The translations under genes and the position numbers were made by a program. Shown in pieces: positions 1 through 64,000 of a DNA stretch of 64,000 nucleotides. Position 1 is the stretch's first letter, and every line of letters begins with the position of its first letter. The stretch is from Parashewanella tropica (GTDB lineage Bacteria; Pseudomonadota; Gammaproteobacteria; Enterobacterales; Shewanellaceae): positions 3,752,001 to 3,816,000 of the forward strand of contig NZ_CP037951.1 in assembly GCF_004358445.1 (NCBI RefSeq), given 5' to 3'. Below the pieces are notes generated by a model, which did not search any database, was not told the DNA's origin, and saw nothing but the letters and a program-made list of their open reading frames with translations.

Positions 1-2
1 AT

Positions 3-173
3 GAAGAGTTCGAACAACTTATTCGTGAAATTGAGGCCCATGCATCGGCACATATATCTCAATTTAAATTTGTGCCATGCCATACACTGCTTTACGTCAA
101 AATGCTGCTGAAAATAGTCTATCAGCAGCATAAAACGTATTTGGAACACGTAGGGGGCGTATATGATCTATAA
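3..173 (+). CDS. 3' end of an unidentified gene (partial)
   Basis: An open frame runs in from the left edge and stops with TAA at 171-173, giving the last 56 residues of a protein. The piece has no stop from base 3 onward and ends 2 bases before the convergent pyrE stop, which fits a real gene 3' end. The peptide starts acidic and alpha-helical (EEFEQLIREIEAHA) and ends in GGVYDL. I do not recognise the family. The start lies outside the window. Confidence 0.5.
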   Translation, partial: EEFEQLIREIEAHASAHISQFKFVPCHTLLYVKMLLKIVYQQHKTYLEHVGGVYDL

Positions 174-175
174 AT

Positions 176-817
176 TTAGATCCCGTATTGTTCTCGATAA
201 GCTTCAACAGCAGCTAACTCAGCTTCCATTCCTTCTTGGTCTTCAAGGTAGGTAAGCAGATCAGCCAAAGTGACAATCGACACCACTTGGCAAGCAAAAT
301 CACGTTCCACTTCTTGAATAGCCGATAATTCTGCTTTACCTTTCTCTTGGCGATCCAGTGCAATCAAAACGCCAGCTAATTCAGCGTCATTCGCTTTAAT
401 GATTTCCATCGATTCACGAATTGCGGTACCTGCGGTGATCACATCATCCACCAACATGACTTTGCCCTTCAACTCACTCCCTACAAGTGAACCGCCTTCA
501 CCGTGATCTTTCTTCTCTTTGCGGTTAAAGCAATAAGGCGCATCAATATCGTGATGCTCTGAAAGTGCTACGGTTGTCGTCGTTGCAATTGGAATGCCTT
601 TGTAAGCCGGGCCAAAGACCAAATCATAATCGATATTCGAGTCAACAAGCGCCGCTGCATAAAAGCGTCCTAACTTGGCTAAGTCTTTACCTGTATTAAA
701 TAAACCAGCATTAAAAAAATACGGGCTTGTACGACCGGACTTCAAGGTAAATTCGCCAAAACGTAGGACTTGGCGCTCTAACGCAAATTCGATAAATTCT
801 TTTTGATAGGCTTTCAC
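176..817 (-). CDS. pyrE: Orotate phosphoribosyltransferase PyrE
   Basis: PyrE transfers the phosphoribosyl group of PRPP to orotate to give orotidine 5'-monophosphate, the fifth step of cytosolic pyrimidine synthesis. The 213-residue length equals that of enterobacterial PyrE. The PRPP-binding motif is visible as [13 protein letters not shown] at about residues 120-132. The flexible catalytic loop is [12 protein letters not shown] near residues 98-109, and FGPAYKGIP near residues 68-76 is the orotate-side motif. It lies downstream of rph on the same strand with a hairpin plus T-run between them, the usual rph-pyrE arrangement. Nothing looks damaged. Confidence 0.97.
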
Positions 818-845
818 AACGGTTCTCTCTTTTTATTTCGGGTAC

Positions 846-872
846 AAAAAACGCCCCGATTGGAGCGTTTTA
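846..872 (-). terminator. rph-pyrE intercistronic hairpin (probable pyrE attenuator)
   Basis: On the minus strand a 10-pair stem (852-857 and adjoining A/T pairs, with one G-U pair) and a four-base loop (858-861) are followed by a run of six T (complement of 846-851). In E. coli the equivalent hairpin between rph and pyrE is a UTP-responsive attenuator. Position and form match; regulation here is inferred. Confidence 0.7.
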
Positions 873-879
873 AAATCTA

Positions 880-1593
880 TTAATTTAATGCGGTTTTCTG
901 CACATCGACAATTTCTCGAATGCTGTTTTTCGCCAGCTCTAACATTTCGAGTAATTCTTCATGGCTGAACGGTTCACCTTCTGCGGTGCCTTGTACTTCA
1001 ATCATTTTTCCAGTTTCAGTCATGATCACGTTCATATCGGTTTCTGCTTCGCTGTCTTCAACGTATTCCAGATCCGAAATGGCTTCACCTTTATAAATGC
1101 CTACACTTACTGCAGCAATTAAGAACTTAAGCGGATTGGTTTTGATAATGCCTTTACTACGAGCAAAATTAAGCGCATCAACCAAAGCGACACAAGCGCC
1201 TGTAATCGAAGCGGTACGAGTGCCACCGTCTGCTTGAATAACATCACAGTCGATAACGATCGTGTTTTCACCTAAGGCTTTCATATCCACGCAAGCACGT
1301 AAGCTACGACCGATCAAACGTTGGATTTCTTGAGTGCGACCCGATTGCTTACCACGTGCCGCTTCTCTGTCCATTCGGCTGTGAGTAGAACGAGGTAACA
1401 TGCCATATTCAGCGGTAACCCAGCCTTGCCCTTGACCTTTTAGAAAACGCGGTACGCCTTCGGTAAAGCTAGCCGTACAAAGTACTTTGGTTTCACCAAA
1501 TTCCACTAATACTGAACCTTCAGCATGGGCAGTAAAATTGCGGGTAATCGTAATTGGGCGAGTTTGTGCAGCTGTGCGGTTGCTAGGACGCAT
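880..1593 (-). CDS. rph: Ribonuclease PH
   Basis: RNase PH is a phosphate-dependent 3'-5' exoribonuclease that trims the 3' ends of tRNA precursors in the cytosol, as a hexamer. The 237-residue protein has the family signatures [16 protein letters not shown] near residues 55-70, RSLRACVD in the first half, and the [18 protein letters not shown] phosphate-binding stretch near residues 116-133. Length is within one residue of E. coli RNase PH. It precedes pyrE on the same strand, separated by an attenuator-like hairpin. It is divergent from yicC, the standard gammaproteobacterial order. No truncation like the rph-1 allele of E. coli K-12 is seen. Confidence 0.97.
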
Positions 1594-1777
1594 GAGAATT
1601 CCTTTGAAAAAGGCTTAGAAAAGTTGTTTCGTATTATAATGATTTGTCTAACCAGTTACTATGTTTACAAAGAAAAACGTCTTATTTTCTAATTGTTAGA
1701 AATATAGGCTGGATATATTAACAATTGCTTACCCTTCCCCCCAAAAGCAACTCAAACATACACTGTCTCTTTTTTTG

Positions 1778-1811
1778 TTATACTCGCTGCCAGCTAATGA
1801 CATTTCAAAGG
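1778..1811 (+). promoter_or_regulatory. Candidate yicC promoter -10 and ribosome binding site
   Basis: TATACT at 1779-1784 is a good -10 match preceded by a T-rich tract. No clear -35 box stands at the right distance. AAAGG just before 1811 is the likely ribosome binding site of yicC. The 225 bp between rph and yicC must also hold the rph promoter, which I cannot place. Confidence 0.35.
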
Positions 1812-1818
1812 TTTACTT

Positions 1819-2682
1819 ATGATCCAAAGCATGACTGCCTATGCTCGCATCGAGCATAAAGCCGACTGGGGTAACGCCTCATGGGAACTGCGTTCTGTTA
1901 ACCAACGCTACTTAGAAACCTATTTCCGTTTACCCGAGCAATTTCGCAGTTTAGAGCCAGCTCTTAGAGAAAAACTTCGTAAGCGCCTGAATCGAGGTAA
2001 AGTTGAAATCAACTTACGTTATCAATTTGCTGATGACAGCAGCAATGAGTTAACCCTAAACCAAACCTTAGCTCGTCAGCTCGTAGATGTGGCTAATGAT
2101 CTAAAACAGCAAGCAGGTCAAGGTGAATTGAACCTAGTTGAGCTAATGAAATGGCCAGGGTTACTTTCTAGTGATGAGCTGGATATTGAAGCCATTAGCA
2201 AAGAATTACTCACAGCTTTTGACTCTGCAATAGATCAATTCATTGAAGCTCGAAGCCGTGAAGGCGATGCCATTAAAACCATGCTTGAAACCCGATTACA
2301 AGGAATCGAAGCTCAAGTCGCAATTGTACGTGAACACATGCCACAAGTGATGCAATGGCAACGCGAAAAACTTCAAACTCGCCTTGATGAAATTCAAGGA
2401 GAACTCGATCCAGCTCGTATCGAACAAGAAATGGTGCTGCTAGCACAGAAACAAGATGTTGCCGAAGAGATGGACAGACTTGATGCTCATGTAGCCGAAA
2501 CTCGTCGTATCCTCAAAAAAGGTGGCGCTCAAGGTCGACGTTTAGACTTTATGATGCAAGAGTTTAATCGTGAATCGAATACCCTAGCCTCAAAATCCAT
2601 CAGCACTGAAGTGACTGCAGCAGCGGTTGAACTTAAAGTGTTAATTGAGCAAATGAGAGAACAGATCCAAAACGTCGAATAA
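1819..2682 (+). CDS. yicC: YicC family endoribonuclease
   Basis: This 287-residue protein is full length for the YicC family. YicC proteins are cytosolic RNA-binding endoribonucleases linked to stationary-phase survival. The N-terminus MIQSMTAYAR and the C-terminal block RRLDFMMQEFNRESNTLASK (about residues 239-258) are diagnostic. The 3' end is the target of the element that follows: the last codons (EQIQNVE-stop) recur at 54678-54701 with different synonymous codons. The crossover probably lies within the shared CAGATCCA (2662-2669), so the final codons and terminator here may have arrived with the element while protein sequence was preserved. Confidence 0.95.
   Translation: MIQSMTAYARIEHKADWGNASWELRSVNQRYLETYFRLPEQFRSLEPALREKLRKRLNRGKVEINLRYQFADDSSNELTLNQTLARQLVDVANDLKQQAGQGELNLVELMKWPGLLSSDELDIEAISKELLTAFDSAIDQFIEARSREGDAIKTMLETRLQGIEAQVAIVREHMPQVMQWQREKLQTRLDEIQGELDPARIEQEMVLLAQKQDVAEEMDRLDAHVAETRRILKKGGAQGRRLDFMMQEFNRESNTLASKSISTEVTAAAVELKVLIEQMREQIQNVE
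2662..2681 (+). repeat. attL: yicC 3' end direct repeat, left copy
   Basis: This 20-base stretch matches 54681-54700 at 17 of 20 positions, with CAGATCCA and AACGT identical. It overlaps the last codons of yicC and is followed at once by an inward-facing integrase gene. Insertion at the 3' end of yicC is known for mobilizable genomic islands of the SXT/R391 system. The exact crossover point is not resolved. Confidence 0.75.
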
Positions 2683-2719
2683 TGTTTCTAAGCTTTTCTT
2701 AATGTTCCATTAACCTCTG

Positions 2720-2748
2720 AAAGCCGCTATTTTAGCGGTTTTCTTGTT
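2720..2748 (+). terminator. Rho-independent terminator of yicC (left copy)
   Basis: Stem CCGCTA/TAGCGG (2724-2729 with 2733-2738), extended by A/T pairs, is followed by a T-rich tail. A similar hairpin with the same GCCGCT/AGCGG stem follows the yicC remnant at the right end (54727-54756), so the element duplicates the terminator as well as the codons. Confidence 0.8.
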
Positions 2749-2787
2749 TCTTGCTGTTTCTCAATTTTGCTGCTTGTTTCAAAATAG

Positions 2788-2862
2788 TGGTGACAGAAAT
2801 GGTGACAGAATTAATTTGAAGCCTCATAAAATGCCAGATAAAGTAAATCTGTCACCACTTAT
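2788..2862. repeat. Integrase arm-type sites, left end
   Basis: GGTGACAGAA occurs as a tandem pair (near 2789-2811, TGGTGACAG units 12 bases apart) and once more inverted as CTGTCACCAC near 2850-2859. The same tandem pair occurs at the right end near 54588-54611. Repeats like these at both ends of an island are typical arm-binding sites of P4-type integrases; binding is inferred. Confidence 0.55.
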
Positions 2863-2875
2863 TGAGGTTTGTATC

Positions 2876-4117
2876 ATGCCACTTAAACTCAATGACAAGC
2901 AAATCAAAGCCTTAATTAAAAAAGGCGAAACGGGTCGATTCGCTGTCGGCAATGGACTCTACTTTAGGATCAGCGATGAAGGTTCTGGCTTTTGGGTTTT
3001 ACGTTACACGGTTCACGGTAAGCGTCGTGAACTTACTCTTGGAAAATATGGCGCACATGAAGGTCAGCTTACACTCGCTAAAGCAGCAGCTGAAGCGATA
3101 AAAATTAAGGCGCAAGTTGCAGACGGTATTGATCCATTAGCAGAAAAGAAACGACCATCACAAGTCAAAATAGCAACCGTTAATGATTTGGCCGAGGACT
3201 GGCTACAAAATGACATAGAAAAACGCTTGAAGCATCCGCACATTCCAAGACGAGTTTATACCAAAGATCTAGCTCCAACTATTGGTGAACTCGGACTTAA
3301 ACGAGTCACCCCACTTGATATAAGAATGACCATAGAAGCCATAGCCAATAGTGACCGTCCAACTATTGCAAATGATGCCTTAATGTATTGTAAACAAATC
3401 TTTCGTCACGGTATTCGATTAAACTTATTACAACATAACCCAGCAGAAGCCTTTAGTGTTCGCCATGCCGGAGGCGTAGAGCAAAGCCGCAGTAGAACTC
3501 TTACAGTAGATGAAGTTGAAATCGCATTTCGAGTATTTCGAGAGAACATTTTACAATTCACCCGAGAAAATTACCTTGCTGTTTCATTGCTGATCATTTT
3601 AGGAGTAAGAAAAGGAGAGCTAATAGCGGCTAAGTGGAATGAATTCGATTTTGATAAACAAGTTTGGCACATTCCGATAGAGCGGTGTAAAAATGGCTCA
3701 CCCATTAGTGTCCCTCTACCCAACATATGTATTGATTGGCTTAAAGAGCTGGAGTTTAGAGCTTGCGGCTCAGAATACGTGTTTCCATCAAGACGAGCCA
3801 GCAGACGCAGAGCCTATATCAGTGACGATACACTAAACCATGCACTTGCCAATCTATTCGGGCAAAAAATTCGCCCAGGAAGACCAGCGGTAAACAAGCT
3901 TGGGGCAGCTGGACTAGAACCATTTGTGATCCATGACCTCAGACGAACCTGCCGTTCATTACTATCAGAAGTTGGTACTTCAGGTGAAGTCGCCGAACGA
4001 TGCCTGAACCATAAACTCAAAGGAGTAGCAGCCATTTACGACCGCTATGACTACATGGAACAAAGACGGATAGCACATGATAAAGTGGCTAAAAAGCTTA
4101 AAGGATTTCTTGTCTAA
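2876..4117 (+). CDS. Tyrosine recombinase (P4-type integrase)
   Basis: This site-specific recombinase would insert and excise the element at the yicC 3' end. The start at 2876 (MPLKLNDKQIKAL) gives 413 residues, normal for P4-type integrases. The longer frame from 2744 would run across the att repeats and lacks family resemblance. The N-terminal DUF4102-like arm-binding domain contains YFRISDEGSGFWVLRY and RRELTLGKYG. The catalytic domain shows the first arginine in LGVRKGELIAAKW and the H-x-x-R box in HDLRRTCRS. The later LNHKL stretch holds the second histidine, and the tyrosine lies in AIYDRYDY. The gene reads inward from the left end, next to putative arm sites. Confidence 0.93.
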   Translation: MPLKLNDKQIKALIKKGETGRFAVGNGLYFRISDEGSGFWVLRYTVHGKRRELTLGKYGAHEGQLTLAKAAAEAIKIKAQVADGIDPLAEKKRPSQVKIATVNDLAEDWLQNDIEKRLKHPHIPRRVYTKDLAPTIGELGLKRVTPLDIRMTIEAIANSDRPTIANDALMYCKQIFRHGIRLNLLQHNPAEAFSVRHAGGVEQSRSRTLTVDEVEIAFRVFRENILQFTRENYLAVSLLIILGVRKGELIAAKWNEFDFDKQVWHIPIERCKNGSPISVPLPNICIDWLKELEFRACGSEYVFPSRRASRRRAYISDDTLNHALANLFGQKIRPGRPAVNKLGAAGLEPFVIHDLRRTCRSLLSEVGTSGEVAERCLNHKLKGVAAIYDRYDYMEQRRIAHDKVAKKLKGFLV

Positions 4118-4218
4118 CTTACCAATGAAAAGAAACAGCTCAGCACAACCATTTGTCCGTATTAAATACTGATTATTTTTTATTGCTCGGTTAACATAGC
4201 GGCAAGTCGAACCAAAGT

Positions 4219-5448
4219 ATGCTCACTTACATGGAAAGTAGGCCAAGTCGTTATATTCTATTTGTCGTATCTGTGTTAGCAATAGCTATTGTTATCGATC
4301 ATTTTCAAGGGAAATGGTTTAACAATCGCTTTACTCAATGGGTTGTTGAAGTCGTTGAGCTGATTGAAAGCCCTCAAATAGCAGATAGAGAATCAGTATT
4401 ACCAATAGCTCATAAGCCCATTGAAGGCATTGCCTCATATCAATCCGAACCATCGACTCTTGATCCGTTTAAACCCAAAGTGGTTCCTGAATATCAGAAT
4501 GTTGCTACTCATTATCAAGATGAAAACAATTATTTCGAGCAACATTCGAGTGTATGTTCAAGCGCAGAGTTAACGGCTCAGCAAAAGCAGCAAAGAAAAC
4601 AGGCTCTCAAAGAAGATCTTGTGTTCTCTTGGACAGACGATAATGGCATGACTCACTATTCCAATACACTGTTTGGTGCCAGTGATGACGCTCAATTACT
4701 TGAGCAATATCAGGAACAATTAGAGCCATTCGAATTATCAGTGAGTAGTTCTAAATCCCTACCCCGTGATTTTGAAAATAAAGTAACGGTAGGGATTAAG
4801 AAAATTTACCAGATCCTCAGTCTTTATCTTGATAAACAGCATCTACGTGAAGTTGCCGTTAATTTAACTTTTGCGCACTCTAAGCGTGAATATCAATCCA
4901 TTCAAAGAGCTAAAGCACCGAACTTAGGACAAAGTCAGGGCTTTTATACTTCTAATGGTAACTATGCCGCAGTGTGGTTCAAAGATTCAAAACAAGCTCA
5001 GCAAACAGCTATTCATGAAGCTACTCATGTGATCAACTCAGGCTTATTCGGTAATACTCCAAAGTGGCTAAATGAAGGTTTGGCAGAATACTTTGAACGC
5101 ATGACAGTGTTTGGACTCGCGGCCAAAATTCAACCTCAAAACTGGGCTGAGCAGCATAGAGTAAAGGGAATAAGTTTAGACTATCTACTAAACAGTACAG
5201 ACCAAGATTGGAAAGGGAACGCTCAATCAACCATGTACTCAGCGTCAAACTCGTTAGTTCATTTTTTGATGAGTACAGCCAAAGGCAAACCTGTTGCTGA
5301 ACAGTTACTTTCACACCTTGCTGTCAATCGGTGTGGTAACACCAATGTGCAAGCCGTGTTGTCATTCTATCCAAACGGACTCTCTGGCTTAGAGAGAGAC
5401 TGGCACCACTGGATGCAGAACGAGAAGTATAATGTGCAGTCGTTGTAG
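4219..5448 (+). CDS. Membrane-anchored HExxH metallopeptidase-like protein
   Basis: The 409-residue protein has one N-terminal membrane segment (about residues 11-27) and a long linker. A short DUF4124-like stretch (VFSWTDDNGMTHYSNT, near 135-150) follows. The C-terminal gluzincin-like domain has the zinc motif HEATH at 266-270 and a downstream NEGLAEYFE at 285-293, which supplies a candidate third ligand. This pattern resembles DUF1570-type peptidases. The anchor predicts a periplasmic catalytic domain. Substrate and role in the element are unknown; cell-wall or surface-protein processing during transfer is only a guess. The start could also be the ATG at 4231. Confidence 0.65.
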   Translation: MLTYMESRPSRYILFVVSVLAIAIVIDHFQGKWFNNRFTQWVVEVVELIESPQIADRESVLPIAHKPIEGIASYQSEPSTLDPFKPKVVPEYQNVATHYQDENNYFEQHSSVCSSAELTAQQKQQRKQALKEDLVFSWTDDNGMTHYSNTLFGASDDAQLLEQYQEQLEPFELSVSSSKSLPRDFENKVTVGIKKIYQILSLYLDKQHLREVAVNLTFAHSKREYQSIQRAKAPNLGQSQGFYTSNGNYAAVWFKDSKQAQQTAIHEATHVINSGLFGNTPKWLNEGLAEYFERMTVFGLAAKIQPQNWAEQHRVKGISLDYLLNSTDQDWKGNAQSTMYSASNSLVHFLMSTAKGKPVAEQLLSHLAVNRCGNTNVQAVLSFYPNGLSGLERDWHHWMQNEKYNVQSL

Positions 5449-5498
5449 TATCTCTTTCAAATTTATTTGTTTTATTTTTAACTTTTCAAAAGGGAGTA

Positions 5499-5900
5499 AT
5501 GATGAAAAAATCTGCTGGAATTATCATTAGGAATAAGAAACTACTGGTGTTACGTACCAGTGGTAAAACCACATTTTACGCTCCGGGAGGAAAGCCCGAT
5601 TTGGGAGAATCACCTATTGAAGCGCTGTGTAGAGAATTAAAAGAAGAAATTGATATAGACGTTTGTAAAGACTCCGTGTATTTCTTTAATTCTTACAGCG
5701 CACCAGCTGCTGATAATGAAACTGTAACGTTAGACATGGATGTTTTTTTTGTACCTCATTATGAAGGAAAAATATGTGCTTCAAGAGAAATTGAAGAATT
5801 AGCTTGGGTAGATACAGTCGATATAGAAGAAATGAGTATCAGTAGTATTTTTAGAGATAGTGTCGTTCCCAAGCTAAAAGAAATGAAGTTGATAGACTAA
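5499..5900 (+). CDS. Nudix hydrolase
   Basis: This 133-residue protein is the size of a single Nudix domain, which hydrolyses nucleoside diphosphates linked to another group using Mg2+. The Nudix box is clear: G31, E37, R45-E46, then E49-E50, within GKPDLGESPIEALCRELKEE. The usual glycine near the end of the box is aspartate (D52). A strong ribosome site (AGGGAG) precedes the tandem ATG codons at 5499 and 5502. It follows the metallopeptidase gene by 50 bases and may be co-transcribed. The substrate cannot be told; 8-oxo-dGTP cleaners share this fold but so do many others. Confidence 0.88.
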   Translation: MMKKSAGIIIRNKKLLVLRTSGKTTFYAPGGKPDLGESPIEALCRELKEEIDIDVCKDSVYFFNSYSAPAADNETVTLDMDVFFVPHYEGKICASREIEELAWVDTVDIEEMSISSIFRDSVVPKLKEMKLID

Positions 5901-5918
5901 GGTATCAGCTCCATTAAT

Positions 5919-5945
5919 GGACGGGACGTCTCCGCTCCCGTTTTC
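5919..5945 (+). terminator. Rho-independent terminator after the Nudix gene
   Basis: ACGGGA (5921-5926) pairs with TCCCGT (5936-5941), with a nine-base loop and a short T-run on the plus strand. It also separates this transcript from the convergent gene ending at 5955. Confidence 0.65.
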
Positions 5946-5954
5946 GATAAAATA

Positions 5955-6506
5955 TTACTCTTTATCAATGGGGATGAATTGATAGTGTGCTATTTGATGA
6001 TATACATTTTCATTTAATGAGATAGATTTTAGTGAAATACATCCATTAATCATATGAATTATAACAACCATTTCATCGCTTAAATTTAAGACTCCCAGTA
6101 GACCTTTTTTTCTTTTTTCAAAAGACCATTTGTATTCTTTTATTAAATTTGAGCTATCTGTATATGACTCAATGGGTTTACCTAATGTTGAAATTAAGGT
6201 CTTACTGGTTGTTCGAAGAGAAAAGCTTCTGACTTTATCTACGTTACTTATAAATCTAGTATCGAAATTTTTTAATTTTGATACTGGCTTCGGTTCATAT
6301 AATGAACTTTTAGAATATGATGTGAGTTGTCCATCTTTTTTAATGTATTCATTCCAGTCACTAAAATAGGCATGCTCATTACACTCGGCCTTATAATCCA
6401 AAACACTTTTACCTAGTTCTGGGCGATACAAAATTTTTTCTTCTGAATATGTGTTAATAGAATAAAAAGGTATGCAAAAACAAATAAAAACAAGCAGATA
6501 TTTCAT
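5955..6506 (-). CDS. Secreted hypothetical protein
   Basis: A 183-residue protein with a clear Sec signal peptide (hydrophobic residues 3-20, cleavage probably near residues 20-22), so it should be periplasmic. I do not recognise the mature part, which is lysine- and serine-rich with a C-terminal beta-type region. The ribosome site AGGAAGTGAG precedes the start. It lies 11 bases downstream of the repressor gene on the same strand, so the two are probably one transcript. Confidence 0.6.
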   Translation of the reverse strand: MKYLLVFICFCIPFYSINTYSEEKILYRPELGKSVLDYKAECNEHAYFSDWNEYIKKDGQLTSYSKSSLYEPKPVSKLKNFDTRFISNVDKVRSFSLRTTSKTLISTLGKPIESYTDSSNLIKEYKWSFEKRKKGLLGVLNLSDEMVVIIHMINGCISLKSISLNENVYHQIAHYQFIPIDKE

Positions 6507-6517
6507 AAGCTCACTTC

Positions 6518-7159
6518 CTAATACTCAACAATCGACTGCTTCACCAGCCCCACTAACTTACAGCTTTCATCCAATGGGATCATTGGGTATTGAGGATTAA
6601 AGGACTTCAAATAACGGTTTTGTCCTTCAATGATGAGCTGTTTGAAAATTGCCTGCTCTGCACCGGGTAAGACCGCAATCACCAAATCACCTGACTTAAA
6701 TAAATCATCTTCTTGTGGCTGAACAATGATGATAGCTCCTTCAGGAATGTGTTTAGTTCCTGTGCCTTCCATACCATCACCACGTACTCTGAGAATGTAG
6801 CCTCTGTCATCTGTTAAGTCGGCAGTAGTGCGCCACAAGTCACCCAGTTGTTCAGAACTAATGGTTGAATGATATTCATGCCAATCCATGGCCTGCTTCC
6901 AACTAATTTCTGGGATTCTTCTTACCTGATCTCTTAGCTCTTTCTTTTTTAAAAAAGGTTCACCGACACCAGTGGTTAGCCAAGTGGGATCGACACCGAG
7001 TTCATCACACATGGGTAATAAGAAAGTAGAGTTTTGTGTTTGTCCTCGGCACACACGGCTGATCGCTTGCTGCTTAACACCAAGTCGATGAGCAAGTTCC
7101 GTTTGTGTGAGTCCTACAGATTTAAGTACGTACTCGATTCGTTCAGAAAGTTTGTTCAT
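6518..7159 (-). CDS. CI/LexA-fold repressor, catalytic serine replaced by glycine
   Basis: The 213-residue protein has an XRE helix-turn-helix (about residues 18-40, TQTELAHRLGVKQQAISRV) and a C-terminal S24-type domain (about 120-205). Such proteins repress the transfer or lytic genes of mobile elements and are inactivated by RecA-stimulated self-cleavage. Here the motif that normally reads GDSM is GDGM (residues 127-130), so the nucleophile is glycine, while the general-base lysine (K173 in IFKQL) remains. I also see no Ala-Gly or Cys-Gly cleavage site in the linker. ATG at 7159 is preferred over the TTG two codons upstream. It is divergent from the replication-type genes at 7350. Confidence 0.85.
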   Translation of the reverse strand: MNKLSERIEYVLKSVGLTQTELAHRLGVKQQAISRVCRGQTQNSTFLLPMCDELGVDPTWLTTGVGEPFLKKKELRDQVRRIPEISWKQAMDWHEYHSTISSEQLGDLWRTTADLTDDRGYILRVRGDGMEGTGTKHIPEGAIIIVQPQEDDLFKSGDLVIAVLPGAEQAIFKQLIIEGQNRYLKSFNPQYPMIPLDESCKLVGLVKQSIVEY

Positions 7160-7349
7160 AACCAAATCTTATAAATAAGCACAATATTGAACAAAGATAG
7201 ACTTGTTTTAACACAAATATAGGAGTAGAAAAACAATTACACATTAATGTGTATTAAGCTCAGTATAGTTTAAACAAGCCATATTAAGCTATAAACCTTC
7301 ACTAAATCAGTAGATAGCTTATCTATTATGCCAAGTAAAGAGGTGTGCC
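7160..7349. promoter_or_regulatory. Divergent control region with 16-bp palindrome
   Basis: This AT-rich 190-bp region separates the repressor from the rightward replication-type genes. It holds a perfect 16-base palindrome TACACATTAATGTGTA (7238-7253). An inverted pair CTTGTTTTA (7203-7211) and TAAACAAG (near 7271-7278) flanks it. These are the obvious operator candidates for the repressor; binding is inferred. Confidence 0.55.
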
Positions 7350-8192
7350 ATGCGTGAATATGGAAAGATATACTCTCGATATTGGCGTAATGAAGACATT
7401 CTACACACATCTGATGCCGATAAGCTACTTGGAACTTATTTGCTTACTTCATCACACACAAATCTAATCGGTTGTAGCCATCTGCCAATTGGTTATGTCA
7501 CCGCTGATCTAGGCTGGGATGAACAAAAAGTTTTAGGTGCGTTTAAAGAACAAGAGCAACGAAGTTTCATCACTCGTTGTGAACTCACTAACTGGATTTT
7601 GATCAACAATTATCTCAACTACAACCCAATACAAAACCTCAATCAAGGCACTTCAGCATACCGGTTACTACTTGATGTACCAGATAGTTGTAGCTGCAAA
7701 CCTAAGCTACTTAACAAGCTCAGAGTATTTCAGGCAAAACTGCCCCTTGATTTTATCGACTATTACAATCAAAGAATCACTGATAACCCAATCAAAATAG
7801 CTCGAAATAAAAGTAGTGAAGAACAAAAAGAGCGAGATCATTTTCTACAGTTTTGGCTACTACAAATTCGTAAAGAGAAGAAAAATCAAGCGCAAGAAGC
7901 TTGGAACAAACTTGGCCTACATACTGACAGCGATAGAGCGTTGCATGTAATTGGCTGCTGGAAAGATCAAAAGCAACATCGGAAACAGTATCAAGACAAA
8001 TCAAAAACACCTTTGCCATGTAACTGGCTTGCTAACGAACAGTGGCTTGATGAGTTCATTCGCAATGATGAACCTATCACTTTAATACAAGCCTCCAATC
8101 ATTCGATAAAAAACAACTCACAAACCACCTTAGAAACCAATAACCAAGCCATTGTGCAGAAATGGATGGAGAAAACTATAGAGAGTAAATAA
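7350..8192 (+). CDS. Replication-type hypothetical protein (phage replisome-organiser-like)
   Basis: A 280-residue soluble protein with a strong ribosome site (AAGAGGTG). The N-terminal 110 residues look like a winged-helix module of the kind found in phage and island replication proteins (YSRYWRNEDI start, then LGTYLLTSSHTN and AFKEQEQRSFI). The C-terminal half is basic and helical. It is the first gene rightward of the repressor, 2 bases before a DUF6475-like gene, the slot of a replication O-type gene in lambdoid layouts. The function is inferred from position and general resemblance only. Confidence 0.5.
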   Translation: MREYGKIYSRYWRNEDILHTSDADKLLGTYLLTSSHTNLIGCSHLPIGYVTADLGWDEQKVLGAFKEQEQRSFITRCELTNWILINNYLNYNPIQNLNQGTSAYRLLLDVPDSCSCKPKLLNKLRVFQAKLPLDFIDYYNQRITDNPIKIARNKSSEEQKERDHFLQFWLLQIRKEKKNQAQEAWNKLGLHTDSDRALHVIGCWKDQKQHRKQYQDKSKTPLPCNWLANEQWLDEFIRNDEPITLIQASNHSIKNNSQTTLETNNQAIVQKWMEKTIESK

Positions 8193-8194
8193 TC

Positions 8195-8791
8195 ATGACC
8201 GATCACGATAAAGAAGAGTTTGCTGAGATATGGTCTGCAACCTATAACCTTTACAGTAAACAAATGACGCTACCAACGCTGGCTATCGCTTTTGAAGCAT
8301 TGAGCCACTATGACATTAAACAAATAAGAAGCGGCTTAACCAGTCATATTCAATCACCAGAGATCGGGGCTTTTTGTCCTAAACCAGCAGACGTTATTAA
8401 ACAAATAGAAGGACGTGGCGCCGACAAAGCTTCTGCTGCATGGGCAAAAGTCTTGTATGCTATTCATCATGTTGGCGCTTGGTCTTCTATCAAGTTTGAT
8501 GACCTTCTGATCCATCTTGTTATTGAAAAAATTGGTGGTTGGGCTTCAGTCTGTAAGTTGAAAGAGTGTGAGTTGTCCTTCAAGCAAAAAGATTTTATCG
8601 GTCATTATCAGTTTCTTTTGAATAAACCTATTCCCCAAAGTTGTCCGACAGTTCTGAAAGGGATTGTTGATTGTCAGCAATCTAAAAGCGGCCACGCTAT
8701 TGAATATGCTCTGTTAGATAATCAGCATCAAATTACTCAGCACCGCTTATCGGATACCTCAAATACCAGAATGAAGGAGCTAAGCCAATGA
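8195..8791 (+). CDS. DUF6475-like replication P-type protein
   Basis: A 198-residue protein whose first half (EEFAEIWSATYNLYSK, then GAFCPKPADVIKQIEG and SAAWAKVLYAIHHVGAW) resembles the DUF6475 family. That family sits in the helicase-loader position of phages and islands. It follows the upstream gene by 2 bases and overlaps the next start by 4 (ATGA), so the three are translated together. A helicase-loading role is inferred from family context. No ATPase motif is present. Confidence 0.6.
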   Translation: MTDHDKEEFAEIWSATYNLYSKQMTLPTLAIAFEALSHYDIKQIRSGLTSHIQSPEIGAFCPKPADVIKQIEGRGADKASAAWAKVLYAIHHVGAWSSIKFDDLLIHLVIEKIGGWASVCKLKECELSFKQKDFIGHYQFLLNKPIPQSCPTVLKGIVDCQQSKSGHAIEYALLDNQHQITQHRLSDTSNTRMKELSQ

Positions 8792-9291
8792 ACTTACTTC
8801 AACGAAGCTCTCAAACATTAAGGGCAGCAGAGTTAATCAGGCATGGCTTTAAAACCAACATCGTGGTGCAAGATACAGGATTATCGTCAAACACTATCCG
8901 AACCTTATATAAAGAAGTGCAAGGTCAGTCTCCCAAAGCGGGGCAGCTACCTTCACCAGCCAGTATTTTATCTACCACACAAGCTTTACTTCACGCTTCT
9001 ATTTTTATGGCGCATTACACGAAGCATATAGAAAGTAATTCGGAAGACAGAGTCGATATAAACTTGCTGATCCAAGCCTATAACCGTTATCGCAGGGAGT
9101 TGAAAAAGTGGAATGATAATAACGTAGAAGAAAGTCGACTTTTGTCTGTAAATGATAGTTGGGTATTAGCTAGAGGGTTAGTTGCAAAGCTGGTTCAGGT
9201 TCACCTTTGTTCATCTGGTCATTTTTACATTAGCACCCCAAAACAAAGAACCTTGCCTATCTGTCCATTTTGCAAGTCACATCAGCATTAA
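8788..9291 (+). CDS. FlhC/SetC-like transcriptional activator
   Basis: The 167-residue protein resembles FlhC. The N-terminal pattern RAAELIRHGFKTNIV, DTGLSSNTIRTLYKE and GQSP (residues 12-48) matches the FlhC helix-turn-helix core. The C-terminus carries a zinc-site-like set C141, C159 and C162, with the expected fourth cysteine replaced (CSSGH). In SXT/R391 elements the FlhDC homologues SetD and SetC switch on conjugation genes, so a role as activator of transfer is likely. No FlhD/SetD partner is visible in the window. Translation is coupled to the upstream gene through ATGA. Confidence 0.75.
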   Translation: MNLLQRSSQTLRAAELIRHGFKTNIVVQDTGLSSNTIRTLYKEVQGQSPKAGQLPSPASILSTTQALLHASIFMAHYTKHIESNSEDRVDINLLIQAYNRYRRELKKWNDNNVEESRLLSVNDSWVLARGLVAKLVQVHLCSSGHFYISTPKQRTLPICPFCKSHQH

Positions 9292-9302
9292 AGAATGGAA
9301 GA

Positions 9303-9800
9303 TCAACAGCAAAGGAGTTGCTTCTTTATTTTGTTCTTAACGTCATCCAAGCTAATAGCCGTATCCTCAAAAGTCACTTTTAACTTGTTAAGTTCATTAA
9401 CGTTGTTTCCGCAAAGACTCAGCCATTGCGACAAACCTAAACCAGACAAAATACTCCATTCAAAACCAAATTGATTACGAATATAGAAGCCTTTCAACGC
9501 ACTTGCAGCAGTGGTACAAAGCGAATCACAGTACGCAATAGGATCAACAGCATCATATTTGAAATTTTGAGTTCCTGAGATTAAGCCATTGGTCAGACAT
9601 AACTCAAACAATGAGTAATCAAATATCTTGAGGTGGCAACTTAATAGATCGGAAAGACGATTAACTACTACCAACATATCAGGCCATTCTTCCGTAAAGT
9701 TCAAATAGCATTCTGTGAGTTGTGGATGATGATCAAGCCATTGATTGATTAACTCATCATGGCAAAGGTAAGTAGGATCTAAAGTAACACTGGACTTCAT
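9303..9800 (-). CDS. Hypothetical protein
   Basis: A 165-residue soluble protein, acidic to neutral and rich in Leu and Cys (LSDLLSCHL, CDSLCTT, QLLCC at the end). I recognise no family or catalytic motif and no signal peptide. It converges with the FlhC-like gene, ending 12 bases after it, and has its own upstream region (9801-10024). It may be a regulatory or entry-control protein of the element, but nothing in the sequence shows this. Confidence 0.5.
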   Translation of the reverse strand: MKSSVTLDPTYLCHDELINQWLDHHPQLTECYLNFTEEWPDMLVVVNRLSDLLSCHLKIFDYSLFELCLTNGLISGTQNFKYDAVDPIAYCDSLCTTAASALKGFYIRNQFGFEWSILSGLGLSQWLSLCGNNVNELNKLKVTFEDTAISLDDVKNKIKKQLLCC

Positions 9801-10024
9801 AACGGTACCTTAATTAAACATGAATAAAGGTCTCGCATCCTTGGAGGTTGATCTAGCTATCCCTAAGTTACTCTAGATGGATTAAAATGGAAAGAATTTA
9901 GTAATAATTTGGTAATTATATTTTTGTGGATTTATTGTTTAAAATTAGTTTCAATGGGTAAGTTACATAGGTAGTTGTATTAACTTCATTTTTTAAGATA
10001 AAAGAACAAACTAAAGGATTTAGT

Positions 10025-11200
10025 ATGAAAAAAATACTTTTATTACCGCTACTTTCAGTTTTTATAGTTGGGTGTGTTAGTACTCCTGTACGACAAGAAC
10101 CTTTTAAAGATCAAGTTAATATACCTCTCAGACAGTCAGAGCTGCCTTTATCTAAAAAAAATGAAATATTCACTTTAATTTTAAAGGATATATATAAAGA
10201 AAAGCCTTTTCGGGCTTGGCCACACCCCAGCCGAAGACATGAACGTACTTCTCACTGGGAAGGTAAAAGTATTGTCTATCGTGGTGGTACAAATATGGAC
10301 TACAAATATAACTTTTATATTGACGAAAACAACAAGTTAATTAAAGAGATATCTAACCGTGAATGGCATGGTAATGGTGGGGTTTCACGCGACTGTCTAT
10401 TATGTATGGACAATGGATTTAATGAATATGTGAATACACTCGTTTCAAAAGCTGCAACAGTCTATGATCGTGCGATTGCCTCTTACCCCAGATTAATTAG
10501 TCAAAAGAAAACGCTTGAGCTTCTACTAGCCAACATGATTAGCCAAAAGAAAGTAAATATCACTTCGCACTCAGCCTTTCCAAGCTCGGCTAAAAAAGAG
10601 ATCAAGAAGAGTGTTCATTTTGGTTTAATTGAAGGGAAGCTAGAGTATTCTAGTAAAGATGGGCTCAAGCTAGTCAAACCATACATCAAAGTTGATTCTA
10701 AGTTACCTAAGCATATCAAGCGTATTAATTATATTGAATACGAGCCAATAGTAAAAAGACTCGATGTCGGAGATTCTTCAACTGTGAGTGTTATAATTAA
10801 CTCTGCTGTTTATGATATGTTGCCATATGAGTTTATAGCTAAAGATTCGAACGTTCATGTAACTCTTAAGAATGGCACTCTTGAGGTATCTAACCGTACT
10901 GGGAACTTTATAAATATTGAATCCTTTACTATTTATTGGGGAAAGCATGCTAGTACTTTGAAAGAAACAGCGCTTTCAATTCCACCTCAAGCAACGGATG
11001 ACTTGAGAGTGTCCAGTAAATTTGAGGTGTATAATAATCCTCATGATTGGAATATTCTCAATAACCCAAGATATAAAAAGCTAGAAGACATCCAAGGTAA
11101 ATTTCCTTTCGGGATAGCAATATCTTATTACAATGTAGATACAAATATACGAAAGACAATTTTCAAAAAACACAGTTTTTCTCGTAAAGATTTGTATTAA
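10025..11200 (+). CDS. Hypothetical lipoprotein
   Basis: The 391-residue protein has a lipoprotein signal peptide (MKKILLLPLLSVFIVGC, acylated Cys17), so it is an envelope lipoprotein. The residue after the cysteine is valine, which does not give the inner-membrane retention signal. The mature part has a Trp/Gly-rich segment (SNREWHGNGGVSRDC) with a nearby Cys pair and many beta-type stretches. I do not recognise a domain. It is a single gene with its own upstream region and a strong terminator. Confidence 0.6.
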   Translation: MKKILLLPLLSVFIVGCVSTPVRQEPFKDQVNIPLRQSELPLSKKNEIFTLILKDIYKEKPFRAWPHPSRRHERTSHWEGKSIVYRGGTNMDYKYNFYIDENNKLIKEISNREWHGNGGVSRDCLLCMDNGFNEYVNTLVSKAATVYDRAIASYPRLISQKKTLELLLANMISQKKVNITSHSAFPSSAKKEIKKSVHFGLIEGKLEYSSKDGLKLVKPYIKVDSKLPKHIKRINYIEYEPIVKRLDVGDSSTVSVIINSAVYDMLPYEFIAKDSNVHVTLKNGTLEVSNRTGNFINIESFTIYWGKHASTLKETALSIPPQATDDLRVSSKFEVYNNPHDWNILNNPRYKKLEDIQGKFPFGIAISYYNVDTNIRKTIFKKHSFSRKDLY

Positions 11201-11209
11201 AACAACCAG

Positions 11210-11241
11210 AAGGCTGCGGTATTAGCAGCCTTTATTTTTTC
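11210..11241 (+). terminator. Rho-independent terminator after the lipoprotein gene
   Basis: AGGCTGC (11211-11217) pairs with GCAGCCT (11225-11231), followed by TTATTTTTTC. It also lies just beyond the stop of the convergent yhhQ-like gene. Confidence 0.85.
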
Positions 11242-11949
11242 TTAAAACCTAAACGGATTAAAGTTTGTGTTGGTATCATAAACATCAACTTTATCGTGCT
11301 TCTTGATGTACTTAACGACAAACCATGCAGGAATAACAAAAATTAGGCTGTAAGCCATTTTTATTTTCCATCCTGCAATCATCATCTTGACCAAATTAGC
11401 GTTACTCAGCTTGCCACCAAATGCGAGGCTATCAACCACAATACTCAACAAACCTTGACCTATTGCAGTAGTGCAAACGCTGCGAACGATAAAGTGTTTA
11501 CCTCGGAGCCAGATCTTGGTTTTGGATAACACATAGTTGTTAAGGAACTCACCACAAAAGAAGCCTGCCATACCTGAAAACACATATCGAACCGTTGGCT
11601 CAAAAACTGTGGTGTAAGCGGCACCATGTAAAAATGTTTCTGGATTCGGTAATGAGATGATAGCTTGTGAGGTATAAGCAAATATCAGCTCAACGATGAT
11701 CCCAATCCAAATAAATAGCCTTGCCGTGCTATAGCCATAAACTTCATTCACAACATCACAAATGATAAACGAGATAGGGAAAACAAAAATTCCACCCGGT
11801 AATGTCATGTTAAAAACGAGGATAAAGTTATTGGCAAAGCATACCGTCAAACACAAGATGGCTAAGTACAGTGCCAATAGCATCAACACCTTTTTATGAG
11901 GGATCACCTCTTGGCTTTTTACAGTGGTTATTTGGACTTCAGACCGCAT
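11242..11949 (-). CDS. yhhQ: Queuosine precursor transporter, YhhQ/VUT family
   Basis: The 235-residue inner-membrane protein has about six membrane segments and the YhhQ signature region NMTLPGGIFVFPISFI, CDVVNEVYGY (about residues 47-73). YhhQ proteins import 7-deazaguanine precursors of queuosine such as preQ0 or preQ1. It overlaps the end of the upstream gene by 22 bases and is last in a three-gene operon with an unknown protein and a methyltransferase. Chromosomal yhhQ usually serves tRNA queuosine. A copy on a mobile element may instead feed nucleic-acid modification, but no other deazaguanine gene is visible here. Confidence 0.85.
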   Translation of the reverse strand: MRSEVQITTVKSQEVIPHKKVLMLLALYLAILCLTVCFANNFILVFNMTLPGGIFVFPISFIICDVVNEVYGYSTARLFIWIGIIVELIFAYTSQAIISLPNPETFLHGAAYTTVFEPTVRYVFSGMAGFFCGEFLNNYVLSKTKIWLRGKHFIVRSVCTTAIGQGLLSIVVDSLAFGGKLSNANLVKMMIAGWKIKMAYSLIFVIPAWFVVKYIKKHDKVDVYDTNTNFNPFRF

Positions 11950-12389
11950 ATATATCCAATCTCCAGTAAGTGAGAACCCTCAAAGTTTTCTAGCAGTTCT
12001 TTATCATTTCTTAGTTCATCAAAAGTGACTCTCCTCAGCTCAGCTTGTCTTTTGTCCTTTATGATAAAGGTGGCTATGTCACTAAGATAAAAAAGAATGC
12101 TTTGAAGGCTGAATCGAGGGCTATTAGGTTGAGGTGAGTAGAACAAATAAATGGTGAGGTTACGGACATCAAGCTGAGAAATACAATTGAGCCACTTAAA
12201 GTCGGACAGCACTTCTTTGACTTCTATCTTGAATAAGTAATGTGAGTACCTCATGCAGATAATGGCATACTTCACGTCTTCGATTTCAGTAAGCTCTACG
12301 AGGCGGTAAGTGATTTTGTTGTCGGCAGTGAACTCTTGGTAAAGATCTCTGGCTTTAGATATAAGGCTTTTGCGTTTAACGAGTTGCAT
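11928..12389 (-). CDS. Hypothetical protein between methyltransferase and YhhQ
   Basis: A 153-residue soluble protein starting at the ATG that shares one base with the stop of the upstream methyltransferase gene (TGATG), with GGAGG ten bases before it. It alternates short helices and strands (FKIEVKEVLSDFKWL, VRNLTIYLFYSP) and resembles no family I can name. Its tight coupling to both neighbours indicates a shared function with the methyltransferase and the transporter. Confidence 0.55.
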   Translation of the reverse strand: MQLVKRKSLISKARDLYQEFTADNKITYRLVELTEIEDVKYAIICMRYSHYLFKIEVKEVLSDFKWLNCISQLDVRNLTIYLFYSPQPNSPRFSLQSILFYLSDIATFIIKDKRQAELRRVTFDELRNDKELLENFEGSHLLEIGYICGLKSK

Positions 12390-13105
12390 CACTTTGGCCT
12401 CCTACCTATTATCCCTACACTTTCTCTACCATCCAGTAATAAGCTCTCAGGGAATTGACCATTACGATTGATGTAATCAACCTCAACAACTTCGAATCCT
12501 GCCTCTTCAAACAATGCTACTAGCGGTTCAATGTCTAGCCAGTGAACGAAGTCTGGCAAATTATCAGACCAGTTTTGCTCCCAATTGCGGGGATCATCTA
12601 TTTCACCGGGGAAAGGGCGGCCTTCTTCTTTACGCTTCTGGTATTCAGGGATGAAAGTTTGCCAGTTGGTGAGAAACGTAGTTTCACAAACGACATACAA
12701 TTCACCGTTTGGCTCTAACCAATCATAAACTTGCTTCAATGACTGTTTGATTTTTTCGCCAGTAAAAAAGTGCAACACTCTACTGATCAAAATCTTTCTA
12801 AAGGACTTTTCGGGAAAGCTCAGATCTTTAGCAAATTCAGCCACTATGGTTTGGACTTCTTTATAACCATACTTGTCGGCGGCTTCTTCAATGTACTGTA
12901 AATGCCGTTCATCCATATCATTAGCAATTACTTTGGCACCGTTGGATAATGCCTGCATAGTGGCATAACCGAACGCAGCCCCAATTTCTAAAAACTGGCC
13001 TTCTGCATATTCAGTGAACTTTAATGAGAATGGATCAAGGTAGGGCGCAGCATAACCTTGCTTGTTGAGTGTTGGTACAAAAAGCGGCATTTCTTCAGAC
13101 ATCAT
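12389..13105 (-). CDS. Class I SAM-dependent methyltransferase
   Basis: The 238-residue protein has the Rossmann-type SAM site: motif I FLEIGAAFGYATMQAL near residues 38-53, the acidic ribose contact in VIANDMDERHL near 59-69, and a post-I core ending in ISRVLHFFTGE. It looks like a small-molecule or protein methyltransferase of the Methyltransf_11/25 type; DNA methyltransferase NPPY/DPPY motifs are absent. AAAGGAG precedes the ATG. It is first in the operon with an unknown gene and the YhhQ transporter. The substrate is unknown. Confidence 0.8.
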   Translation of the reverse strand: MMSEEMPLFVPTLNKQGYAAPYLDPFSLKFTEYAEGQFLEIGAAFGYATMQALSNGAKVIANDMDERHLQYIEEAADKYGYKEVQTIVAEFAKDLSFPEKSFRKILISRVLHFFTGEKIKQSLKQVYDWLEPNGELYVVCETTFLTNWQTFIPEYQKRKEEGRPFPGEIDDPRNWEQNWSDNLPDFVHWLDIEPLVALFEEAGFEVVEVDYINRNGQFPESLLLDGRESVGIIGRRPK

Positions 13106-13481
13106 TCCACTCCTTTACTCTGTTGATAATAAAAGAATTAAAATCTATTTATGACAACAGAAATTAATCAACATTAAATTTGAGTGCAAAATAATCTCAT
13201 TGCTATTCAATTATCATTCAGAATTATTATCATTTACTCAGGTCTTCACCTGACTTTTACTGTTGGAGAGCCTAGCCAAAGTTAATTTTACGGTAAACTT
13301 CGACATATAAGAGTGTTCTCTATTAACTAGTGCAGGATTCGCAAACTGATGTCATTTGGTACCAAAAGTGTCTGCGTTTGGTACCAAATCGCTATTTTGC
13401 ATTTTTAGCTTAAAAAAGTGCTGGAAATATAACCGCAAACATGAAATAAAAAACTATGCCTAATCATTCATCAAGGCGGTA
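13106..13481. promoter_or_regulatory. Mobilisation control region / possible oriT, paired TTTGGTACCAAA
   Basis: This 376-bp gene-free stretch precedes mobC. It is AT-rich and contains two identical 12-base palindromes TTTGGTACCAAA at 13355-13366 and 13377-13388, centres 22 bp apart, which is two helical turns. Such phased dyads next to mobC are typical operators or accessory-protein sites at an oriT. The nick site cannot be placed by eye. The rest contains only promoter-like AT tracts. Confidence 0.5.
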
Positions 13482-14021
13482 ATGATGAAAGAACATGTTG
13501 TCAAAACTCGACTCACAGACGATGAAAAAATTAACTGGCAAGGTTTTTGTCAATCTTGTGGGATAAGCCAATCTGATATGCTTCGTATGATGATCAATCG
13601 TGTTGCTCCCAACGACAGTATTAACAGTGGATTTCAAGAAGTCAGAACCAACCGTATTACCATCCGCTTCACCAGTGAAAACCTCAATAAAATTGCCTAC
13701 AAAGCCAAAATGGAAGGCTACCCTAATCAAAGTAATTGGGCGAGAGCCACGGTACTTTCCAGCCTTTATAGAGAACCAGTGCTGAGTAATGATGAAATCA
13801 ATGTATTACGAGAGTCCAACCGCCAGCTTGCAGCTATTGGCCGCAATCTAAATCAAATTGCTAGAGTGCTTAATATTGAGTTCAGAGAAAGTGACAAGAT
13901 CACCAAAGAGATGATTAAAATGCTGGAAAACCGATTAAACCAGCACAAGCAAAAGGTGAATGATTTACTCAACAAAAACTGCCAGCGATGGAGTATCACC
14001 GATGAGCCGTTTACTGCATGA
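13482..14021 (+). CDS. mobC: MobC-like relaxosome accessory protein
   Basis: The 179-residue protein has an N-terminal ribbon-helix-helix-like half (residues 1-45, VKTRLTDDEKINWQGFCQ). The C-terminal MobC hallmark is LAAIGRNLNQIARVLN near residues 121-136. MobC proteins bind oriT and help the relaxase open the nick region. The ribosome site AAGGCGG precedes tandem ATG codons. It overlaps the relaxase start by 20 bases. The upstream paired palindromes are the likely binding sites. Confidence 0.85.
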   Translation: MMKEHVVKTRLTDDEKINWQGFCQSCGISQSDMLRMMINRVAPNDSINSGFQEVRTNRITIRFTSENLNKIAYKAKMEGYPNQSNWARATVLSSLYREPVLSNDEINVLRESNRQLAAIGRNLNQIARVLNIEFRESDKITKEMIKMLENRLNQHKQKVNDLLNKNCQRWSITDEPFTA

Positions 14022-14661
14022 TCAAATATCAGGGCTGTTATCTGATCATGTCAGGTACAAAGCCAACCGAATAAAATCACTTTCTCGCTACAGTAAGAAG
14101 CCTCCTGAAGTCATGGTGAAAATCAGCGGTCATTGCTACACAGCCGATCATACCCAAAGCCACTTTGATTACATCAGCCGTAACGGAAAGCTAGAAATTG
14201 AAGATGAATGTGGTCAGATTTATCAAGATAAGCAGTCACTCCACCTTCTTGCTCAAGACTGGGAAGAACCACAAACCAACCATCAAAGACGAACAAGACA
14301 CAGCACTCACATCGTTCTATCCATGCCCGATGGCACCGAACCTAAAGCTGTGAAAAAAGCCGTAAGAGAATTTGCCAAAAAGACTTTCTCCCACAATCAC
14401 CAATACGTTATGGCACTGCACACCGATACAGATAGCCCACACGTTCACCTAACAGTTAAGAATCTCGGTTTTGATGGTAAACGGTTGCATGTTCGAAAGG
14501 GGTTGCCGCAGATATGGAGGGAACGGTTTGCGAAGGAGATGGAAAGGCAAGGCGTAGCTGCTGAAGCTACGGCACCTATAGTAAAGTCGAGCCTACAAAG
14601 AACAAGCCGTTATCACCAAATCCAATCACAAAATAATAAAGAAGAGTATGAAGTTGGTTAA
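14002..14661 (+). CDS. Relaxase (MobP/VirD2-type nuclease domain)
   Basis: This protein should nick oriT and lead the transferred strand. The start at 14002 (MSRLLHDQISG), inside the mobC end, gives 219 residues. Motifs are HFDYISRNG near residues 53-61, HSTHIVLSM near 96-104, and the metal-binding histidine motif III in SPHVHLTVKNLG near 149-160. It is short for a relaxase and ends soon after motif III, so the nuclease domain may stand alone or have lost a C-terminal helicase or primase part. A Toprim protein encoded at 19.6-21.5 kb may cover the primase part. The gene cassettes begin just downstream. Confidence 0.8.
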   Translation: MSRLLHDQISGLLSDHVRYKANRIKSLSRYSKKPPEVMVKISGHCYTADHTQSHFDYISRNGKLEIEDECGQIYQDKQSLHLLAQDWEEPQTNHQRRTRHSTHIVLSMPDGTEPKAVKKAVREFAKKTFSHNHQYVMALHTDTDSPHVHLTVKNLGFDGKRLHVRKGLPQIWRERFAKEMERQGVAAEATAPIVKSSLQRTSRYHQIQSQNNKEEYEVG

Positions 14662-14837
14662 TAATAAAATGACAAATCATTTTGGATGGTTAATCACTTG
14701 CAGTAATAACTAATAATTTCCATTAAAGACAATCAGTTGCCATTTTTTATCGATTGTCGTTTAATAATATTAGTTTGATAGGAAACGATATCCATATTAG
14801 GGACTTTCAGAAATATTATTCAACTATAGGTGGGTAT

Positions 14838-15122
14838 ATGAAACTTGAATGGTTCGTAATGGAACAAGAAGGTAGAAAACTTCCTGAATGGGCTAGGGCT
14901 TTTGCTATTGAAGACGATGGAACGGTTTTCGTTCCAGGTGTGCTTTCAGGAATCTCAGAGGATGAGGTTTATCTATGTGCTTGTTACGATGCAACTCCTA
15001 CAGCGATCTACAAAAATCACAGATTTTTTCCATCAAAATGGCTTGCTAGTGAGTTCTCTAAGTCTGCCGAGATATGTGAAATAATAGATCGTAAAGCATC
15101 AGAGCTAATGCAAACTACATAG
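14838..15122 (+). CDS. Small hypothetical protein
   Basis: A 94-residue protein starting at the ATG with AGGTGGG just upstream; the longer frame from a TTG at 14754 has no ribosome site. The sequence (MKLEWFVMEQEGRKLPEWAR, then EDDGTVFVPGVLS) looks globular and soluble. I do not recognise it. It is the first of a run of small genes on one strand between the relaxase and ardC genes. Confidence 0.5.
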   Translation: MKLEWFVMEQEGRKLPEWARAFAIEDDGTVFVPGVLSGISEDEVYLCACYDATPTAIYKNHRFFPSKWLASEFSKSAEICEIIDRKASELMQTT

Positions 15123-15184
15123 AAAAGCGGTAGCTTCATCAATCGATTACTGCAGAAAAAGACTGCATCATTTTAACAGTAACA

Positions 15185-15209
15185 AATGGTGCGACACTGT
15201 CGCACCATT
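15185..15209. repeat. 11-bp perfect hairpin without T-run
   Basis: AATGGTGCGAC (15185-15195) and its exact complement (15199-15209) enclose a three-base loop. No T-run follows on either strand, so it is not an ordinary terminator. It sits between the first small gene and the first attC-like site. Confidence 0.6.
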
Positions 15210-15252
15210 GTGTAGGAAATAACATCTAGTCTTCTTTTATTTGAGTCATATT

Positions 15253-15333
15253 TTCTTAATATGCTTTTGTGGCAATTGTGATTGACTTAGCATTGACTCG
15301 AATTCTAGCCTTCAACTATTTGCCTGTTAACTC
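15253..15333 (+). repeat. attC-like cassette boundary A
   Basis: The right end reads TTGCCTGTTAACT (15320-15332), with a GTTRRRY-like core and TAGCC ten bases upstream. A left arm resembling its complement starts near TTAATATGC. The following gene starts 30 bases beyond the motif, as in integron cassettes. This is the weakest fold of the three similar sites. Confidence 0.35.
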
Positions 15334-15359
15334 GGGTTGTTATATTTACAAGAGGAACT

Positions 15360-15587
15360 GTGGAATTATTTAATATTAGCCGTATCAATACTGAATTAGG
15401 TATTTTCCGTATCTCTGGTCATTTGTCTGCTCACCTTGTTAATAGTGAATTTATTTCTTATAAGTCGCTACAAATCATGGGAACAGACGGCTGGATTTCA
15501 TTAAATGTTTCTAGCAACGAAAATTCACAATTATTAAGTGATCTTAAGCCAATTATTTTGCAACATTTACTTAGTGAAAATGGGTAA
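15360..15587 (+). CDS. Small hypothetical protein in cassette 1
   Basis: A 75-residue protein with a GTG start preceded by AGAGGA. The sequence (LFNISRINTELGIFRISGHL, then MGTDGWISLNVSS) suggests a small beta-rich fold. No family is recognised. It lies alone between attC-like sites A and B, with 30 bases before it and about 100 bases after it, the layout of a one-gene cassette. Confidence 0.45.
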   Translation: MELFNISRINTELGIFRISGHLSAHLVNSEFISYKSLQIMGTDGWISLNVSSNENSQLLSDLKPIILQHLLSENG

Positions 15588-15616
15588 ATTAAGTCACAAG
15601 TGTAAGTATAAAAAGT

Positions 15617-15692
15617 GCTTTAACTGGTCAAGTGTTCGCTGGCTGTTGTCGCTGTGTTCCAAATCATAGCCATAAACCATTGCCTGTTAAGC
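15617..15692 (+). repeat. attC-like cassette boundary B
   Basis: GCTTTAAC (15617-15624) and GTTAAGC (15686-15692) are near-complementary outer boxes. GGCTG and ATAGCC form an inner pair, in a 76-bp imperfect inverted repeat ending in TTGCCTGTTAA (15680-15690). The layout and the GTTRRRY core match integron attC sites. Confidence 0.45.
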
Positions 15693-15722
15693 GGTCTATA
15701 TCTTCTATAAATAGAGAACAGT

Positions 15723-16073
15723 ATGGTGAATTTAGAATTACAAATTGAACAAGCTGAATCATATGCTGAACTTCATGCACAAAAATGCTCTGACATCATT
15801 TCAGCGAATGGCTTAAAAGAAGCACTCGAATATTGCAAGAAACAAGGGATTAATCCACCACAATGTTCTCTGACTGCTCAATCACTAAATGCTGATAATC
15901 AACGAGCCAAAGCAAAGCGAATGCTTTCTGAAGTAAAATGGTGGAAAAGGCGTTTAGGTGTTCAGGCTGGTCAAACTTTTGAGTTAAAACAGATCCAATC
16001 AGGTAAAGTCACCGATTGTATTTCTAACGAATCTCTTGAACATTACAAAAAGAAACGTAGAAAACGCATATAA
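15723..16073 (+). CDS. Small basic hypothetical protein in cassette 2
   Basis: A 116-residue protein, helical at the N-terminus (LELQIEQAESYAELHAQKC) and strongly basic at the end (HYKKKRRKRI). The middle part (NADNQRAKAKRMLSEVKWWK) resembles a short stretch of phage replication endonucleases of the gpA type, which would make it a fragment or a small nucleic-acid-binding protein. It starts 33 bases after boundary B and lies alone before boundary C. Confidence 0.5.
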   Translation: MVNLELQIEQAESYAELHAQKCSDIISANGLKEALEYCKKQGINPPQCSLTAQSLNADNQRAKAKRMLSEVKWWKRRLGVQAGQTFELKQIQSGKVTDCISNESLEHYKKKRRKRI

Positions 16074-16075
16074 GC

Positions 16076-16152
16076 TCTTCAATAAGGGCTAATGGTGTAT
16101 TGCTTATATCGCTGCGCCCCATATTTTAGCCAAAATTATTTGCCTGTTAAGA
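16076..16152 (+). repeat. attC-like cassette boundary C
   Basis: A 77-bp imperfect inverted repeat: TCTTCAATAAGGGC on the left pairs roughly with the complement of TTGCCTGTTAAGA (16140-16152), with an inner TTGCT/TAGCCA pair. TGCCTGT and ACAGGCA (16141-16158) also form a small local hairpin around the core. Confidence 0.4.
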
Positions 16153-16179
16153 CAGGCATAAACCTCTCAAGGAAGGTTC

Positions 16180-16521
16180 ATGAATTTAAAAAAGGTATAC
16201 TGGAAAATCGTAACACTGGTAGTTTTTTCTTTTTTGCTAATAAACCCTGAAGCTGTACCGTTAGTATTATACATTGACGCAATTGGTTTAGAGTTATTCC
16301 TAATGCTTTTGGAAGTCCAGTTTATTGCAATTGCAGGGTATTATTTCCATGTATGGGTTAAGCCTGTTTTAGCTCCTGTTTACCATTCAATTTCTAAGCT
16401 TGATCCGTATTTTTTTATTCCAACTAAAAATGTAATAAAAAAACACCCCGCAATGTTGTGTCATGCCGTTCCATTTTTGGTTCCTGCATTAGTTAGCGTA
16501 ACGATGCTCAGTCATTCTTAA
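16180..16521 (+). CDS. Small membrane protein in cassette 3
   Basis: A 113-residue protein with three hydrophobic stretches (about residues 7-27, 36-60 and 93-112), so probably an inner-membrane protein. AAGGAAGG precedes its ATG. No family is recognised. It begins 30 bases after boundary C, matching the spacing of the two previous cassettes. No clear attC-like site follows it; 16522-16659 has only short direct repeats. Confidence 0.5.
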   Translation: MNLKKVYWKIVTLVVFSFLLINPEAVPLVLYIDAIGLELFLMLLEVQFIAIAGYYFHVWVKPVLAPVYHSISKLDPYFFIPTKNVIKKHPAMLCHAVPFLVPALVSVTMLSHS

Positions 16522-16659
16522 GCCGTTATTCAAAGGTTATCAAAAGGGCTTTTATTAGAGGAAATTTGCAGTTTCTCTGCTAGCTCCCTGACGAGAGCCC
16601 TGTGAATATTTGTTACTTAAATGCGGTGTTCTGCACAATTTACTACAAGGAAGCTATAA

Positions 16660-17064
16660 GTGAATTATGAACTTAGTGAAACAAATCCAGCTCCGGAAGA
16701 ATACAATAACCTCAGAATTGCAGCTGGGTTATCTCCGAAATCAATTACAGCCGCTACGATTGGGTTACCTAATTCGTTATATTCAGTATGTATTCGAAGC
16801 GTCAATCAGGAATTAATCGGAATGGGGCGTGTTATTGGTGATGGTGCATGCTTTTTTCAAATAGTAGATATTGCTGTACATCCCAAGTTTCAGGGAAATG
16901 GTTTGGGTCGCATGATAATGGGTAAGCTAGAAAGTTATTTGCAATCAGTAGCCCTAGAAGGTTCATATGTCTCGTTAATAGGCGATAAACCTGAATTCTA
17001 TACAAAGCTTGGCTACCAACATACTGCTCCTGCTGGTCATGGTATGTATAAAAAATTGGCGTAA
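16660..17064 (+). CDS. GNAT family N-acetyltransferase
   Basis: The 134-residue protein is a single GNAT domain that would transfer an acetyl group from acetyl-CoA to an amine. The acetyl-CoA loop is visible in VDIAVHPKFQGNGLGRMIMG (about residues 70-89; Q-G-N-G-L-G). The C-terminal KPEFYTKLGYQH is the usual beta6-beta7 region. It starts with GTG after AAGGAAG. The substrate is unknown. Single-domain GNATs are common integron-cassette cargo. Confidence 0.88.
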   Translation: MNYELSETNPAPEEYNNLRIAAGLSPKSITAATIGLPNSLYSVCIRSVNQELIGMGRVIGDGACFFQIVDIAVHPKFQGNGLGRMIMGKLESYLQSVALEGSYVSLIGDKPEFYTKLGYQHTAPAGHGMYKKLA

Positions 17065-17144
17065 TCAAACGCATACTCAATAAGTATGCATAGGCGTAGT
17101 ACAGCTGTTCAATGAACCGTTGTGAAATATATAAAAAGGAAAAC

Positions 17145-17648
17145 ATGGCAGTTTTAGAAATTCTCACAGCCCCAGATCCAAGACTCAAAATAAAAGCTGA
17201 AAAAGTTCAAAACATCGAAAGTATTCAAACATTGATCGATGATATGTTAGATACCCTTTATGCTACGGATAACGGTATTGGTTTAGCGTCTACACAAGTT
17301 GGCCGTAAAGAAGCTGTTGTTATTATCGATATTTCAGAAAATCGAGACGCGCCCTTAATTCTGGTTAATCCAGAGGTTATAAGTGGTACAAATAAGGCTT
17401 TAGGACAAGAAGGCTGTCTTTCTGTGCCTGATTACTATGCTGATGTCGAGCGCTTTACCTCTGTTAAAGTCTCTGCGTTAAATCGTGAAGGTGAGGAAAT
17501 AACCGTTGAAAGTAATGACTTTCTTGCAATTGTGATGCAACACGAAATCGATCACTTGGCTGGTAATTTATTCATTGATTATCTTTCACCACTTAAGCGT
17601 CAAGTCGCAATGAAAAAGGTTAAAAAGTATCTTAAAACCCAGCGTTAA
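17145..17648 (+). CDS. def: Peptide deformylase
   Basis: Peptide deformylase removes the formyl group from the N-terminal methionine of new proteins, using a bound Fe2+. All three family motifs are present: GIGLASTQVG (residues 44-53), EGCLSVP (89-95, ligand C91) and QHEIDH (132-137, ligands H133 and H137). The 167-residue length is normal. The ATG at 17145, preceded by AAAAAGG, is preferred to the longer frame. A housekeeping def gene should exist elsewhere, so this is an extra copy carried as cargo; duplicated def genes can confer tolerance to deformylase inhibitors such as actinonin. Confidence 0.95.
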   Translation: MAVLEILTAPDPRLKIKAEKVQNIESIQTLIDDMLDTLYATDNGIGLASTQVGRKEAVVIIDISENRDAPLILVNPEVISGTNKALGQEGCLSVPDYYADVERFTSVKVSALNREGEEITVESNDFLAIVMQHEIDHLAGNLFIDYLSPLKRQVAMKKVKKYLKTQR

Positions 17649-17745
17649 GAGTTACAAACATGGACAATGGTATGAACTGTATGGATGTTAGCTTGGTAGG
17701 TATTGTGAAGCATTTATCTTTTCCTATTAACAGCTTGGAGAAACT

Positions 17746-18357
17746 ATGAGTGCAATTGAAGCATTTTCAATTATTAAAGATATTTGTCTGGCTGTTGCAG
17801 CTGTAACTACGGCGTATGTTGCTTATACAGGGCTTGAAAAGTGGCAAAAAGAATTGCGTGGTAAAGCTAATTTTGAAGTTGCAAGAGAGCTTATAAAATC
17901 TATATATAAATTACGAGATGAACTTAGCTACTGCCGTTCTCCGTTTATTTTAGCTTCTGAATTTCCAGAAAATTATAAAGGTTCATTCGATAAGCATTCT
18001 GACTACGAAGAAGGACAGGCTTGGAGCTATGTTTACTCTAAAAGATGGGAGCCTGTTGGTGAAGCTGTTCAAAAATTTGATACTGCAGTTTTAGAAGCTG
18101 AAGCACTTTGGGGAACAGAAATAAAAGATAAAGCATTAAAGCTTCGTAAATGTGTACGAAACCTTCAAGTTGACATTGAAGCTGTTATTAATGATAAATA
18201 TTCAGGTGGAGAACATTTTCAAGATCGTGATTTTGCAAACAAAGTAAGAGCTTCCGTATCAGATAGCAAATCCAAAGATAATGAATTAACTAATAAGATA
18301 AATGCTGCTATTGACGGATTAGAGTCTGAGATTAGGCCTCATCTATCTCGTTGTTAA
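17746..18357 (+). CDS. Island-type hypothetical membrane-anchored protein
   Basis: A 203-residue protein with one N-terminal hydrophobic segment (about residues 9-28) followed by GLEKWQKELRGKANFEVARE and a long helical region. I know this general type from genomic islands, where its role is unknown. TTGGAG precedes the ATG. A degenerate copy of the cassette motif (TTTCCTATTAA, 17720-17730) lies just upstream. TAACAA and TTGTTA with GTTAGGT follow its stop (18355-18382), like a collapsed attC. Confidence 0.55.
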   Translation: MSAIEAFSIIKDICLAVAAVTTAYVAYTGLEKWQKELRGKANFEVARELIKSIYKLRDELSYCRSPFILASEFPENYKGSFDKHSDYEEGQAWSYVYSKRWEPVGEAVQKFDTAVLEAEALWGTEIKDKALKLRKCVRNLQVDIEAVINDKYSGGEHFQDRDFANKVRASVSDSKSKDNELTNKINAAIDGLESEIRPHLSRC

Positions 18358-18457
18358 CAAAGTAATCAATGCGTTGTTAGGTTGTCGAGCGAGATATATG
18401 TGAGAATATCCAAGAAATGACCTTGTGTTTTGAACAAAATTTCGGCATGCAGAATCT

Positions 18458-19453
18458 CTAGTAGAGTTCTATGGATTCTGTCTCTGTGGTATTTATAAAT
18501 GATATTTGTTGATTTTTAGATCTCTCATTGCATATTTTTGCAGTATTGTTCACTTGTTTCTCAAATTCCAATCCCATTACAAACTGCTGGATTTTTTCAG
18601 CATCCCTTGATGCCCTCAGAATTTCTTTAGGATCATCCTGTAAAACCTTAATCCATGCATCCACATAGGCCGCATGTTGCCCAAAGTCATGGCCTATTTG
18701 AAGTTCATCTCCGATCATCAACGAGGCGATTTCGGCTCTGAGTTCTTCTTTGGCGTAGGATTCGTCACCGAAGCGACCTGTCATATCTCGATTGAGTCTG
18801 TGGCTGGCGCCGCTGGCGTGCGCTCCCTCATGAAGCAGACATGAATAATATTTATCAGCAGTATCAAACTGTGCTCTTCTTGGCATATGTATGCTGTCGG
18901 TTGATGGACTGTAGTAGGCATTGTCGTGCTGATCATGATGAAGAATAGCACCAAGATTATTCATGATTTTCTCTGCCCGTTCATGCCGTTGCCAGTCGGG
19001 TTCTGTTTTGATTTCAAGCTCTGGTAAGCCTTCAATTTGTGTGGCATTAAAGACAACTGCACTGATGACTTTGGGTTTTTCTAGCTTGATAGTTTCTTTC
19101 AAAGGCTTTCCATCTACCCCTAAGATCTTTTTGCCGTTACAGTCGGTTTTGTCTACCTTGTCGAATAGCTTCCAATATTGAACTATGGTTCCATGCTGCC
19201 CTTTTATTACTTTGGCATCTAAGCTATTCGCTTGTTTGAAGGTCATCCACCTTGGATCTTCTCTGCCTTGCATGGCTAACCATATCGCATTGGAACCTTT
19301 GTACTTAGTGCCACTAACTGGATTGTGAGGCATTCTTGGTTCGCCCGGCTTCCAAGGTAATTGCCAAGGTGCAGTGCCTTGTTTTAGCTGCTCAATAAGC
19401 TTGTTGGCGATTTGTTCATGATAAGGGATTTTGGTCTTTGGGTTCGTCGGCAT
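18458..19453 (-). CDS. ArdC family antirestriction protein
   Basis: The 331-residue protein has the ArdC layout. The N-terminal ssDNA-binding domain holds GTAPWQLPWKPGEP (near residues 26-39), NPVSGTKYKGSNAIWL and DPRWMTFKQA. The C-terminal zincin-like domain has the HExxH variant HEGAHASGASHRLNRD and a downstream KEELRAEIASLM. ArdC proteins protect incoming single-stranded plasmid DNA and counter type I restriction in the recipient. It is last in the transfer operon. Its ribosome site lies in the end of the small upstream gene. Confidence 0.88.
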   Translation of the reverse strand: MPTNPKTKIPYHEQIANKLIEQLKQGTAPWQLPWKPGEPRMPHNPVSGTKYKGSNAIWLAMQGREDPRWMTFKQANSLDAKVIKGQHGTIVQYWKLFDKVDKTDCNGKKILGVDGKPLKETIKLEKPKVISAVVFNATQIEGLPELEIKTEPDWQRHERAEKIMNNLGAILHHDQHDNAYYSPSTDSIHMPRRAQFDTADKYYSCLLHEGAHASGASHRLNRDMTGRFGDESYAKEELRAEIASLMIGDELQIGHDFGQHAAYVDAWIKVLQDDPKEILRASRDAEKIQQFVMGLEFEKQVNNTAKICNERSKNQQISFINTTETESIELY

Positions 19454-19456
19454 GGT

Positions 19457-19630
19457 TTAATCCTCATCAGTATCAACTTCGGTGGCTTCCCATGCGTCTT
19501 GTTCAGATAGCGCATCTTCCTTAAATGCCCCCAGTTCTTCGGCTTCCACTGCCGTGACTTCTACAATGTTTTGTGGTGTGTTGAGCAGAGTTAATTTTTC
19601 ATCGAGTTTAGTGTTCGAGTTGGTGTTCAT
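19457..19630 (-). CDS. Small acidic protein upstream of ardC
   Basis: A 57-residue, strongly acidic protein (ends ATEVDTDED) beginning MNTNSNTKLDEK, with GGAAAA just upstream. The ATG at 19630 is preferred to a longer frame lacking a ribosome site. It overlaps the end of the Toprim gene by 23 bases and stops 3 bases before ardC, so it is part of the transfer operon. Its function is unknown; the acidity would suit a DNA mimic, but that is speculation. Confidence 0.5.
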   Translation of the reverse strand: MNTNSNTKLDEKLTLLNTPQNIVEVTAVEAEELGAFKEDALSEQDAWEATEVDTDED

Positions 19631-21485
19631 AGTGGTTTTCCTTATGTGGTGCAAAACGGGATTTGGCAATTGAGTTTTGTGGGGTAAACCTCTGCTTAAA
19701 TCGCTCTAATGCGGATTGTGGTTTGGCTTGTGTGGTAGCTTGTTGCTTTGGTGGTGAAGTGGTTGGCTGAGCTTGGAGCTTTACCGATTGAGTCTGTTGA
19801 GATTGCTTGTCTATATTGATCCCTTGCTGTGCCAAGCGTTGATAATCCAATGGTTTTGGTTTGTAGCCTGTGACTTCCATGCCTCTGATTTTTGCTTGTA
19901 GCCATGCTTCACGTTTGAAGTTCTGACTGCCTCTCAGCTTGATTTGTTGCCAACCTCGATGTTCGGCAATGGCCAATAAATCCATAATAATTTTGCTATG
20001 TTCAAGCCGTGTTTGTAACTTGGTGCCTTTGTCGATAAAGGCCAGTGCTGCTGAGTTTCGATTTGGGAAATAGCTTTTGCCGTTAGCAGAGGTATAGCGC
20101 ATATACAGATGCTTGGGCATCGGCATTTTTGATGCTCCTTGCTCAGGTTGTTCCTTGTTTGGTTTCGGAGGCCGTGTCGGATTGTCTGGCTTTGTCTCCA
20201 ATTCAGTTTCTGGTGTTTTTATTTGTCCATGCTGAGGTTTATGCTGCATTGTAGTTATGGTTTTGAGTGTGGAGCTGACAGGCATAATGCTATTAAGCGG
20301 TGGCTGTAATCGTTCTGGCTTTTGGTACTTTAGTTCTGGCCAACAGCGTTCAATATAGCCTTCGATTTGCTTTTTCACTCTGAATACGCTGTTACTCATA
20401 TGTAAGTCATTAAAGTCGGTTAATCCATGTTGGATCTGCTCTGTAGAAAACTTAGGTGTTAGCCAATGCCCACCGACTAAGTTGGCTGACTCTCTGGCTT
20501 TTTGTATGCCTTTATTGATTTGATTTTTATGGTCATTGTCAGCAAGGAACAGATGTTTAGCATTGGGATACTTAGCACTGATATTTTCAGCGACCTTGGG
20601 CATATTGCCCGCATCTACCGTCATCACTACGCTGCGACCTGTGGCTTCGGCAATACTGGCTGCTGTCGAATAACCTTCGGCATACAAAATTGGCTCATTA
20701 GTGTTTAGCGGTCTATCGCCCACCACAAAGAAGTGTCCTGATTTTTGTGCGCCTTTTTTAAGGCACTTAAAGCCATTAGAGCTGATCCGCTGAAGGCTAT
20801 GGATATTTTGTTCAGTATCATAAAGCGGGATCACCAAGCGGCCTTTCTTGTCCTGACATACACCGGGATAAGTTTGTACGCCTTTGCGACTCAGATAGCC
20901 TTGACCAGAGTTTGCCGTGGGTAGCTGTCGATACAGCTGAGCGCAGCGTTTAGCGTGGTGTTGCTGCTTTTGATTTAAGCTTTGTTCTCGTTGATAACGA
21001 ATATTGGTCATATGCGCTTTTTGATGGAGACGTGCGGTTGGATCGGCTTGTTCAAAGCTGGCATGCCATTTTTGCGGTTCGCTGTGATTGCGGTGATCTT
21101 GATACCAGCCAACTGGGTGGCTATCATTAAACACCGCATAGACACCACTTTTCTGACCACGTTTATCGTCTTGTGTCGCCACTCGATGAATTTGCCCATC
21201 CATTATTGGTGGCTCTTTCAGTAAGAAGCCTGCTGTTTCCAGCACATTATTAAATTCAAGCAGGGGATCGGTATCGCTGTGCTGTTTCATCATGTTGGGA
21301 TCGGGCAGCCAAGGTTCTACTTTGCGTTTTTCAGTTCCAGCTTTGGCATACCACAAGCCTTGTTCACCATCAAAGCTAATGGCAGCAACACCATTGTTGA
21401 GTCTGCCAATTTCTTGTTGGGCTTGCGCTCTATCTTCATAACCCACAGCCAGATAGGTTTTGTGCTTCAATTGCTCATTACTCAT
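19608..21485 (-). CDS. Toprim-domain primase-like / polyvalent protein
   Basis: The 625-residue protein begins with a DUF5710-like region (KTYLAVGYEDRAQAQQEIGR and WYAKAG). A DUF7146/Toprim module follows: GYLSRKGVQ, then EPILYAEGYSTAASIAEATG with the catalytic glutamate, and LFLADNDHKNQ with the DxD. The C-terminal LPD7-like domain contains AALAFIDKG and WQQIKLRGSQNFKREAW. It resembles TraC-type conjugative primases that prime the transferred strand. I do not see a separate polymerase domain. ATG at 21485 (GGGAG nine bases upstream) is preferred to 21494. It overlaps the virD4 stop. Confidence 0.82.
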   Translation of the reverse strand: MSNEQLKHKTYLAVGYEDRAQAQQEIGRLNNGVAAISFDGEQGLWYAKAGTEKRKVEPWLPDPNMMKQHSDTDPLLEFNNVLETAGFLLKEPPIMDGQIHRVATQDDKRGQKSGVYAVFNDSHPVGWYQDHRNHSEPQKWHASFEQADPTARLHQKAHMTNIRYQREQSLNQKQQHHAKRCAQLYRQLPTANSGQGYLSRKGVQTYPGVCQDKKGRLVIPLYDTEQNIHSLQRISSNGFKCLKKGAQKSGHFFVVGDRPLNTNEPILYAEGYSTAASIAEATGRSVVMTVDAGNMPKVAENISAKYPNAKHLFLADNDHKNQINKGIQKARESANLVGGHWLTPKFSTEQIQHGLTDFNDLHMSNSVFRVKKQIEGYIERCWPELKYQKPERLQPPLNSIMPVSSTLKTITTMQHKPQHGQIKTPETELETKPDNPTRPPKPNKEQPEQGASKMPMPKHLYMRYTSANGKSYFPNRNSAALAFIDKGTKLQTRLEHSKIIMDLLAIAEHRGWQQIKLRGSQNFKREAWLQAKIRGMEVTGYKPKPLDYQRLAQQGINIDKQSQQTQSVKLQAQPTTSPPKQQATTQAKPQSALERFKQRFTPQNSIAKSRFAPHKENHYEHQLEH

Positions 21486-23334
21486 AGTTTTCATCTCCCA
21501 CTACATTTTTGAAATCAGTAACCAAGTCGCTCATTGGTATTTTTTGAGATATAGGTTTGAGTTCTGTTTGGCTCGGTTGCTCTGCAAGACTATTGACAGG
21601 TTCAGATCGCTCAATACTTGCCGCATCGCCATCCTCAGCGCAGCGAATTTGAGTGATAGTGATTGAGTGTTGCTTGGGTGTAACTTTTGGGATGTCTGGT
21701 ATTGAATAATGATTTTTATCAGGATGATTACCCCGAACAGTTAGCTGTTTGTCTTGATACCAACGTAGTTTTTGGCATTTTACGGGTGGGCAATTTTCGA
21801 GAAGTAAGATGGCGTTATCAGCGCCCATTTGCATTAGCTCTTGTGGCAACATTAAGGCTCTACCGTGATCACTCACACTTTCACTTTTTCCGCCTTTGCC
21901 TGATAACTGTCGGCTACGACTGCGATTGTTGATGGTGGATGTGCCAAGGCTATCGGAGATTTCTCTGGCCACTTTGGGATTTTTCGGTGCAAACACGATT
22001 TGCAGCGCATGGTTATCCATCAAGGTTTCAGCGCTATCGTGACCGTAAATTTCTCTAAGCTGAGCAGGCGATTGAATGATGGTGAGCAGTCTTAGTCCAT
22101 AACCTGCGACATAACTTATCCCTTTGCTTAATATGCCAACTTTGCCAATGGCAGCAAACTCATCGAGTAGCAATAGCACTTGGTATTTCAGCTGTGGATT
22201 TTGCTCTGGCAGCTCTCTGGTGTTGAGGTCAATGAGTTGTTGAAAGAACAAGTTGATGAGTGGTGATAAACGACTTAAATCATCGGGTGTCACACCGACA
22301 TAAATCGACATTTTTTGTTGGCGTATTTGGCGTAAATCAAAGTCATTACATGCAGTTACCGCATCAATCACAGGGTTATAAAACAGCTCTAAAGCCGAAG
22401 TGAAACTTTTACGCACAGAGCCACGAGTACGCTCTGGTGTATCAAGATATTCTTTCAGGGCTAATAGGCATTGGCTGGATAGACTTACATTGGAATCTAA
22501 TCTCAACTCTAATTGCTGAGCCAGATATTCATCGCCTTGAGTAAGCAGTCTTAACATTTCTCCCATAGTCACAGGTAAAGGTGGCGATTCAATTAGGTAC
22601 AAGACCAAGCCTAACCATAATGAACGAGCTGAGGCTTGCCAAACTGGAGCTTCATTATCGATATTGGGAAACAGCATTTGCCCAATTTTCTGAATATCGT
22701 TAATGCGAAAGCTTGGATCATTGGAAATGTAATACAGTGGATTCCAGCGGTGGCTTTGGTAGTTTCTTGGGGCAAGGTTAAGCAGAAAACAATGTTGGCC
22801 GTGCTCCTTTCGAAAACCTGCGCTGATGTGCCAGTTTTCTTGCTTGATATCCAACACCACCACTGAATCTTGCCAGCTAAGCAAGTTGGGAATAACCACG
22901 CCTACACCTTTACCGCTGCGAGTTGGCGCAGACATTAATACATGTTGTTGACCTGCAAACTGTAGGTATTGCTCGGACAACCCAAAGCGTTTTTTGCCGA
23001 CGACGATGCCAGATTTAACTAGTAGGCCAGCCTGCTTGATTTGTTTAGTGTCGGCAAATTTTGCATCACCGTAAATTGGCTGCTTTTTTGTTTTGAGCTT
23101 CTTAGCAACAAAGGCAATTACAGGCGCAAAGCCAATGGTAACGGATAAAGTGAGATAAAACTGAGTGATTTTTTGATGGCCGAAGTAGTAAGCGTATTTG
23201 AAAATAGTTATCGGACTGGACTGCTTTGCATCGAGGTTGGCGAACCATAAGAACAAAGCACCACAGAGCCATAGACTGGCGACTAACACGCCAATGATGC
23301 TTGATAAAATAATCCAGCCACGCTTGTTCATCAT
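21478..23334 (-). CDS. virD4: Type IV coupling protein VirD4/TraG
   Basis: The coupling ATPase brings the relaxase-DNA complex to the secretion channel at the inner membrane. The 618-residue protein has two N-terminal membrane segments (about residues 7-30 and 50-75). Walker A is APTRSGKGVG near residue 136, and Walker B is LLLLDEFAAIGK near 378-389. The conserved GDAKFADTKQ region precedes Walker A. Its ATG overlaps the virB11 stop by four bases (ATGA). No truncation is seen. Confidence 0.95.
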   Translation of the reverse strand: MMNKRGWIILSSIIGVLVASLWLCGALFLWFANLDAKQSSPITIFKYAYYFGHQKITQFYLTLSVTIGFAPVIAFVAKKLKTKKQPIYGDAKFADTKQIKQAGLLVKSGIVVGKKRFGLSEQYLQFAGQQHVLMSAPTRSGKGVGVVIPNLLSWQDSVVVLDIKQENWHISAGFRKEHGQHCFLLNLAPRNYQSHRWNPLYYISNDPSFRINDIQKIGQMLFPNIDNEAPVWQASARSLWLGLVLYLIESPPLPVTMGEMLRLLTQGDEYLAQQLELRLDSNVSLSSQCLLALKEYLDTPERTRGSVRKSFTSALELFYNPVIDAVTACNDFDLRQIRQQKMSIYVGVTPDDLSRLSPLINLFFQQLIDLNTRELPEQNPQLKYQVLLLLDEFAAIGKVGILSKGISYVAGYGLRLLTIIQSPAQLREIYGHDSAETLMDNHALQIVFAPKNPKVAREISDSLGTSTINNRSRSRQLSGKGGKSESVSDHGRALMLPQELMQMGADNAILLLENCPPVKCQKLRWYQDKQLTVRGNHPDKNHYSIPDIPKVTPKQHSITITQIRCAEDGDAASIERSEPVNSLAEQPSQTELKPISQKIPMSDLVTDFKNVVGDENYE

Positions 23335-24389
23335 GCCTCCATGCCCTTTGGGTTAAAGAACACTTCACTTACAAAACGCCTGCCGTTGACCACTTGCAGC
23401 TGCATAATTACATCTACACATAAATGCAGAAGTTGTTTAATGTCTTCTCTGGATAATGACGAACCAGCTTGGCTTTCTTTGAGTAGTAACATCAGTTGTT
23501 CCATCGCTAACTTAGGGCTTCCTGCGTGCATGGTGGTGATACTGCCCGGATGCCCTGAATTGATATTTCGAAGAAAGTAAAAAGCTTCATCACCACGAAT
23601 TAACTCTGCGACAAACACTCGGTCGGGTTTCATTCGTAAGCTGGCTTCTAATAGGTGCTTTTGAGTGATATTGGCAATGCCTTGATTACCAGCGGAATAG
23701 AACAAACTGACGGTATTGGAGTGAGTGTTATAGAGTTGTAATTCATCGACATTTTCTATAGATATCAATCGCTCTGAATCTGGGACTTGTTGTAGCAATG
23801 AGCGTAGAAATGTAGTTTTTCCTGAGCCTGTCGCACCAGAAACGATGATGTTTTTTCGAAGCTTGATAGCAAGTTTTAGGAAAGCGGCAATATCGCCGTT
23901 TTGCTTAAGCTCAATCAGCTGTTGTTCGCTTTGTTGTTGGTTATCCACTTCAGAATGTTGAGGGTTGAAATAGCCTTGTTGGTGGTAATCATCCAAACTA
24001 AACACCACACTTGATGGTTTGCGAATAGTCAGGCTGATTTTGCCGATTAAGGTCACAGGTGGTATGGCGATTTGGACTCGCTCACCATGAGGCAGTGTGG
24101 CCGATAAAATGGGATGTGAAGCATCCAACTTTTGTCCTGAATAGGTGGCAATGAGTTTGCTTAAGCGTTGGCAATATTCCAGTGTGATGGTATTGGATTT
24201 ATGTTTTTCCCAGCCTTTGTTGGATTCGGTTAAGACCTGCTTAGGTTGATTAATGACAATTTCGGTAATACTGGGCTGCATCAAGTAAATATTCAGCAAT
24301 TTCAAGTGTTCCAGCAAAGCCAACGAACGACAATCTTCGATGTTGACATCAGAACGCGGGCTTTGATTAGCGGCTAAGAGTAAGCTCAT
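23331..24389 (-). CDS. virB11: VirB11-type secretion ATPase
   Basis: A cytosolic hexameric ATPase powering pilus assembly and DNA transfer. The 352-residue protein has an N-terminal domain and a RecA-like domain with Walker A GATGSGKTTF (about 184-193). An Asp box lies in SIENVDELQL, and Walker B-like MKPDRVFVAELIRGDEAF and the His box GHPGSITTMHA follow. Length and order match VirB11. It overlaps virB10 by 23 bases and virD4 by 4, so it is translationally coupled. Confidence 0.95.
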   Translation of the reverse strand: MSLLLAANQSPRSDVNIEDCRSLALLEHLKLLNIYLMQPSITEIVINQPKQVLTESNKGWEKHKSNTITLEYCQRLSKLIATYSGQKLDASHPILSATLPHGERVQIAIPPVTLIGKISLTIRKPSSVVFSLDDYHQQGYFNPQHSEVDNQQQSEQQLIELKQNGDIAAFLKLAIKLRKNIIVSGATGSGKTTFLRSLLQQVPDSERLISIENVDELQLYNTHSNTVSLFYSAGNQGIANITQKHLLEASLRMKPDRVFVAELIRGDEAFYFLRNINSGHPGSITTMHAGSPKLAMEQLMLLLKESQAGSSLSREDIKQLLHLCVDVIMQLQVVNGRRFVSEVFFNPKGMEA

Positions 24390-25506
24390 AAACGCCCCTA
24401 AAATCTAAGTCTCTGGCCACAAACACATTGATGTGTTCCCCTTGGTTTTTATACAAAGTTGGTTTGATATGAATCGAGTCTTGAAGGGCAATAGAAGCGA
24501 AATTTTTAGTGCCGCCAATGGTGTCACCAAATTGGATTGTATTGGTATTGCCTTTGGATTTATTGGCGTAATAAGTACCGACATCACCAATCAGACTGAG
24601 TAACATGGCACTGCCAAAACGCTGGCCAAAATGACCATCTATATAACCACTGTGACCGCTGCGACCAAGACTGTCAGTTCCCGGTGAGGCTAAATCTAAA
24701 ATCACACCTGTTGGTGTTTCGATGCGATTCCACAACACAAATATTCGAGCTTGTCCTTGCTCTAACCCGGCTTGATATTCACCGACAATATGACTGCCTT
24801 TTTCCAATAACAGCACCTTGCCATTGGTAGAGTAAATATCACGACTTAACTGGCAGCGAGTCATTCCTGCGACATCACTACTAATGGCGGTTTCTAATAT
24901 GCAATCAAGAAATGCGCCTTTGGTGATAAACAAGTTAGGATCAATGACACGGCTTGCGATGCTGCCCTGAATCTTGGTGGCCTGCAGCTGCTGGTTGAGA
25001 GAGTGACTATTGGGCTGCGCTTGGTTCAGGTCAGGTAATGATTCTTCCTGTTGAGTGTTTTTTGAAACTGCCTCTTGTGAGCTGTTATTGAGCACCAATA
25101 AACCGTCTAACTGTTTACGTTGTAGTGGCGTGAGAGTTTTCTTTTGACCGCTAAAACGAGCTAAATGACCGAATTGAGGTGAGTTTGGTTCGTCTAATTG
25201 CCCAGTGTGAATGATTGAGCCTTTATCTGTGTTTGATGTTGTTGCTTTAGTGGGAATTAAGCGCTTATCTGGCTCAGGAGGCGCCCCCAAATGGTCGGCA
25301 ATGGTGTAATGATGTTGGGCTGAGTTGCTATCAGATTTAGCATGACTGAAGCCGCCATTGATGGCGACTAACAACACAATCATTAAACCTGCAATCACAA
25401 CCATCACAGCTTTGGTGAGCCATGAATTGTTTTGCACTCGATTGCCTAGCTCTGGAACTGGATTAGATGACAGTTCTTCAACTGGATTTGACGACGGTTC
25501 AGTCAT
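24367..25506 (-). CDS. virB10: VirB10-type secretion channel protein
   Basis: VirB10 spans both membranes and links ATP use in the cytoplasm to the outer-membrane gate. The 379-residue protein has a short cytoplasmic N-terminus, one membrane segment (about 30-47) and a proline/glutamine-rich periplasmic linker. The C-terminal TrbI-like barrel contains GAFLDCILETAISSDVAG, RCQLSRDIYS and VLLLEKGSHIVGEYQAG. It overlaps its neighbours on both sides, in the standard virB9-virB10-virB11 order. Confidence 0.95.
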   Translation of the reverse strand: MTEPSSNPVEELSSNPVPELGNRVQNNSWLTKAVMVVIAGLMIVLLVAINGGFSHAKSDSNSAQHHYTIADHLGAPPEPDKRLIPTKATTSNTDKGSIIHTGQLDEPNSPQFGHLARFSGQKKTLTPLQRKQLDGLLVLNNSSQEAVSKNTQQEESLPDLNQAQPNSHSLNQQLQATKIQGSIASRVIDPNLFITKGAFLDCILETAISSDVAGMTRCQLSRDIYSTNGKVLLLEKGSHIVGEYQAGLEQGQARIFVLWNRIETPTGVILDLASPGTDSLGRSGHSGYIDGHFGQRFGSAMLLSLIGDVGTYYANKSKGNTNTIQFGDTIGGTKNFASIALQDSIHIKPTLYKNQGEHINVFVARDLDFRGVYELTLSR

Positions 25507-26341
25507 GCTTTACCTCCCGTCTTTTCGCAATTCTCTTCACCTTTGGGATTTGTGTTTTTTGATAGCTTTCTGACTGTTCTGAATCAAAGGATTGGTTAAA
25601 CAAACACAGAACTAATTGGCCTTGTCTTAGAACCAGTCTTCGTACCACTCGCCTGATCACTATAGTGTCCGGAAAATCAGGGTTGATATGACTGTTAACT
25701 AGACTTTCGCTGTTGTCACTATTCACGGTATACACCGCTGGTAGGTCTTGTTTTTGATTGAATTTGAGATAAGTAAAGCGACCATCATCAAAGACCGTTA
25801 CAGGAAGTAAGGCTTTATCACCTTTATAGAAATAGTTTTGGTTATTCACCTGTGGCGTGGTGTGACGATTAAGTTCATCGTCAAGTAACTGCTGTTGATT
25901 GTGTTGGTGTAGCTGATTTTTAAGATCATCAGGATAGATAAAATCCACCGTAAACATCATATTGCGGCTTGTCGCTTGGTTAGTGTTTTTAAGCTGTGAC
26001 GCATTTAACTCAAATTGATAGACATGGCGATTAGTCAGCACTGTCATATTGGTGATGGCTTGTTGGGCTTTAGGTTTGATAAAAATGTGATTGTCTACTG
26101 GCGTTACACTCCATGCAGCACTGTCGCCCATCGCAATTTGCTTAATGGCTTCACCACTGGCAAAGGCAATATCGGTGGCAAAACCATAGTGACCAACTAA
26201 CTTCACCACTTGCTGAGGATTGAAATTGATATGGCGCACTCGTCTATCAAAATGGCCAATGTGGGGCGTTTCCAGTGCCAATGCCGTTTTACTAATAACC
26301 AGTAAGGCAAACAACCAATTTATCCAAGAGAGTCGATTCAT
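25499..26341 (-). CDS. virB9: VirB9-type outer-membrane complex protein
   Basis: VirB9 forms the outer-membrane core complex with VirB7 and VirB10. The 280-residue protein starts at ATG 26341, with the strong GGGAGGGG site seven bases upstream; the longer frame reads through that site. It has a Sec signal peptide (residues 1-22, ending TALA). Family features include DRRVRHINFNPQQVVKL, a central FTVDFIYPDD and the C-terminal DDGRFTYLKFNQKQDLPAVY. It begins two bases after the virB8 stop. Confidence 0.92.
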   Translation of the reverse strand: MNRLSWINWLFALLVISKTALALETPHIGHFDRRVRHINFNPQQVVKLVGHYGFATDIAFASGEAIKQIAMGDSAAWSVTPVDNHIFIKPKAQQAITNMTVLTNRHVYQFELNASQLKNTNQATSRNMMFTVDFIYPDDLKNQLHQHNQQQLLDDELNRHTTPQVNNQNYFYKGDKALLPVTVFDDGRFTYLKFNQKQDLPAVYTVNSDNSESLVNSHINPDFPDTIVIRRVVRRLVLRQGQLVLCLFNQSFDSEQSESYQKTQIPKVKRIAKRREVKHD

Positions 26342-26342
26342 C

Positions 26343-27077
26343 TTAATCCCCTCCCGTGGCTTGATCATTGCGATAACTCAGCACTTGAAAACCAAGAGGG
26401 TTTAATTGTCTGTCAGATACCGACATTGGCGCATTGCGATAAGTGAATGTGATGGTGGCGACCCAATGGGTTAGCGAATGATCTTCACCGACTTGTTTAA
26501 CTTGCTTGGTATAACGCACTAACGCCGTAGTGGTTTGCTCTCCATTATTCTTGTCGTGTCCAATAAAACTGATGGCATTCACTTTAATAAGCACTTGCGC
26601 TGATTGACCATAAAGGTTGATTGGCGCATTTGAGTTAGATTTGGGATCAGTTTGTAAACCGTAATCTTGCTGAATATTTTCATCGGACATTAGGCCGATA
26701 AGCTTTCTGTCATAGCTGCGGGTTTGCCACTGGTAGCCTTCTCGATGACGTAGATATTGAGCTAAGAAATATTTATCTAATACTTCTTGCGCCTTTTGTT
26801 TCACTTGCCCATTACTGGTCAAGGTTGAAACCACGTCCACAAAGCCTGTGTTGTTATCGACTCGAATCACAAAAGGTTCGATGGATTTCAGCGGCATTAA
26901 GGTAATGAGGCTGATAGCCAAAAGCGTGGCAAGTAAAGCCAGTAATAAACAGCATTTCCAAGCTCGTTGCTCGGATTGTTTGATTTTGACATTCAGCTCA
27001 GCATCCCAACCTCTGGCATCAGCAAAGTATTTCTGAAGAAGCTGCTTATCAGTCAAATGCTGCTCAAGTTCAGCCAT
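26343..27077 (-). CDS. virB8: VirB8-type inner-membrane assembly protein
   Basis: VirB8 is a bitopic inner-membrane protein that scaffolds the channel. The 244-residue form starting at MAELEQHLTD has one membrane segment (about residues 42-62) and a periplasmic NTF2-like domain. That domain holds EPFVIRVDNNTGFVDVV, YLRHREGYQW and a late VATITFTYRNAP. The start at 27077 lies inside the end of the small virB7 gene, an 8-base overlap. The frame extends further upstream but would read through virB7. Confidence 0.92.
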   Translation of the reverse strand: MAELEQHLTDKQLLQKYFADARGWDAELNVKIKQSEQRAWKCCLLLALLATLLAISLITLMPLKSIEPFVIRVDNNTGFVDVVSTLTSNGQVKQKAQEVLDKYFLAQYLRHREGYQWQTRSYDRKLIGLMSDENIQQDYGLQTDPKSNSNAPINLYGQSAQVLIKVNAISFIGHDKNNGEQTTTALVRYTKQVKQVGEDHSLTHWVATITFTYRNAPMSVSDRQLNPLGFQVLSYRNDQATGGD

Positions 27078-27237
27078 GACGTACCCCATTTGGTTTAATA
27101 AAAAGTGGCTTGATAACAATAGGCTGAGTGTTCACAGGTATTAGTCCTTTACCATCGTCTTTGCAATGCGGTGGTTTGGGCATACTGGAGCAGTGTGTGA
27201 GTAATAGGATGAAGCATACTGAAATTAGCTTTTTCAT
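27070..27237 (-). CDS. virB7: VirB7-type small lipoprotein
   Basis: This gene is short. It begins MKKLISVCFILLLTHCSS, a lipoprotein signal with the acylated cysteine at residue 16, and runs 55 residues to a TGA that overlaps the virB8 start. It begins in the ATGA that ends virB6. Size, lipobox and place between virB6 and virB8 are those of VirB7, which anchors VirB9 in the outer membrane. A further cysteine (C25) could pair with VirB9. Confidence 0.82.
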   Translation of the reverse strand: MKKLISVCFILLLTHCSSMPKPPHCKDDGKGLIPVNTQPIVIKPLFIKPNGVRHG

Positions 27238-28250
27238 TGTTCACTATCTCCTGAAATACTGTTGCCACCAAAGCGTTGTTGGTAGGCACGATAACCCGAA
27301 CCAACAGGCTTAATTGGTGCAGATAACGCTTGACCTGTGTAGTTCAAATCTCTTCTGAGAGTGCGGTATTGATGACGTAAGGTGGTAGGTCGCATGGCAT
27401 GAAAACTATTCGAAATCGCCCCATGAGCAGCAATCGCTACCCCGCCACCTAGGGCTGAAGCCATTGCGGGAATTTGCTTCATCACTAAAATGCACAACCC
27501 CATCACAATGCACAACATGGAGCTGTCGCTGAGGGTGGTTAGAGCAGCATGGTTGAGAGAGATTTGTGACAGATACTTGGAGGCCACCGTTGTCATCAAT
27601 TGCCCTGACGAGACTCCAAGTAACAAGATGAAGCCGAAGTTGAGTACCATGCCCAGCCAGCTTTCAAAAAAGCGTTGAGTGGCTTGAAACAGAAGCAGAA
27701 CAAAGAAAGCTGGACCGATTGCTAGCAGCACACTGACCATGACTTTGCTCAGTAAAATAAAGAACGCCACTAATAAAGTCAGGCAACCACCGATGGTTAA
27801 AATCCCCATTGCCAAAATATACATGCCAAAGTTGCCGTTCATGACGCCACCTTGTCGCCATGCATTATCGGCAAGGATGAGAATTTGGCCGAACAGGTGA
27901 TCTAACAGCTGCGCCGCATTTTGAGTTTTAGTGCCTGATACAACAGCGGCTAAAAACTGTGGCGTTTCACTTAAAAACCGGACTACGGTTTGATTGTAAT
28001 GACCAACGGTTAAGCCCAAAGTCAAAATAAACCCAATCCGAATGATGCGAAAAAATCCCTCTTGTAATGGCTCCTGACTACGTCCAAACATCATTGAGTA
28101 GCCCCAAATCACTACCCACAAGATCATCATGCTAGTGAATACAGGGATAAGATATTGAATAAGCCTTGCCGAACCTTGCTGCACATAGTTGTGTAAGGCT
28201 TGATCCACCAAGCTGAAAATACTGCGATACAGATTACTGGTAGCCGCCAT
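27234..28250 (-). CDS. virB6: VirB6-type polytopic channel protein
   Basis: The 338-residue protein (ATG at 28250; a GTG three codons upstream is also possible) has five or more membrane segments and the TrbL/VirB6 pattern. A large central hydrophobic block lies at about residues 140-260. VirB6 lines the inner-membrane DNA path. The start follows the upstream lipoprotein gene stop by five bases, and its stop overlaps virB7 by four. The C-terminal tail is basic and cytoplasmic. Confidence 0.9.
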   Translation of the reverse strand: MAATSNLYRSIFSLVDQALHNYVQQGSARLIQYLIPVFTSMMILWVVIWGYSMMFGRSQEPLQEGFFRIIRIGFILTLGLTVGHYNQTVVRFLSETPQFLAAVVSGTKTQNAAQLLDHLFGQILILADNAWRQGGVMNGNFGMYILAMGILTIGGCLTLLVAFFILLSKVMVSVLLAIGPAFFVLLLFQATQRFFESWLGMVLNFGFILLLGVSSGQLMTTVASKYLSQISLNHAALTTLSDSSMLCIVMGLCILVMKQIPAMASALGGGVAIAAHGAISNSFHAMRPTTLRHQYRTLRRDLNYTGQALSAPIKPVGSGYRAYQQRFGGNSISGDSEQ

Positions 28251-28255
28251 TTTGA

Positions 28256-28534
28256 TCACTCTTTTGGGTGAGCCATATCAGCTGGTAGCGGTACAGGATC
28301 ACCAGCCACAATGTCATTTGCCGCTTGTTGAGCGTTAATGCATTCAGGATGATTGCGATACTTAGCTGGATTGTTACTGCATTGGGTTAAGGTTTGCATC
28401 AAGATTTTCTGATGCTGTTTAAACCAAGCCACATCATGAGCTTGGTTTTGCTGACTATGGTGATTGCTCATTTTTGAACATCCAGCCACTAGGCTGATTG
28501 TTAGTGAAACAAGAATAAGATTGATGGCTTTCAT
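28256..28534 (-). CDS. Entry-exclusion (EexN/TrbK-like) lipoprotein
   Basis: A 92-residue lipoprotein (MKAINLILVSLTISLVAGC, acylated Cys19). The mature part has VAWFKQHQKILMQTLTQCSNN, then NHPECINAQQAA. This is the pattern of two cysteines with Trp and NA-x-x-A seen in TrbK/EexN proteins, which stop redundant transfer into cells that already carry the element. Its place between virB5 and virB6 is the usual one for eex genes in VirB-type operons. Function is inferred from pattern and position. Confidence 0.72.
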   Translation of the reverse strand: MKAINLILVSLTISLVAGCSKMSNHHSQQNQAHDVAWFKQHQKILMQTLTQCSNNPAKYRNHPECINAQQAANDIVAGDPVPLPADMAHPKE

Positions 28535-28581
28535 GCAGAGTCCTCATTGTAGATTTAATGGGTTCTGCCGTCCTTGGTAGG

Positions 28582-29217
28582 TTAGTTCCAATTCACATTA
28601 ATCGGGTGTAATTCACCAGCCGATTCAATGGCCATTTGAGTAATACGCTGTTGTGCTAACGCATCACTGGCTTGTGCTTGAGCTTTCATTAGCTGCAATT
28701 TGGCTTGTTCATTAGCAAGCATGGCGTTTTCCGCTTGAATACGGGCTTGTAAATCTTGAATGTCTTTTTGTTTTGGTGCTTGAGTGATCTTGTTGATAAG
28801 CCTAGTAAGTTGGTCGTATCTCACTTGGGTTTCTTGCAGTGATAATTGGGTTTGTCCTAACCAACGACCACGATAGCGATTGATGTCATCAAACAAACTT
28901 GCGCTGTCACCACCAAGCTTGAGCCATTCGCTGTTGTGTAAGCCTTGTTGTTTAAGGGTCAGATTGGGGTCGACTTTGACCGCCACATCGTAAACAGAAT
29001 CAATGGCATCGCTCATCCCTGTAATACCGTTAATGCTACTGAGCTGGCGCTTTGCGGTATCAAGCTGTTGTTTGAGCGTGTCGATTTCTTCCAATAAGTG
29101 ACGTATTTCAATGATTTTTTGATGCAGATTAGCAATATCAATCACTGGAAAAGCCAAGCTGGGTAATGGCAGTGATAGTGTCATCAGTAGCGCTATCATT
29201 AAAGAAAGGCGTTTCAT
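28582..29217 (-). CDS. virB5: VirB5/TrbJ-type pilus-tip protein
   Basis: A 211-residue secreted protein with a signal peptide (residues 1-22, ending SLAF). The mature part is a long helical bundle (IDTLKQQLDTAKRQLSSING, later LQARIQAENAMLANEQAKLQ), the VirB5/TrbJ fold. VirB5 sits at the pilus tip and helps contact the recipient. It overlaps the virB4 stop by four bases (ATGA). Confidence 0.88.
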   Translation of the reverse strand: MKRLSLMIALLMTLSLPLPSLAFPVIDIANLHQKIIEIRHLLEEIDTLKQQLDTAKRQLSSINGITGMSDAIDSVYDVAVKVDPNLTLKQQGLHNSEWLKLGGDSASLFDDINRYRGRWLGQTQLSLQETQVRYDQLTRLINKITQAPKQKDIQDLQARIQAENAMLANEQAKLQLMKAQAQASDALAQQRITQMAIESAGELHPINVNWN

Positions 29218-31682
29218 GCTTCACCTCGTTGCTCATGCAAGGCATTGAAGTATTCAGGGAGCCAGTCTTTGGGATCACTGCCAGCGGTTTCCACAATCCG
29301 ATACATCAAGTTCACTTTATCGGTTGTACCTGAAATAACCGCCAGTTCATCACCAAAGCCGTTTAGGTCTAATTTAGCGACAACACTTTCATGACCTTGT
29401 TTAATGATGAATTGGCGAGAATTGGGTTCCAGTTCAGCGCTAATAAGTTCAAATTCACGTTCGGTGAGATGAAGCCCATCAATGTAATCATCACGTCGAG
29501 CTTTAGGATTGGGCATTAATATCAAGGTGGCACATTGCTCAATCAAAGTGTGAGCAATTGGAAAGTTAAGTACATCCTTAACCGATTGAGTGCCATACAC
29601 CATAATGCCGTTTTGTTTACGAATGACTTTCTGTTTGTTTTGAGCCAAATCTTCAAAGTATTCGTCAGCCAATAGCTTCCAAAATTCATCCATAAAGATT
29701 TGCAGCTTGCGACCATCAATGAGCTTTTCGATGCGATAAAACAGATACATGACAATCGGTGTGCGGATTTCTTCAATGTCCAAAAAATCAGTGACATCAA
29801 AGCCGAATAAGATTTGATTAGTGATAGATAGCTCATCGACTTCATTATCTAAAACCCAGGCGAGTTCACCACTACGGCACCACTTTTGTAATCTTGAGCT
29901 ACAGCCATTTGGGTCAACGGGATCAAAAAATTCCAAACAGCGACTTAAACGGCGTTGTGGCTTAGGTAAACTCATTACCCCTTTCACCGCATCAGCTAGT
30001 TCTTGTTGATGTTGGTGCGGTAACTGGCCACCGCAAAGCTTTGAAATCAAAGCCGTGATGAAAAGAATATTGTCGGCTGTGGGTTCAAGCTGAAACGGAT
30101 TAAAACCTGTGGACTTACCCATTTGCAGCGGTAGATACAAACCTTGAGTGGCACGAACGTAGATCTCTAAACCACGATCTTTATCAAAGATGATTTGCGT
30201 TGGCTGATACTTTTTACTTTGAGAAATCAAAAAGCCTTGCAGTACCGTTTTACCAGAGCCAGAAGCGCCAATTATTAAGGTATTACCTAGAGCGTGATGC
30301 TCATCCTTAAGCTTGTCATCCTTACCCGTTTCACGATTTTCATGAGCCTGAAGGACTGGGCTATGCGTATTAGACTCATGGAAATTAAAGTAATAGGGAC
30401 TACCAGAAGCCGTTTGTAATATTGTGACGGCATCGCCCCATTGATTACCGTAAACTTGTCCTGATGGATAGTTATGAAAACTGCAAAATCCAGCAAAATT
30501 ACGAGAAGATATTCGGGCTGGGCGAGGACGATAGCGACTGTTGGCTGGCAGCTGCGAGTAAAACGCTGACTGAATCGATAAATCATCTCTAGTGAGAATA
30601 ATGGCTTGGTCGGCCAGCTCAGATTTTAGTGCTGAAAGGTGTTTGTCAAGGGCTTCTGTTGTGTCTGTTAACACAGTAAGCACCAAATGATGTTCACCAT
30701 AAACCATGCGCCCGGCGGTTAAATCATCCAACCCAATATCAATGGCATCCACTTGAGAATGGGCAAAATCCCCTGTGGCGATCAGCCTTTTTTGTTGGCG
30801 CAGTAAAATCTCGGTGGCCACAGGCTTTGATAAAAACTGAAAGCTTTGGGTTAACACCAGTTCAAACGGTGCTGATAAAAGTGCATTAAGCAAACCCGCT
30901 TCGGTGTGTTCAGGGTATTCCTTAATACTCAAACACGCGCCCAAACGGGTTTGCGTAATGCCTTTTAGAGCAAAAGTGTTATCAGAAAAAAGTGGTCTAG
31001 CTCTAGGTAATGACTTTGACATATCAGCAGTGGTAATAGCTCTGGGTTGCCACTCGCCATTGATCAGGTAGTCTAAGAGTGTGAGTAACTCGCTATAGAA
31101 TACTTTGCCTTTGTCTATAACGTTCTTGGTGTAGATCCTTAAGCGCTGAGGTTGATAGCTTTCAAGTGATGATAAAACCGTACTAACGACATCATTTAAC
31201 GCTGATATCGCTTGTTTTTGCTCGGCAAGTAACTGTTCAATAGTTGGAGACTTTACTTTTAACTTTGATTTAAGCGGCACATTGGCATCACGATAAATGA
31301 CAGTTAGGTAAAGCTCATTGACCATCAACTGGCTTTGGCAGATTTTGTCGATATATTTCTGATTTAACTGTTTATCGAAATCGGCTTTAAACTCGCCTTT
31401 TGGAACAATCTTGGATTCACGACGAATAAGATGTGTCCATAAACACACATGAGGGCTGCTGATGTTACGTAGCATCAAATTGAATTGCTCTTTCAACAGA
31501 TTTACTTGCTCAGGATCAGCCGACTCATGCGCCACACCTTGTAACTTAATGATCTGCAAGTAATCACCGCTATGGGCTTTAATCGTATGTTCGTCCACAT
31601 GCGTTTGATAAGGGATAAACTCATCAACGGAGTTTTCTTGTTGCCATTTTTCAGTGAGCTTTTCTATCGCGAAAGCACTCAT
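29214..31682 (-). CDS. virB4: VirB4-type secretion ATPase
   Basis: The largest ATPase of the channel, at the inner membrane. The 822-residue length is normal. Walker A is IIGASGSGKTVLQ near residues 469-481, and Walker B is LQIFMDEFWKLLADEY near residues 650-665. The conserved QSVKDVLN and LILMPNPKA stretches lie further on. The N-terminal half carries the CagE/TrbE/VirB domain. It overlaps virB3 by four bases and virB5 by four, so translation is coupled. Confidence 0.95.
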   Translation of the reverse strand: MSAFAIEKLTEKWQQENSVDEFIPYQTHVDEHTIKAHSGDYLQIIKLQGVAHESADPEQVNLLKEQFNLMLRNISSPHVCLWTHLIRRESKIVPKGEFKADFDKQLNQKYIDKICQSQLMVNELYLTVIYRDANVPLKSKLKVKSPTIEQLLAEQKQAISALNDVVSTVLSSLESYQPQRLRIYTKNVIDKGKVFYSELLTLLDYLINGEWQPRAITTADMSKSLPRARPLFSDNTFALKGITQTRLGACLSIKEYPEHTEAGLLNALLSAPFELVLTQSFQFLSKPVATEILLRQQKRLIATGDFAHSQVDAIDIGLDDLTAGRMVYGEHHLVLTVLTDTTEALDKHLSALKSELADQAIILTRDDLSIQSAFYSQLPANSRYRPRPARISSRNFAGFCSFHNYPSGQVYGNQWGDAVTILQTASGSPYYFNFHESNTHSPVLQAHENRETGKDDKLKDEHHALGNTLIIGASGSGKTVLQGFLISQSKKYQPTQIIFDKDRGLEIYVRATQGLYLPLQMGKSTGFNPFQLEPTADNILFITALISKLCGGQLPHQHQQELADAVKGVMSLPKPQRRLSRCLEFFDPVDPNGCSSRLQKWCRSGELAWVLDNEVDELSITNQILFGFDVTDFLDIEEIRTPIVMYLFYRIEKLIDGRKLQIFMDEFWKLLADEYFEDLAQNKQKVIRKQNGIMVYGTQSVKDVLNFPIAHTLIEQCATLILMPNPKARRDDYIDGLHLTEREFELISAELEPNSRQFIIKQGHESVVAKLDLNGFGDELAVISGTTDKVNLMYRIVETAGSDPKDWLPEYFNALHEQRGEA

Positions 31683-31999
31683 AGTATTCTCTCTTTATTT
31701 CGGGTGTTCACAACAGGACAGGCTGTGGCATAACCCAAGCATCGCCAGCATACGGATTTAGCCTTGGTGTTCATCCATAACTTGAGCAAACGAAACGTCA
31801 TGGGATCACGCAAACACAACGAATACATAAGTGCATGCAAAAGAAAATACAGCAGTAAAGCAAAGGGGTTTTTAGTGGCAATCATTAGCACTGTGACTAC
31901 TGACGCAGCAATGATAATGCCATCCAAAGTCACACCCCACTTCATCGCAGGACGAGTGACAGCCACAAATAAGGGATCACAGAAGTTAGTAGAAGACAT
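31679..31999 (-). CDS. virB3: VirB3-type membrane protein
   Basis: A 106-residue inner-membrane protein with two adjacent membrane segments (about residues 20-58) and the VirB3 opening DPLFVAVTRPAMKWGV. VirB3 partners VirB4 and is needed for pilus assembly. Its end overlaps the virB4 start (ATGA), and it begins 14 bases after the virB2 stop. Confidence 0.92.
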   Translation of the reverse strand: MSSTNFCDPLFVAVTRPAMKWGVTLDGIIIAASVVTVLMIATKNPFALLLYFLLHALMYSLCLRDPMTFRLLKLWMNTKAKSVCWRCLGYATACPVVNTRNKERIL

Positions 32000-32013
32000 A
32001 GTAACTCTCCCCT

Positions 32014-32373
32014 CTACTTAACAGCTGAAATGATTAAATCGACGATTGTTGAGCCACCAAAAACTAGAACAATGCCGGCAATATACTTACCGCAAGTCTC
32101 ACCAGTGATACGCCCAAACCATGCCAGATAACCCAAAATGGCAATCCCAATTATTGCAGCACTGCGAGCAATACCATTGGTAAGCAACTGCATCACCCAA
32201 TCCACGCCTTCTGAAATGGGATCGGCAAAGGCGAGTTCTGGAATGAGCATCAAGACGGTAATAAATAAACAATTAGCTAAGATAGAAGATGATAACGGTT
32301 GATTGCATTCAGCATTAGATTTCAAAGGGCAAGGCAGAAGTTGAATATAATTTAATTTTGAGCCTGTTTTCAT
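32014..32373 (-). CDS. virB2: VirB2/TrbC-type pilin
   Basis: The conjugative pilus subunit. The 119-residue precursor has a long leader (about residues 1-51, ending ELAFA) and two membrane helices in the mature part (about 66-84 and 95-115) joined by the short polar loop WFGRITGETCGK, as in VirB2. AGGAG precedes the ATG. It is the first gene of the transfer operon. The promoter should lie in 32374-32652, shared with the divergent regulator. Confidence 0.92.
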   Translation of the reverse strand: MKTGSKLNYIQLLPCPLKSNAECNQPLSSSILANCLFITVLMLIPELAFADPISEGVDWVMQLLTNGIARSAAIIGIAILGYLAWFGRITGETCGKYIAGIVLVFGGSTIVDLIISAVK

Positions 32374-32652
32374 AGCTATTTCTCCTGTAGAGAATGAAAG
32401 AAACAGAGCATCCTTTAGTATTAAAAAATTCCTTAATAGGTTTCAAAATATGTCAAATAGGAATAATTTTGTAAATTTATTATTTGGAATAAACCATAGC
32501 AAAATGGCATTTAAGCTAAGTGAATTGATATATCTTTGTTAATTTAGGAAGTTGTTAGCTGTCACTAGGCTTACGTCAACAATGGGCTTTTGTCGAATTT
32601 CGTATTTATTGTGTAATAATGAAGCATAACAACGATAGACAAGATCTGACGG
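32374..32652. promoter_or_regulatory. Divergent promoter region of the virB operon
   Basis: This 279-bp AT-rich gap lies between the virB2 start and the rightward regulator. AT tracts and a TAATAATG element near 32614-32621 could serve as -10 boxes. No long palindrome is visible. Control of the virB operon by the adjacent helix-turn-helix protein is a reasonable inference. Confidence 0.4.
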
Positions 32653-33291
32653 ATGCCAACTACAGACAGTAAACTCCAATTTAGCCAACGCTTAAACCAG
32701 CTATTAGACAGACATAATTTTCCCCCTAAAAATATGGGCAGAATAACTTTGTTATCAGAGTTGTTTGAGATAACTCATAAAGGGGCTGGTAACTGGTTAA
32801 ATGGCAAGGCTATTCCATCAAGAAAGATGCTAAAAAGCATTGGTGAACATTTTGGTGTGTCTGTTGACTGGTTGATCTTCGGTCATAAACATAATGAATC
32901 GGTATCGAGCGGTTCTATAGAAATCCCTGTGATCAGAAAGTCACAAATAAACAACTTCTTAGAAGGTAAGTTTACTGACTTTGAACAATACCTCCCTGTT
33001 CAAGAATCATTGAGTTCGAAAGCTTTTGTTATTGATTCTAAAGAGGGCGATTTTGAACTGGATTTCCTTATCTCGAACAGCGCCAAGTTGGTATTTGATC
33101 CTGAACATTCTCCTTTTGATAAATGTTTTGCTTTGATCAACATAAATGAAGAATTGCTGATTAAGTTACTCATGGAATATGACAAAGGAAATTTTGCCGT
33201 AAAGCTGCAAAACGAACAAATGCAGGATGAGATTCAGATGTTAAAGGATAACCAGATTGTGGCTACCCTTACAGAGATTAGATTTTTGTAG
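32653..33291 (+). CDS. XRE-type regulator divergent from the virB operon
   Basis: A 212-residue protein with an N-terminal helix-turn-helix (about residues 28-50, LLSELFEITHKGAGNWLNGK) followed by SRKMLKSIGEHFGVSVDWL, as in phage CI-type repressors. The C-terminal half has no S24 serine-lysine pair, so no self-cleavage is expected. It is acidic, with a helix-rich end. Position and orientation suggest it controls the transfer operon and itself. Confidence 0.75.
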   Translation: MPTTDSKLQFSQRLNQLLDRHNFPPKNMGRITLLSELFEITHKGAGNWLNGKAIPSRKMLKSIGEHFGVSVDWLIFGHKHNESVSSGSIEIPVIRKSQINNFLEGKFTDFEQYLPVQESLSSKAFVIDSKEGDFELDFLISNSAKLVFDPEHSPFDKCFALININEELLIKLLMEYDKGNFAVKLQNEQMQDEIQMLKDNQIVATLTEIRFL

Positions 33292-33415
33292 TCCTAGCTC
33301 ATTTGTGGACATAAGCGAGATAGAATTTTTGTAATTTCAGAAAATTAACTTGGGCAGACTAAGATGCATACAGAACTTGATAAAGCAGCTAAACTTATAA
33401 CGCCTTTAGTTAGCT

Positions 33416-33458
33416 AAAAACAGATTGAGTGCCTGAGCAACCAACCTGTTTTTAGTAT
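33416..33458. terminator. Possible terminator between regulator and czcA
   Basis: AAAAACAG near 33417-33424 pairs with CTGTTTTT near 33449-33456 across a long loop. It lies between the convergent regulator and czcA genes and could stop transcripts from either side, weakly. Confidence 0.35.
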
Positions 33459-33468
33459 TTTTACAACG

Positions 33469-36400
33469 CTAGTCTTTATATACCCAACGATACAGCGTTG
33501 GTAAAACCAACAAAGTCAAAGCTGTTGAACTGAATAAACCGCCAACAATTACAACCGCTAATGGCTTTTGAATTTCACTGCCAATCCCACTTGATAACAA
33601 TATTGGGATCAAACCCAACCCTGAGGTTAATGCGGTCATTAACACTGGGCGTAATCTTCCAACCGTTCCTTCATACACTGATTCGTATAATGGCTCGCCG
33701 CTGGCTCTACGCTGATTAATCGAATCAACTAATACCACACCGTTAAGCACCGCAACCCCAAACAAGGTAATAAAACCAATGGAACTTGGAACCGACAAAT
33801 AAGTGCCTGTAAAGTACAACGCCATGACCCCGCCAATCAGTGCCAATGGTACGTTCGCCATGATAAGCAAAACTTGTTTAACACTGCCAAATGAGAAGAA
33901 CAACAACATAGCGATTAAGACTATCGACACAGGCACAACCAACATCAGTTTTTGTTGTGCTCGTTGCTGATTTTCATACTGACCACCCACAACTACAGTA
34001 TACCCAGCAGGTAAATTGGCTTCAGGCACAGCTGCATAAATGTCTTTGACCACTGAGCCCATATCTCGACCTGACACATTGGCTTGTACCACTACTCTAC
34101 GCTGAACATCATCACGTCGGATATTAGGAGGCGCCATTTCAACATTGACATCAGCGACTTCGCCTAAACGAACTGTTGCACCGCTGACTCCAGTTAATAT
34201 CAAGTTGCGAATCGCATCAGGACTTGAACGAAATCGCTTGGCTAAGCGCACGTTAATGTCATATCTGGCGTTACCATCAATGACTTGCCCAGCGCTAACG
34301 CCGCCGATACCTTGACTGATCAACGACATAACTTCATCAACACTGATCCCGTAGCGTGCAAGTTTGGCTCTATTCGGTCTTACCACTAATTGTGCTTCAC
34401 CACTGACTTGCTCTAAAGACACATCAACGGCACCGGGAATTTTTGCTACCAACTCACTTAACGCTTCACCCTTTTTTGACAACACACTCAAATCAGGACC
34501 AAACAGTTTGATTGCCAACTGTGCTTTTACGCCCGATAAAAGTTCATCCACTCGGGTAGCAATCGGTTGTGAGAAGGTAAACAATAAACCAGGAAAGGCA
34601 CTGAGTTTTTTCTCCATCAGTCGTTGCAGCTCAAAGCGATTTGTCGCACTCGTCCACTGCTCAACAGGTTTCAGTCCGATGTAGATTTCAATGTTACTCA
34701 CGGGTTCAGGATCACCACCTAACTCTGGAGCTCCGACACGGCTTAACGCATAATTTACCTCAGGAAAAGCTAATAACAGCTTTTCAATTTTTGGTGCTAC
34801 ATCAACGGATGATTGTAAGCTTGCCGTTGGCGCTAACGTCACCCTTAAATTGATGGTACCTTCTTCCAGCTCAGGTACAAATTCAGTGCCTAACTTAGGC
34901 AATAGCGTCATGCTAACCGTAAATACTGTTACAGCCAGTAAAATTACCGTCTTCGGCTTAGCCATTACCACTGTCAGCACTTTTCGGTAAAGCGATTCTA
35001 GAGGTATTAAAACGACCGATTGTTTTAACGTTACACCAGATTTAAACAGGTAAACGGCTAACGCTGGCACCACAACTAAAGCCACCACTAAAGCCGAAAT
35101 CATCGCAAGGATAATACTCACCGCCATTGGCTGAAATAACTTTCCTTCAACGCCTTCCAGTGCAAACAATGGTGCGAACACAACAATAATAATGGCAGTT
35201 GCAAAGAATATTGGACTACATACTTCTTTTGCAGCATTGAGCACTTCTTTAGAAATTTGCAAAACAGAAGCTTTGTTTTCTTGTTTGTGTTGAGTGAGGT
35301 GTTTGAAAATGTTCTCAACCATGACCACAGAGCCATCGACTAGCATACCAATCGCAACGGCTAATCCACCCAATGACATCAAATTGGCTGATAAGCCATA
35401 GTAAGACATCACCATTAACGCTAAGCCAATTGAGACTGGGATCGACAGCAGTACCAACATGGTCGCCCTGATATTGACGAGGAATAGCGCTAAAATCACC
35501 ACAATAAACACAAAAGCTAACAGTAAAGCGTCTTTTACTGTGGTAACCGCTTTTTCCACTAGATCCGATTGATCATAAAAAGGCTGAAATGTGACACCTT
35601 TTGGTAATGCTTGCTCAATCATTGGAACACGAGCTTTGATATCATCAATCGTAGCTTTGGTATTGGCTCCTAGGCGTTTTAATACCACACCGGCAACAAC
35701 TTCTCCCATGTTTTTCGGGTTACCTTTCGGATCACGCTTAGTCATGGTCACTGCGCCAACACGGATTTCGTTACCGTATGCTACTTTTCCAATATCAGAG
35801 ACTTTAACGGGTGTACCCTTGTGTTCAATCAACGGTATTTGCGCTATCGCATCAAGTCCTGCTTGTCCTGCAGGTAAAAAGCCGTAGCCTCTGACAACAA
35901 GTTGCTCTTGACCTTGAGGCATAAACCAACCGCCAGCATTGCGATTGTTTTTCTCTAGCGCCTCTGTCACTTGGCTCATGGTAATACCGTAAGCACGTAA
36001 TTTATTAGGGTTCACCTGTACTTGATATTGCCTAACTTCACCACCAAATGACAAAACATCGGTCACACCACTAACAGGCATTAAAATCAGCTTCACTAAG
36101 TAGTCATTTAAACTTCTTAATTCAGCGGCTGATATGCCAGAGCTAGGTTCTGCACGTAATATGTATTGATATATCTGCCCAAGCCCTGATGTATTTGGAC
36201 CAATTTCAGGCGTTCCCACACCGTCAGGAATGGCTTCTTTCGCAGCCTGTAATTGTTCAAAAACCTGCTGCCTTGCAAAGTAGATGTCTGTGCCTTCTTT
36301 AAAAACCACTGTCACCAAAGATAAACCTGTACGAGATAAGGATCTGACTTCCGTTACCGCAGGTAGTGCATACATAGCAGATTCAACAGGATAAGTGATC

Positions 36401-36591
36401 AGCTTTTCAACTTCTTCTGCCGCTAACCCTTCCGCTTCGGTATTCACCGTTACTTGTACATTAGTAACGTCAGGAAAAGCGTCAAGATTCAGTTTGGGTA
36501 GCATGGCAATACTGCCGCCAATAGCAAAAAGCAAAGCCAAAGCCACTAATAGCCGCTTCTCAACAGCAAACTCAATTAATTTTTGTAGCAT
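33469..36591 (-). CDS. czcA: CzcA-type heavy-metal RND efflux pump
   Basis: The 1040-residue inner-membrane RND protein has the usual twelve membrane segments and two large periplasmic domains. It exports metal cations from periplasm or cytoplasm using the proton gradient. The region equivalent to the DFG-x-x-x-DGAVV-x-x-EN signature of CzcA reads AVAIGMLVDGSVVMVEN, so the first aspartate is alanine, and the specificity among Zn, Co, Cd, Ni or Cu/Ag is uncertain. It follows czcB by 17 bases. No czcC outer-membrane gene is present in the window. Confidence 0.9.
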   Translation of the reverse strand: MLQKLIEFAVEKRLLVALALLFAIGGSIAMLPKLNLDAFPDVTNVQVTVNTEAEGLAAEEVEKLITYPVESAMYALPAVTEVRSLSRTGLSLVTVVFKEGTDIYFARQQVFEQLQAAKEAIPDGVGTPEIGPNTSGLGQIYQYILRAEPSSGISAAELRSLNDYLVKLILMPVSGVTDVLSFGGEVRQYQVQVNPNKLRAYGITMSQVTEALEKNNRNAGGWFMPQGQEQLVVRGYGFLPAGQAGLDAIAQIPLIEHKGTPVKVSDIGKVAYGNEIRVGAVTMTKRDPKGNPKNMGEVVAGVVLKRLGANTKATIDDIKARVPMIEQALPKGVTFQPFYDQSDLVEKAVTTVKDALLLAFVFIVVILALFLVNIRATMLVLLSIPVSIGLALMVMSYYGLSANLMSLGGLAVAIGMLVDGSVVMVENIFKHLTQHKQENKASVLQISKEVLNAAKEVCSPIFFATAIIIVVFAPLFALEGVEGKLFQPMAVSIILAMISALVVALVVVPALAVYLFKSGVTLKQSVVLIPLESLYRKVLTVVMAKPKTVILLAVTVFTVSMTLLPKLGTEFVPELEEGTINLRVTLAPTASLQSSVDVAPKIEKLLLAFPEVNYALSRVGAPELGGDPEPVSNIEIYIGLKPVEQWTSATNRFELQRLMEKKLSAFPGLLFTFSQPIATRVDELLSGVKAQLAIKLFGPDLSVLSKKGEALSELVAKIPGAVDVSLEQVSGEAQLVVRPNRAKLARYGISVDEVMSLISQGIGGVSAGQVIDGNARYDINVRLAKRFRSSPDAIRNLILTGVSGATVRLGEVADVNVEMAPPNIRRDDVQRRVVVQANVSGRDMGSVVKDIYAAVPEANLPAGYTVVVGGQYENQQRAQQKLMLVVPVSIVLIAMLLFFSFGSVKQVLLIMANVPLALIGGVMALYFTGTYLSVPSSIGFITLFGVAVLNGVVLVDSINQRRASGEPLYESVYEGTVGRLRPVLMTALTSGLGLIPILLSSGIGSEIQKPLAVVIVGGLFSSTALTLLVLPTLYRWVYKD

Positions 36592-36608
36592 AGTGATAAC
36601 CCCAGCAC

Positions 36609-37817
36609 TTAGTGATTGTGAATATCAAAGCCAGATTTCGCTTTTTCTGAAGCAAGAAAGAACGCACCTTCTAATACGATTTGTGCATTGTTTTGTTTCA
36701 AGTGCGTAAATTCAGGACTCACAATCCGGCTTAAACCACCTTGGCGCTCAGCAATGTCAACTTCAATGGCTTCAAAACCATCTTTATCTTTGAGAAATAA
36801 CTGCCAGTCTCCATCGCCGCCTCGAGTGAGAGCGGTATCAGGCACGACTATGCCTTGCTGCGACTTATCACCTGCTGAGAAGTACAACTCAACAAACTCA
36901 CCTGCATGTAATTTATGTGATGAATTATCAATACTAAACAACACTTCTTCAGTGCGTGTTGCTTTATCCAACTCATGGGAACGACCAATCAACTTGGCCT
37001 CCACTAAGGTATTACCAATTTTGACAACCGCTTTGCGCTGAGCCGTTAAATCTTTGGATTGAGCAGGCGTTAGCTCTGCTTTCACCCATAAACTCGATTC
37101 ATCAGTAAGCTGTAACAGTGGTGTACCAGCAGGATTTATTTGTCCGACTCGACTAATATCTTGCTGAACTCGCCCATTTAATGGCGACAATAACTCAAAA
37201 CTTCCCACAGATTCCGGAGTACGTTTCAAAGTCGCAATCTGTGCTTCAGTCATGTTGATGGAACGCAAAATGGCTTTTTTCAACTGGGCATCAATCAAAG
37301 TTTGTTGACGCTGGCTATCACTGACCGCATTTTTGCTTAAGCGTTTTACTCTATCCCACTCTTTTGCAGCATTAATATATTCAGCCTGAGCTTGAGCAAC
37401 ATCTTTACCACCCAAGACCAAAAGTATCTGCCCTTTTTTGACTTCTTGACCCGGTACGATTTTTCTTTGTAGGACTAAGACATCCAACTGAGGATCAATG
37501 ACTGCGGTTAAATTACGATTAACGGCTAAGGTCGCAGTAGCCATGTGTTGAACATCAAGATTATCTAGACCTAATACAGGACTGTTGATAGAGGCTAGCT
37601 TGATACCCGCCAACGCCATTTGCTCGGGAGTTAATTGTAATGCCTCTGAATGACCGTCTTCATCCGCATGGTCATCAAGTTTTTGCTTAAGAACAGATTT
37701 AGCAGGCTCATCATGGTTATGACCATCCCCTGCATAACTTGTTGGAATAGCTATACCAATATTCACAAGAATAGCTAGGCTGAGTATCGAGTGTTTTATA
37801 GTAATATTTTTATTCAT
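36609..37817 (-). CDS. czcB: CzcB-type periplasmic adaptor
   Basis: A 402-residue membrane-fusion protein joining the RND pump to an outer-membrane channel. It has a signal peptide (about residues 1-29, ending TSYA) and then a His/Asp-rich stretch (GDGHNHDE, DDHADEDGHSE) likely to bind metal. Lipoyl halves follow (VLQRKIVPGQEVKKGQILLVLGG and SPLNGRVQQDIS), with a helical hairpin and beta-barrel domain. The protein ends DIHNH. It is first in the czcBA pair and preceded by palindromes. Confidence 0.9.
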   Translation of the reverse strand: MNKNITIKHSILSLAILVNIGIAIPTSYAGDGHNHDEPAKSVLKQKLDDHADEDGHSEALQLTPEQMALAGIKLASINSPVLGLDNLDVQHMATATLAVNRNLTAVIDPQLDVLVLQRKIVPGQEVKKGQILLVLGGKDVAQAQAEYINAAKEWDRVKRLSKNAVSDSQRQQTLIDAQLKKAILRSINMTEAQIATLKRTPESVGSFELLSPLNGRVQQDISRVGQINPAGTPLLQLTDESSLWVKAELTPAQSKDLTAQRKAVVKIGNTLVEAKLIGRSHELDKATRTEEVLFSIDNSSHKLHAGEFVELYFSAGDKSQQGIVVPDTALTRGGDGDWQLFLKDKDGFEAIEVDIAERQGGLSRIVSPEFTHLKQNNAQIVLEGAFFLASEKAKSGFDIHNH

Positions 37818-37858
37818 TGTGTTGCCTCAAGCTATGGCTTCACCATAACTTTATAGAC

Positions 37859-37882
37859 AGATCACAAAGTAATATGTGATCT
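37859..37882. promoter_or_regulatory. Palindromic operator candidate upstream of czcB
   Basis: AGATCACA (37859-37866) and TGTGATCT (37875-37882) are exact inverted arms eight bases apart, 42 bases upstream of czcB. The size and position suit a metal-responsive repressor or activator site. No regulator gene is adjacent. Confidence 0.4.
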
Positions 37883-37898
37883 GCAAAAGGTTTTATTC

Positions 37899-37962
37899 GA
37901 TAACGAATTCAGGATGCCGGGAAGCTAAAAGTCTCTTTGTAAAACAAAGACAATTCGTTATC
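37899..37962. repeat. 11-bp inverted repeat with inner hairpin, 3' of the His/Cys protein gene
   Basis: GATAACGAATT (37899-37909) and its exact complement (37952-37962) enclose a smaller TCTTTGT/ACAAAGA hairpin. On the minus strand this forms a long stem right after the upstream gene stop, with short T-runs. It may be a terminator or processing site that separates the two genes. Confidence 0.5.
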
Positions 37963-37973
37963 AGCGAATTTGT

Positions 37974-38372
37974 TTAAACCTGTTGAGGCAATATGGGAGG
38001 GCGATACGCAGGAGCAATATCTGGTGGGAAATAACTGATGGATACCATAGTGGTATCAATTGTACGAGTTATGGATTTATCTGCTTGAAAAGGCGGGAAC
38101 AACGTGACATAAGTTGCATGACACTGGCAATCTAAGCACAAATCAATCACTTTACTGTGTTGATGTTGCTCTTGGTTCAAACTCTGTTCCCAATCACCGA
38201 TATTACATTGATCATTTGCAACCGTTTTAGTTACTTCTAATTGTAAATGGGCGTGACTGTCACCTTCGATTTGGTGCTCAGTCTCATGAATTTGATGCGC
38301 ACCAACATTTACCACAAATAATTGCAGTAGCATGATTGTTGTTACCAATGTCGTGGTTAATGTCCGCAGCAA
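37974..38372 (-). CDS. Periplasmic His/Cys-rich protein linked to metal efflux
   Basis: A 132-residue protein with a signal peptide (about residues 1-25, ending VGAH) and a small mature part rich in His and Cys (HQIHETEH, DSHAHL, CNIGDW, DLCLDCQCHATY). The residues suit metal binding, and the place upstream of czcBA on the same strand recalls CzcI-type periplasmic regulators, though I cannot assign the family. The start is probably TTG at 38372, since no ATG occurs before the signal peptide core. Confidence 0.6.
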   Translation of the reverse strand: MLRTLTTTLVTTIMLLQLFVVNVGAHQIHETEHQIEGDSHAHLQLEVTKTVANDQCNIGDWEQSLNQEQHQHSKVIDLCLDCQCHATYVTLFPPFQADKSITRTIDTTMVSISYFPPDIAPAYRPPILPQQV

Positions 38373-38789
38373 ATCAAGTCACCCTATAGAATTCACTCGT
38401 GATATTACAGAATACACAGGAATAAGAAAAGAGCTGTTCTATGAGCCAGAACTCATTTAAAGGATCTTCATCTTAACTTTTACTGTAGTTTTTTTTGGTG
38501 AAAAGGCTGCACCTTTGTTATTTAAAAGGCAATAGCTCTAAATTGTTTCGGGGCATACTCGAACTGATAACTAGCAACTCGACTTTGGACAAGAGTTGTT
38601 TAGTTTAAAAACTCTAAGTCAGAGTTTCATGTTTCAAACCCGCACTTGTTCCCCCCATAAAAATGTTTCGGCTAAATAGGAGCCCTATTTATTAGCCTGC
38701 TCGAAAAGGTGGGCTTCGATTCCATCTATACAATTAGGTCTATTAAACTTCATTAGATCAAGTTAAAGAATCCACCTTCTTAGAGGATG
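38373..38789. other. Gene-free stretch between the metal genes and the IS element
   Basis: No coding frame of convincing quality is seen. A bulged hairpin built from GGCTAAATAGG and CCTATTTATTAGCC spans 38670-38697. The upstream part must hold the promoter of the His/Cys protein gene. The right part may be the outer end of the IS or debris from its insertion. Confidence 0.4.
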
Positions 38790-39373
38790 GCTTTGCCTTC
38801 GCCCCCTAGAAGGCAAGCTGTTGTCCCCGATAGTTTACGAATTAAAAATCAAAACCTTCTTGTCGCTTTTCAAGCTTTTCCTGATATTTGACATACTTCC
38901 GTATCATTTCTGCATCTATACCTACGGTATCTACACAGTAGCCCTGAGCCCAAAAGTGATTACCCCAATAAGGCTTCTTTCGTAAGTATGGGGACTGTTT
39001 AAAAATCCTTATCGCTGTTCTACCTTTCACTGCTCCGAGTAAGTCTGATACCGAGCACTTAGGTGGTACTTTTACTAAAAGGTGTACATGCTCCTCTTGA
39101 ACATTAAGCTCTACTACTTGGCAATCTAACCTACCACAATATATCTGAATGCAATTGAACACTTCATGTGCTACCTGCCCCTTAAGTATTCTATATCGAT
39201 ACTTAGGAACCCATACAATATGATATTGGCAATGCCATAAAACGTGCGATAATTTTTAAATCTACTCATGTTGTAGATCCTTTCTCTGTTGTGGGGACAA
39301 TAAGAAAAGTCTTAACATGGCTAGATGCTACAGGCATAGCCTATCGCTGATTACCACGCCCACTGGACGTGGT
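38790..39373 (-). mobile_element. IS200/IS605-family element (inactive transposase)
   Basis: The element is bounded by subterminal hairpins rather than inverted terminal repeats, as in IS200: the right-end hairpin GCTTTGCCTTC/GAAGGCAAGC at 38790-38818 and the left-end hairpin ACCACG/CGTGGT at 39353-39373. It carries one tnpA-like gene with a frameshift. True outer ends lie somewhat beyond these hairpins and are not fixed here. Its left end reaches into the phosphopantetheinyl transferase gene. Confidence 0.7.
38842..39269 (-). pseudogene. tnpA: IS200-type TnpA transposase, frameshifted
   Basis: The open part (38842-39162 and upstream in frame) encodes a Y1 HUH transposase with HUH motif EEHVHLLVK and the tyrosine in IRKYVKYQEK. 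The natural start MSRFKN at 39269 is out of frame. Just inside it, a run of five T at 39253-39257 (five A on the coding strand) needs one more base to join the start to KLSHVLWHCQYHIVWVPKYR. With that base the protein would be 142 residues, normal for TnpA. A one-base loss is the simplest reading; slippage on the A-run is possible. Confidence 0.8.
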
Positions 39374-40068
39374 TTTAATTTTTCAATAAAAACAAAAGTT
39401 TCAACTTGATTATTATTAAAGCTATACAATACTTTTATTCTGCGACCTGCATATAGTTCATCATTTAATCTTTGGGTAAACTCAAGCTCTAGCATTTTAT
39501 TTCTATCGTCAACCCTGCAGACTTTGACAAACATAAAATTTACAGCACGTTTTATTTGAGGGAATATTGCTTTATATAATGCTTCCTTACCAGAAAATAT
39601 CATAGTGATAAAAAGGTTGTGACTTGAAAAGCATTTACTAAATATCAGTTCACTTGGTGCCATAATCTTTTCTGAAAAAAAATTCGCACGGTTGGAATCG
39701 AATATAACTTCTTTATCTACACCAACGCCTATTACATTATTATTTTTTAGTGTAACTATTGCAGTTGCGACATTATTAGTATGGCTAATACTTCCACAAA
39801 TAGAAGCTGGCCAAAGTGGCTCATTATTTATTCCTATACCTGGCTGGATTACTTCAGATATACCAAGGTTTTTCATGGCCTGTACAGCACACCACCTACC
39901 CGCAACGAATTCACACTTTCGTTTTAGTAAAGCTGTGTCCAAACTTGCAGGAATATAGAGCTGTTTTCTTAATAGCTCGTCTAAAAAGTTTTGCTCATAT
40001 TCGATGGTCATTTCTACTTTGCTAAAAAAAATACCTTGATCGTGAAAGTAAGTAAAAAATGAGTTCAT
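39328..40068 (-). CDS. 4'-phosphopantetheinyl transferase, C-terminus replaced by IS sequence
   Basis: The 246-residue Sfp/EntD-type enzyme would convert apo acyl carrier protein to the active form by adding phosphopantetheine to its serine. Motifs are CGSISHTN (about 91-98), GVGVDKE (about 114-120, Mg ligands) and FSGKEALYKA (about 158-167). The last 15 residues (KPRPVGVVISDRLCL) are read from the IS200 left end, including its hairpin, so the native C-terminus has been lost. The catalytic core is intact and activity may survive. It is last in the acyl cluster; the likely client is the ACP at 45569. Confidence 0.85.
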   Translation of the reverse strand: MNSFFTYFHDQGIFFSKVEMTIEYEQNFLDELLRKQLYIPASLDTALLKRKCEFVAGRWCAVQAMKNLGISEVIQPGIGINNEPLWPASICGSISHTNNVATAIVTLKNNNVIGVGVDKEVIFDSNRANFFSEKIMAPSELIFSKCFSSHNLFITMIFSGKEALYKAIFPQIKRAVNFMFVKVCRVDDRNKMLELEFTQRLNDELYAGRRIKVLYSFNNNQVETFVFIEKLKPRPVGVVISDRLCL

Positions 40069-40104
40069 AGGCGAAATTAATTTCCATATATTATATTTAG
40101 CGAT

Positions 40105-41349
40105 TTAAAATGCATAATGCAGGCTAAATTTTACAAACTCTTCCCCCACTAATGCATGCAAACGCCGCTCTTCTGATGAAGCGGTAAGTACTTTCACAAA
40201 TTTTGCTTTAACTCTAAAATAATCAAGAAAACGATGTTGGTAACTTAGCTCAGCATACTGACCTCTATAATCTAAGTCATAGCTATATAACATTCGAAGA
40301 CTACTCTGGCTCGCATCTCCAAACTCAAACTTTGTGCCAACAAAAATGTCATTTTGTGCGTGAGTTTCTGCTGTTATCTTTCTATCATCAAAGATATATT
40401 CCCCAATAAATATGACTTCGTCAATGACATCAGAAAAAAGATAGCTAGGATACTCAATTCCAAAACTAGCAGCTGTGAAACCATCACCTAATTCTTTTCC
40501 TATCTTAGCTTCAGTTTTTAAAGTGAAATTTTCGGTTAAATAGACACCATCAAAAAGTAAATTTTCTGTTTGTATGTAGAATGGAGTAAGAAGTTCAGGA
40601 GACATGGAGCTTCTAATCAAAATTGGTTGTCGCCTAGTACCTTTAAAATAAGAGAAAGCAAATTCATAGTCTTCAACATAAAATAATGCTCGTGCTGCAT
40701 AGCCTCCGTCTTTTTTATTATTTTCGAAGAGGTTACTATTTGATATAGGCAAACCATAAGAAGGTCTTTGTGGGAAGTTAATGGCTCGAAATTTAGGCAA
40801 ATAAATAAAAGTGATCTCACCATTAGAAAATTGATTGCTTACAGAAATAAAAGTCTGCCCTAATTTAACTTTACCATCAATACTCTCGCTTATGTCTGAT
40901 TGATTTAGTACATTTACCAAATTAATAGATTCAGAAGCCCCCCAGAAAAAAGTATCGATACCAAAACCAAACTTATTTTCCCCTTTGTGAAAATAAACAT
41001 TTGCTTTTCGAATATCCATATAACGCCGTTCTTCATCTTTATTATTCCAATTATAGAATACTTGACTACTGAATTTAATATCCTTGAATTGTGAAAAATC
41101 GAACTTAGTATTTAATTTAATTTCACCTTTATAGCCATAACTAAACTGATTGTTAACCACTTGGTTTTTACCATTTTTGTTTATATAATAACGAGTGGTT
41201 GATGCTAGATCAAAAACCAGATTATCTAAAATATCTTCAGCTAAACAAGGTGTATAAAATCCTAAAGTTGTAATGTAAATTATGAATATCTTCCAATATC
41301 TGATGCTTGTTCTAAAATTCTTTCCCGAAAGGCTAGTAAACATTATCAA
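40105..41349 (-). CDS. Outer-membrane beta-barrel protein (DUF1302-like)
   Basis: A 414-residue protein with a signal peptide (cleavage near residue 37, CLAED), alternating amphipathic strands and a terminal phenylalanine (HYAF), the marks of an outer-membrane barrel. The stretch RKANVYFHKGENKFGFGID followed by FFWGASESINLVNVLNQSD recalls DUF1302 proteins, which often accompany MMPL-type exporters and LolA-like partners. It overlaps the LolA-like gene by four bases. It could be the outer-membrane exit or acceptor for the cluster product. Confidence 0.72.
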   Translation of the reverse strand: MIMFTSLSGKNFRTSIRYWKIFIIYITTLGFYTPCLAEDILDNLVFDLASTTRYYINKNGKNQVVNNQFSYGYKGEIKLNTKFDFSQFKDIKFSSQVFYNWNNKDEERRYMDIRKANVYFHKGENKFGFGIDTFFWGASESINLVNVLNQSDISESIDGKVKLGQTFISVSNQFSNGEITFIYLPKFRAINFPQRPSYGLPISNSNLFENNKKDGGYAARALFYVEDYEFAFSYFKGTRRQPILIRSSMSPELLTPFYIQTENLLFDGVYLTENFTLKTEAKIGKELGDGFTAASFGIEYPSYLFSDVIDEVIFIGEYIFDDRKITAETHAQNDIFVGTKFEFGDASQSSLRMLYSYDLDYRGQYAELSYQHRFLDYFRVKAKFVKVLTASSEERRLHALVGEEFVKFSLHYAF

Positions 41350-42161
41350 TCCCTTAATGCACTGCGGTGAAAATCTCTATCATTCAACCCTATGGTGAAC
41401 TTAATAGACTTATATTCAAGAGAAGTTACTTTATTTGTTTGTACATTATGCATTACTACCTTATTTGCTCGCCAGTACCTATTCTTATATAAGACAAAGT
41501 TATGAGCCTTAAAAACTTTTAGTAAAACGTTCTTACGATCGTAGTATTCAATTTTGTAAATCTTTTTATCCAATTGATCTACCCACATGATTTGTTTACT
41601 ATAACCAGAATGTTTGTCGATAGGATAACGCTCAATAATATCACATTGGACAGCTGTTGTTTTAGCTTCATAATCAAAACAAGCTTCCGTTGATATATAA
41701 TTGTAAGTATAATCCTCGATATTTTTATTAGTCATATCTTCAAAAGAAAACTCACTTCCCATAAAAGCGCCAGACTTATTCCGTGAAGAAATTCGTTTTG
41801 TTCGATTTACCGCTGGTAAAAACAACCACTGCCCGTCAGCTTGATTTTTGAATGGGTGCGTTAACAGAGATGTACCTTTTATATCTGCAGGAAAATTAAA
41901 TTTAATTAGTGATTTATCTCCATTTCTAATATTTTCTAATACTTTGATCTCCAGTTCCCTAACGGTTTTTCTTCCCTGGCTATTTTCTAGTATCATTGAT
42001 AATTTCGCTACGCTATCTTGAAATCCAGCATTTCGATTGTCTACTGCCAACGCAATGTCATAGCCTTTTTTCCTAGAGCTTTGCTCAGCCTGAGACAAAT
42101 CGCTAACTAGCACTGCTATAATAAATAGTAAAGCTAATTTATATTTATTAGTTTCCATCAA
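41346..42161 (-). CDS. LolA-like outer-membrane lipoprotein-sorting protein
   Basis: A 271-residue periplasmic protein with a signal peptide (about 1-25, ending SQAEQ). The fold signature is that of COG2834 proteins: TSLLTHPFKNQADGQWLFLP, NRTKRISSRNKSGAFMGSEF and FSFEDMTNKNIEDY. Such proteins form open hydrophobic barrels that carry acyl chains through the periplasm. It sits between the MMPL exporter and the outer-membrane barrel, suggesting a relay for a lipid-like product. Confidence 0.82.
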   Translation of the reverse strand: MMETNKYKLALLFIIAVLVSDLSQAEQSSRKKGYDIALAVDNRNAGFQDSVAKLSMILENSQGRKTVRELEIKVLENIRNGDKSLIKFNFPADIKGTSLLTHPFKNQADGQWLFLPAVNRTKRISSRNKSGAFMGSEFSFEDMTNKNIEDYTYNYISTEACFDYEAKTTAVQCDIIERYPIDKHSGYSKQIMWVDQLDKKIYKIEYYDRKNVLLKVFKAHNFVLYKNRYWRANKVVMHNVQTNKVTSLEYKSIKFTIGLNDRDFHRSALRD

Positions 42162-42170
42162 ATTCTCTCT

Positions 42171-44507
42171 TTAATATAAGTTGGTTATAAATTTATTTTG
42201 AGTCGGTGTAATAGAGCTCTTTCGAATAAATCGCATGGCTAGCACTGGTAGAACGATCAGATCAAAAATCAGTGCAAGAATAATGGTGCCGCTGGTCAGT
42301 AATCCCATTTGTGCGTTCTTTTCAAATGAGGAAGTAGATAACAGTAGAAAGCCAACGACTAACAAAGCTGAGCTGATGACAATAGCACTCATGGTGTGCT
42401 CAAATGTATTTTTAACGCTTTGCTCAGGTGAGAGCCCATTTTTCAACCCTTTGATATATTGATAAAGAAAGTGCACTGTATCATCAACAATAATACCAAT
42501 AGCCATTGCCGATACACCAGCTAGTCCCATTGATATTTGACCTTGAATGCAATACCAAAAACCGAAAGCCATACCTACTGGTAATAAGTTCGGTATAAGG
42601 GTTAGCAAGCCAATGTAAAACGATCTAAAAACTAAGGTTAAAGCAACTGATATAATAAGAAATGCGATAAAAGCTCCTTGAAGCAAGCTAACAATATTGC
42701 TTTGACCAATATGAGAAAATATAAGTGATGGGCTTGAGTAACTATAATTGATATATTTAGGTTTATTATCTTCAAGCCAACCCTTGACTTTATTTTCGAA
42801 TGCGATCATTTCCAACGAGCTGCTGTTATGTAATCGAGCTGTTAGTTTAATTGCTGACTTATCAAAATTAAGCATATCATCTGCACCTTTGCCAAAAGGC
42901 AACGACATTTCATATAGCAGAAAATGTTGCGCTGCCAATGTTGGATTATTTGGAATTCGATAAAATTCAGGGTTATTTGCATTCATCAAGAGATTGAGCT
43001 GTTTTATTCTATGGAGCAGACTACTAGTGATAACAACTTCAGGTTGATCCATAAGCCAAGCATCAAAAGCTTCAATAAATTTGAGGTATTCAAAGGAAAA
43101 TACACCGTTTTTTTCAGTACTTGAAATCGAGTAATCAATGTTATATAGCCCTGAAAATTGTTCATCAATGGCTTCTGAATCTAGTCTAAATTCGACTGTT
43201 TTATCGAAGTACTTAATTAAGTCATCATTGCCTTGGTTTAAGAGGCTTAAGCTTGCTAGTACTAATGTACAGGGAACAATAATATAGAGAATTTGTTTTT
43301 GTTTTCGAATAACTAAATTAGAAAGCCAGCCCATATTATCAAACACTTTGATTACATAGCTTTTTTTAGAGGACAAAGTCAGCTTCATGAGTAATGCAGG
43401 CAGTAGAGTAAATGAAAGCAATAACGAAAACATAACTCCAAAAGCAACAATATTTCCCAGATCTCTAAAAGGTGGTGAATCGCTAGTGTTCATAGCAATA
43501 AAACCAATAATCGTTGTTAGATGACTGACAAGAATGGGCTTGGCATTATGTCGATATGACAACAATACAGCCTTAGATTGTGCTTCACCCAATAGGAGTC
43601 GTTTCTTCACATAGCTGATAATGTGAATACACGATGCCACAATGACTGTAAACATTATTATTGGTGCAGAAATTGATGGTGCTGAAAGGTTGATACCAAG
43701 CCAACCTGCTAGACCTAAGGCTCCCAACAGTGAAAGTAATAACACAATAAGTATACAGCTTGCGGCTTTAAATGAGCCGAGAATTATGCCTGCTGCTATT
43801 AATACAAAGACTACCATTAATGGTATGAGTGTAATAAAATCACGTTTAGCGGCGGTAAAAAAAGCACTGTTCATTGTTACTAAACCCGTGACATAAAATT
43901 TATGATCAGGATAGTCAATTTTAAGATCGCTCAGCACATCATCAACACCACTGCTAACCGCTAGAGTTTCTTGTTTGTGGTTTTTTCCTGGTAGTAATGT
44001 GGTAATATTTACTGCTGAGTATTGACCATCTTGGGTGATAAGGTTACCTACTAAGTCTTTTTCTTTGTTTGCAGTTTTTTTAACGAACTCAATATGCTCT
44101 GTTGTTATTTGTTTCGGATCATAAATAAACTCCTCAATGAAAATTTCATCATTGATAGCTTGGCTATAAGGAAAGTTAGTAAGGGAATCAACTCGTAATA
44201 CATGTGGTATTTTCCACAAACGATTTGTAAGTTCACTAATTAAACCTATTGTTTTGAGATTATATATATCATCATGATTAGGCCTGATCATAATAAATAT
44301 ATTATCAGTCTTACTATAGGTACTTTCCATTGTCTCTAATATTTGTAGATCTGTATTACCTTTATCAAAAAATATTTTATAATCACTGGACAATTCAATG
44401 TTTTTCAAACCTAAAATTGAAAATATAGTAAATATAATCACTCCAGACAATAATAGCCGACTCGTTCTGGACGTTAATATCCAAACTATATTGATGTTGT
44501 GCTTCAT
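42171..44507 (-). CDS. MMPL/RND-family exporter
   Basis: The 778-residue form starting at MKHNINIVW overlaps the monooxygenase stop in ATGA; a start five codons upstream is also possible. It has two copies of the six-helix RND unit with periplasmic loops. The second unit contains GLAGVSAMAIGIIVDDTVHF (proton-relay aspartates). Proteins of this COG1033/COG4258 type move lipids or hydrophobic metabolites across the inner membrane. Its adaptor-like neighbours support export of an acylated product. Confidence 0.88.
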   Translation of the reverse strand: MKHNINIVWILTSRTSRLLLSGVIIFTIFSILGLKNIELSSDYKIFFDKGNTDLQILETMESTYSKTDNIFIMIRPNHDDIYNLKTIGLISELTNRLWKIPHVLRVDSLTNFPYSQAINDEIFIEEFIYDPKQITTEHIEFVKKTANKEKDLVGNLITQDGQYSAVNITTLLPGKNHKQETLAVSSGVDDVLSDLKIDYPDHKFYVTGLVTMNSAFFTAAKRDFITLIPLMVVFVLIAAGIILGSFKAASCILIVLLLSLLGALGLAGWLGINLSAPSISAPIIMFTVIVASCIHIISYVKKRLLLGEAQSKAVLLSYRHNAKPILVSHLTTIIGFIAMNTSDSPPFRDLGNIVAFGVMFSLLLSFTLLPALLMKLTLSSKKSYVIKVFDNMGWLSNLVIRKQKQILYIIVPCTLVLASLSLLNQGNDDLIKYFDKTVEFRLDSEAIDEQFSGLYNIDYSISSTEKNGVFSFEYLKFIEAFDAWLMDQPEVVITSSLLHRIKQLNLLMNANNPEFYRIPNNPTLAAQHFLLYEMSLPFGKGADDMLNFDKSAIKLTARLHNSSSLEMIAFENKVKGWLEDNKPKYINYSYSSPSLIFSHIGQSNIVSLLQGAFIAFLIISVALTLVFRSFYIGLLTLIPNLLPVGMAFGFWYCIQGQISMGLAGVSAMAIGIIVDDTVHFLYQYIKGLKNGLSPEQSVKNTFEHTMSAIVISSALLVVGFLLLSTSSFEKNAQMGLLTSGTIILALIFDLIVLPVLAMRFIRKSSITPTQNKFITNLY

Positions 44508-45568
44508 AATATTTTTTTCCACTTTTCCATATAACTTTCTAACAACGTAATTACATGGTTCACATCTCTTTCAACCCCCAAAATTAACTCAGATCCTCGG
44601 CAACTGAACCACTTACGTCCAATAATGAATAGTCCAGGCTCAGGCGTTTCTCCTTGGTTATGAATAAAGCCGTTGCCATCTGAACAATGTGGAAGTTTTA
44701 ACCACTGAGTATTATCTTGATAACCTACAGCCCAAATCACTACATCAATGGTTTTTGTGCTTCCATCAAGAAAAGTAACTATTTCGTTTGAACATGAGAG
44801 CAATCTAGGTTTGATGTCAACACCAAGAGTCTTTAACTCTTTATTATTAAAGTTAGCGCAAGGAATGGGGTTGCGATTTTTTAGAATTTTCGCAATAAAT
44901 GATGAATTACTAGCATTAAGAATACCTAAATTCTTCAACCACCAAAATAGGTCTTTACCTAAAACTCTATTAGGTAGTAACCCTCGGCTTGTACCTGTAG
45001 ACAATGTTACTTGGCAACGTTGAGCAAGCCCGCCAGCAATTTGCCTCCCGGATGCTCCATCACCGACAACTACTACGTTAGAATCATTAGGAACAATAGA
45101 TAATGAAGAGAGTTGAGACGTTAATTGACATACTTTTTCTGATAGTAATTTGCTTATGTTAGGAATTGTTACGGATTGATTTGATCCTGTAGCATTGACA
45201 ACTGTTCTGGCATGTAACTGTTCACCAGAACTTAATTCTAGTATGAATATATTTGATTTTTTAACTAGCGATATCACATCCGCTAGTTCACGAATATTCA
45301 AGTTAAATTGATTTGCATATATTTTTAAATAGCGACCAATTTCGCAAACTTTAGGAAACTCTGCAGGATCACCAGGTAAAGGAAGTCCTGGTAAATTACA
45401 AAATTGACGGGAAGTAAACAGACGCATACCATCTAATCTATTTAACCATACTTGACCTACTACATTCCGCTCTAATACAAGGTAATTAAGATTTTTGTCA
45501 TGCAGTTGCTTTGCTGCGTATAGCCCACATTGACCTGCGCCAATAATAATTGTATCAAATACTTTCAT
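44504..45568 (-). CDS. FAD/NAD(P)H-dependent monooxygenase-like flavoprotein
   Basis: A 354-residue two-dinucleotide-fold protein: FAD motif GAGQCG at residues 10-15, NAD(P)H motif GDGASG at 169-174, and an ATG-type motif in VVIWAVGYQDN near 275-285. It resembles the COG2072 flavin monooxygenase/CzcO group, enzymes that oxidise amines, sulfides, thiols or ketones. Its start follows the ACP gene by one base, so the two are tightly coupled. The substrate is unknown; an ACP-bound acyl chain or a sulfur atom is plausible from context. Confidence 0.82.
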   Translation of the reverse strand: MKVFDTIIIGAGQCGLYAAKQLHDKNLNYLVLERNVVGQVWLNRLDGMRLFTSRQFCNLPGLPLPGDPAEFPKVCEIGRYLKIYANQFNLNIRELADVISLVKKSNIFILELSSGEQLHARTVVNATGSNQSVTIPNISKLLSEKVCQLTSQLSSLSIVPNDSNVVVVGDGASGRQIAGGLAQRCQVTLSTGTSRGLLPNRVLGKDLFWWLKNLGILNASNSSFIAKILKNRNPIPCANFNNKELKTLGVDIKPRLLSCSNEIVTFLDGSTKTIDVVIWAVGYQDNTQWLKLPHCSDGNGFIHNQGETPEPGLFIIGRKWFSCRGSELILGVERDVNHVITLLESYMEKWKKIL

Positions 45569-45844
45569 TTATGAAGCTACCTTATCAGGTTGCTGCAAGT
45601 ATATGCCCATTAAATATGTAACCAAGGCATTTACAGTTGGATATTCAAATGCCAAAGTCGGTGATACTTCAATATGCATACAGTCTTCTATCACGGCAGT
45701 TAGCTGTACATGCCCTGCTGAGTCTAAGCCTAAACGTGAAAATGATGTATCGATGTGTTTATCTAGAGAAAAACCGTCAACACTAGAAGACATATATTTG
45801 CAAATTTCAGCAACAAGTGTTTCTTTTGAGATTGTGTTTTCCAT
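45569..45844 (-). CDS. Acyl carrier protein
   Basis: A 91-residue acidic helical protein with the phosphopantetheine site GLDSAGHVQL (Ser42). It would carry an acyl chain as a thioester. It lies between the fatty acyl-AMP ligase gene (124 bases away) and the monooxygenase gene (adjacent). A phosphopantetheinyl transferase is encoded at the end of the same cluster. It is distinct from the housekeeping AcpP sequence. Confidence 0.9.
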   Translation of the reverse strand: MENTISKETLVAEICKYMSSSVDGFSLDKHIDTSFSRLGLDSAGHVQLTAVIEDCMHIEVSPTLAFEYPTVNALVTYLMGIYLQQPDKVAS

Positions 45845-45968
45845 AAAATTTTCCTTAATTTATTTTTAAATAAACGATCTTCACAGAAAGCTATCTTTAC
45901 TGAGCAAAATCGAAGGGGTAATATTGCTTATTTGAGGTAGAACAGCAGGGCTGTTAAACTATAAGAAA

Positions 45969-47642
45969 TTAAATGAGTTCAATACATGCGGTGCGCTTTA
46001 CTTTACCACTAGTCGTTTTAGGAATCGTTCCAGGCTTAACTACACGCAATATATCTATTGAAACTTCATGTTGTTCATTAATTAAAGCTCTCAAGTCGTT
46101 TATAAGCACCTGTTCACAAGTTGTACTTAAGGCTCGTTTATTAATTTCAACAATAGCCCCTAACTTAGTGCATGAATCTTGCTGATAGGTAAAAACTGAA
46201 GAACCATTACCTCCCGAGGCATGCAGATAATTGTTACAAGTTCTCTCAATATCATAGGGGTATAAGTTTCGACCTCTAATAATCATCATCTCTTTAAGGC
46301 GACCAGTAACATAAAGCATACCTGTTAGGATGAAGCCTAAATCACCTGTTCTTAAATAGTATTTACCGTTAAAGGGGTTTAACTTCGCTCGAAAATCAGA
46401 TTTAGTTTTTTCCTTGTTATTAAGATAACCATGTGCAATTGAAGCACCTGAGACCCAAATTTCACCGACTTCATTATCTTTACACAGTTCCATACTTTCT
46501 GGATTAACGATTTTCACATCAAAGCTATGTGCAATTGCACCGCAACTCACAATTTTTGTCCCTTTTTTTGCTGTAATACACCTTCCTTGTGATAACTCAT
46601 TTTTATCAAGTGTAACTGTCATTACACCAGAGTGATGCGGCCCACCAGATATTAATAGGGTGGTCTCAGCCATACCGTAAGTAGGAAAAAAAGAATTTGG
46701 GTCGAAACCATATTTCTTAAACTTATCAGAAAAAGCCAACATTGTTTGCTCATTAACTGGTTCTGAGCCATTCAGTGCGACTTTCCAACAGCTTAGATCA
46801 ATATTCGATAAATCCTCATTATCTCGAATGAACTTGACGCAATGTTCATATCCGAAATTAGGGGCTGCTGAACACGAAATCTTATAGTGTGAAATCAAAT
46901 GTAACCAACGACTCGGACGTTGAATGAAGTTCATTGGTGGCATAAAAACATATGTACCAGCCATGTATAAAGGATTCATCATATGTCCAACTAACCCCAT
47001 ATCATGAAATTGAGGCAACCAACCTCCAGCTATGACTCCTTTCGAGTGTCCACATGCATGTCGAATTGATTCCATGTTATCAACAATATTTTCATGGCTA
47101 ATTACAACCCCTTTAGGAGCACTTGTTGAACCTGATGTATACTGGATAAATGCAATATCATTTGGTTTGATATGCGGTAAATGGCTTATATTGTTAGTCT
47201 CATCTTGTTCAGTGACCCACGTTAATACATCTTGTTTTGAGGAGCTGATTTGTTCTAGCTGTCCTGATAATAGTGTTTTTGTAGTATTTGTTGTCAAAAC
47301 CACGTTGATCATAGCATCTTCAATAACACCGAGGGTTCGTTCAAGTTGCTGTGAATTACGGGTTACATTTAGTGGTACAGCTATAACGCCTGATAACAAG
47401 CAAGCGAGAAAGTTCACTATGAAGTCAAAGCCTGATGGGTAAAGTAGTGCAACAGGTTTACCTTGATAACCTAAAGCCAGAAGTAATTGTGCTCTTTTAT
47501 AAGCTGCAGAATAAAGCTCTTTGTAACTAAGAAATTCTGCTGTGTCTATATCACGAGGTTGAAAAATACTCGCCAAGTGATTTGGTTGGTTTCGAGCATG
47601 CTCCCTGATTGCATCCATTAATAATGGGTAGTTACCAGACAT
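45969..47642 (-). CDS. Fatty acyl-AMP ligase (FAAL)
   Basis: The 557-residue adenylating enzyme has the P-loop YTSGSTSAPKG (168-178), YGMAE (322-326), a C-terminal RTGDLG motif and the catalytic lysine in TSGKVKR. The central pattern (FMPPMNFIQRPSRWL, SAAPNFGYEHC, LNGSEPV) is that of FAALs, which activate fatty acids to acyl-AMP and pass them to an ACP instead of CoA. It follows the cysteine desulfurase gene by three bases. The ACP two positions on is the likely acceptor. Confidence 0.92.
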   Translation of the reverse strand: MSGNYPLLMDAIREHARNQPNHLASIFQPRDIDTAEFLSYKELYSAAYKRAQLLLALGYQGKPVALLYPSGFDFIVNFLACLLSGVIAVPLNVTRNSQQLERTLGVIEDAMINVVLTTNTTKTLLSGQLEQISSSKQDVLTWVTEQDETNNISHLPHIKPNDIAFIQYTSGSTSAPKGVVISHENIVDNMESIRHACGHSKGVIAGGWLPQFHDMGLVGHMMNPLYMAGTYVFMPPMNFIQRPSRWLHLISHYKISCSAAPNFGYEHCVKFIRDNEDLSNIDLSCWKVALNGSEPVNEQTMLAFSDKFKKYGFDPNSFFPTYGMAETTLLISGGPHHSGVMTVTLDKNELSQGRCITAKKGTKIVSCGAIAHSFDVKIVNPESMELCKDNEVGEIWVSGASIAHGYLNNKEKTKSDFRAKLNPFNGKYYLRTGDLGFILTGMLYVTGRLKEMMIIRGRNLYPYDIERTCNNYLHASGGNGSSVFTYQQDSCTKLGAIVEINKRALSTTCEQVLINDLRALINEQHEVSIDILRVVKPGTIPKTTSGKVKRTACIELI

Positions 47643-47645
47643 AAT

Positions 47646-48821
47646 CTATCCCTCCCCTATAGCTAAAAGATTTTGAGTTTCAGCAACAAGGACAGTAACG
47701 AATTTTTCTATATCTTGAAGAGAGGTGAAACGACCAAAGGACACTCTAATAGTACTTTGAATATCATGCTCTTTGATATTCATAGCTTTTAAAACATGAG
47801 AGATATTTTTCTTGCTATTATTACTACAGGCCGAACCAACAGAAATAACATAACTATTTAATAACTCCATACGTGCTCCCAAAGCTTCACCACGAACACC
47901 TTTGATAGTTATACTTAATGTATTCGACAGTGCTGCATCTTGGGCTAATTTTCCATTAAACTTTACTTCAATTGGCGCTGCTCTAAGTAATTCCACCATG
48001 TATTGCTTACATGACCAATTATTCTGTTCCCATTGTTCAATATTTAATAAAGCTTCCTGAGCAGCTTTTGATGCCCCCATAATAGAAACAAAGTTTTCAG
48101 TTCCTGAACGCATTGATAATTCTTGCCCACCACCATGAATTAAGGGGGGAATTGAATTAACATCACGAATCCATAAGCAGCCAATGCCTTTTGGGCCATA
48201 AAATTTATGTGCCGAAAGTGATAAATAATCAATTTCTAAATTCTCAACATTAATTTTACGCTTGCCAACAAGTTGAACAGCATCAACGTGAATTGGAATA
48301 CCACGTTCTTTAGCTAATTGTGCTATTTCAGGAATAGGTTGAAGAACACCTGTTTCATTATTAGCGTACATTACAGATACAAGCTGTGTATCTTTTCTCA
48401 GAGCATTCCTAAAATCCTCCGTGGTAACTGAACCATCCTTGTTTGGTTTCAAATATGTAACTTCGAAACCAAAATGTTCAGCAAAATATTTTATAGTTTC
48501 AAGCACTGATGCATGTTCAATTGCAGTTGTCAGAATATGCCCTGGTTTAGAAATATGTTTAAACAAAACTCCCTTAATCGCCCAATTGTTTGCTTCTGAA
48601 CCACCAGACGTGAAAAAGATTTTATTTGCAACTGTACTGAGCAAACTCGCAACATTTTTTCGAGATTCTGAAATAGCTTCTTTGCTTTTTATAGAGTGAC
48701 GATTATTACTTGAAGGGTTAGCAAATTGAGTTATTGCTGCAATCATCGAATTTGCAACTTCATTTGATACTGGTGTAGTTGCGTTGTAATCGAAATAGCC
48801 CGAGAGATCCTGCGAATTCAT
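47646..48821 (-). CDS. Cysteine desulfurase (NifS/IscS-like)
   Basis: A PLP enzyme that frees sulfur from cysteine as a persulfide. The 391-residue protein shows GGSEANN (73-79), the PLP aspartate in HVDAVQ (178-183), the Schiff-base lysine K206 in SAHKFYGPKG and RSGTEN (238-243). The active cysteine is C332 in SVGSACSNNSKK. It starts one base after the IscU-like stop. Placed inside an acyl-ACP cluster rather than an isc operon, it may supply sulfur to the product or a cluster to a partner enzyme. Confidence 0.93.
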   Translation of the reverse strand: MNSQDLSGYFDYNATTPVSNEVANSMIAAITQFANPSSNNRHSIKSKEAISESRKNVASLLSTVANKIFFTSGGSEANNWAIKGVLFKHISKPGHILTTAIEHASVLETIKYFAEHFGFEVTYLKPNKDGSVTTEDFRNALRKDTQLVSVMYANNETGVLQPIPEIAQLAKERGIPIHVDAVQLVGKRKINVENLEIDYLSLSAHKFYGPKGIGCLWIRDVNSIPPLIHGGGQELSMRSGTENFVSIMGASKAAQEALLNIEQWEQNNWSCKQYMVELLRAAPIEVKFNGKLAQDAALSNTLSITIKGVRGEALGARMELLNSYVISVGSACSNNSKKNISHVLKAMNIKEHDIQSTIRVSFGRFTSLQDIEKFVTVLVAETQNLLAIGEG

Positions 48822-48822
48822 C

Positions 48823-49191
48823 TTAACTAACTCCTAAATTTAATTTAGTCATTAATTTTTCATGTAACTCTTCTAAAATTTGTAAACAGTGATTTTGCGA
48901 TGGTTCTAATTCACCGAGCATGGCTTCAATGTCTTCAGGCTGCCTGAGTGCTATTTCGGCTCCGTTTTGGCCTTCTATCGAAGAACAAAAAACATTTGCT
49001 GTAGCTATAGAAGTTGCACATCCCCAGGCTTTAAATACTGCTCTATTAATTAAATTGTCAGTAATATCTAGATAAACCTTGATTCGATCACCACATACTG
49101 GATTACCAATTTCAAGCACCAAGTCAGCAGCTGATAGTTCACCGACATTTTGTGGATTGGAAAAATTATCAATAATAATTTCGTTATACAT
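48823..49191 (-). CDS. IscU/NifU-N-like Fe-S scaffold or sulfur carrier
   Basis: The start at 49191 (MYNEIIIDNFSNPQNVGEL) aligns with the IscU N-terminus; the longer frame does not. The 122-residue protein keeps C33 and D35 (NPVCGDR), C58 (WGCATS) and H101-C102 (NHCLQIL), all equivalents of the IscU cluster ligands. The LPPVK-type motif of IscU that binds HscA is absent; the C-terminal part reads ELEPSQNH there. A scaffold without chaperone binding, or a sulfur relay, is possible. It is coupled to the desulfurase. Confidence 0.85.
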   Translation of the reverse strand: MYNEIIIDNFSNPQNVGELSAADLVLEIGNPVCGDRIKVYLDITDNLINRAVFKAWGCATSIATANVFCSSIEGQNGAEIALRQPEDIEAMLGELEPSQNHCLQILEELHEKLMTKLNLGVS

Positions 49192-49244
49192 GTTGTTACC
49201 TATGTACTTTGCAAATATAAGTGGTATCTCGCTTAATACTTTAG

Positions 49245-49314
49245 ATAGATGCTCCAAACTAGCGATTGTTTAGTAATCGGCAGTAATTCACTCATAATTT
49301 TAGGGAGCATCTAT
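49245..49314. repeat. 11-bp inverted repeat between luxE-like and iscU-like genes
   Basis: ATAGATGCTCC (49245-49255) and its exact complement (49304-49314) are 48 bases apart, with a small GATT/AATC hairpin between them. In the operon mRNA this would give a long stem just ahead of the IscU-like start, perhaps controlling stability or read-through. Confidence 0.5.
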
Positions 49315-49336
49315 TTGTCTATTTATTAGGAAATAA

Positions 49337-50512
49337 CTATGCTATGACAGGGCATGAGTGAGTCCTTTGTTCTTCAATATCGTCAAGTTGCTTATCTAGG
49401 TTTACTGCACAACAGCCAAATTCTGTAGATTCAGGTAAACGCATTACATACTCAACTCGTTGACCACTACGTAAATCATTATCCGCTTTAGGTAGCAGGC
49501 GAACTAAATCTTCCGTCAGAATAAAACCCGGTGTTGAACGAGAAAGTGGATCTAGTATTGCAAGTTGACCGACTTCATTTGTAGCGACTTCTTTGTCTAA
49601 GTTTTTAGGGTCACGAACTGAAAAATGGATATATGGAGAAACATGTTTTATACCGTGTTCATCATCGATGGCCACCACATTAGATTCAACTAAAGCATAA
49701 ATATCTCTGATTTGATGCTGCTCAATCCCGAAGTACTCTATACATTCATTGTTAAATTCTTTACGAGACAGCATCTCCCCACTAAATCGCTTCCAACCAC
49801 CTAGAGTGATCACTAAGGTGTTTTTATCTAGCTTAAGTTTTTGATTTGTCGCTTTTAAAAAGCGAATAAAACGATTGATTAAGAAAGGTGGACCAATAAT
49901 ATGGCGATCAAAATTGTTCTCCCAAATTGATAATTGTTCTAAGGCATCTTCAGGCGCAAAACTGTCACTTTTAACCATAAACCTGTGGGTATCTAATAGT
50001 CCAGCCATCATATTGAGTGCTTTGATCATTCCCATTTCAGGGATTTCTTCATTTGAGGGACATAGATAAAGCCCTGCACCTTTAGAAACGCTAAAAAATT
50101 CACGATACATGGCATAAATACCGAGAGTCGCATTATCAACTGTTTCCGAACAACGGCGAGAAACACTAGGAATTCCAGATGTTCCTGTACTACGCATTTC
50201 TAATTCAACATCTTTTAGATTTTTCGATAATAACTTGTGATTATCGTTTGCCTTAAACAATTGAATAGGGATTAACGGAATTTTTATTAAATCTAAAGAT
50301 GATTTAATTACTTCAGGGCTAATATTTTTTTCTTCACACGCAGAGCGATAAAAAGCATTGTTTTCAAAGTGAAATTTAAATGAATCTATCACTAATGAGG
50401 ATTTAAACTCTAATAAGTTATTATCGCTCATTGCATATAGTTGCTTGGTAGAGGAAAGGGCTACTTTAACAGGGTCTAACCCTGAATTTTTCAATAATGA
50501 GTTTAATTCCAT
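49337..50512 (-). CDS. LuxE-like acyl-protein synthetase
   Basis: The 391-residue protein matches the LuxE family, which activates a fatty acid with ATP and holds it on a cysteine near the C-terminus. Features are NNAFYRSAC, IPIQLFK, the nucleotide loop RSTGTSGIPS (107-116), the middle stretch IIGPPFLINRF and LGGWKRFSGE. The C-terminal GCC (366-368) sits at the LuxE acyl-cysteine position. No luxA, B, C or D is nearby, so bioluminescence is not implied. It is the first enzyme gene after the AraC-type regulator. Confidence 0.88.
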   Translation of the reverse strand: MELNSLLKNSGLDPVKVALSSTKQLYAMSDNNLLEFKSSLVIDSFKFHFENNAFYRSACEEKNISPEVIKSSLDLIKIPLIPIQLFKANDNHKLLSKNLKDVELEMRSTGTSGIPSVSRRCSETVDNATLGIYAMYREFFSVSKGAGLYLCPSNEEIPEMGMIKALNMMAGLLDTHRFMVKSDSFAPEDALEQLSIWENNFDRHIIGPPFLINRFIRFLKATNQKLKLDKNTLVITLGGWKRFSGEMLSRKEFNNECIEYFGIEQHQIRDIYALVESNVVAIDDEHGIKHVSPYIHFSVRDPKNLDKEVATNEVGQLAILDPLSRSTPGFILTEDLVRLLPKADNDLRSGQRVEYVMRLPESTEFGCCAVNLDKQLDDIEEQRTHSCPVIA

Positions 50513-50588
50513 TTTATATAATCACTGTCTCGATCCTAATGAAACAGTGATTTTAAATAATAAATAAATCAATAATTGAACAAACTTG

Positions 50589-51356
50589 CTAACTTTCAGA
50601 TATAGTAGCTTTTAATTGCTTAATAGAAAGGCCAAACATTGATCTGAATGTTCTGCTTAAGTGTGCACTATCAGAAAAACCAGCATAATAAGCTGCTTCA
50701 GTGGCTCTCGCCCCTTTTGCCATCGCAGTAATAGCACAAATTAAACGCCGCCACTTCAAATAAGGTCGCCATGCAATACCAACCTCATTCTTAAATAAAT
50801 GTAAGAACCGACTCATAGATAGAGATAGTTCAGATGCAATATCTGCTGCTCGTAAGTCAGCTGGCTTTTGGCATCTTCCCGAAAAACAAAGGTTCAACCT
50901 TTGTATAAGGCTTAGAATTCGTTTGTCTTTAATGTTACTGTTTTCAACTGATAAATTGAAAGGTAAATTCAGTATATCGAAAAGCGGTGCTAGAGTAGTT
51001 ATTAGATTCGTAATATGCTCATGGGGGGCTGGACAACTTACGACTTTGTCATTAATAGATATTGCTGCAGAGTTGTTTAGTATTTGTTTCAATGCCGCCC
51101 CTAAAATACTTTGTGGCTCAACTAGTAATAACAATCCGTTATTCAGTTGCAATTGATGTTCAACTTGAGAATCAATAATGAAACTTCCTGCCAGCTTTAT
51201 ATTCGAAAGTTTACATTGTGAATCCTTAGTTGACCAAACAATTTGTATAGCATGATGCTTATGCATTTCCACATCCAAAGAAGTACCATAAAAAATTATT
51301 ATATGACCCTTTATCCAAATATTTTGTCCAAGTTTTGTAAATGCAATCTCGTTCAT
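50589..51356 (-). CDS. AraC family transcriptional regulator
   Basis: A 255-residue regulator with an N-terminal sensing domain of cupin type (HKHHAIQIVWS near residues 31-41) and a C-terminal AraC DNA-binding domain. The first helix-turn-helix is in RAADIASELSLSMSRFLHLF, and the second in EAAYYAGFSDSAHLSRTFRS. It is the promoter-proximal gene of the acyl cluster on the same strand, 76 bases before the luxE-like gene. It most likely controls the cluster in response to a small ligand. Confidence 0.9.
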   Translation of the reverse strand: MNEIAFTKLGQNIWIKGHIIIFYGTSLDVEMHKHHAIQIVWSTKDSQCKLSNIKLAGSFIIDSQVEHQLQLNNGLLLLVEPQSILGAALKQILNNSAAISINDKVVSCPAPHEHITNLITTLAPLFDILNLPFNLSVENSNIKDKRILSLIQRLNLCFSGRCQKPADLRAADIASELSLSMSRFLHLFKNEVGIAWRPYLKWRRLICAITAMAKGARATEAAYYAGFSDSAHLSRTFRSMFGLSIKQLKATISES

Positions 51357-52087
51357 TGAAGTCCTTTATCAATCTATCATTATGTTAATTATAATCTTTT
51401 ACTTATGATAACATTTATTTGCACAGTGGTTGAAATGCAACCACTTCCAAAATTAACAATGAGTTAGAACAGCCTATCGACGGTGACACAAACTTCTTAG
51501 CTTAAAGACTTCGGCTTTAAATTGTGGCTTAAAGGTTTTGATTGAAAATTTAGGTTGTACTACACAATAAATAGAGCTAAAGCACTAAGTGACTATGGGG
51601 CAAAAGAGTGATAGAGCTTTTGTGAGGATAATTAACTTTTGTCCATATTTCTCGCAATTAATGCCTCTCAAATTATTTTCAGTTGCAGTTTCATACATTA
51701 ACTAAAGTTCATTAATTTTTATTTAAAGTAATTTTTAGCTTTGTCTTTTATTTCAATTTGTTACTAGATTCTTTGTTGTTGCTTTGTGGGTTTCGAAACC
51801 CTTGTTGCTTGTGGATAACTAGGTGTAACAACAGGTTTCGAAACATAGTAGCTGTAAAAGTATCAGTAAAAGTAACAGTAGCAGTACCAGTATTCTTGTC
51901 CAACACCTTCGAGTTGGACGCTTGCGCTCAGGTAACCCCCGTCTTTTTGTTATTTTTCTTTTTTTGGCTGTAGTCCTAATCCGATATGTCGAGAAAGATG
52001 TAATTTTTTATCATCTTGCCGATCTTCTCATGGGACTTTTTTGCGGATATGGTTATTACATCTGAATCATTATGCGGGGTGTTCACA
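51357..52087. other. 731-bp non-coding region with origin-like features
   Basis: No convincing gene lies here. It contains an AT-rich tract (about 51650-51760), a perfect 14-base palindrome GGGTTTCGAAACCC (51788-51801) and a second core GTTTCGAAAC (51835-51844). A consensus DnaA box TGTGGATAA (51810-51818) and eight GTA triplets spaced exactly six bases apart (about 51848-51893) are also present. These are parts expected of a replication origin or a recombination-control region. The left part should hold the promoter of the AraC-type gene. Confidence 0.5.
51974..51986 (+). repeat. TCCTAATCCGATA direct repeat, copy 1
   Basis: An exact 13-base copy of this motif recurs at 52300-52312. Each copy lies upstream of one of the two small DNA-binding-protein genes, 102 and 41 bases from their starts, suggesting shared promoter or operator sites. 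Confidence 0.5.
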
Positions 52088-52291
52088 ATGGAAAAATTGC
52101 TATCCTCAGGTGAAGCTGCTCAGCTATTGGGCGTCAGTAAAAATACGTTATGCACTTGGCGTTCAACTGGTCGACACCAAATTAAGTATTTGAAAATTGG
52201 TCGGCTTGTGAAGTATCGGGCTGCTGATTTACAACAATTCATCAATCAAATGCCGATATCAAAGCCTCCTATCAACTCAGTAGGGAAATAA
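52088..52291 (+). CDS. Excisionase-family helix-turn-helix protein
   Basis: A 67-residue protein starting MEKLLSSGEAAQLLGVSKNT, a MerR/excisionase-type winged helix (HTH_17), then RHQIKYLKIGRLVKYRAADL. It starts at ATG 52088, with GGGGTG upstream. Proteins of this kind act as recombination directionality factors or small regulators. Its place near the end opposite to the integrase, within 2.7 kb of attR, suits excision control; this is inferred. Confidence 0.75.
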   Translation: MEKLLSSGEAAQLLGVSKNTLCTWRSTGRHQIKYLKIGRLVKYRAADLQQFINQMPISKPPINSVGK

Positions 52292-52299
52292 TTGTCATT

Positions 52300-52312
52300 A
52301 TCCTAATCCGAT
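52300..52312 (+). repeat. TCCTAATCCGATA direct repeat, copy 2
   Basis: This is an exact match to 51974-51986, 41 bases upstream of the AlpA-like gene start. Confidence 0.5.
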
Positions 52313-52352
52313 AGATAAACGAAACTCAGTAGCATTCATTTAAGGAGGCTAT

Positions 52353-52589
52353 ATGTTTAAAGTACCACATTTTGAAGCACCTACGGCAGCTCAACGTGCA
52401 GAAATACTGGATAATTACGGGCTTACTGAACGGCTTATAAGAGAGGCTGAACGCCAAAAAATTACAACGGTTTCTCGTGCAACTTGGTGGCGCTTAGAGC
52501 AACAAAATAAAACACCTGAAAAAAAGCATCTTGGCACTGCTGTGGCTTGGTTGCTGTCTGATTTGCTGATTTGGCTTCATCAAATTTGA
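52353..52589 (+). CDS. AlpA-like small DNA-binding protein
   Basis: A 78-residue protein whose second half (VSRATWWRLEQQNKTPEKKH, then LGTAVAWLLSDLLIWLHQ) matches the AlpA pattern of an HTH followed by a G-x-x-V-x-W-L-x-x-x-x-x-W-L tail. AlpA activates the integrase/excision system of P4-like islands in E. coli. It follows the excisionase-like gene by 61 bases, with AGGAGG just upstream. Either of the two could be the directionality factor. Confidence 0.7.
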   Translation: MFKVPHFEAPTAAQRAEILDNYGLTERLIREAERQKITTVSRATWWRLEQQNKTPEKKHLGTAVAWLLSDLLIWLHQI

Positions 52590-52617
52590 TATTTGGTTGC
52601 CTATTTGATGGTTTAAC

Positions 52618-53547
52618 TTATAACCATGACCCTAATGCTGTATTGAGCTTATTTAATTGCTCTTGATGTTTCTCAGAGTTTCTTTTTTTCAGTCCAATTA
52701 GGTTTAGCAGTTTCCACTTAACTGCAGGTAAGTGTTGTATTTCTGGTTCATCAAATAATTCCCACTTAGGCTCACCCAGCTTGAATGAGAGCAAGAAATC
52801 TCGATCTGTCTCTGTGAAGTTGACTTTCAACGCTGCAAGCATTTTAGTTCTGGTTACTTTTAACTCTTCGATGGTTATTGCATCAACCGTCATACCTGAG
52901 AATTCTTTATCATAAACGTCTTTGATGTCTTTCCAGTTCGGTGCCATGACTTCATTGATAGGTCTTGGATGTCCAAGCACATAAGTTAAAAAGCCAACAA
53001 AAGTACCTCTTGATATACCTTCATTTTTTAGCAGCAAATTCACATCATAAAGATCCCTTGGGTGTTGCCTGTCCATAGCAGCGCAAAGTTTACCACCGTA
53101 TAAATCAGCAAGGCTAACGACTGCAATTTCAGCATAACCAAATTCATCTTCAACTAACTCTGAAACAGGCATTACTTTTGGTTGATGTAATGTCCCTCTT
53201 GCAACGGGTGACACCTCAATTTTGATCTGTGCTTGATTACCATTCACAATAATCCTTAATTCATCAGCACGGTTATCTTGCAAAGTTGCTGTTAAATCTC
53301 GTACTTCATTAATGGTTGTTGTGATCCTAGAAAGAGCATTTTTAGCGTTCGATAATGCCACATCTCTTGGTTCAAGCGGTAAGTAGGACAAATCGATATC
53401 TACAGATAATCGAGGGAAATCTCTAACAAAGAGATTTATCGCAGTTCCTCCCTTGAGCGCAAAAATAGATTCTTTTGCAACAACAGGTAGAACTCTCATG
53501 AGCAGTGTAACTTGTCGATAATAAACAGATTGCTTATCCATTCTCAC
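52618..53547 (-). CDS. abiEii: AbiEii-type nucleotidyltransferase toxin
   Basis: The 309-residue protein has the AbiEii motif set: KGGTAINLFV (about 28-37, GGTA-type nucleotide loop), RLSVDIDLSYL (about 42-52, the DxD metal site) and a later basic stretch near LADLYGGKLCAAMDR. AbiEii toxins transfer nucleotides to tRNA or other targets, causing growth arrest that stops phage and stabilises the element. It follows the antitoxin with a 14-base overlap. The pair is intact. Confidence 0.9.
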   Translation of the reverse strand: MRMDKQSVYYRQVTLLMRVLPVVAKESIFALKGGTAINLFVRDFPRLSVDIDLSYLPLEPRDVALSNAKNALSRITTTINEVRDLTATLQDNRADELRIIVNGNQAQIKIEVSPVARGTLHQPKVMPVSELVEDEFGYAEIAVVSLADLYGGKLCAAMDRQHPRDLYDVNLLLKNEGISRGTFVGFLTYVLGHPRPINEVMAPNWKDIKDVYDKEFSGMTVDAITIEELKVTRTKMLAALKVNFTETDRDFLLSFKLGEPKWELFDEPEIQHLPAVKWKLLNLIGLKKRNSEKHQEQLNKLNTALGSWL

Positions 53548-54316
53548 CTCGATGGAATAATGTTTCTGGTACCGTTATTTGATAGTGTTCATCAAACTTC
53601 CCTTTTGCTACGACCTGACGCTTCCCTGTGCCTAAATTGATCTTTGATTCATTTAACCGAACAGCCCACTGATGGGCGTAGTAATGGCTCAAATACAAAA
53701 ATATTCGATTGGTTTGAACAGCATTGCTTCGCTCTAGTAATGATTGAACTTTCCGTGGACTTAGATTGGTTAGACCTTGAAATAATTCTGCGGCATGCTG
53801 AAAGGTTATATGCTTCCCTATTGCCTCTACGACTTCATAGGCAGCAAGCTCAGTATTGCTGGCATTCAAGTCCACACCATTAACTGTCACTTTGATAAAA
53901 TCTCTCTCTGAGAGTTCCATTAGTTTACTGTTAGTGCAGTAGAGCCAAGTTTGATTAGGGTATTGTGCAAGCCATTTAGGTACTGAACTTTTAGAAGCAC
54001 CGCCTAACCATATTTTCTGTTCACTGAGTTGTAGATAGTGACTCAACCCCTGATAGTTCAAGCTCGATAATCCAGCAAGATGCACATGAACATTTGTCTG
54101 CTTTTGCAACGCCTGTAAAGCATTAGTCCATTCAGGTAACTGATCAGGGTTACTCAAGGGTCTAAAGTACACCCCTGAACTGATTTTTTTCAGCCAACCG
54201 CTCGCCACATAGCGTTGTGTCAGAGAGTGATTGATCCCATTCTGAGTGAGCCACATTTGAAGAACAACACTACCGGGGATGGTATTTTGTATTAGCCAGT
54301 TTATTTTTGATGACAT
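53534..54316 (-). CDS. abiEi: AbiEi-type antitoxin/repressor
   Basis: A 260-residue AbiEi protein with an N-terminal winged helix (residues about 20-60, INHSLTQRYVASGWLKKISS, then GVYFRP) and a C-terminal antitoxin domain containing DLNASNTELAAYEVVEAIG. AbiEi antitoxins bind inverted repeats in their own promoter and counter the toxin without contacting it (type IV). Inverted AATACT/AGTATT pairs just upstream (54320-54407) are the likely operators. Confidence 0.87.
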   Translation of the reverse strand: MSSKINWLIQNTIPGSVVLQMWLTQNGINHSLTQRYVASGWLKKISSGVYFRPLSNPDQLPEWTNALQALQKQTNVHVHLAGLSSLNYQGLSHYLQLSEQKIWLGGASKSSVPKWLAQYPNQTWLYCTNSKLMELSERDFIKVTVNGVDLNASNTELAAYEVVEAIGKHITFQHAAELFQGLTNLSPRKVQSLLERSNAVQTNRIFLYLSHYYAHQWAVRLNESKINLGTGKRQVVAKGKFDEHYQITVPETLFHRGENG

Positions 54317-54319
54317 ATT

Positions 54320-54407
54320 AATACTTTTAGTATTGTTTTAAGCAAAATTTTAAACTTAGGTTTAAAATAGTGTAGATCTTAATACTAATAGTGTAAAGAT
54401 AAGTATT
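54320..54407. promoter_or_regulatory. abiE promoter with inverted AATACT/AGTATT repeats
   Basis: AATACT-TTT-AGTATT (54320-54334) begins four bases upstream of the abiEi start. AATACT (54381-54386) and AGTATT (54402-54407) form a second wider pair. Known AbiEi proteins bind two inverted repeats for negative autoregulation, so these fit that role. Confidence 0.55.
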
Positions 54408-54580
54408 TTTTTAAACTTTAATTGAATTATGAGTATTGAAATGTCGAAGTAATCGCATTTTATCGACACATTGGAAATCCATGTCGATGACATAGACATT
54501 ACTCATCGATGAGAATAAACTGACCATTAATTCAGAATTCGCAGTAAATCGATCTCAATCTTACATCTGCCACGTTTTTG
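54408..54580. other. Gene-free segment before attR
   Basis: This AT-rich stretch between the abiE promoter and the right-end arm sites contains a short imperfect repeat of ATGTCGA (about 54439-54445, 54481-54487). I see no gene here. Confidence 0.35.
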
Positions 54581-54587
54581 ATCATTG

Positions 54588-54613
54588 GTGACAGAAAAGG
54601 TGACAGATCAATA
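54588..54613. repeat. Integrase arm-type sites, right end
   Basis: A tandem pair of GGTGACAGA units (TGGTGACAGAAAAGGTGACA, 54588-54607) matches the pair at 2788-2811 just inside the left end, 68 bases inside the right yicC repeat. The symmetry supports these two points as the element ends. Confidence 0.6.
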
Positions 54614-54677
54614 AACTCAGCTCTTTCACTCAGATATTTTTCTCTTAATATATAACAAGTTAACATTTTCACTCGAC

Positions 54678-54701
54678 GAGCAGATCCAGAACGTGGAGTA
54701 G
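54678..54701 (+). pseudogene. attR: displaced yicC 3' end remnant
   Basis: GAG CAG ATC CAG AAC GTG GAG TAG encodes EQIQNVE-stop, the same last residues as intact yicC at 2659-2682 but with different synonymous third bases and a different stop. The nucleotide repeat proper is 54681-54700. A yicC-like terminator follows at once. This is the original chromosomal yicC end cut off by insertion, or a relic of an earlier host. Confidence 0.8.
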
Positions 54702-54726
54702 GTAACATATACCTCCACATTTGATA

Positions 54727-54756
54727 AAAAGCCGCTGATTTAAAGCGGTTTTTTAT
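54727..54756 (+). terminator. Second yicC-type terminator at the right end
   Basis: AAAAGCCGCT (54727-54736) pairs with AGCGGTTTTT (54744-54753), followed by T. The core stem is the same as that after intact yicC, supporting this as the original downstream flank of yicC. Confidence 0.75.
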
Positions 54757-55038
54757 ACCCAAAAGATTTAAAAAACATACCGACAAAGTCCATTGTTTTA
54801 TCATAATAAGCCATTTATTACTGGAACAATTTTTTATATACCCGCCGTCCTTAACTCACTAAATAAACTCACTGTTAGCTGCACCTCTAACATTAAATTA
54901 AATTAATAATAAATTAAGTAAATTCAAGGAATTAATTTAATACCACACCGTCATAGAGTGAAGTGGAAAATCATAATCACTCCACCACGAAGATATTGCT
55001 TTATCAAATGTTCCCTAAATTAAATAGGCACTAAAAAA
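54757..55038. other. Leader region of the citrate synthase-like operon
   Basis: An AT-rich 282-bp stretch with no gene. It should hold the promoter of the rightward operon, but no strong -35/-10 pair stands out. The ribosome site of the first gene is weak (AGG twelve bases upstream). Confidence 0.35.
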
Positions 55039-56520
55039 ATGAAAGAATACATTCAGAAAAAACATGACATTTATCATGACCCAAAAGAATTTTTTTGGAA
55101 GAATAGATTCGCCTACCTAATCTATGATTTAGATAAACACTTCACCAAATTACCCCAGCAAGAAAAAGAATTAGCACTCGCAACAAAAGCAAAAATCATA
55201 TCCGCGTTCAACAGTAACGCTTCCTTGAATTTATTTCGAATTAAATTAGAAAAAATCTTCAGTCAAGTTACCACTCTGTTAACTCAATCGAATAATCACT
55301 CTTTAAAAGAGCACATTGATAGCTTGTTTAATACATTACAGGACAGTTTATTGAAAATTGAAAATAATGTTATTCCTGACTCATATTTTACGCCTTTGAA
55401 CTCCCATTCAAACATTCACATTGAAAATGGAAACATTAAAATTTCCAACAAAGACTTATCAATATTTTCACAAAATGAAGATTACTTCGAAGCGATTATT
55501 GATTTATTCATTGGATTTGATTGTAGTTGTAAAAATATAATTGAAGACTCTTTTGTTGAAGGTTTTAAATTAAACGAAGAAGAAATAAAAATTGTTGATA
55601 ACGCTAAAAATACACAAATGGATATTGTGTCTCTTTTGAACCATCAACTTTTACAACAGCAAGTAAGCAGAAAATTTAAGAGTATATTGCAGTATGAATA
55701 CATTCCTTCCGCTCCTAACAGCATCAATCATCAACGGCGAGTTGAAGCTTTAAAAGAAGCGATGTTTCTATTTGGAAAAATTCTCTCAACCGTTGCCTTA
55801 TTTTATAATGAATCCAAAACATACAAATATACGGAAGACTTCACATCCATTGACCCCATTGAAATGTTTTTCCAAGCAGCTGGAAGAGAGATAAGTAAAG
55901 ATCAAATTTCAGCATTAAGGAAATGTGCTTTAGCACATGTTAGCCATGGTTTGAATTCAGCTGAATTTGTTTGCTTAATCTCAAGTTCTGTAAGAACGAC
56001 TTTTCCTAGAGCTCTAATTGCAGGCTTAAATGTTGGTAGCGGAATGTTACATGGTGGTGCGATTGAGGCGTGTATGAGGCAAACCACTTCATTCCTTAAC
56101 AGCGATCAGCTCCCAGAAAAATATGTGCAAGAGTTAATTAATGCTAACCAATTAATTTATGGTTTCGGACATCGTATCCACAAAATAACGGCGGAAACCC
56201 CACCAGAGATAATTGCCAGCGATCCCCGAGTTCATATTTATTTTGATGCATGTAGGCAAGCTTTTCCAAACAAGGCGGATGTGATTGAAAAATTATACCT
56301 CTACGCTCGTGAAGCAAGAAAGCAGAACCCAACATTAGGAGCAAATACCGATTTTGCGGCTTCAGTACTCTTTCATTGTCTTGAGTTCCCGCCGGAAGTC
56401 GCAAGAGGCTTTTTTACTGTATTTAGAACCCCTGGAGCATGCTCACAAATCATTAATGAGCTGTCCGTTAAAGGTAATTCTAGAAGACCTCCATTCGCAC
56501 ATGTAATTCCTTATATTTAA
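55039..56520 (+). CDS. Citrate synthase-family protein, atypical
   Basis: The C-terminal half (from about residue 290) is a citrate synthase fold with the catalytic residues in place: H338 in MLHGGA, H378 in GFGHRIHK and D438 in NTDFAAS. The enzyme should join an acyl-CoA or equivalent to a 2-oxo acid. The N-terminal half (about 1-230) is helical, low in recognisable motifs and unlike GltA or PrpC. It is first in an operon with an AMP-forming ligase (13 bases on) and an exporter, so a secondary-metabolite role such as alkyl-citrate or related acid synthesis is more likely than the TCA cycle. Confidence 0.75.
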   Translation: MKEYIQKKHDIYHDPKEFFWKNRFAYLIYDLDKHFTKLPQQEKELALATKAKIISAFNSNASLNLFRIKLEKIFSQVTTLLTQSNNHSLKEHIDSLFNTLQDSLLKIENNVIPDSYFTPLNSHSNIHIENGNIKISNKDLSIFSQNEDYFEAIIDLFIGFDCSCKNIIEDSFVEGFKLNEEEIKIVDNAKNTQMDIVSLLNHQLLQQQVSRKFKSILQYEYIPSAPNSINHQRRVEALKEAMFLFGKILSTVALFYNESKTYKYTEDFTSIDPIEMFFQAAGREISKDQISALRKCALAHVSHGLNSAEFVCLISSSVRTTFPRALIAGLNVGSGMLHGGAIEACMRQTTSFLNSDQLPEKYVQELINANQLIYGFGHRIHKITAETPPEIIASDPRVHIYFDACRQAFPNKADVIEKLYLYAREARKQNPTLGANTDFAASVLFHCLEFPPEVARGFFTVFRTPGACSQIINELSVKGNSRRPPFAHVIPYI

Positions 56521-56533
56521 TTGGAAACTGACT

Positions 56534-58036
56534 ATGAATGTAGAATCACTCATCGCTCCAAACTGCTTAAACAAGCAAGATTGCATTGCACTGATGCATA
56601 AAGATAAATCATACAGTTATCAATTCACCATTGATAAGATAAAATCTTTATCTGCTGGGCTTCAGCTTAATTTCGAAATAAATGAGCCTCTCATTATATG
56701 TCTTCCTAATGATCCCGAGTTTGTTTTCTTTCTCTATGCCTGTATCAACACTGGAGTATTAGCCATACCAGTTGCACATACAGTGACAAATGATGAATTT
56801 TCTCGCTTGATAAAAACAACTCGAGCAACAAACATTATCGTTTCTGATGAAAAAGCTAAGAGTATGGATTCTCAAACATTAGAGGCTTTTGAAAAAGTAT
56901 TCATTAGTGTTGAAGAAGGTCACGAAAAACAGGAAAGATATAGCACTACCGCTTTTCTTTACATGTCTCCCGATCTCTTCAATGAAGTCAATGTTGACCT
57001 AGAAAAAACGGCCATCATCACTTCAACAACAGGTTCAACAGGGACTCCCAAATGCGTAGAAATCCCTTACAAAAATATTTTTAAACCCATTTCGAGCTCA
57101 TTTCCTATTAACCAATCTTCTATTACCATTTTAGATAATCCTTTGCAATTTTCTGGTTCGATTAATTTACTGTTTAACTTTTTTTATTTCGGAGCTCAAA
57201 TTGTATTAAGTGTTGGTATGGGCATTAATAACTTGGCTTCCGATCTTCTTCACTATAAAGCAACACACTTAAAAGCCAGCCCTTATATTTTTAATGAATT
57301 ACTTCATCTTCCTGACAGGGTTCTTAAGCAAATTAAGCCACAATTACAACTATGTATTGCTATCGGCGCCAACACTCCCGCAGAAATAAAACATAATTTT
57401 CGTAAAAAATTTGGTATACCTTTGCTTTCAATTTATGGTCAAACTGAAACTGGTCCATGCATCCTCAACGCTGCACAAAAACAAGATAAACTAGGAGCTT
57501 TGGGAGAAGCAGTAAATGGGACACAAATTAAGTTAATAACTTCAAGTGGACAGCAGGCTGCAATTAATGAAATTGGGGAAATTTATTGTAAAACCGAAAG
57601 GATGATGAATGGTTATTTCAATGATAGCATTAACACTGAAAATGCATTTGTAGATGGATGGTATAAATCTGGAGATCTAGCTTACCAAGACGAAGACGGA
57701 TTTTATTGGTTTACAGGTAGAAAGAAAAACATCATTGTTTCTGAAATTGGGCAAAATATCATCCCAGAAGAAGTAGAAAATGCATTAACTGATCACCCTG
57801 CAATAAAAGCGGCGGCGGTTATCGGCATAACTTCAGATAACCATTGGGAAAAAGTCGTTGCCTTCATTGTCCTTAATACCCCAAATACGCTCTCTAAAAC
57901 AGAAGTCATTGATTATTTGAAATCAAAAATAAGCTTTTTTAAGCTACCTGAGGAGATATGCTTTACTGCTGAATTTCCACTAACCTCAACGGGAAAAATA
58001 GATAAAGTAAAACTCAAAAAAACGCTTTCGGCTTAA
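56534..58036 (+). CDS. AMP-forming acyl/aryl ligase
   Basis: A 500-residue member of the ANL superfamily that activates a carboxylic acid with ATP. Visible motifs are the P-loop TSTTGSTGTPK (about 161-171), YGQTETGP (about 301-308) and the hinge region KSGDLAYQDEDGFYWFTGRK. The catalytic lysine lies in STGKIDKVK near the end. FAAL-type central motifs are absent, so CoA may be the acceptor. It is second in the operon and may make the acyl-CoA used by the citrate synthase-like enzyme. Confidence 0.85.
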   Translation: MNVESLIAPNCLNKQDCIALMHKDKSYSYQFTIDKIKSLSAGLQLNFEINEPLIICLPNDPEFVFFLYACINTGVLAIPVAHTVTNDEFSRLIKTTRATNIIVSDEKAKSMDSQTLEAFEKVFISVEEGHEKQERYSTTAFLYMSPDLFNEVNVDLEKTAIITSTTGSTGTPKCVEIPYKNIFKPISSSFPINQSSITILDNPLQFSGSINLLFNFFYFGAQIVLSVGMGINNLASDLLHYKATHLKASPYIFNELLHLPDRVLKQIKPQLQLCIAIGANTPAEIKHNFRKKFGIPLLSIYGQTETGPCILNAAQKQDKLGALGEAVNGTQIKLITSSGQQAAINEIGEIYCKTERMMNGYFNDSINTENAFVDGWYKSGDLAYQDEDGFYWFTGRKKNIIVSEIGQNIIPEEVENALTDHPAIKAAAVIGITSDNHWEKVVAFIVLNTPNTLSKTEVIDYLKSKISFFKLPEEICFTAEFPLTSTGKIDKVKLKKTLSA

Positions 58037-58041
58037 TCATT

Positions 58042-59238
58042 TTGGGTAATAATCTTTCTCAAAAGCTCACTAGTAAAGAAAGAAAGCAGATATTAATAAC
58101 CCTTCTGCTGGTTATCTGTGGACCTTTAGGTCTATCAATACACCTTCCATCTTTACCGGCGATAATGAATTTTTTACATACTGATCAGCAGAGTATTCAG
58201 CAATCTTCAACCATCTTTCTATTGGGTTCAGCGATTAGTATTCTTTTTTATGGTCCCATTTCAGATCACGTAGGAAGAAAACCTGTCATCATCTTCGGCG
58301 TTTTCGTTGCTTCAATGAGTAACTTTTTATCGACGACCACCTGCTCTATTTCAAGCTTTCTTTTATTTAGATTTGCACAAGGCATAGGTTGTGGTGCCTG
58401 TGTAGGTATGGGCCGGATCATTGCAGCCGATATTATGCCTAAAGAAAAACTGGCGGCTACTGGGATCTACTTTAGTACGTTACTGAGTCTTTCAACAATA
58501 TTGGCGCCTATTATTGGCAGTTATATGCAAACAACCTATGGTTGGCAGTCTAACTTTTTCCTCTTGGGCTTAATTTTATTGATGACATTGGTTGTCATTA
58601 TCTTTGTTTTTGAAGAAACAAATACCCACATCATTAAAGAGAATGTAAGCTTTAACTTCTTAAACGTTTATCAATCTCTTTTAAAACAGAAGACATTTAT
58701 AGGGTGCTGCTTACTTACGGGGATTGCCCGTTCTGTGAATATTGTATATATCACATTGAGTGCGTTCATATTTCAAAATGAATTTCACTTTTCGGCTCTA
58801 GAATTTGGTTGGTTGACAGCGTCTGTAGGCATAATCAGTTTAATTGCACGGCTTGTATTAGCAAAACTGATCGCGTTATTCAGTTTACATAAAGCACTTG
58901 AATTTGGATCTCAACTCCTCATTATCAGTGGCGGAGTGACACTTGCATTGTTAATTTTCGACAGGCAAAGCCTTTATAGTATTTTAGGCGCTTCAGTTAC
59001 GGCTATGTCAGGGGCGATATTTATCGGTGGAATAACATTAGTATTAGCACTCAGCCCTCAAAAACATCATCGTGGCTCAGCAGGTGCCTTGTTTGGTTCA
59101 TTGCAAATGTTGATATCCTCTATTCTTGCTAGTGTTGCACTTAGCTTTAAATTTTCTGGTTCTTCAGTTTTAGGACTTTTCTATTTTTTAACAGGGATAT
59201 TATCTTTGTATCTTTTTTACAAGTGCATAAGACAATAG
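58042..59238 (+). CDS. MFS exporter, Bcr/CflA type
   Basis: A 398-residue inner-membrane transporter with twelve predicted segments and the motif-A loop GPISDHVGRKPVI (about 71-83). The antiporter-type motif is near LAPIIGSYMQ. Bcr/CflA proteins export drugs and also small metabolites such as siderophores. The apparent start is TTG at 58042, five bases after the ligase stop, with no clear ribosome site. The next ATG would remove the first membrane helix, so coupling to the upstream gene is likely. Confidence 0.85.
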   Translation: MGNNLSQKLTSKERKQILITLLLVICGPLGLSIHLPSLPAIMNFLHTDQQSIQQSSTIFLLGSAISILFYGPISDHVGRKPVIIFGVFVASMSNFLSTTTCSISSFLLFRFAQGIGCGACVGMGRIIAADIMPKEKLAATGIYFSTLLSLSTILAPIIGSYMQTTYGWQSNFFLLGLILLMTLVVIIFVFEETNTHIIKENVSFNFLNVYQSLLKQKTFIGCCLLTGIARSVNIVYITLSAFIFQNEFHFSALEFGWLTASVGIISLIARLVLAKLIALFSLHKALEFGSQLLIISGGVTLALLIFDRQSLYSILGASVTAMSGAIFIGGITLVLALSPQKHHRGSAGALFGSLQMLISSILASVALSFKFSGSSVLGLFYFLTGILSLYLFYKCIRQ

Positions 59239-59249
59239 CCAATTGTAAC

Positions 59250-60437
59250 TCAGCGGCTTTTTGTTAATAAATAGAGCTTCTTATTGTATTTTTCCCGAAG
59301 CTTAGGATCGTATGTCCAATCCATCACTCTGTTCATTATTTTTCTAGCCTTAAGTTTCTTATTCTGCTTCAGATAAATTCGATACAACCCAAGATAAGCG
59401 TCTTGAACATAAGGGGCTTTTTCAATGACTTTAGTAAAATAACGGATGGCTTTACGGTCGTTTCCTTGTTGCTTTGCATAATATGCTTGTTCTAACCATG
59501 CATAAGGATTGGGATCGTCGATTTTGGCCAGAGTTTTTTCATATTGTAAGGCTTGCTCTGTACGGCCAAGCTCTGTCAGTAACCCTATATAATTTGACAG
59601 AACCCTCAAATTATTATGATCGACTTTTAATGCTGCTAAATAAATCTGTTCTGCGGTTTGGTGGTCACCTTTTCGGTTATGCAATACCGCCAACAAATTG
59701 AGCGTTTCACTGTAATGCGGGGCTTGCTGGTAAGCGAGCATGACATAAGAAAAGGCGTCATCGAGTTTATTTCCAATCAGTGCATTAGCCGCTAAATTAT
59801 TATAATACTTGGCAATGAACTCCTTTTGACTTACCAAGCGCCCGGCATAATTTGAAACACTTGGAAAATAGTCAATAATCGAACTGGCTCTCATCCACTT
59901 AAATTTCGGCGAAACGTCTCCCTCTTTTATTGGCGCATAGAGTCGGCTTTGAACATGGGTGGAAGATGCAATTACGCCATTTTGCTTTTCAAAAATGGGC
60001 GGAGTATTTACCTCAATATAATCCATTTCGACATTAACCAGCTTTGCTAAAGCAGTGGTTAAGACCGCTAAGCTCATACAGTTGCCTTTGTTGAGCATCA
60101 GTGCCGTAGATGCATCATAGGTTTCACCATAAAAGGTAAAATTATTGAGTTTTCGTTCAAGGTATTCGGAGACTATCTTGTCAGGCCGCTGTCCTTCACT
60201 TAAGGCAGCATGATAATAGCTTAAAAAATCCTGCTGTTGTCCTTTGGTGAGTGCAAAAACATCATCAATTACAAGTAATTGCTGATTTAGCTTGAATAGT
60301 GCGCGATTTATCTTAATCTCGACAGCTAAAGCAGCGTTATCATCTACCTTTAATGCAGGCTTAGGAGCACTGCTACAACCACAAATCCATAAAGTAGTAA
60401 GTGCTATTAATGAAAAACACGTCTTTCTTTCAAGCAT
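59250..60437 (-). CDS. Transglutaminase-like lipoprotein with TPR repeats
   Basis: A 395-residue lipoprotein (LWICGCSSAP, acylated Cys21). A transglutaminase-like region follows with the cysteine in NKGNCMSLAVLTTALAK (near 118-134) and a later histidine in STHVQSR. C-terminal TPR units run from about 225 to 375 (APHYSETLNLLAVLHNRKGD, YAWLEQAYYAKQQGND, APYVQDAYLGLYRIYLKQNK). It is probably an envelope protein that binds or modifies protein partners; the substrate is unknown. It converges with the exporter gene. Confidence 0.75.
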   Translation of the reverse strand: MLERKTCFSLIALTTLWICGCSSAPKPALKVDDNAALAVEIKINRALFKLNQQLLVIDDVFALTKGQQQDFLSYYHAALSEGQRPDKIVSEYLERKLNNFTFYGETYDASTALMLNKGNCMSLAVLTTALAKLVNVEMDYIEVNTPPIFEKQNGVIASSTHVQSRLYAPIKEGDVSPKFKWMRASSIIDYFPSVSNYAGRLVSQKEFIAKYYNNLAANALIGNKLDDAFSYVMLAYQQAPHYSETLNLLAVLHNRKGDHQTAEQIYLAALKVDHNNLRVLSNYIGLLTELGRTEQALQYEKTLAKIDDPNPYAWLEQAYYAKQQGNDRKAIRYFTKVIEKAPYVQDAYLGLYRIYLKQNKKLKARKIMNRVMDWTYDPKLREKYNKKLYLLTKSR

Positions 60438-60613
60438 ACTAAGCCCCTAAATCCATTTGCTTTAATCCAACATAGCATAAAAAAAGTACCATGAACCAGC
60501 TCTGATTTAGAACGCTAACGTTGAATGTCGACTGAACGTATCACACTCTCTTTCACCCAAATACAAGCCAATACTTAATATAAAGATTCCTTTTATCTTT
60601 CTCTTCCGCGCCT

Positions 60614-63600
60614 ATGTCATCAGAACCTTTTGCAATCACATCAGTGAGCTTGTCACCGGAAGTGGTATCTGATCCACAACAAAGGCTGTTTGAGGCGGTG
60701 AAAAAAGGGAAATTCAACCAAGTTAATTCGCTGATTTTAATGTATAAAGGCCTATCTGCCGACATTATCTATGATGGCTTGCCACTCATCTATATAGCAG
60801 CCAAAGGTGCTGACATGCACATTGTTGAAGTTCTGCTAACTCGATGCCAACGACCCAACTTCATCGATATGCAAGGCAAAAACTTACTTCACCATTTGTT
60901 TACCAATACTCATTTTTCTCAAGTTACAGATGTAGATCTTGTTGTTGGCGCAATGAATAAGGGAGCTGATTTATTTCAAGTCGATGACGAGGATATGATC
61001 CCTCTGATTTTTTTGCTCGATAAACGTTATGATCAAAACGTTTACCGCAAGGTGCAGTACCCGAATTACCGACAAGCCGTTAAACCTTTCATCACACCAA
61101 AACTGCTAGATGACGCACGCGTAAAGCATGAGCCTTTATTGGTTCACCTTGCTCAAAATATTTCAGATTTTTCAGAACAAGCGTATTTATGGTTATTCGG
61201 ACTCGGTATTAGCCTTGATGCCTACACTTTAGACTTTGAAAGTGTAGTGAGTATTTTACAAAAAGACGTTGACCAAGCTTTCACACGCTATATTTTGCAA
61301 CTGTTTGAACATGAACGTAAGTTTCCACATTATCTTGATGAGTATGAAATTGTTCAACTTCCAAAGGAAACTCACCCAGATGAAGACCTGAAAAGCTCAC
61401 CCCAATCATCACATTTAAGTCCCTACACTTCTGTACAGGTTTATGTCGCACCTGAACAATACGCTCCTTATTCAGGAGATCCTCTAAAAGAGGAAAAAAT
61501 GCGCCAAGACGCTGACCCAACGCAATGGGACGCCATATTTTCACCTCAATCTCCGAATGACGACTTAGCCGCTTTAACGCGACCTCTAACACGACGCTTA
61601 TCTCGAAGTACGAATGATCTTCATCTAAGCCAGAAAAAGGAAAAAGAACACTCTGATCTGGTGGTTACTCATAAGCCCAAATTGCAAAAAGAACCAAGAT
61701 CATGCGTTAGCAGAGATGTGTTAATGGTTCGAGTTCGATTTGCCAAACTTATTGAAAAGCTCAAGCCTCACAATATTCCAGAAGACAAGCTTGAGTTAAT
61801 TGCTCATCGAGCGCCAATTGCTCAATCTTACCTTCCTGGGGCAATGCTGGATGAAACATATGTAAGGTATATTCCAGTCCGTTATAAACCGGTTTCTCGT
61901 AGTATACAAACGACCAATAAACCTAAGGATGAAGACAGAAAACAACGGCAAGAATTTTTAAAAAAAACTAATGTCTATCGGAGAGCCAGCATATTAAGAC
62001 ATGAAAAGCGAAGAGCTTCCATGCGAACACTTCTCCCTTCCCCATCCCTTTCACCAAACAGTACATTGAGTAGCTGTTTCACCGATAGAAGAAGCAGTAT
62101 TTTTTCCTTTGATGAAGATTCATTGAATTCACATCGTCCTTTGGTCATGCTTCCAGATTCACTAACAAGGACGCTTTCTATTGACGAAGCTCAACAGGAG
62201 GCAACGACGCCGCTGGGTAAGACGTTAGATAAAATCCATCAATTAGAAGAAGATCATTCTCACCTTAATGTTTTGGTTCCAGCTTTTACTCAATCATCCT
62301 ATCAAAAGCTGGTTGAACCAACACCAGAAGCTAGTGCAACGTTAGCTGAAATACGTTCAGCCACAAAAGACTTGAAAGACCGAGAGCATGTTAGTGGTCA
62401 GTATAGCGAAATCGTAAATAACTTATCTCTTCGCTTCGAGCAATACGACTTTGAGATCTGCGCAGGAGAACAACCAGCCATTGCTTTTCATTCTTTGGAA
62501 CTCGTTGGTGAGCTGCTAGCATTTTATGAAGCTTGGCGGGAAATGACTCAAGGGAAGGAGATTTTCGGTGTTTTACGAGCAACTACCAATGCATTCGCGG
62601 CGGTATCTGGGTTGGCATCTATCGCGACTGAAATTGCCACGCACTTTTCCAGTGACCACCATGTTCTCGGGATTGTTTCCAAGTGCGCAACCAGCTTTAG
62701 TAATATTCAAACAGCACTGAGTCAGCTTCTTGATATTTTTAAAAGACTCAAAGAGTCCAACCTCATTGAGGATATTGAACATCATCAATTTGATATCAAT
62801 TCAGTCACCTCTTATTTGACCAAAGGATTGGCATTCGCAAGAACCATTACCTTCACCGCCAAATCTCTAGCATCTGCCGCCAATAAAATTCTTGAGGTGT
62901 TAAAGCAAGTATCGAGTGTATCAACGGTTATTCCAATCTTAGGGATTATTGTTTCTGTATTTGATATGGTAGGGCGCATTGTCGCAACGGGTCAGCATAT
63001 TCGCTGTTTTTGTGATATGGCTGAAATTAAAGCCTGTCTCAAACTGGATTTCCCCGATTCTGAAGCCCTCTGTGAAGTGATAACTGAAAACGGTAAAACA
63101 GACAGTAAGGTATTAAAATGGCTAGCATTTAAAGCTGAAGCAGAACGAGATGATGTTCTACCTAATGATATTTTTGATGCCAAACGCTATTACCTAGCAC
63201 GGGGGTTTAAACGTATCAATCAAAAACGAATCATCAGAGAAGTGATCGGAATCTCCTTCGATATTCTTCAAATCAGTAGCGATATATTGAAGTTAACTGG
63301 AGTTGCTAGTGAGGTTGGTCTGGGACTTTCAGCCACAACAGCCGCCTTGAAAACCACGCAACTTACCACTAGGGCAGGCAAACAGCTATTCCACGATTGT
63401 CTAAAAGACGATAAATCTAAAGACAGTAAACATGAAGCACGTTGCTATCAAATCCAAGTTTTGACTGAATTGCTCGAAACCGTTGCTCTCGGCTATGAAA
63501 AAGGCCTAACGGAAGATGATTTGTATAAAGCACAGATCTGCGAGCTCAAATTGATGTTTAGAGCCGCAGGCATGCGGCTAGACAAGTTTCTTGATTCAAG

Positions 63601-63670
63601 AAAACCTTTAAAAGATCGGATCCAAAGCCTTTATCAAGCCATCAAGCAACGGGAGGGACTTTCATTCTAA
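60614..63670 (+). CDS. Large ankyrin-repeat protein, candidate secreted effector
   Basis: A 1018-residue protein. Residues about 20-125 hold ankyrin-type repeats (QQRLFEAVKKGKFNQVNSLI, LPLIYIAAKGADMHIVEVLL, GKNLLHHLFTN). Residues about 260-500 are low-complexity, rich in Ser, Pro and Arg. The C-terminal part (about 570-1018) is helical and contains a hydrophobic stretch (near 765-790, STVIPILGIIVSVFDMVGRI). No signal peptide or enzyme motif is seen. Ankyrin proteins of this kind are numerous in Parashewanella, and similar layouts occur in effectors of host-associated bacteria; an effector role is inferred only. Confidence 0.6.
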   Translation: MSSEPFAITSVSLSPEVVSDPQQRLFEAVKKGKFNQVNSLILMYKGLSADIIYDGLPLIYIAAKGADMHIVEVLLTRCQRPNFIDMQGKNLLHHLFTNTHFSQVTDVDLVVGAMNKGADLFQVDDEDMIPLIFLLDKRYDQNVYRKVQYPNYRQAVKPFITPKLLDDARVKHEPLLVHLAQNISDFSEQAYLWLFGLGISLDAYTLDFESVVSILQKDVDQAFTRYILQLFEHERKFPHYLDEYEIVQLPKETHPDEDLKSSPQSSHLSPYTSVQVYVAPEQYAPYSGDPLKEEKMRQDADPTQWDAIFSPQSPNDDLAALTRPLTRRLSRSTNDLHLSQKKEKEHSDLVVTHKPKLQKEPRSCVSRDVLMVRVRFAKLIEKLKPHNIPEDKLELIAHRAPIAQSYLPGAMLDETYVRYIPVRYKPVSRSIQTTNKPKDEDRKQRQEFLKKTNVYRRASILRHEKRRASMRTLLPSPSLSPNSTLSSCFTDRRSSIFSFDEDSLNSHRPLVMLPDSLTRTLSIDEAQQEATTPLGKTLDKIHQLEEDHSHLNVLVPAFTQSSYQKLVEPTPEASATLAEIRSATKDLKDREHVSGQYSEIVNNLSLRFEQYDFEICAGEQPAIAFHSLELVGELLAFYEAWREMTQGKEIFGVLRATTNAFAAVSGLASIATEIATHFSSDHHVLGIVSKCATSFSNIQTALSQLLDIFKRLKESNLIEDIEHHQFDINSVTSYLTKGLAFARTITFTAKSLASAANKILEVLKQVSSVSTVIPILGIIVSVFDMVGRIVATGQHIRCFCDMAEIKACLKLDFPDSEALCEVITENGKTDSKVLKWLAFKAEAERDDVLPNDIFDAKRYYLARGFKRINQKRIIREVIGISFDILQISSDILKLTGVASEVGLGLSATTAALKTTQLTTRAGKQLFHDCLKDDKSKDSKHEARCYQIQVLTELLETVALGYEKGLTEDDLYKAQICELKLMFRAAGMRLDKFLDSRKPLKDRIQSLYQAIKQREGLSF

Positions 63671-64000
63671 GCGTTCATCGAAATAAGCTGGCCATTCTTA
63701 ACCACCTGAAGACAAGGGTTTACCCCATAGCTGTAACTAAGCTCAGCTGGGCTTTGAATATCCCACAAGCAAAAGTCCGCTTGTTTTCCTACTTCGATAG
63801 AGCCCACTTTATCGGCAATACCTAATGCTTTTGCAGCATTTACGGTTGTGCCTTTTAACGCTTCTTCTGGTGTCATTTTAAACAAAGTACACGCCATATT
63901 GAGCATCAAAAGGGTTGAGCATATTGGCGATGAGCCGGGGTTAAAGTCACTCGCCACCACCATAGGAACCTTATGTTTCCTAAGAAGATCGATTGGAGGA
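63667..64000 (-). CDS. hutI: Imidazolonepropionase HutI, C-terminal part (partial)
   Basis: The frame is open to the right edge, beyond the apparent ATG at 63963: the codons before it read PPIDLLRKHKVP, part of the HutI sequence. HutI hydrolyses imidazolonepropionate to formiminoglutamate in histidine breakdown. The visible 110 residues contain VASDFNPGSSP with the metal-binding Asp, then TPEEALKGTTVNAAKALG and GSIEVGKQADFCLWD, the amidohydrolase C-terminal signature. It converges with the ankyrin gene, sharing four bases at the stops. Confidence 0.92.
   Translation of the reverse strand, partial: PPIDLLRKHKVPMVVASDFNPGSSPICSTLLMLNMACTLFKMTPEEALKGTTVNAAKALGIADKVGSIEVGKQADFCLWDIQSPAELSYSYGVNPCLQVVKNGQLISMNA

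Follow-up and report, generated by a model that had tools for sequence, protein, structure and literature searches.

What might be made by an operon that sets acyl-activating enzymes beside a cysteine desulfurase and an IscU-like protein, and which of its genes form its heart? The window, a stretch of 64,000 nucleotides from Parashewanella tropica (NZ_CP037951.1, positions 3,752,001 to 3,816,000), harbours such an operon at 39328-51356, where eleven tightly spaced genes lie on the minus strand with intergenic gaps of -19 to 145 nt, just as originally predicted (Table 1). When 84,980 species genomes were scanned with two peptide patterns for LuxE, at least 75 loci were recovered, and in 59 of these 75 LuxE is followed, in fixed order, by the IscU-like gene and then nifS. 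It is because of this shared gene order that we take the operon as real, and its existence is confirmed. Pfam and NCBIfam matches bear out the earlier family calls (PPTase, LolA_like, MMPL, Pyr_redox/FMO, ACP, FAAL-type AMP-binding, NifS-type desulfurase, NifU_N, LuxE and AraC HTH), that of the barrel being the less certain: the protein itself drew no hit in either collection, and its family aligned with a DUF1302-type family at an hhalign probability of 95%. One gene start had to be revised, as the gene list placed that of the IscU-like protein at TTG 49257, whereas its homologues begin at ATG 49191.

Table 1. Features of the carrier element and of the operon, with coordinates in the window
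Feature	Coordinates	Strand	Matches and remarks
attL-like site	2659..2682	+	yicC 3' end beside integrase
Tyrosine integrase of the ICE	2744..4117	+	PF00589, PF13356
MobA/VirD2-like relaxase of the ICE	13960..14661	+	PF03432
Conjugation region	18458..32373	-	VirB4-like 29214-31682 (read by eye), T2SSE/VirB11-like 23331-24389
Sfp/EntD-type phosphopantetheinyl transferase (PPTase)	39328..40068	-	PF17837, PF01648; best NCBIfam model EntD, below cut-off
Outer-membrane beta-barrel, DUF1302-like	40105..41349	-	N-terminal signal-like stretch, C-terminal Phe
LolA-like periplasmic carrier	41346..42161	-	PF17131, 178.7 bits
MMPL/RND inner-membrane exporter	42171..44522	-	PF03176; twelve hydrophobic segments by simple scan
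FAD oxidoreductase, ArsO/small flavin-monooxygenase type (FMO), proposed hydroxylase	44504..45568	-	NF040505, 129.6 bits, below cut-off; PDB 4usr, 4usq, 4a9w
Acyl carrier protein (ACP)	45569..45844	-	PF00550; LGLDSA motif with Ser intact
Fatty acyl-AMP ligase (FAAL) type enzyme	45969..47642	-	PDB matches 7r7e, 3kxw, 3pbk, FadD23, FadD28, FadD32
NifS-type PLP cysteine desulfurase, core gene	47646..48821	-	PF00266; TIGR03402, 356.9 bits, below cut-off
IscU-like sulfur relay/scaffold, core gene	48823..49191	-	PF01592; 122 aa, ATG at 49191
LuxE-family acyl-adenylating/acyl-protein synthetase, core gene, proposed acyl-thiolation enzyme	49337..50512	-	PF04443
Codons of vicinal C367-C368 in LuxE	49409..49414	-	C368 lines up with the lone C-terminal Cys found in other LuxE proteins; C367 is additional
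AraC-family regulator, operon head	50589..51356	-	PF12833
attR-like site	54678..54701	+	imperfect repeat of yicC 3' end, 19/24 bases

The carrier of the operon is, by its sequence anatomy, an integrative conjugative element (ICE) of about 52 kb that spans about 2.66-54.70 kb of the window. An integrase, a relaxase, a T4SS ATPase and att repeats, albeit imperfect ones, were all found, in keeping with the proposal that the cluster is carried by such an element. The same six-gene core is also present on a Priestia plasmid (in the one Priestia neighbourhood examined), and 34 plasmid records contain LuxE protein matches, 14 of them from Priestia; a near DNA match of the operon was absent from plasmids, and viral contigs and phage records held no relative of the cluster.

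The conserved-neighbourhood search recovered the same order in other phyla, which upholds the view that these genes belong together. Loci with the LuxE-IscU-NifS triplet are hosted by Pseudomonadota, Cyanobacteria, Bacilli, Clostridia, Actinobacteria and Chloroflexota; FAAL, ACP and the flavin enzyme are frequent companions, and the pairwise distances of LuxE, IscU, NifS, FAAL and FMO correlate with one another (r 0.83-0.955; 48 loci). The original prediction had centred on an acyl-ACP-derived product, and this part was refined. FAAL occurs in 52 of the 58 triplet loci, and the six triplets that lack one nearby, five of them in genomes devoid of a FAAL-like protein at E<=1e-60, argue for LuxE-IscU-NifS, rather than FAAL and ACP, as the heart. 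ACP was detected by phmmer in 40 of the 58 loci, some of the other 18 having ACPs that are too diverged. The assignment of the window enzyme as a FAAL rather than a CoA ligase draws on fatty-acid-AMP ligase models, which are among its top NCBIfam matches (below cut-off), and on the PDB entries so named (3pbk, FadD23 and FadD32). In one relative (L046), NifS and FAAL share a single reading frame. FAAL and LuxE are both acyl activators, and their joint presence sits awkwardly with the reading favoured below.

The notion of an ACP with its own PPTase under AraC control likewise held in part. Both genes are present, and the PPTase motif is intact (GVDKE...FSGKEALYK), but a search at E<=0.01 of the 75 relative loci and of four extended downstream regions brought up no PPTase counterpart, and the AraC gene occurs in 7 of the 58 triplet loci; judged from these comparisons, the two are local additions. 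The export genes, in turn, do appear to be part of the cluster, as had been suggested: MMPL and LolA are fused in nine relatives, and exporters vary by lineage, with MFS or ABC genes elsewhere. Aryl polyene and siderophore readings were dropped, the operon having no ketosynthase or NRPS domain by Pfam.

LuxE scores 136.8 bits against PF04443 (curated cut-off 24.9), which makes it a member of that family, and matches 7xc6 at E 1.4e-30. It is the best conserved protein of the cluster, reaching 71% to Cyanobacteria, as against 26% to LuxE-like proteins outside its clade. Its C-terminal Cys (C368), which by family membership we take to be the acyl carrier or acceptor, aligned with the Cys of a lux-cassette LuxE (L022), and a Cys is present at this position in 80 of 82 rows. 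The preceding C367, which the original prediction had not picked out, sets the protein apart. The vicinal Cys pair occurs in all 66 LuxE rows with IscU and NifS neighbours (65 survey rows and L150, which amount to 62 distinct genomes, or 63 with L150, as L027/L035, L028/L034 and L030/L037 are the same genomes twice) and in none of 49 distinct loci without these neighbours, part of the neighbour search having covered flanks within about 1.5 kb. The comparison also drew on 349 genomes sampled separately by means of Pfam and left out L066, whose LuxE tail is lost beside what we read as a transposase-like frame.

Fifteen of the 75 loci are of an Arthrobacter type without IscU and NifS, two of their rows being fragments (L104 and L106). 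In a LuxE tree from which the C-terminal columns had been removed and L066, L104, L106, L128 and L151 dropped, the 13 full rows of this type nest inside the group with the Cys pair (support 100/96 and 100/99), so the pair and IscU/NifS, both missing from these rows, appear to have been lost together. Two changes in the history of the pair are forced by well-supported branches; the simplest history would be one gain and one joint loss, two gains being less simple. This nesting appears to strengthen the coupling between the Cys pair and IscU/NifS somewhat. Counted in independent events, the association comprises few: one gain and one joint loss. In two full Citricoccus rows (L090 and L093), Arg-Ser stands at the position of the pair and the acyl Cys is gone as well. 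The sole Arthrobacter-type locus examined in detail (L092) encodes PALP, ornithine-cyclodeaminase-like, A-PCP, hexapeptide/PCP and TauD proteins. LuxE may act on a small acid rather than on a fatty one.

The homology of LuxE could also mean that the enzyme attaches acyl groups to a protein or, after the manner of the lux fatty acid reductase, supplies an activated acyl group that is then reduced, with IscU and NifS serving redox maintenance. We hold this to be highly improbable, since the window operon contains no LuxC-type reductase, nor does the Priestia operon by annotation, the LuxE of a lux cassette lacks the Cys pair, and the flanks seen of LuxE loci from outside the clade hold no IscU or NifS.

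The IscU-like protein is, by its sequence, a separate and dedicated paralogue, a point likewise absent from the original prediction. It forms a group of its own apart from IscU and SufU, although this split (SH-aLRT 86) rests on few columns, and 16 of 18 genomes hold a second IscU/SufU/NifU-type match besides it. Ligands C33, D35, C58, H101 and C102 are intact in the window protein and conserved, in that order, in 65/65, 65/65, 65/65, 64/64 and, for the third Cys, 60/64 rows. The LPPVK motif of IscU serves HscA. Here, LxPxQxHC replaces LPPVKxHC, the Gln being found in 63 of 64 rows where IscU and SufU carry Lys or Arg, and seven IscU-type housekeeping rows having PVK (64 cluster rows were compared, long frames dropped). 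NifS retains K206 in 65/65 and C332 in 64/64 rows; in a quick tree, the cluster enzymes are not clearly split from housekeeping desulfurases (2 changes). PADLOC, run on 7 proteins, matched NifS to the SspA and DndA models and the other operon proteins scanned to none; we set aside a DNA phosphorothioation reading, since the constant partner is LuxE.

With nearly all Fe-S/Zn ligands kept, the IscU-like protein may have an Fe-S role. IscU and NifS could then be a dedicated assembly pair for an Fe-S enzyme of the pathway, with LuxE, FAAL and ACP making a sulfur-free lipid, and the U32 proteins with Fe-S-type Cys motifs in some variants would fit this. Yet no Fe-S enzyme was recognised among the window genes or in the annotated Priestia operon, the association is with the Cys-Cys change in LuxE, and Gln replaces the Lys/Arg of IscU/SufU, which leaves this explanation rather improbable in our view. 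Sulfur involvement, earlier put forward as possible, we grade as likely.

Where the sulfur ends up is a further matter. NifS and IscU supply generic sulfur, and thiotetronate antibiotics obtain their ring sulfur through a cysteine desulfurase and a thiouridylase-like transferase, according to excerpts of PMC5518548. The sulfur could thus go elsewhere, into a chain thiol, thioamide or heterocycle, with LuxE supplying only the activated acyl group and its Cys pair acting as a redox or metal site. This we consider unlikely: no further sulfur-inserting enzyme was recognised as common to the loci, and it is LuxE that is always the neighbour and is conserved best of all the proteins.

We favour, at chances just short of even, a mobile operon with an acyl-thiolation unit, which would place sulfur from cysteine onto a fatty-type acid and export the product. 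As judged from family membership and conserved residues, NifS would draw sulfur from cysteine in persulfide form, to be passed on by the dedicated IscU-like protein. LuxE, using ATP, would activate a fatty-type carboxylate and keep it as a thioester on C368, while the adjacent C367 might receive or direct the sulfur; the acyl group could then be released as a thiocarboxylate, acyl persulfide or close derivative, leaving the Cys pair as a disulfide to be re-reduced. FAAL and ACP would prepare or modify the acyl chain, which may be altered while on the ACP, as originally suggested. Oxygen would be added, possibly on sulfur, by the flavin enzyme or, in certain other lineages, by a UbiU/UbiV-like pair. 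Families and fusions suggest that the product leaves via MMPL, the LolA-like carrier and the barrel, the whole operon apparently travelling on the ICE.

As regards the oxygenation step, FMO occurs in 45 of the 58 triplet loci; eight of the other 13 carry a U32 protein, and four of the 58 (L053, L054, L085 and L088) have neither FMO, U32 nor ACAD in our assignment. Relatives with U32 have two adjacent genes, one encoding the U32 protein and the other showing CX12CX3C in 5/7; the UbiV spacing is exact in 5/7, whereas the exact UbiU spacing was not matched. The second gene drew no Pfam match and, by profile comparison, resembles the first weakly (hhalign 70%). Most U32 loci belong to Bacilli or Actinobacteria, and the two clostridial ones show an inexact UbiV spacing, so the alternation does not simply separate aerobes from anaerobes.

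More tentatively, and with some doubt, the loci may define a widespread new class of LuxE enzymes in which a vicinal dithiol and a private NifS-IscU pair would allow thiocarboxylic acids or acyl persulfides to be formed from acyl adenylates with no ThiS-type carrier or CoA-transferase; together with flavin or UbiUV-like oxygenation, this might yield exported reactive acyl-sulfur lipids, e.g. acylsulfenic acids, the system having spread by ICE and from one phylum to another. If so, producers in many bacterial groups, among them the easily grown Priestia, could be recognised by a LuxE that ends in GCC and has IscU and NifS as neighbours; the operon would also represent a further route for placing sulfur on a carboxyl group, and an IscU paralogue might have a role outside Fe-S chemistry. 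According to excerpts of PMC6006322, natural products of the thiocarboxylic acid type are rare and regarded as underappreciated. The product might instead be an already characterised sulfur lipid or acylsulfenic acid, given that sulfenicin, a natural product of the latter kind, was reported in 2025 (as cited in an excerpt of PMC12300202). We regard this as quite improbable. Searches of the literature, not all of them aimed at this question, found no description of a LuxE-IscU-NifS pathway, which agrees with the earlier impression of an unrecognised combination. Besides, the thiocarboxylate cassettes described in the excerpts of PMC6006322 use PtmA3/PtmU4, whereas the operon lacks a PtmU4-like protein: Pfam revealed no type III CoA-transferase among ten operon proteins, AraC having been checked too.

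Among known systems, LuxE of the luciferase operon (7xc6, L022) shares family, motifs and the C-terminal Cys with the window protein, which differs in its extra adjacent Cys, in the IscU and NifS beside it and in an operon without a LuxC-type gene. IscU/IscS and SufU/SufS likewise pair a desulfurase with a scaffold or relay that has the Cys-Asp-Cys-Cys positions, yet the present unit is a separate copy, has Gln in place of the Lys/Arg that precedes the third Cys and is tied to LuxE. The likeness to the O2-independent hydroxylases UbiU/UbiV lies in the adjacent gene pair of relatives, one of the two encoding a U32 protein, not in the window operon. Sulfenicin is reportedly a polyketide-peptide hybrid from Streptomyces; if our reading holds, acylsulfenic acids of its type would share the thiocarboxylate and flavin S-hydroxylation. 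The PtmA3/PtmU4 system of thioplatensimycin, also known from thioquinolobactin, PDTC and yatakemycin, similarly activates a carboxylate and then transfers sulfur with few, widespread genes, but, according to the excerpts of PMC6006322, it employs an acyl-CoA synthetase, a two-domain type III CoA-transferase and sulfur-carrier machinery, where the operon described here has LuxE, an IscU-like protein and a NifS of its own.

All eleven genes of the predicted operon could be confirmed on the minus strand, where neighbours overlap or lie at most 145 nt apart, and NifS, ACP, PPTase and IscU have intact active-site residues. The operon has a G+C content of 35.0%. Other stretches are richer: the conjugation genes reach 43.4%, the rph-yicC flank 43.0% and the left cargo part of the surrounding element 37.8%. 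Carriage on an integrative conjugative element (ICE), likewise part of the original prediction, was borne out: an integrase and a yicC end repeat flank the cargo, and a relaxase, VirB11- and VirB4-like proteins, HTH_17 and AlpA-type regulators and an AbiE pair lie between the yicC 3' end and its copy. Among the matches listed, VirB4 hits at E<=1e-200 were confined, out of 117 genomes, to the five of this genus (at least three, one, eight, three and seven per genome), of which one encodes a LuxE of the window kind. This argues that the ICE family is common in the genus and that the operon is one of its optional cargoes. The cluster was not seen in an ICE in four other genomes (three named Shewanella genomes and G080), since its neighbours there are shared and differ from those in the window, two of them reading as fadB- and fadA-like.

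Features of the operon, the ICE and their surroundings
Feature	Position	Strand	Remarks
yicC 3' end	2659-2682		
Integrase	2744-4117		directly after yicC (yicC read by eye from translation)
Peptide deformylase	17112-17648		within ICE
AcrB-family RND pump and HlyD/CusB-type adaptor	33469-37817		pump reads like CzcA/CusA; adjoining operon; perhaps metal-efflux cargo
IS200-type Y1 transposase frame	38842-39162		GTG start; adjoins operon end; profile match only from position 30; may be remnant
Operon	51356 to 39328	minus	AraC, LuxE, IscU-like, NifS, FAAL, ACP, flavin oxidoreductase, MMPL, LolA-like, outer-membrane barrel, PPTase
True start of IscU-like gene	49191	minus	
AbiEii/AbiEi toxin-antitoxin pair	52618-54316		near right ICE end
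Copy of yicC 3' end	54678-54701		imperfect, 19/24 bases
Citrate-synthase-like protein, AMP-ligase, MFS gene	55039-59238		beyond attR-like site; perhaps another small pathway; relatives of citrate-synthase-like protein weak (about 25%), in four genomes of genus

Beyond the window, LuxE was sought in 144 genomes, made up of relatives and the window's own genome: three other genomes have it at 75-76% identity and eight more in a distant form. Among plasmids, 34 records contained matches, 14 of them Priestia (47.6-49.0% identity). The neighbourhood in one Priestia plasmid record comprises FAAL, flavin enzyme, ACP, LuxE, IscU, NifS and a carboxymuconolactone-decarboxylase-like gene. A five-sequence LuxE alignment, used to scan a collection of 84,980 species, yielded 75 loci, 59 of which have IscU-like and NifS genes downstream of LuxE; 58 satisfy our spacing rule and were counted as triplet loci, the 59th (L087) starting inside LuxE. 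The other 16 comprise one locus with a shortened LuxE (L066) and 15 of Arthrobacter/Citricoccus type. Near the triplet we found FAAL (52/58), the flavin enzyme (45/58) and a phmmer-detectable ACP (40/58), and also MMPL (21/58), the barrel (10/58) and AraC (7/58); PPTase was detected neither in the 58 loci nor in four extended downstream regions. Pairwise distances of five core proteins correlated at 0.83-0.955 over 48 loci, whose rows are related and include near-copies. By these comparisons, the operon genes are a conserved module. Besides, cyanobacterial IscU rows fall among gammaproteobacterial ones in the IscU tree and their LuxE is 71% identical to that of the window, suggesting that the cluster moved between phyla. 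Broken cluster genes were also observed, namely NifS in two pieces (L043, L070) and, in L066, LuxE cut beside a transposase-like frame.

The composition of the module varies with lineage. In many Gammaproteobacteria, the exporter consists of MMPL, LolA-like protein and barrel, the first two being a single protein in nine loci (Cellvibrio, Pseudomonas, Pseudoduganella, Azohydromonas, Deefgea, a Curvibacter MAG and a Lysobacter MAG). MFS and HlyD-type genes lie near eight Xenorhabdus loci, an MFS gene near those of Paenibacillus and Lysinibacillus, and an ABC ATPase with an FtsX-type permease at two clostridial MAG loci; assignment of neighbouring genes gave no transporter in some loci. In Pseudoduganella namucuonensis (L046, 11262-14483), NifS and FAAL share one open reading frame, and the Paenibacillus cluster has an added ketosynthase-ACP protein. 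Thirteen triplet loci lack the flavin enzyme: eight contain a U32 protein, one (L083) an acyl-CoA-dehydrogenase-like protein, and four none of the three. A second protein adjoins the U32 protein in six of the eight, with the CX12CX3C cysteine spacing of UbiV in four (5/7 including L071, where flavin enzyme and U32 system coexist). UbiU and UbiV are O2-independent Fe-S hydroxylases (PMC6747719). UbiU/UbiV-like gene pairs were noted inside L065, L067, L068, L069, L071, L089 and L091, with no quinone gene recognised alongside. Since such pairs occur where the flavin enzyme is missing, that enzyme may catalyse a hydroxylation for which some lineages use another route. O2 is not the full explanation, because loci with U32 instead of the flavin enzyme are mostly from Bacilli or Actinobacteria and both clostridial loci lack the exact UbiV spacing. 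Four Bacilli loci (L065, L067, L068, L069) have neither FAAL nor a detectable ACP beside the triplet, and whole-genome searches of six FAAL-less genomes returned no FAAL-like protein at E<=1e-60 in five and, in the sixth, a sole match inside a 4036-aa open frame. The minimum unit looks like LuxE-IscU-NifS.

The presence of these two partners goes with a vicinal cysteine pair in LuxE, C367-C368 in the window protein. The single cysteine near the LuxE C-terminus, which in this family carries the acyl group, is present in 80/82 LuxE rows and aligns with that of a lux-cassette LuxE (E. coli plasmid). An extra preceding cysteine (G-C-C) occurs in all 65 rows with IscU and NifS neighbours. In a second sample of 37 loci, drawn from 349 genomes of the phylum with the Pfam LuxE profile (28 matching) plus eight weaker matches from the 144-genome search, both loci with IscU and NifS (the window and G774) have the pair, and each of the other 35 has only the single cysteine. 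Pooled, the pair is found in 66/66 rows with IscU and NifS versus 0/49 distinct loci without (15 Arthrobacter-type, L029 and 33 from the second sample). In a tree of 115 LuxE rows, calculated without the C-terminal columns, one branch (support 100/99) separates the 36 non-Arthrobacter-type single-cysteine rows from all the rest, and 13 Arthrobacter-type rows are nested among actinobacterial and Chloroflexota rows with the pair (support 100/96, 100/99). The latter carry His, Asn, Asp or Arg in place of C367, and two Citricoccus rows have also lost C368. Most simply, the pair would have been gained once, together with IscU/NifS, and both would have disappeared jointly from the Arthrobacter-type branch; this loss runs as a coupling of the two would predict. 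The argument thereby rests on two evolutionary events. Loci L092-L103 hold Arthrobacter-type LuxE genes without IscU/NifS that seem to have lost the pair; in L092, PALP, ornithine-cyclodeaminase-like, A-PCP, hexapeptide/PCP and TauD proteins beside LuxE make up an unfamiliar pathway.

The cluster IscU-like protein was found in 18/18 cluster genomes searched, and 16 gave a further IscU/SufU/NifU-type match, some of these weak. In a quick tree based on few columns, its 64 cluster rows stand apart from the 12 comparison rows (SH-aLRT 86), and by sequence it is a separate copy; for NifS, the comparison rows fall in two places and separation is less clear. Ahead of x-H-C, seven of the 12 comparison rows read PVK and five R-I-K-C, whereas the cluster motif is LxPxQxHC (Q in 63/64). 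LPPVK is the HscA site. A role of NifS and IscU in Fe-S assembly is possible, given that the cluster ligands are kept save for a third cysteine missing in 4/64 rows, yet the loss of LPPVK is more in keeping with a sulfur relay than with the standard Fe-S path.

For such a relay, we propose that LuxE forms acyl-AMP and then acyl-S-C368, and that NifS and IscU carry sulfane sulfur to C367 or directly to the acyl carbon. Attack would give a thiocarboxylate or acyl persulfide and leave a C367-C368 disulfide, which is then reduced. FAAL and ACP beside LuxE may provide the chain in modified form, or else contribute another acyl group. The closest solved relatives of the flavin enzyme were deposited as monooxygenases (4usr, 4a9w); it could oxidise the sulfur of these products, or the acyl chain. 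The original idea that the operon makes and exports a so far unrecognised molecule linked to acyl and sulfur chemistry is partly supported, and is here sharpened to a proposed acyl-thiolation. Literature searches found no description of a LuxE-IscU-NifS pathway, and the operon is read here as a putative thiocarboxylate-type biosynthesis, with a fair chance of a distinct enzyme class. A precedent for the oxidative step reportedly comes from work on sulfenicin, in which a thiocarboxylic acid is S-hydroxylated by a flavin enzyme.
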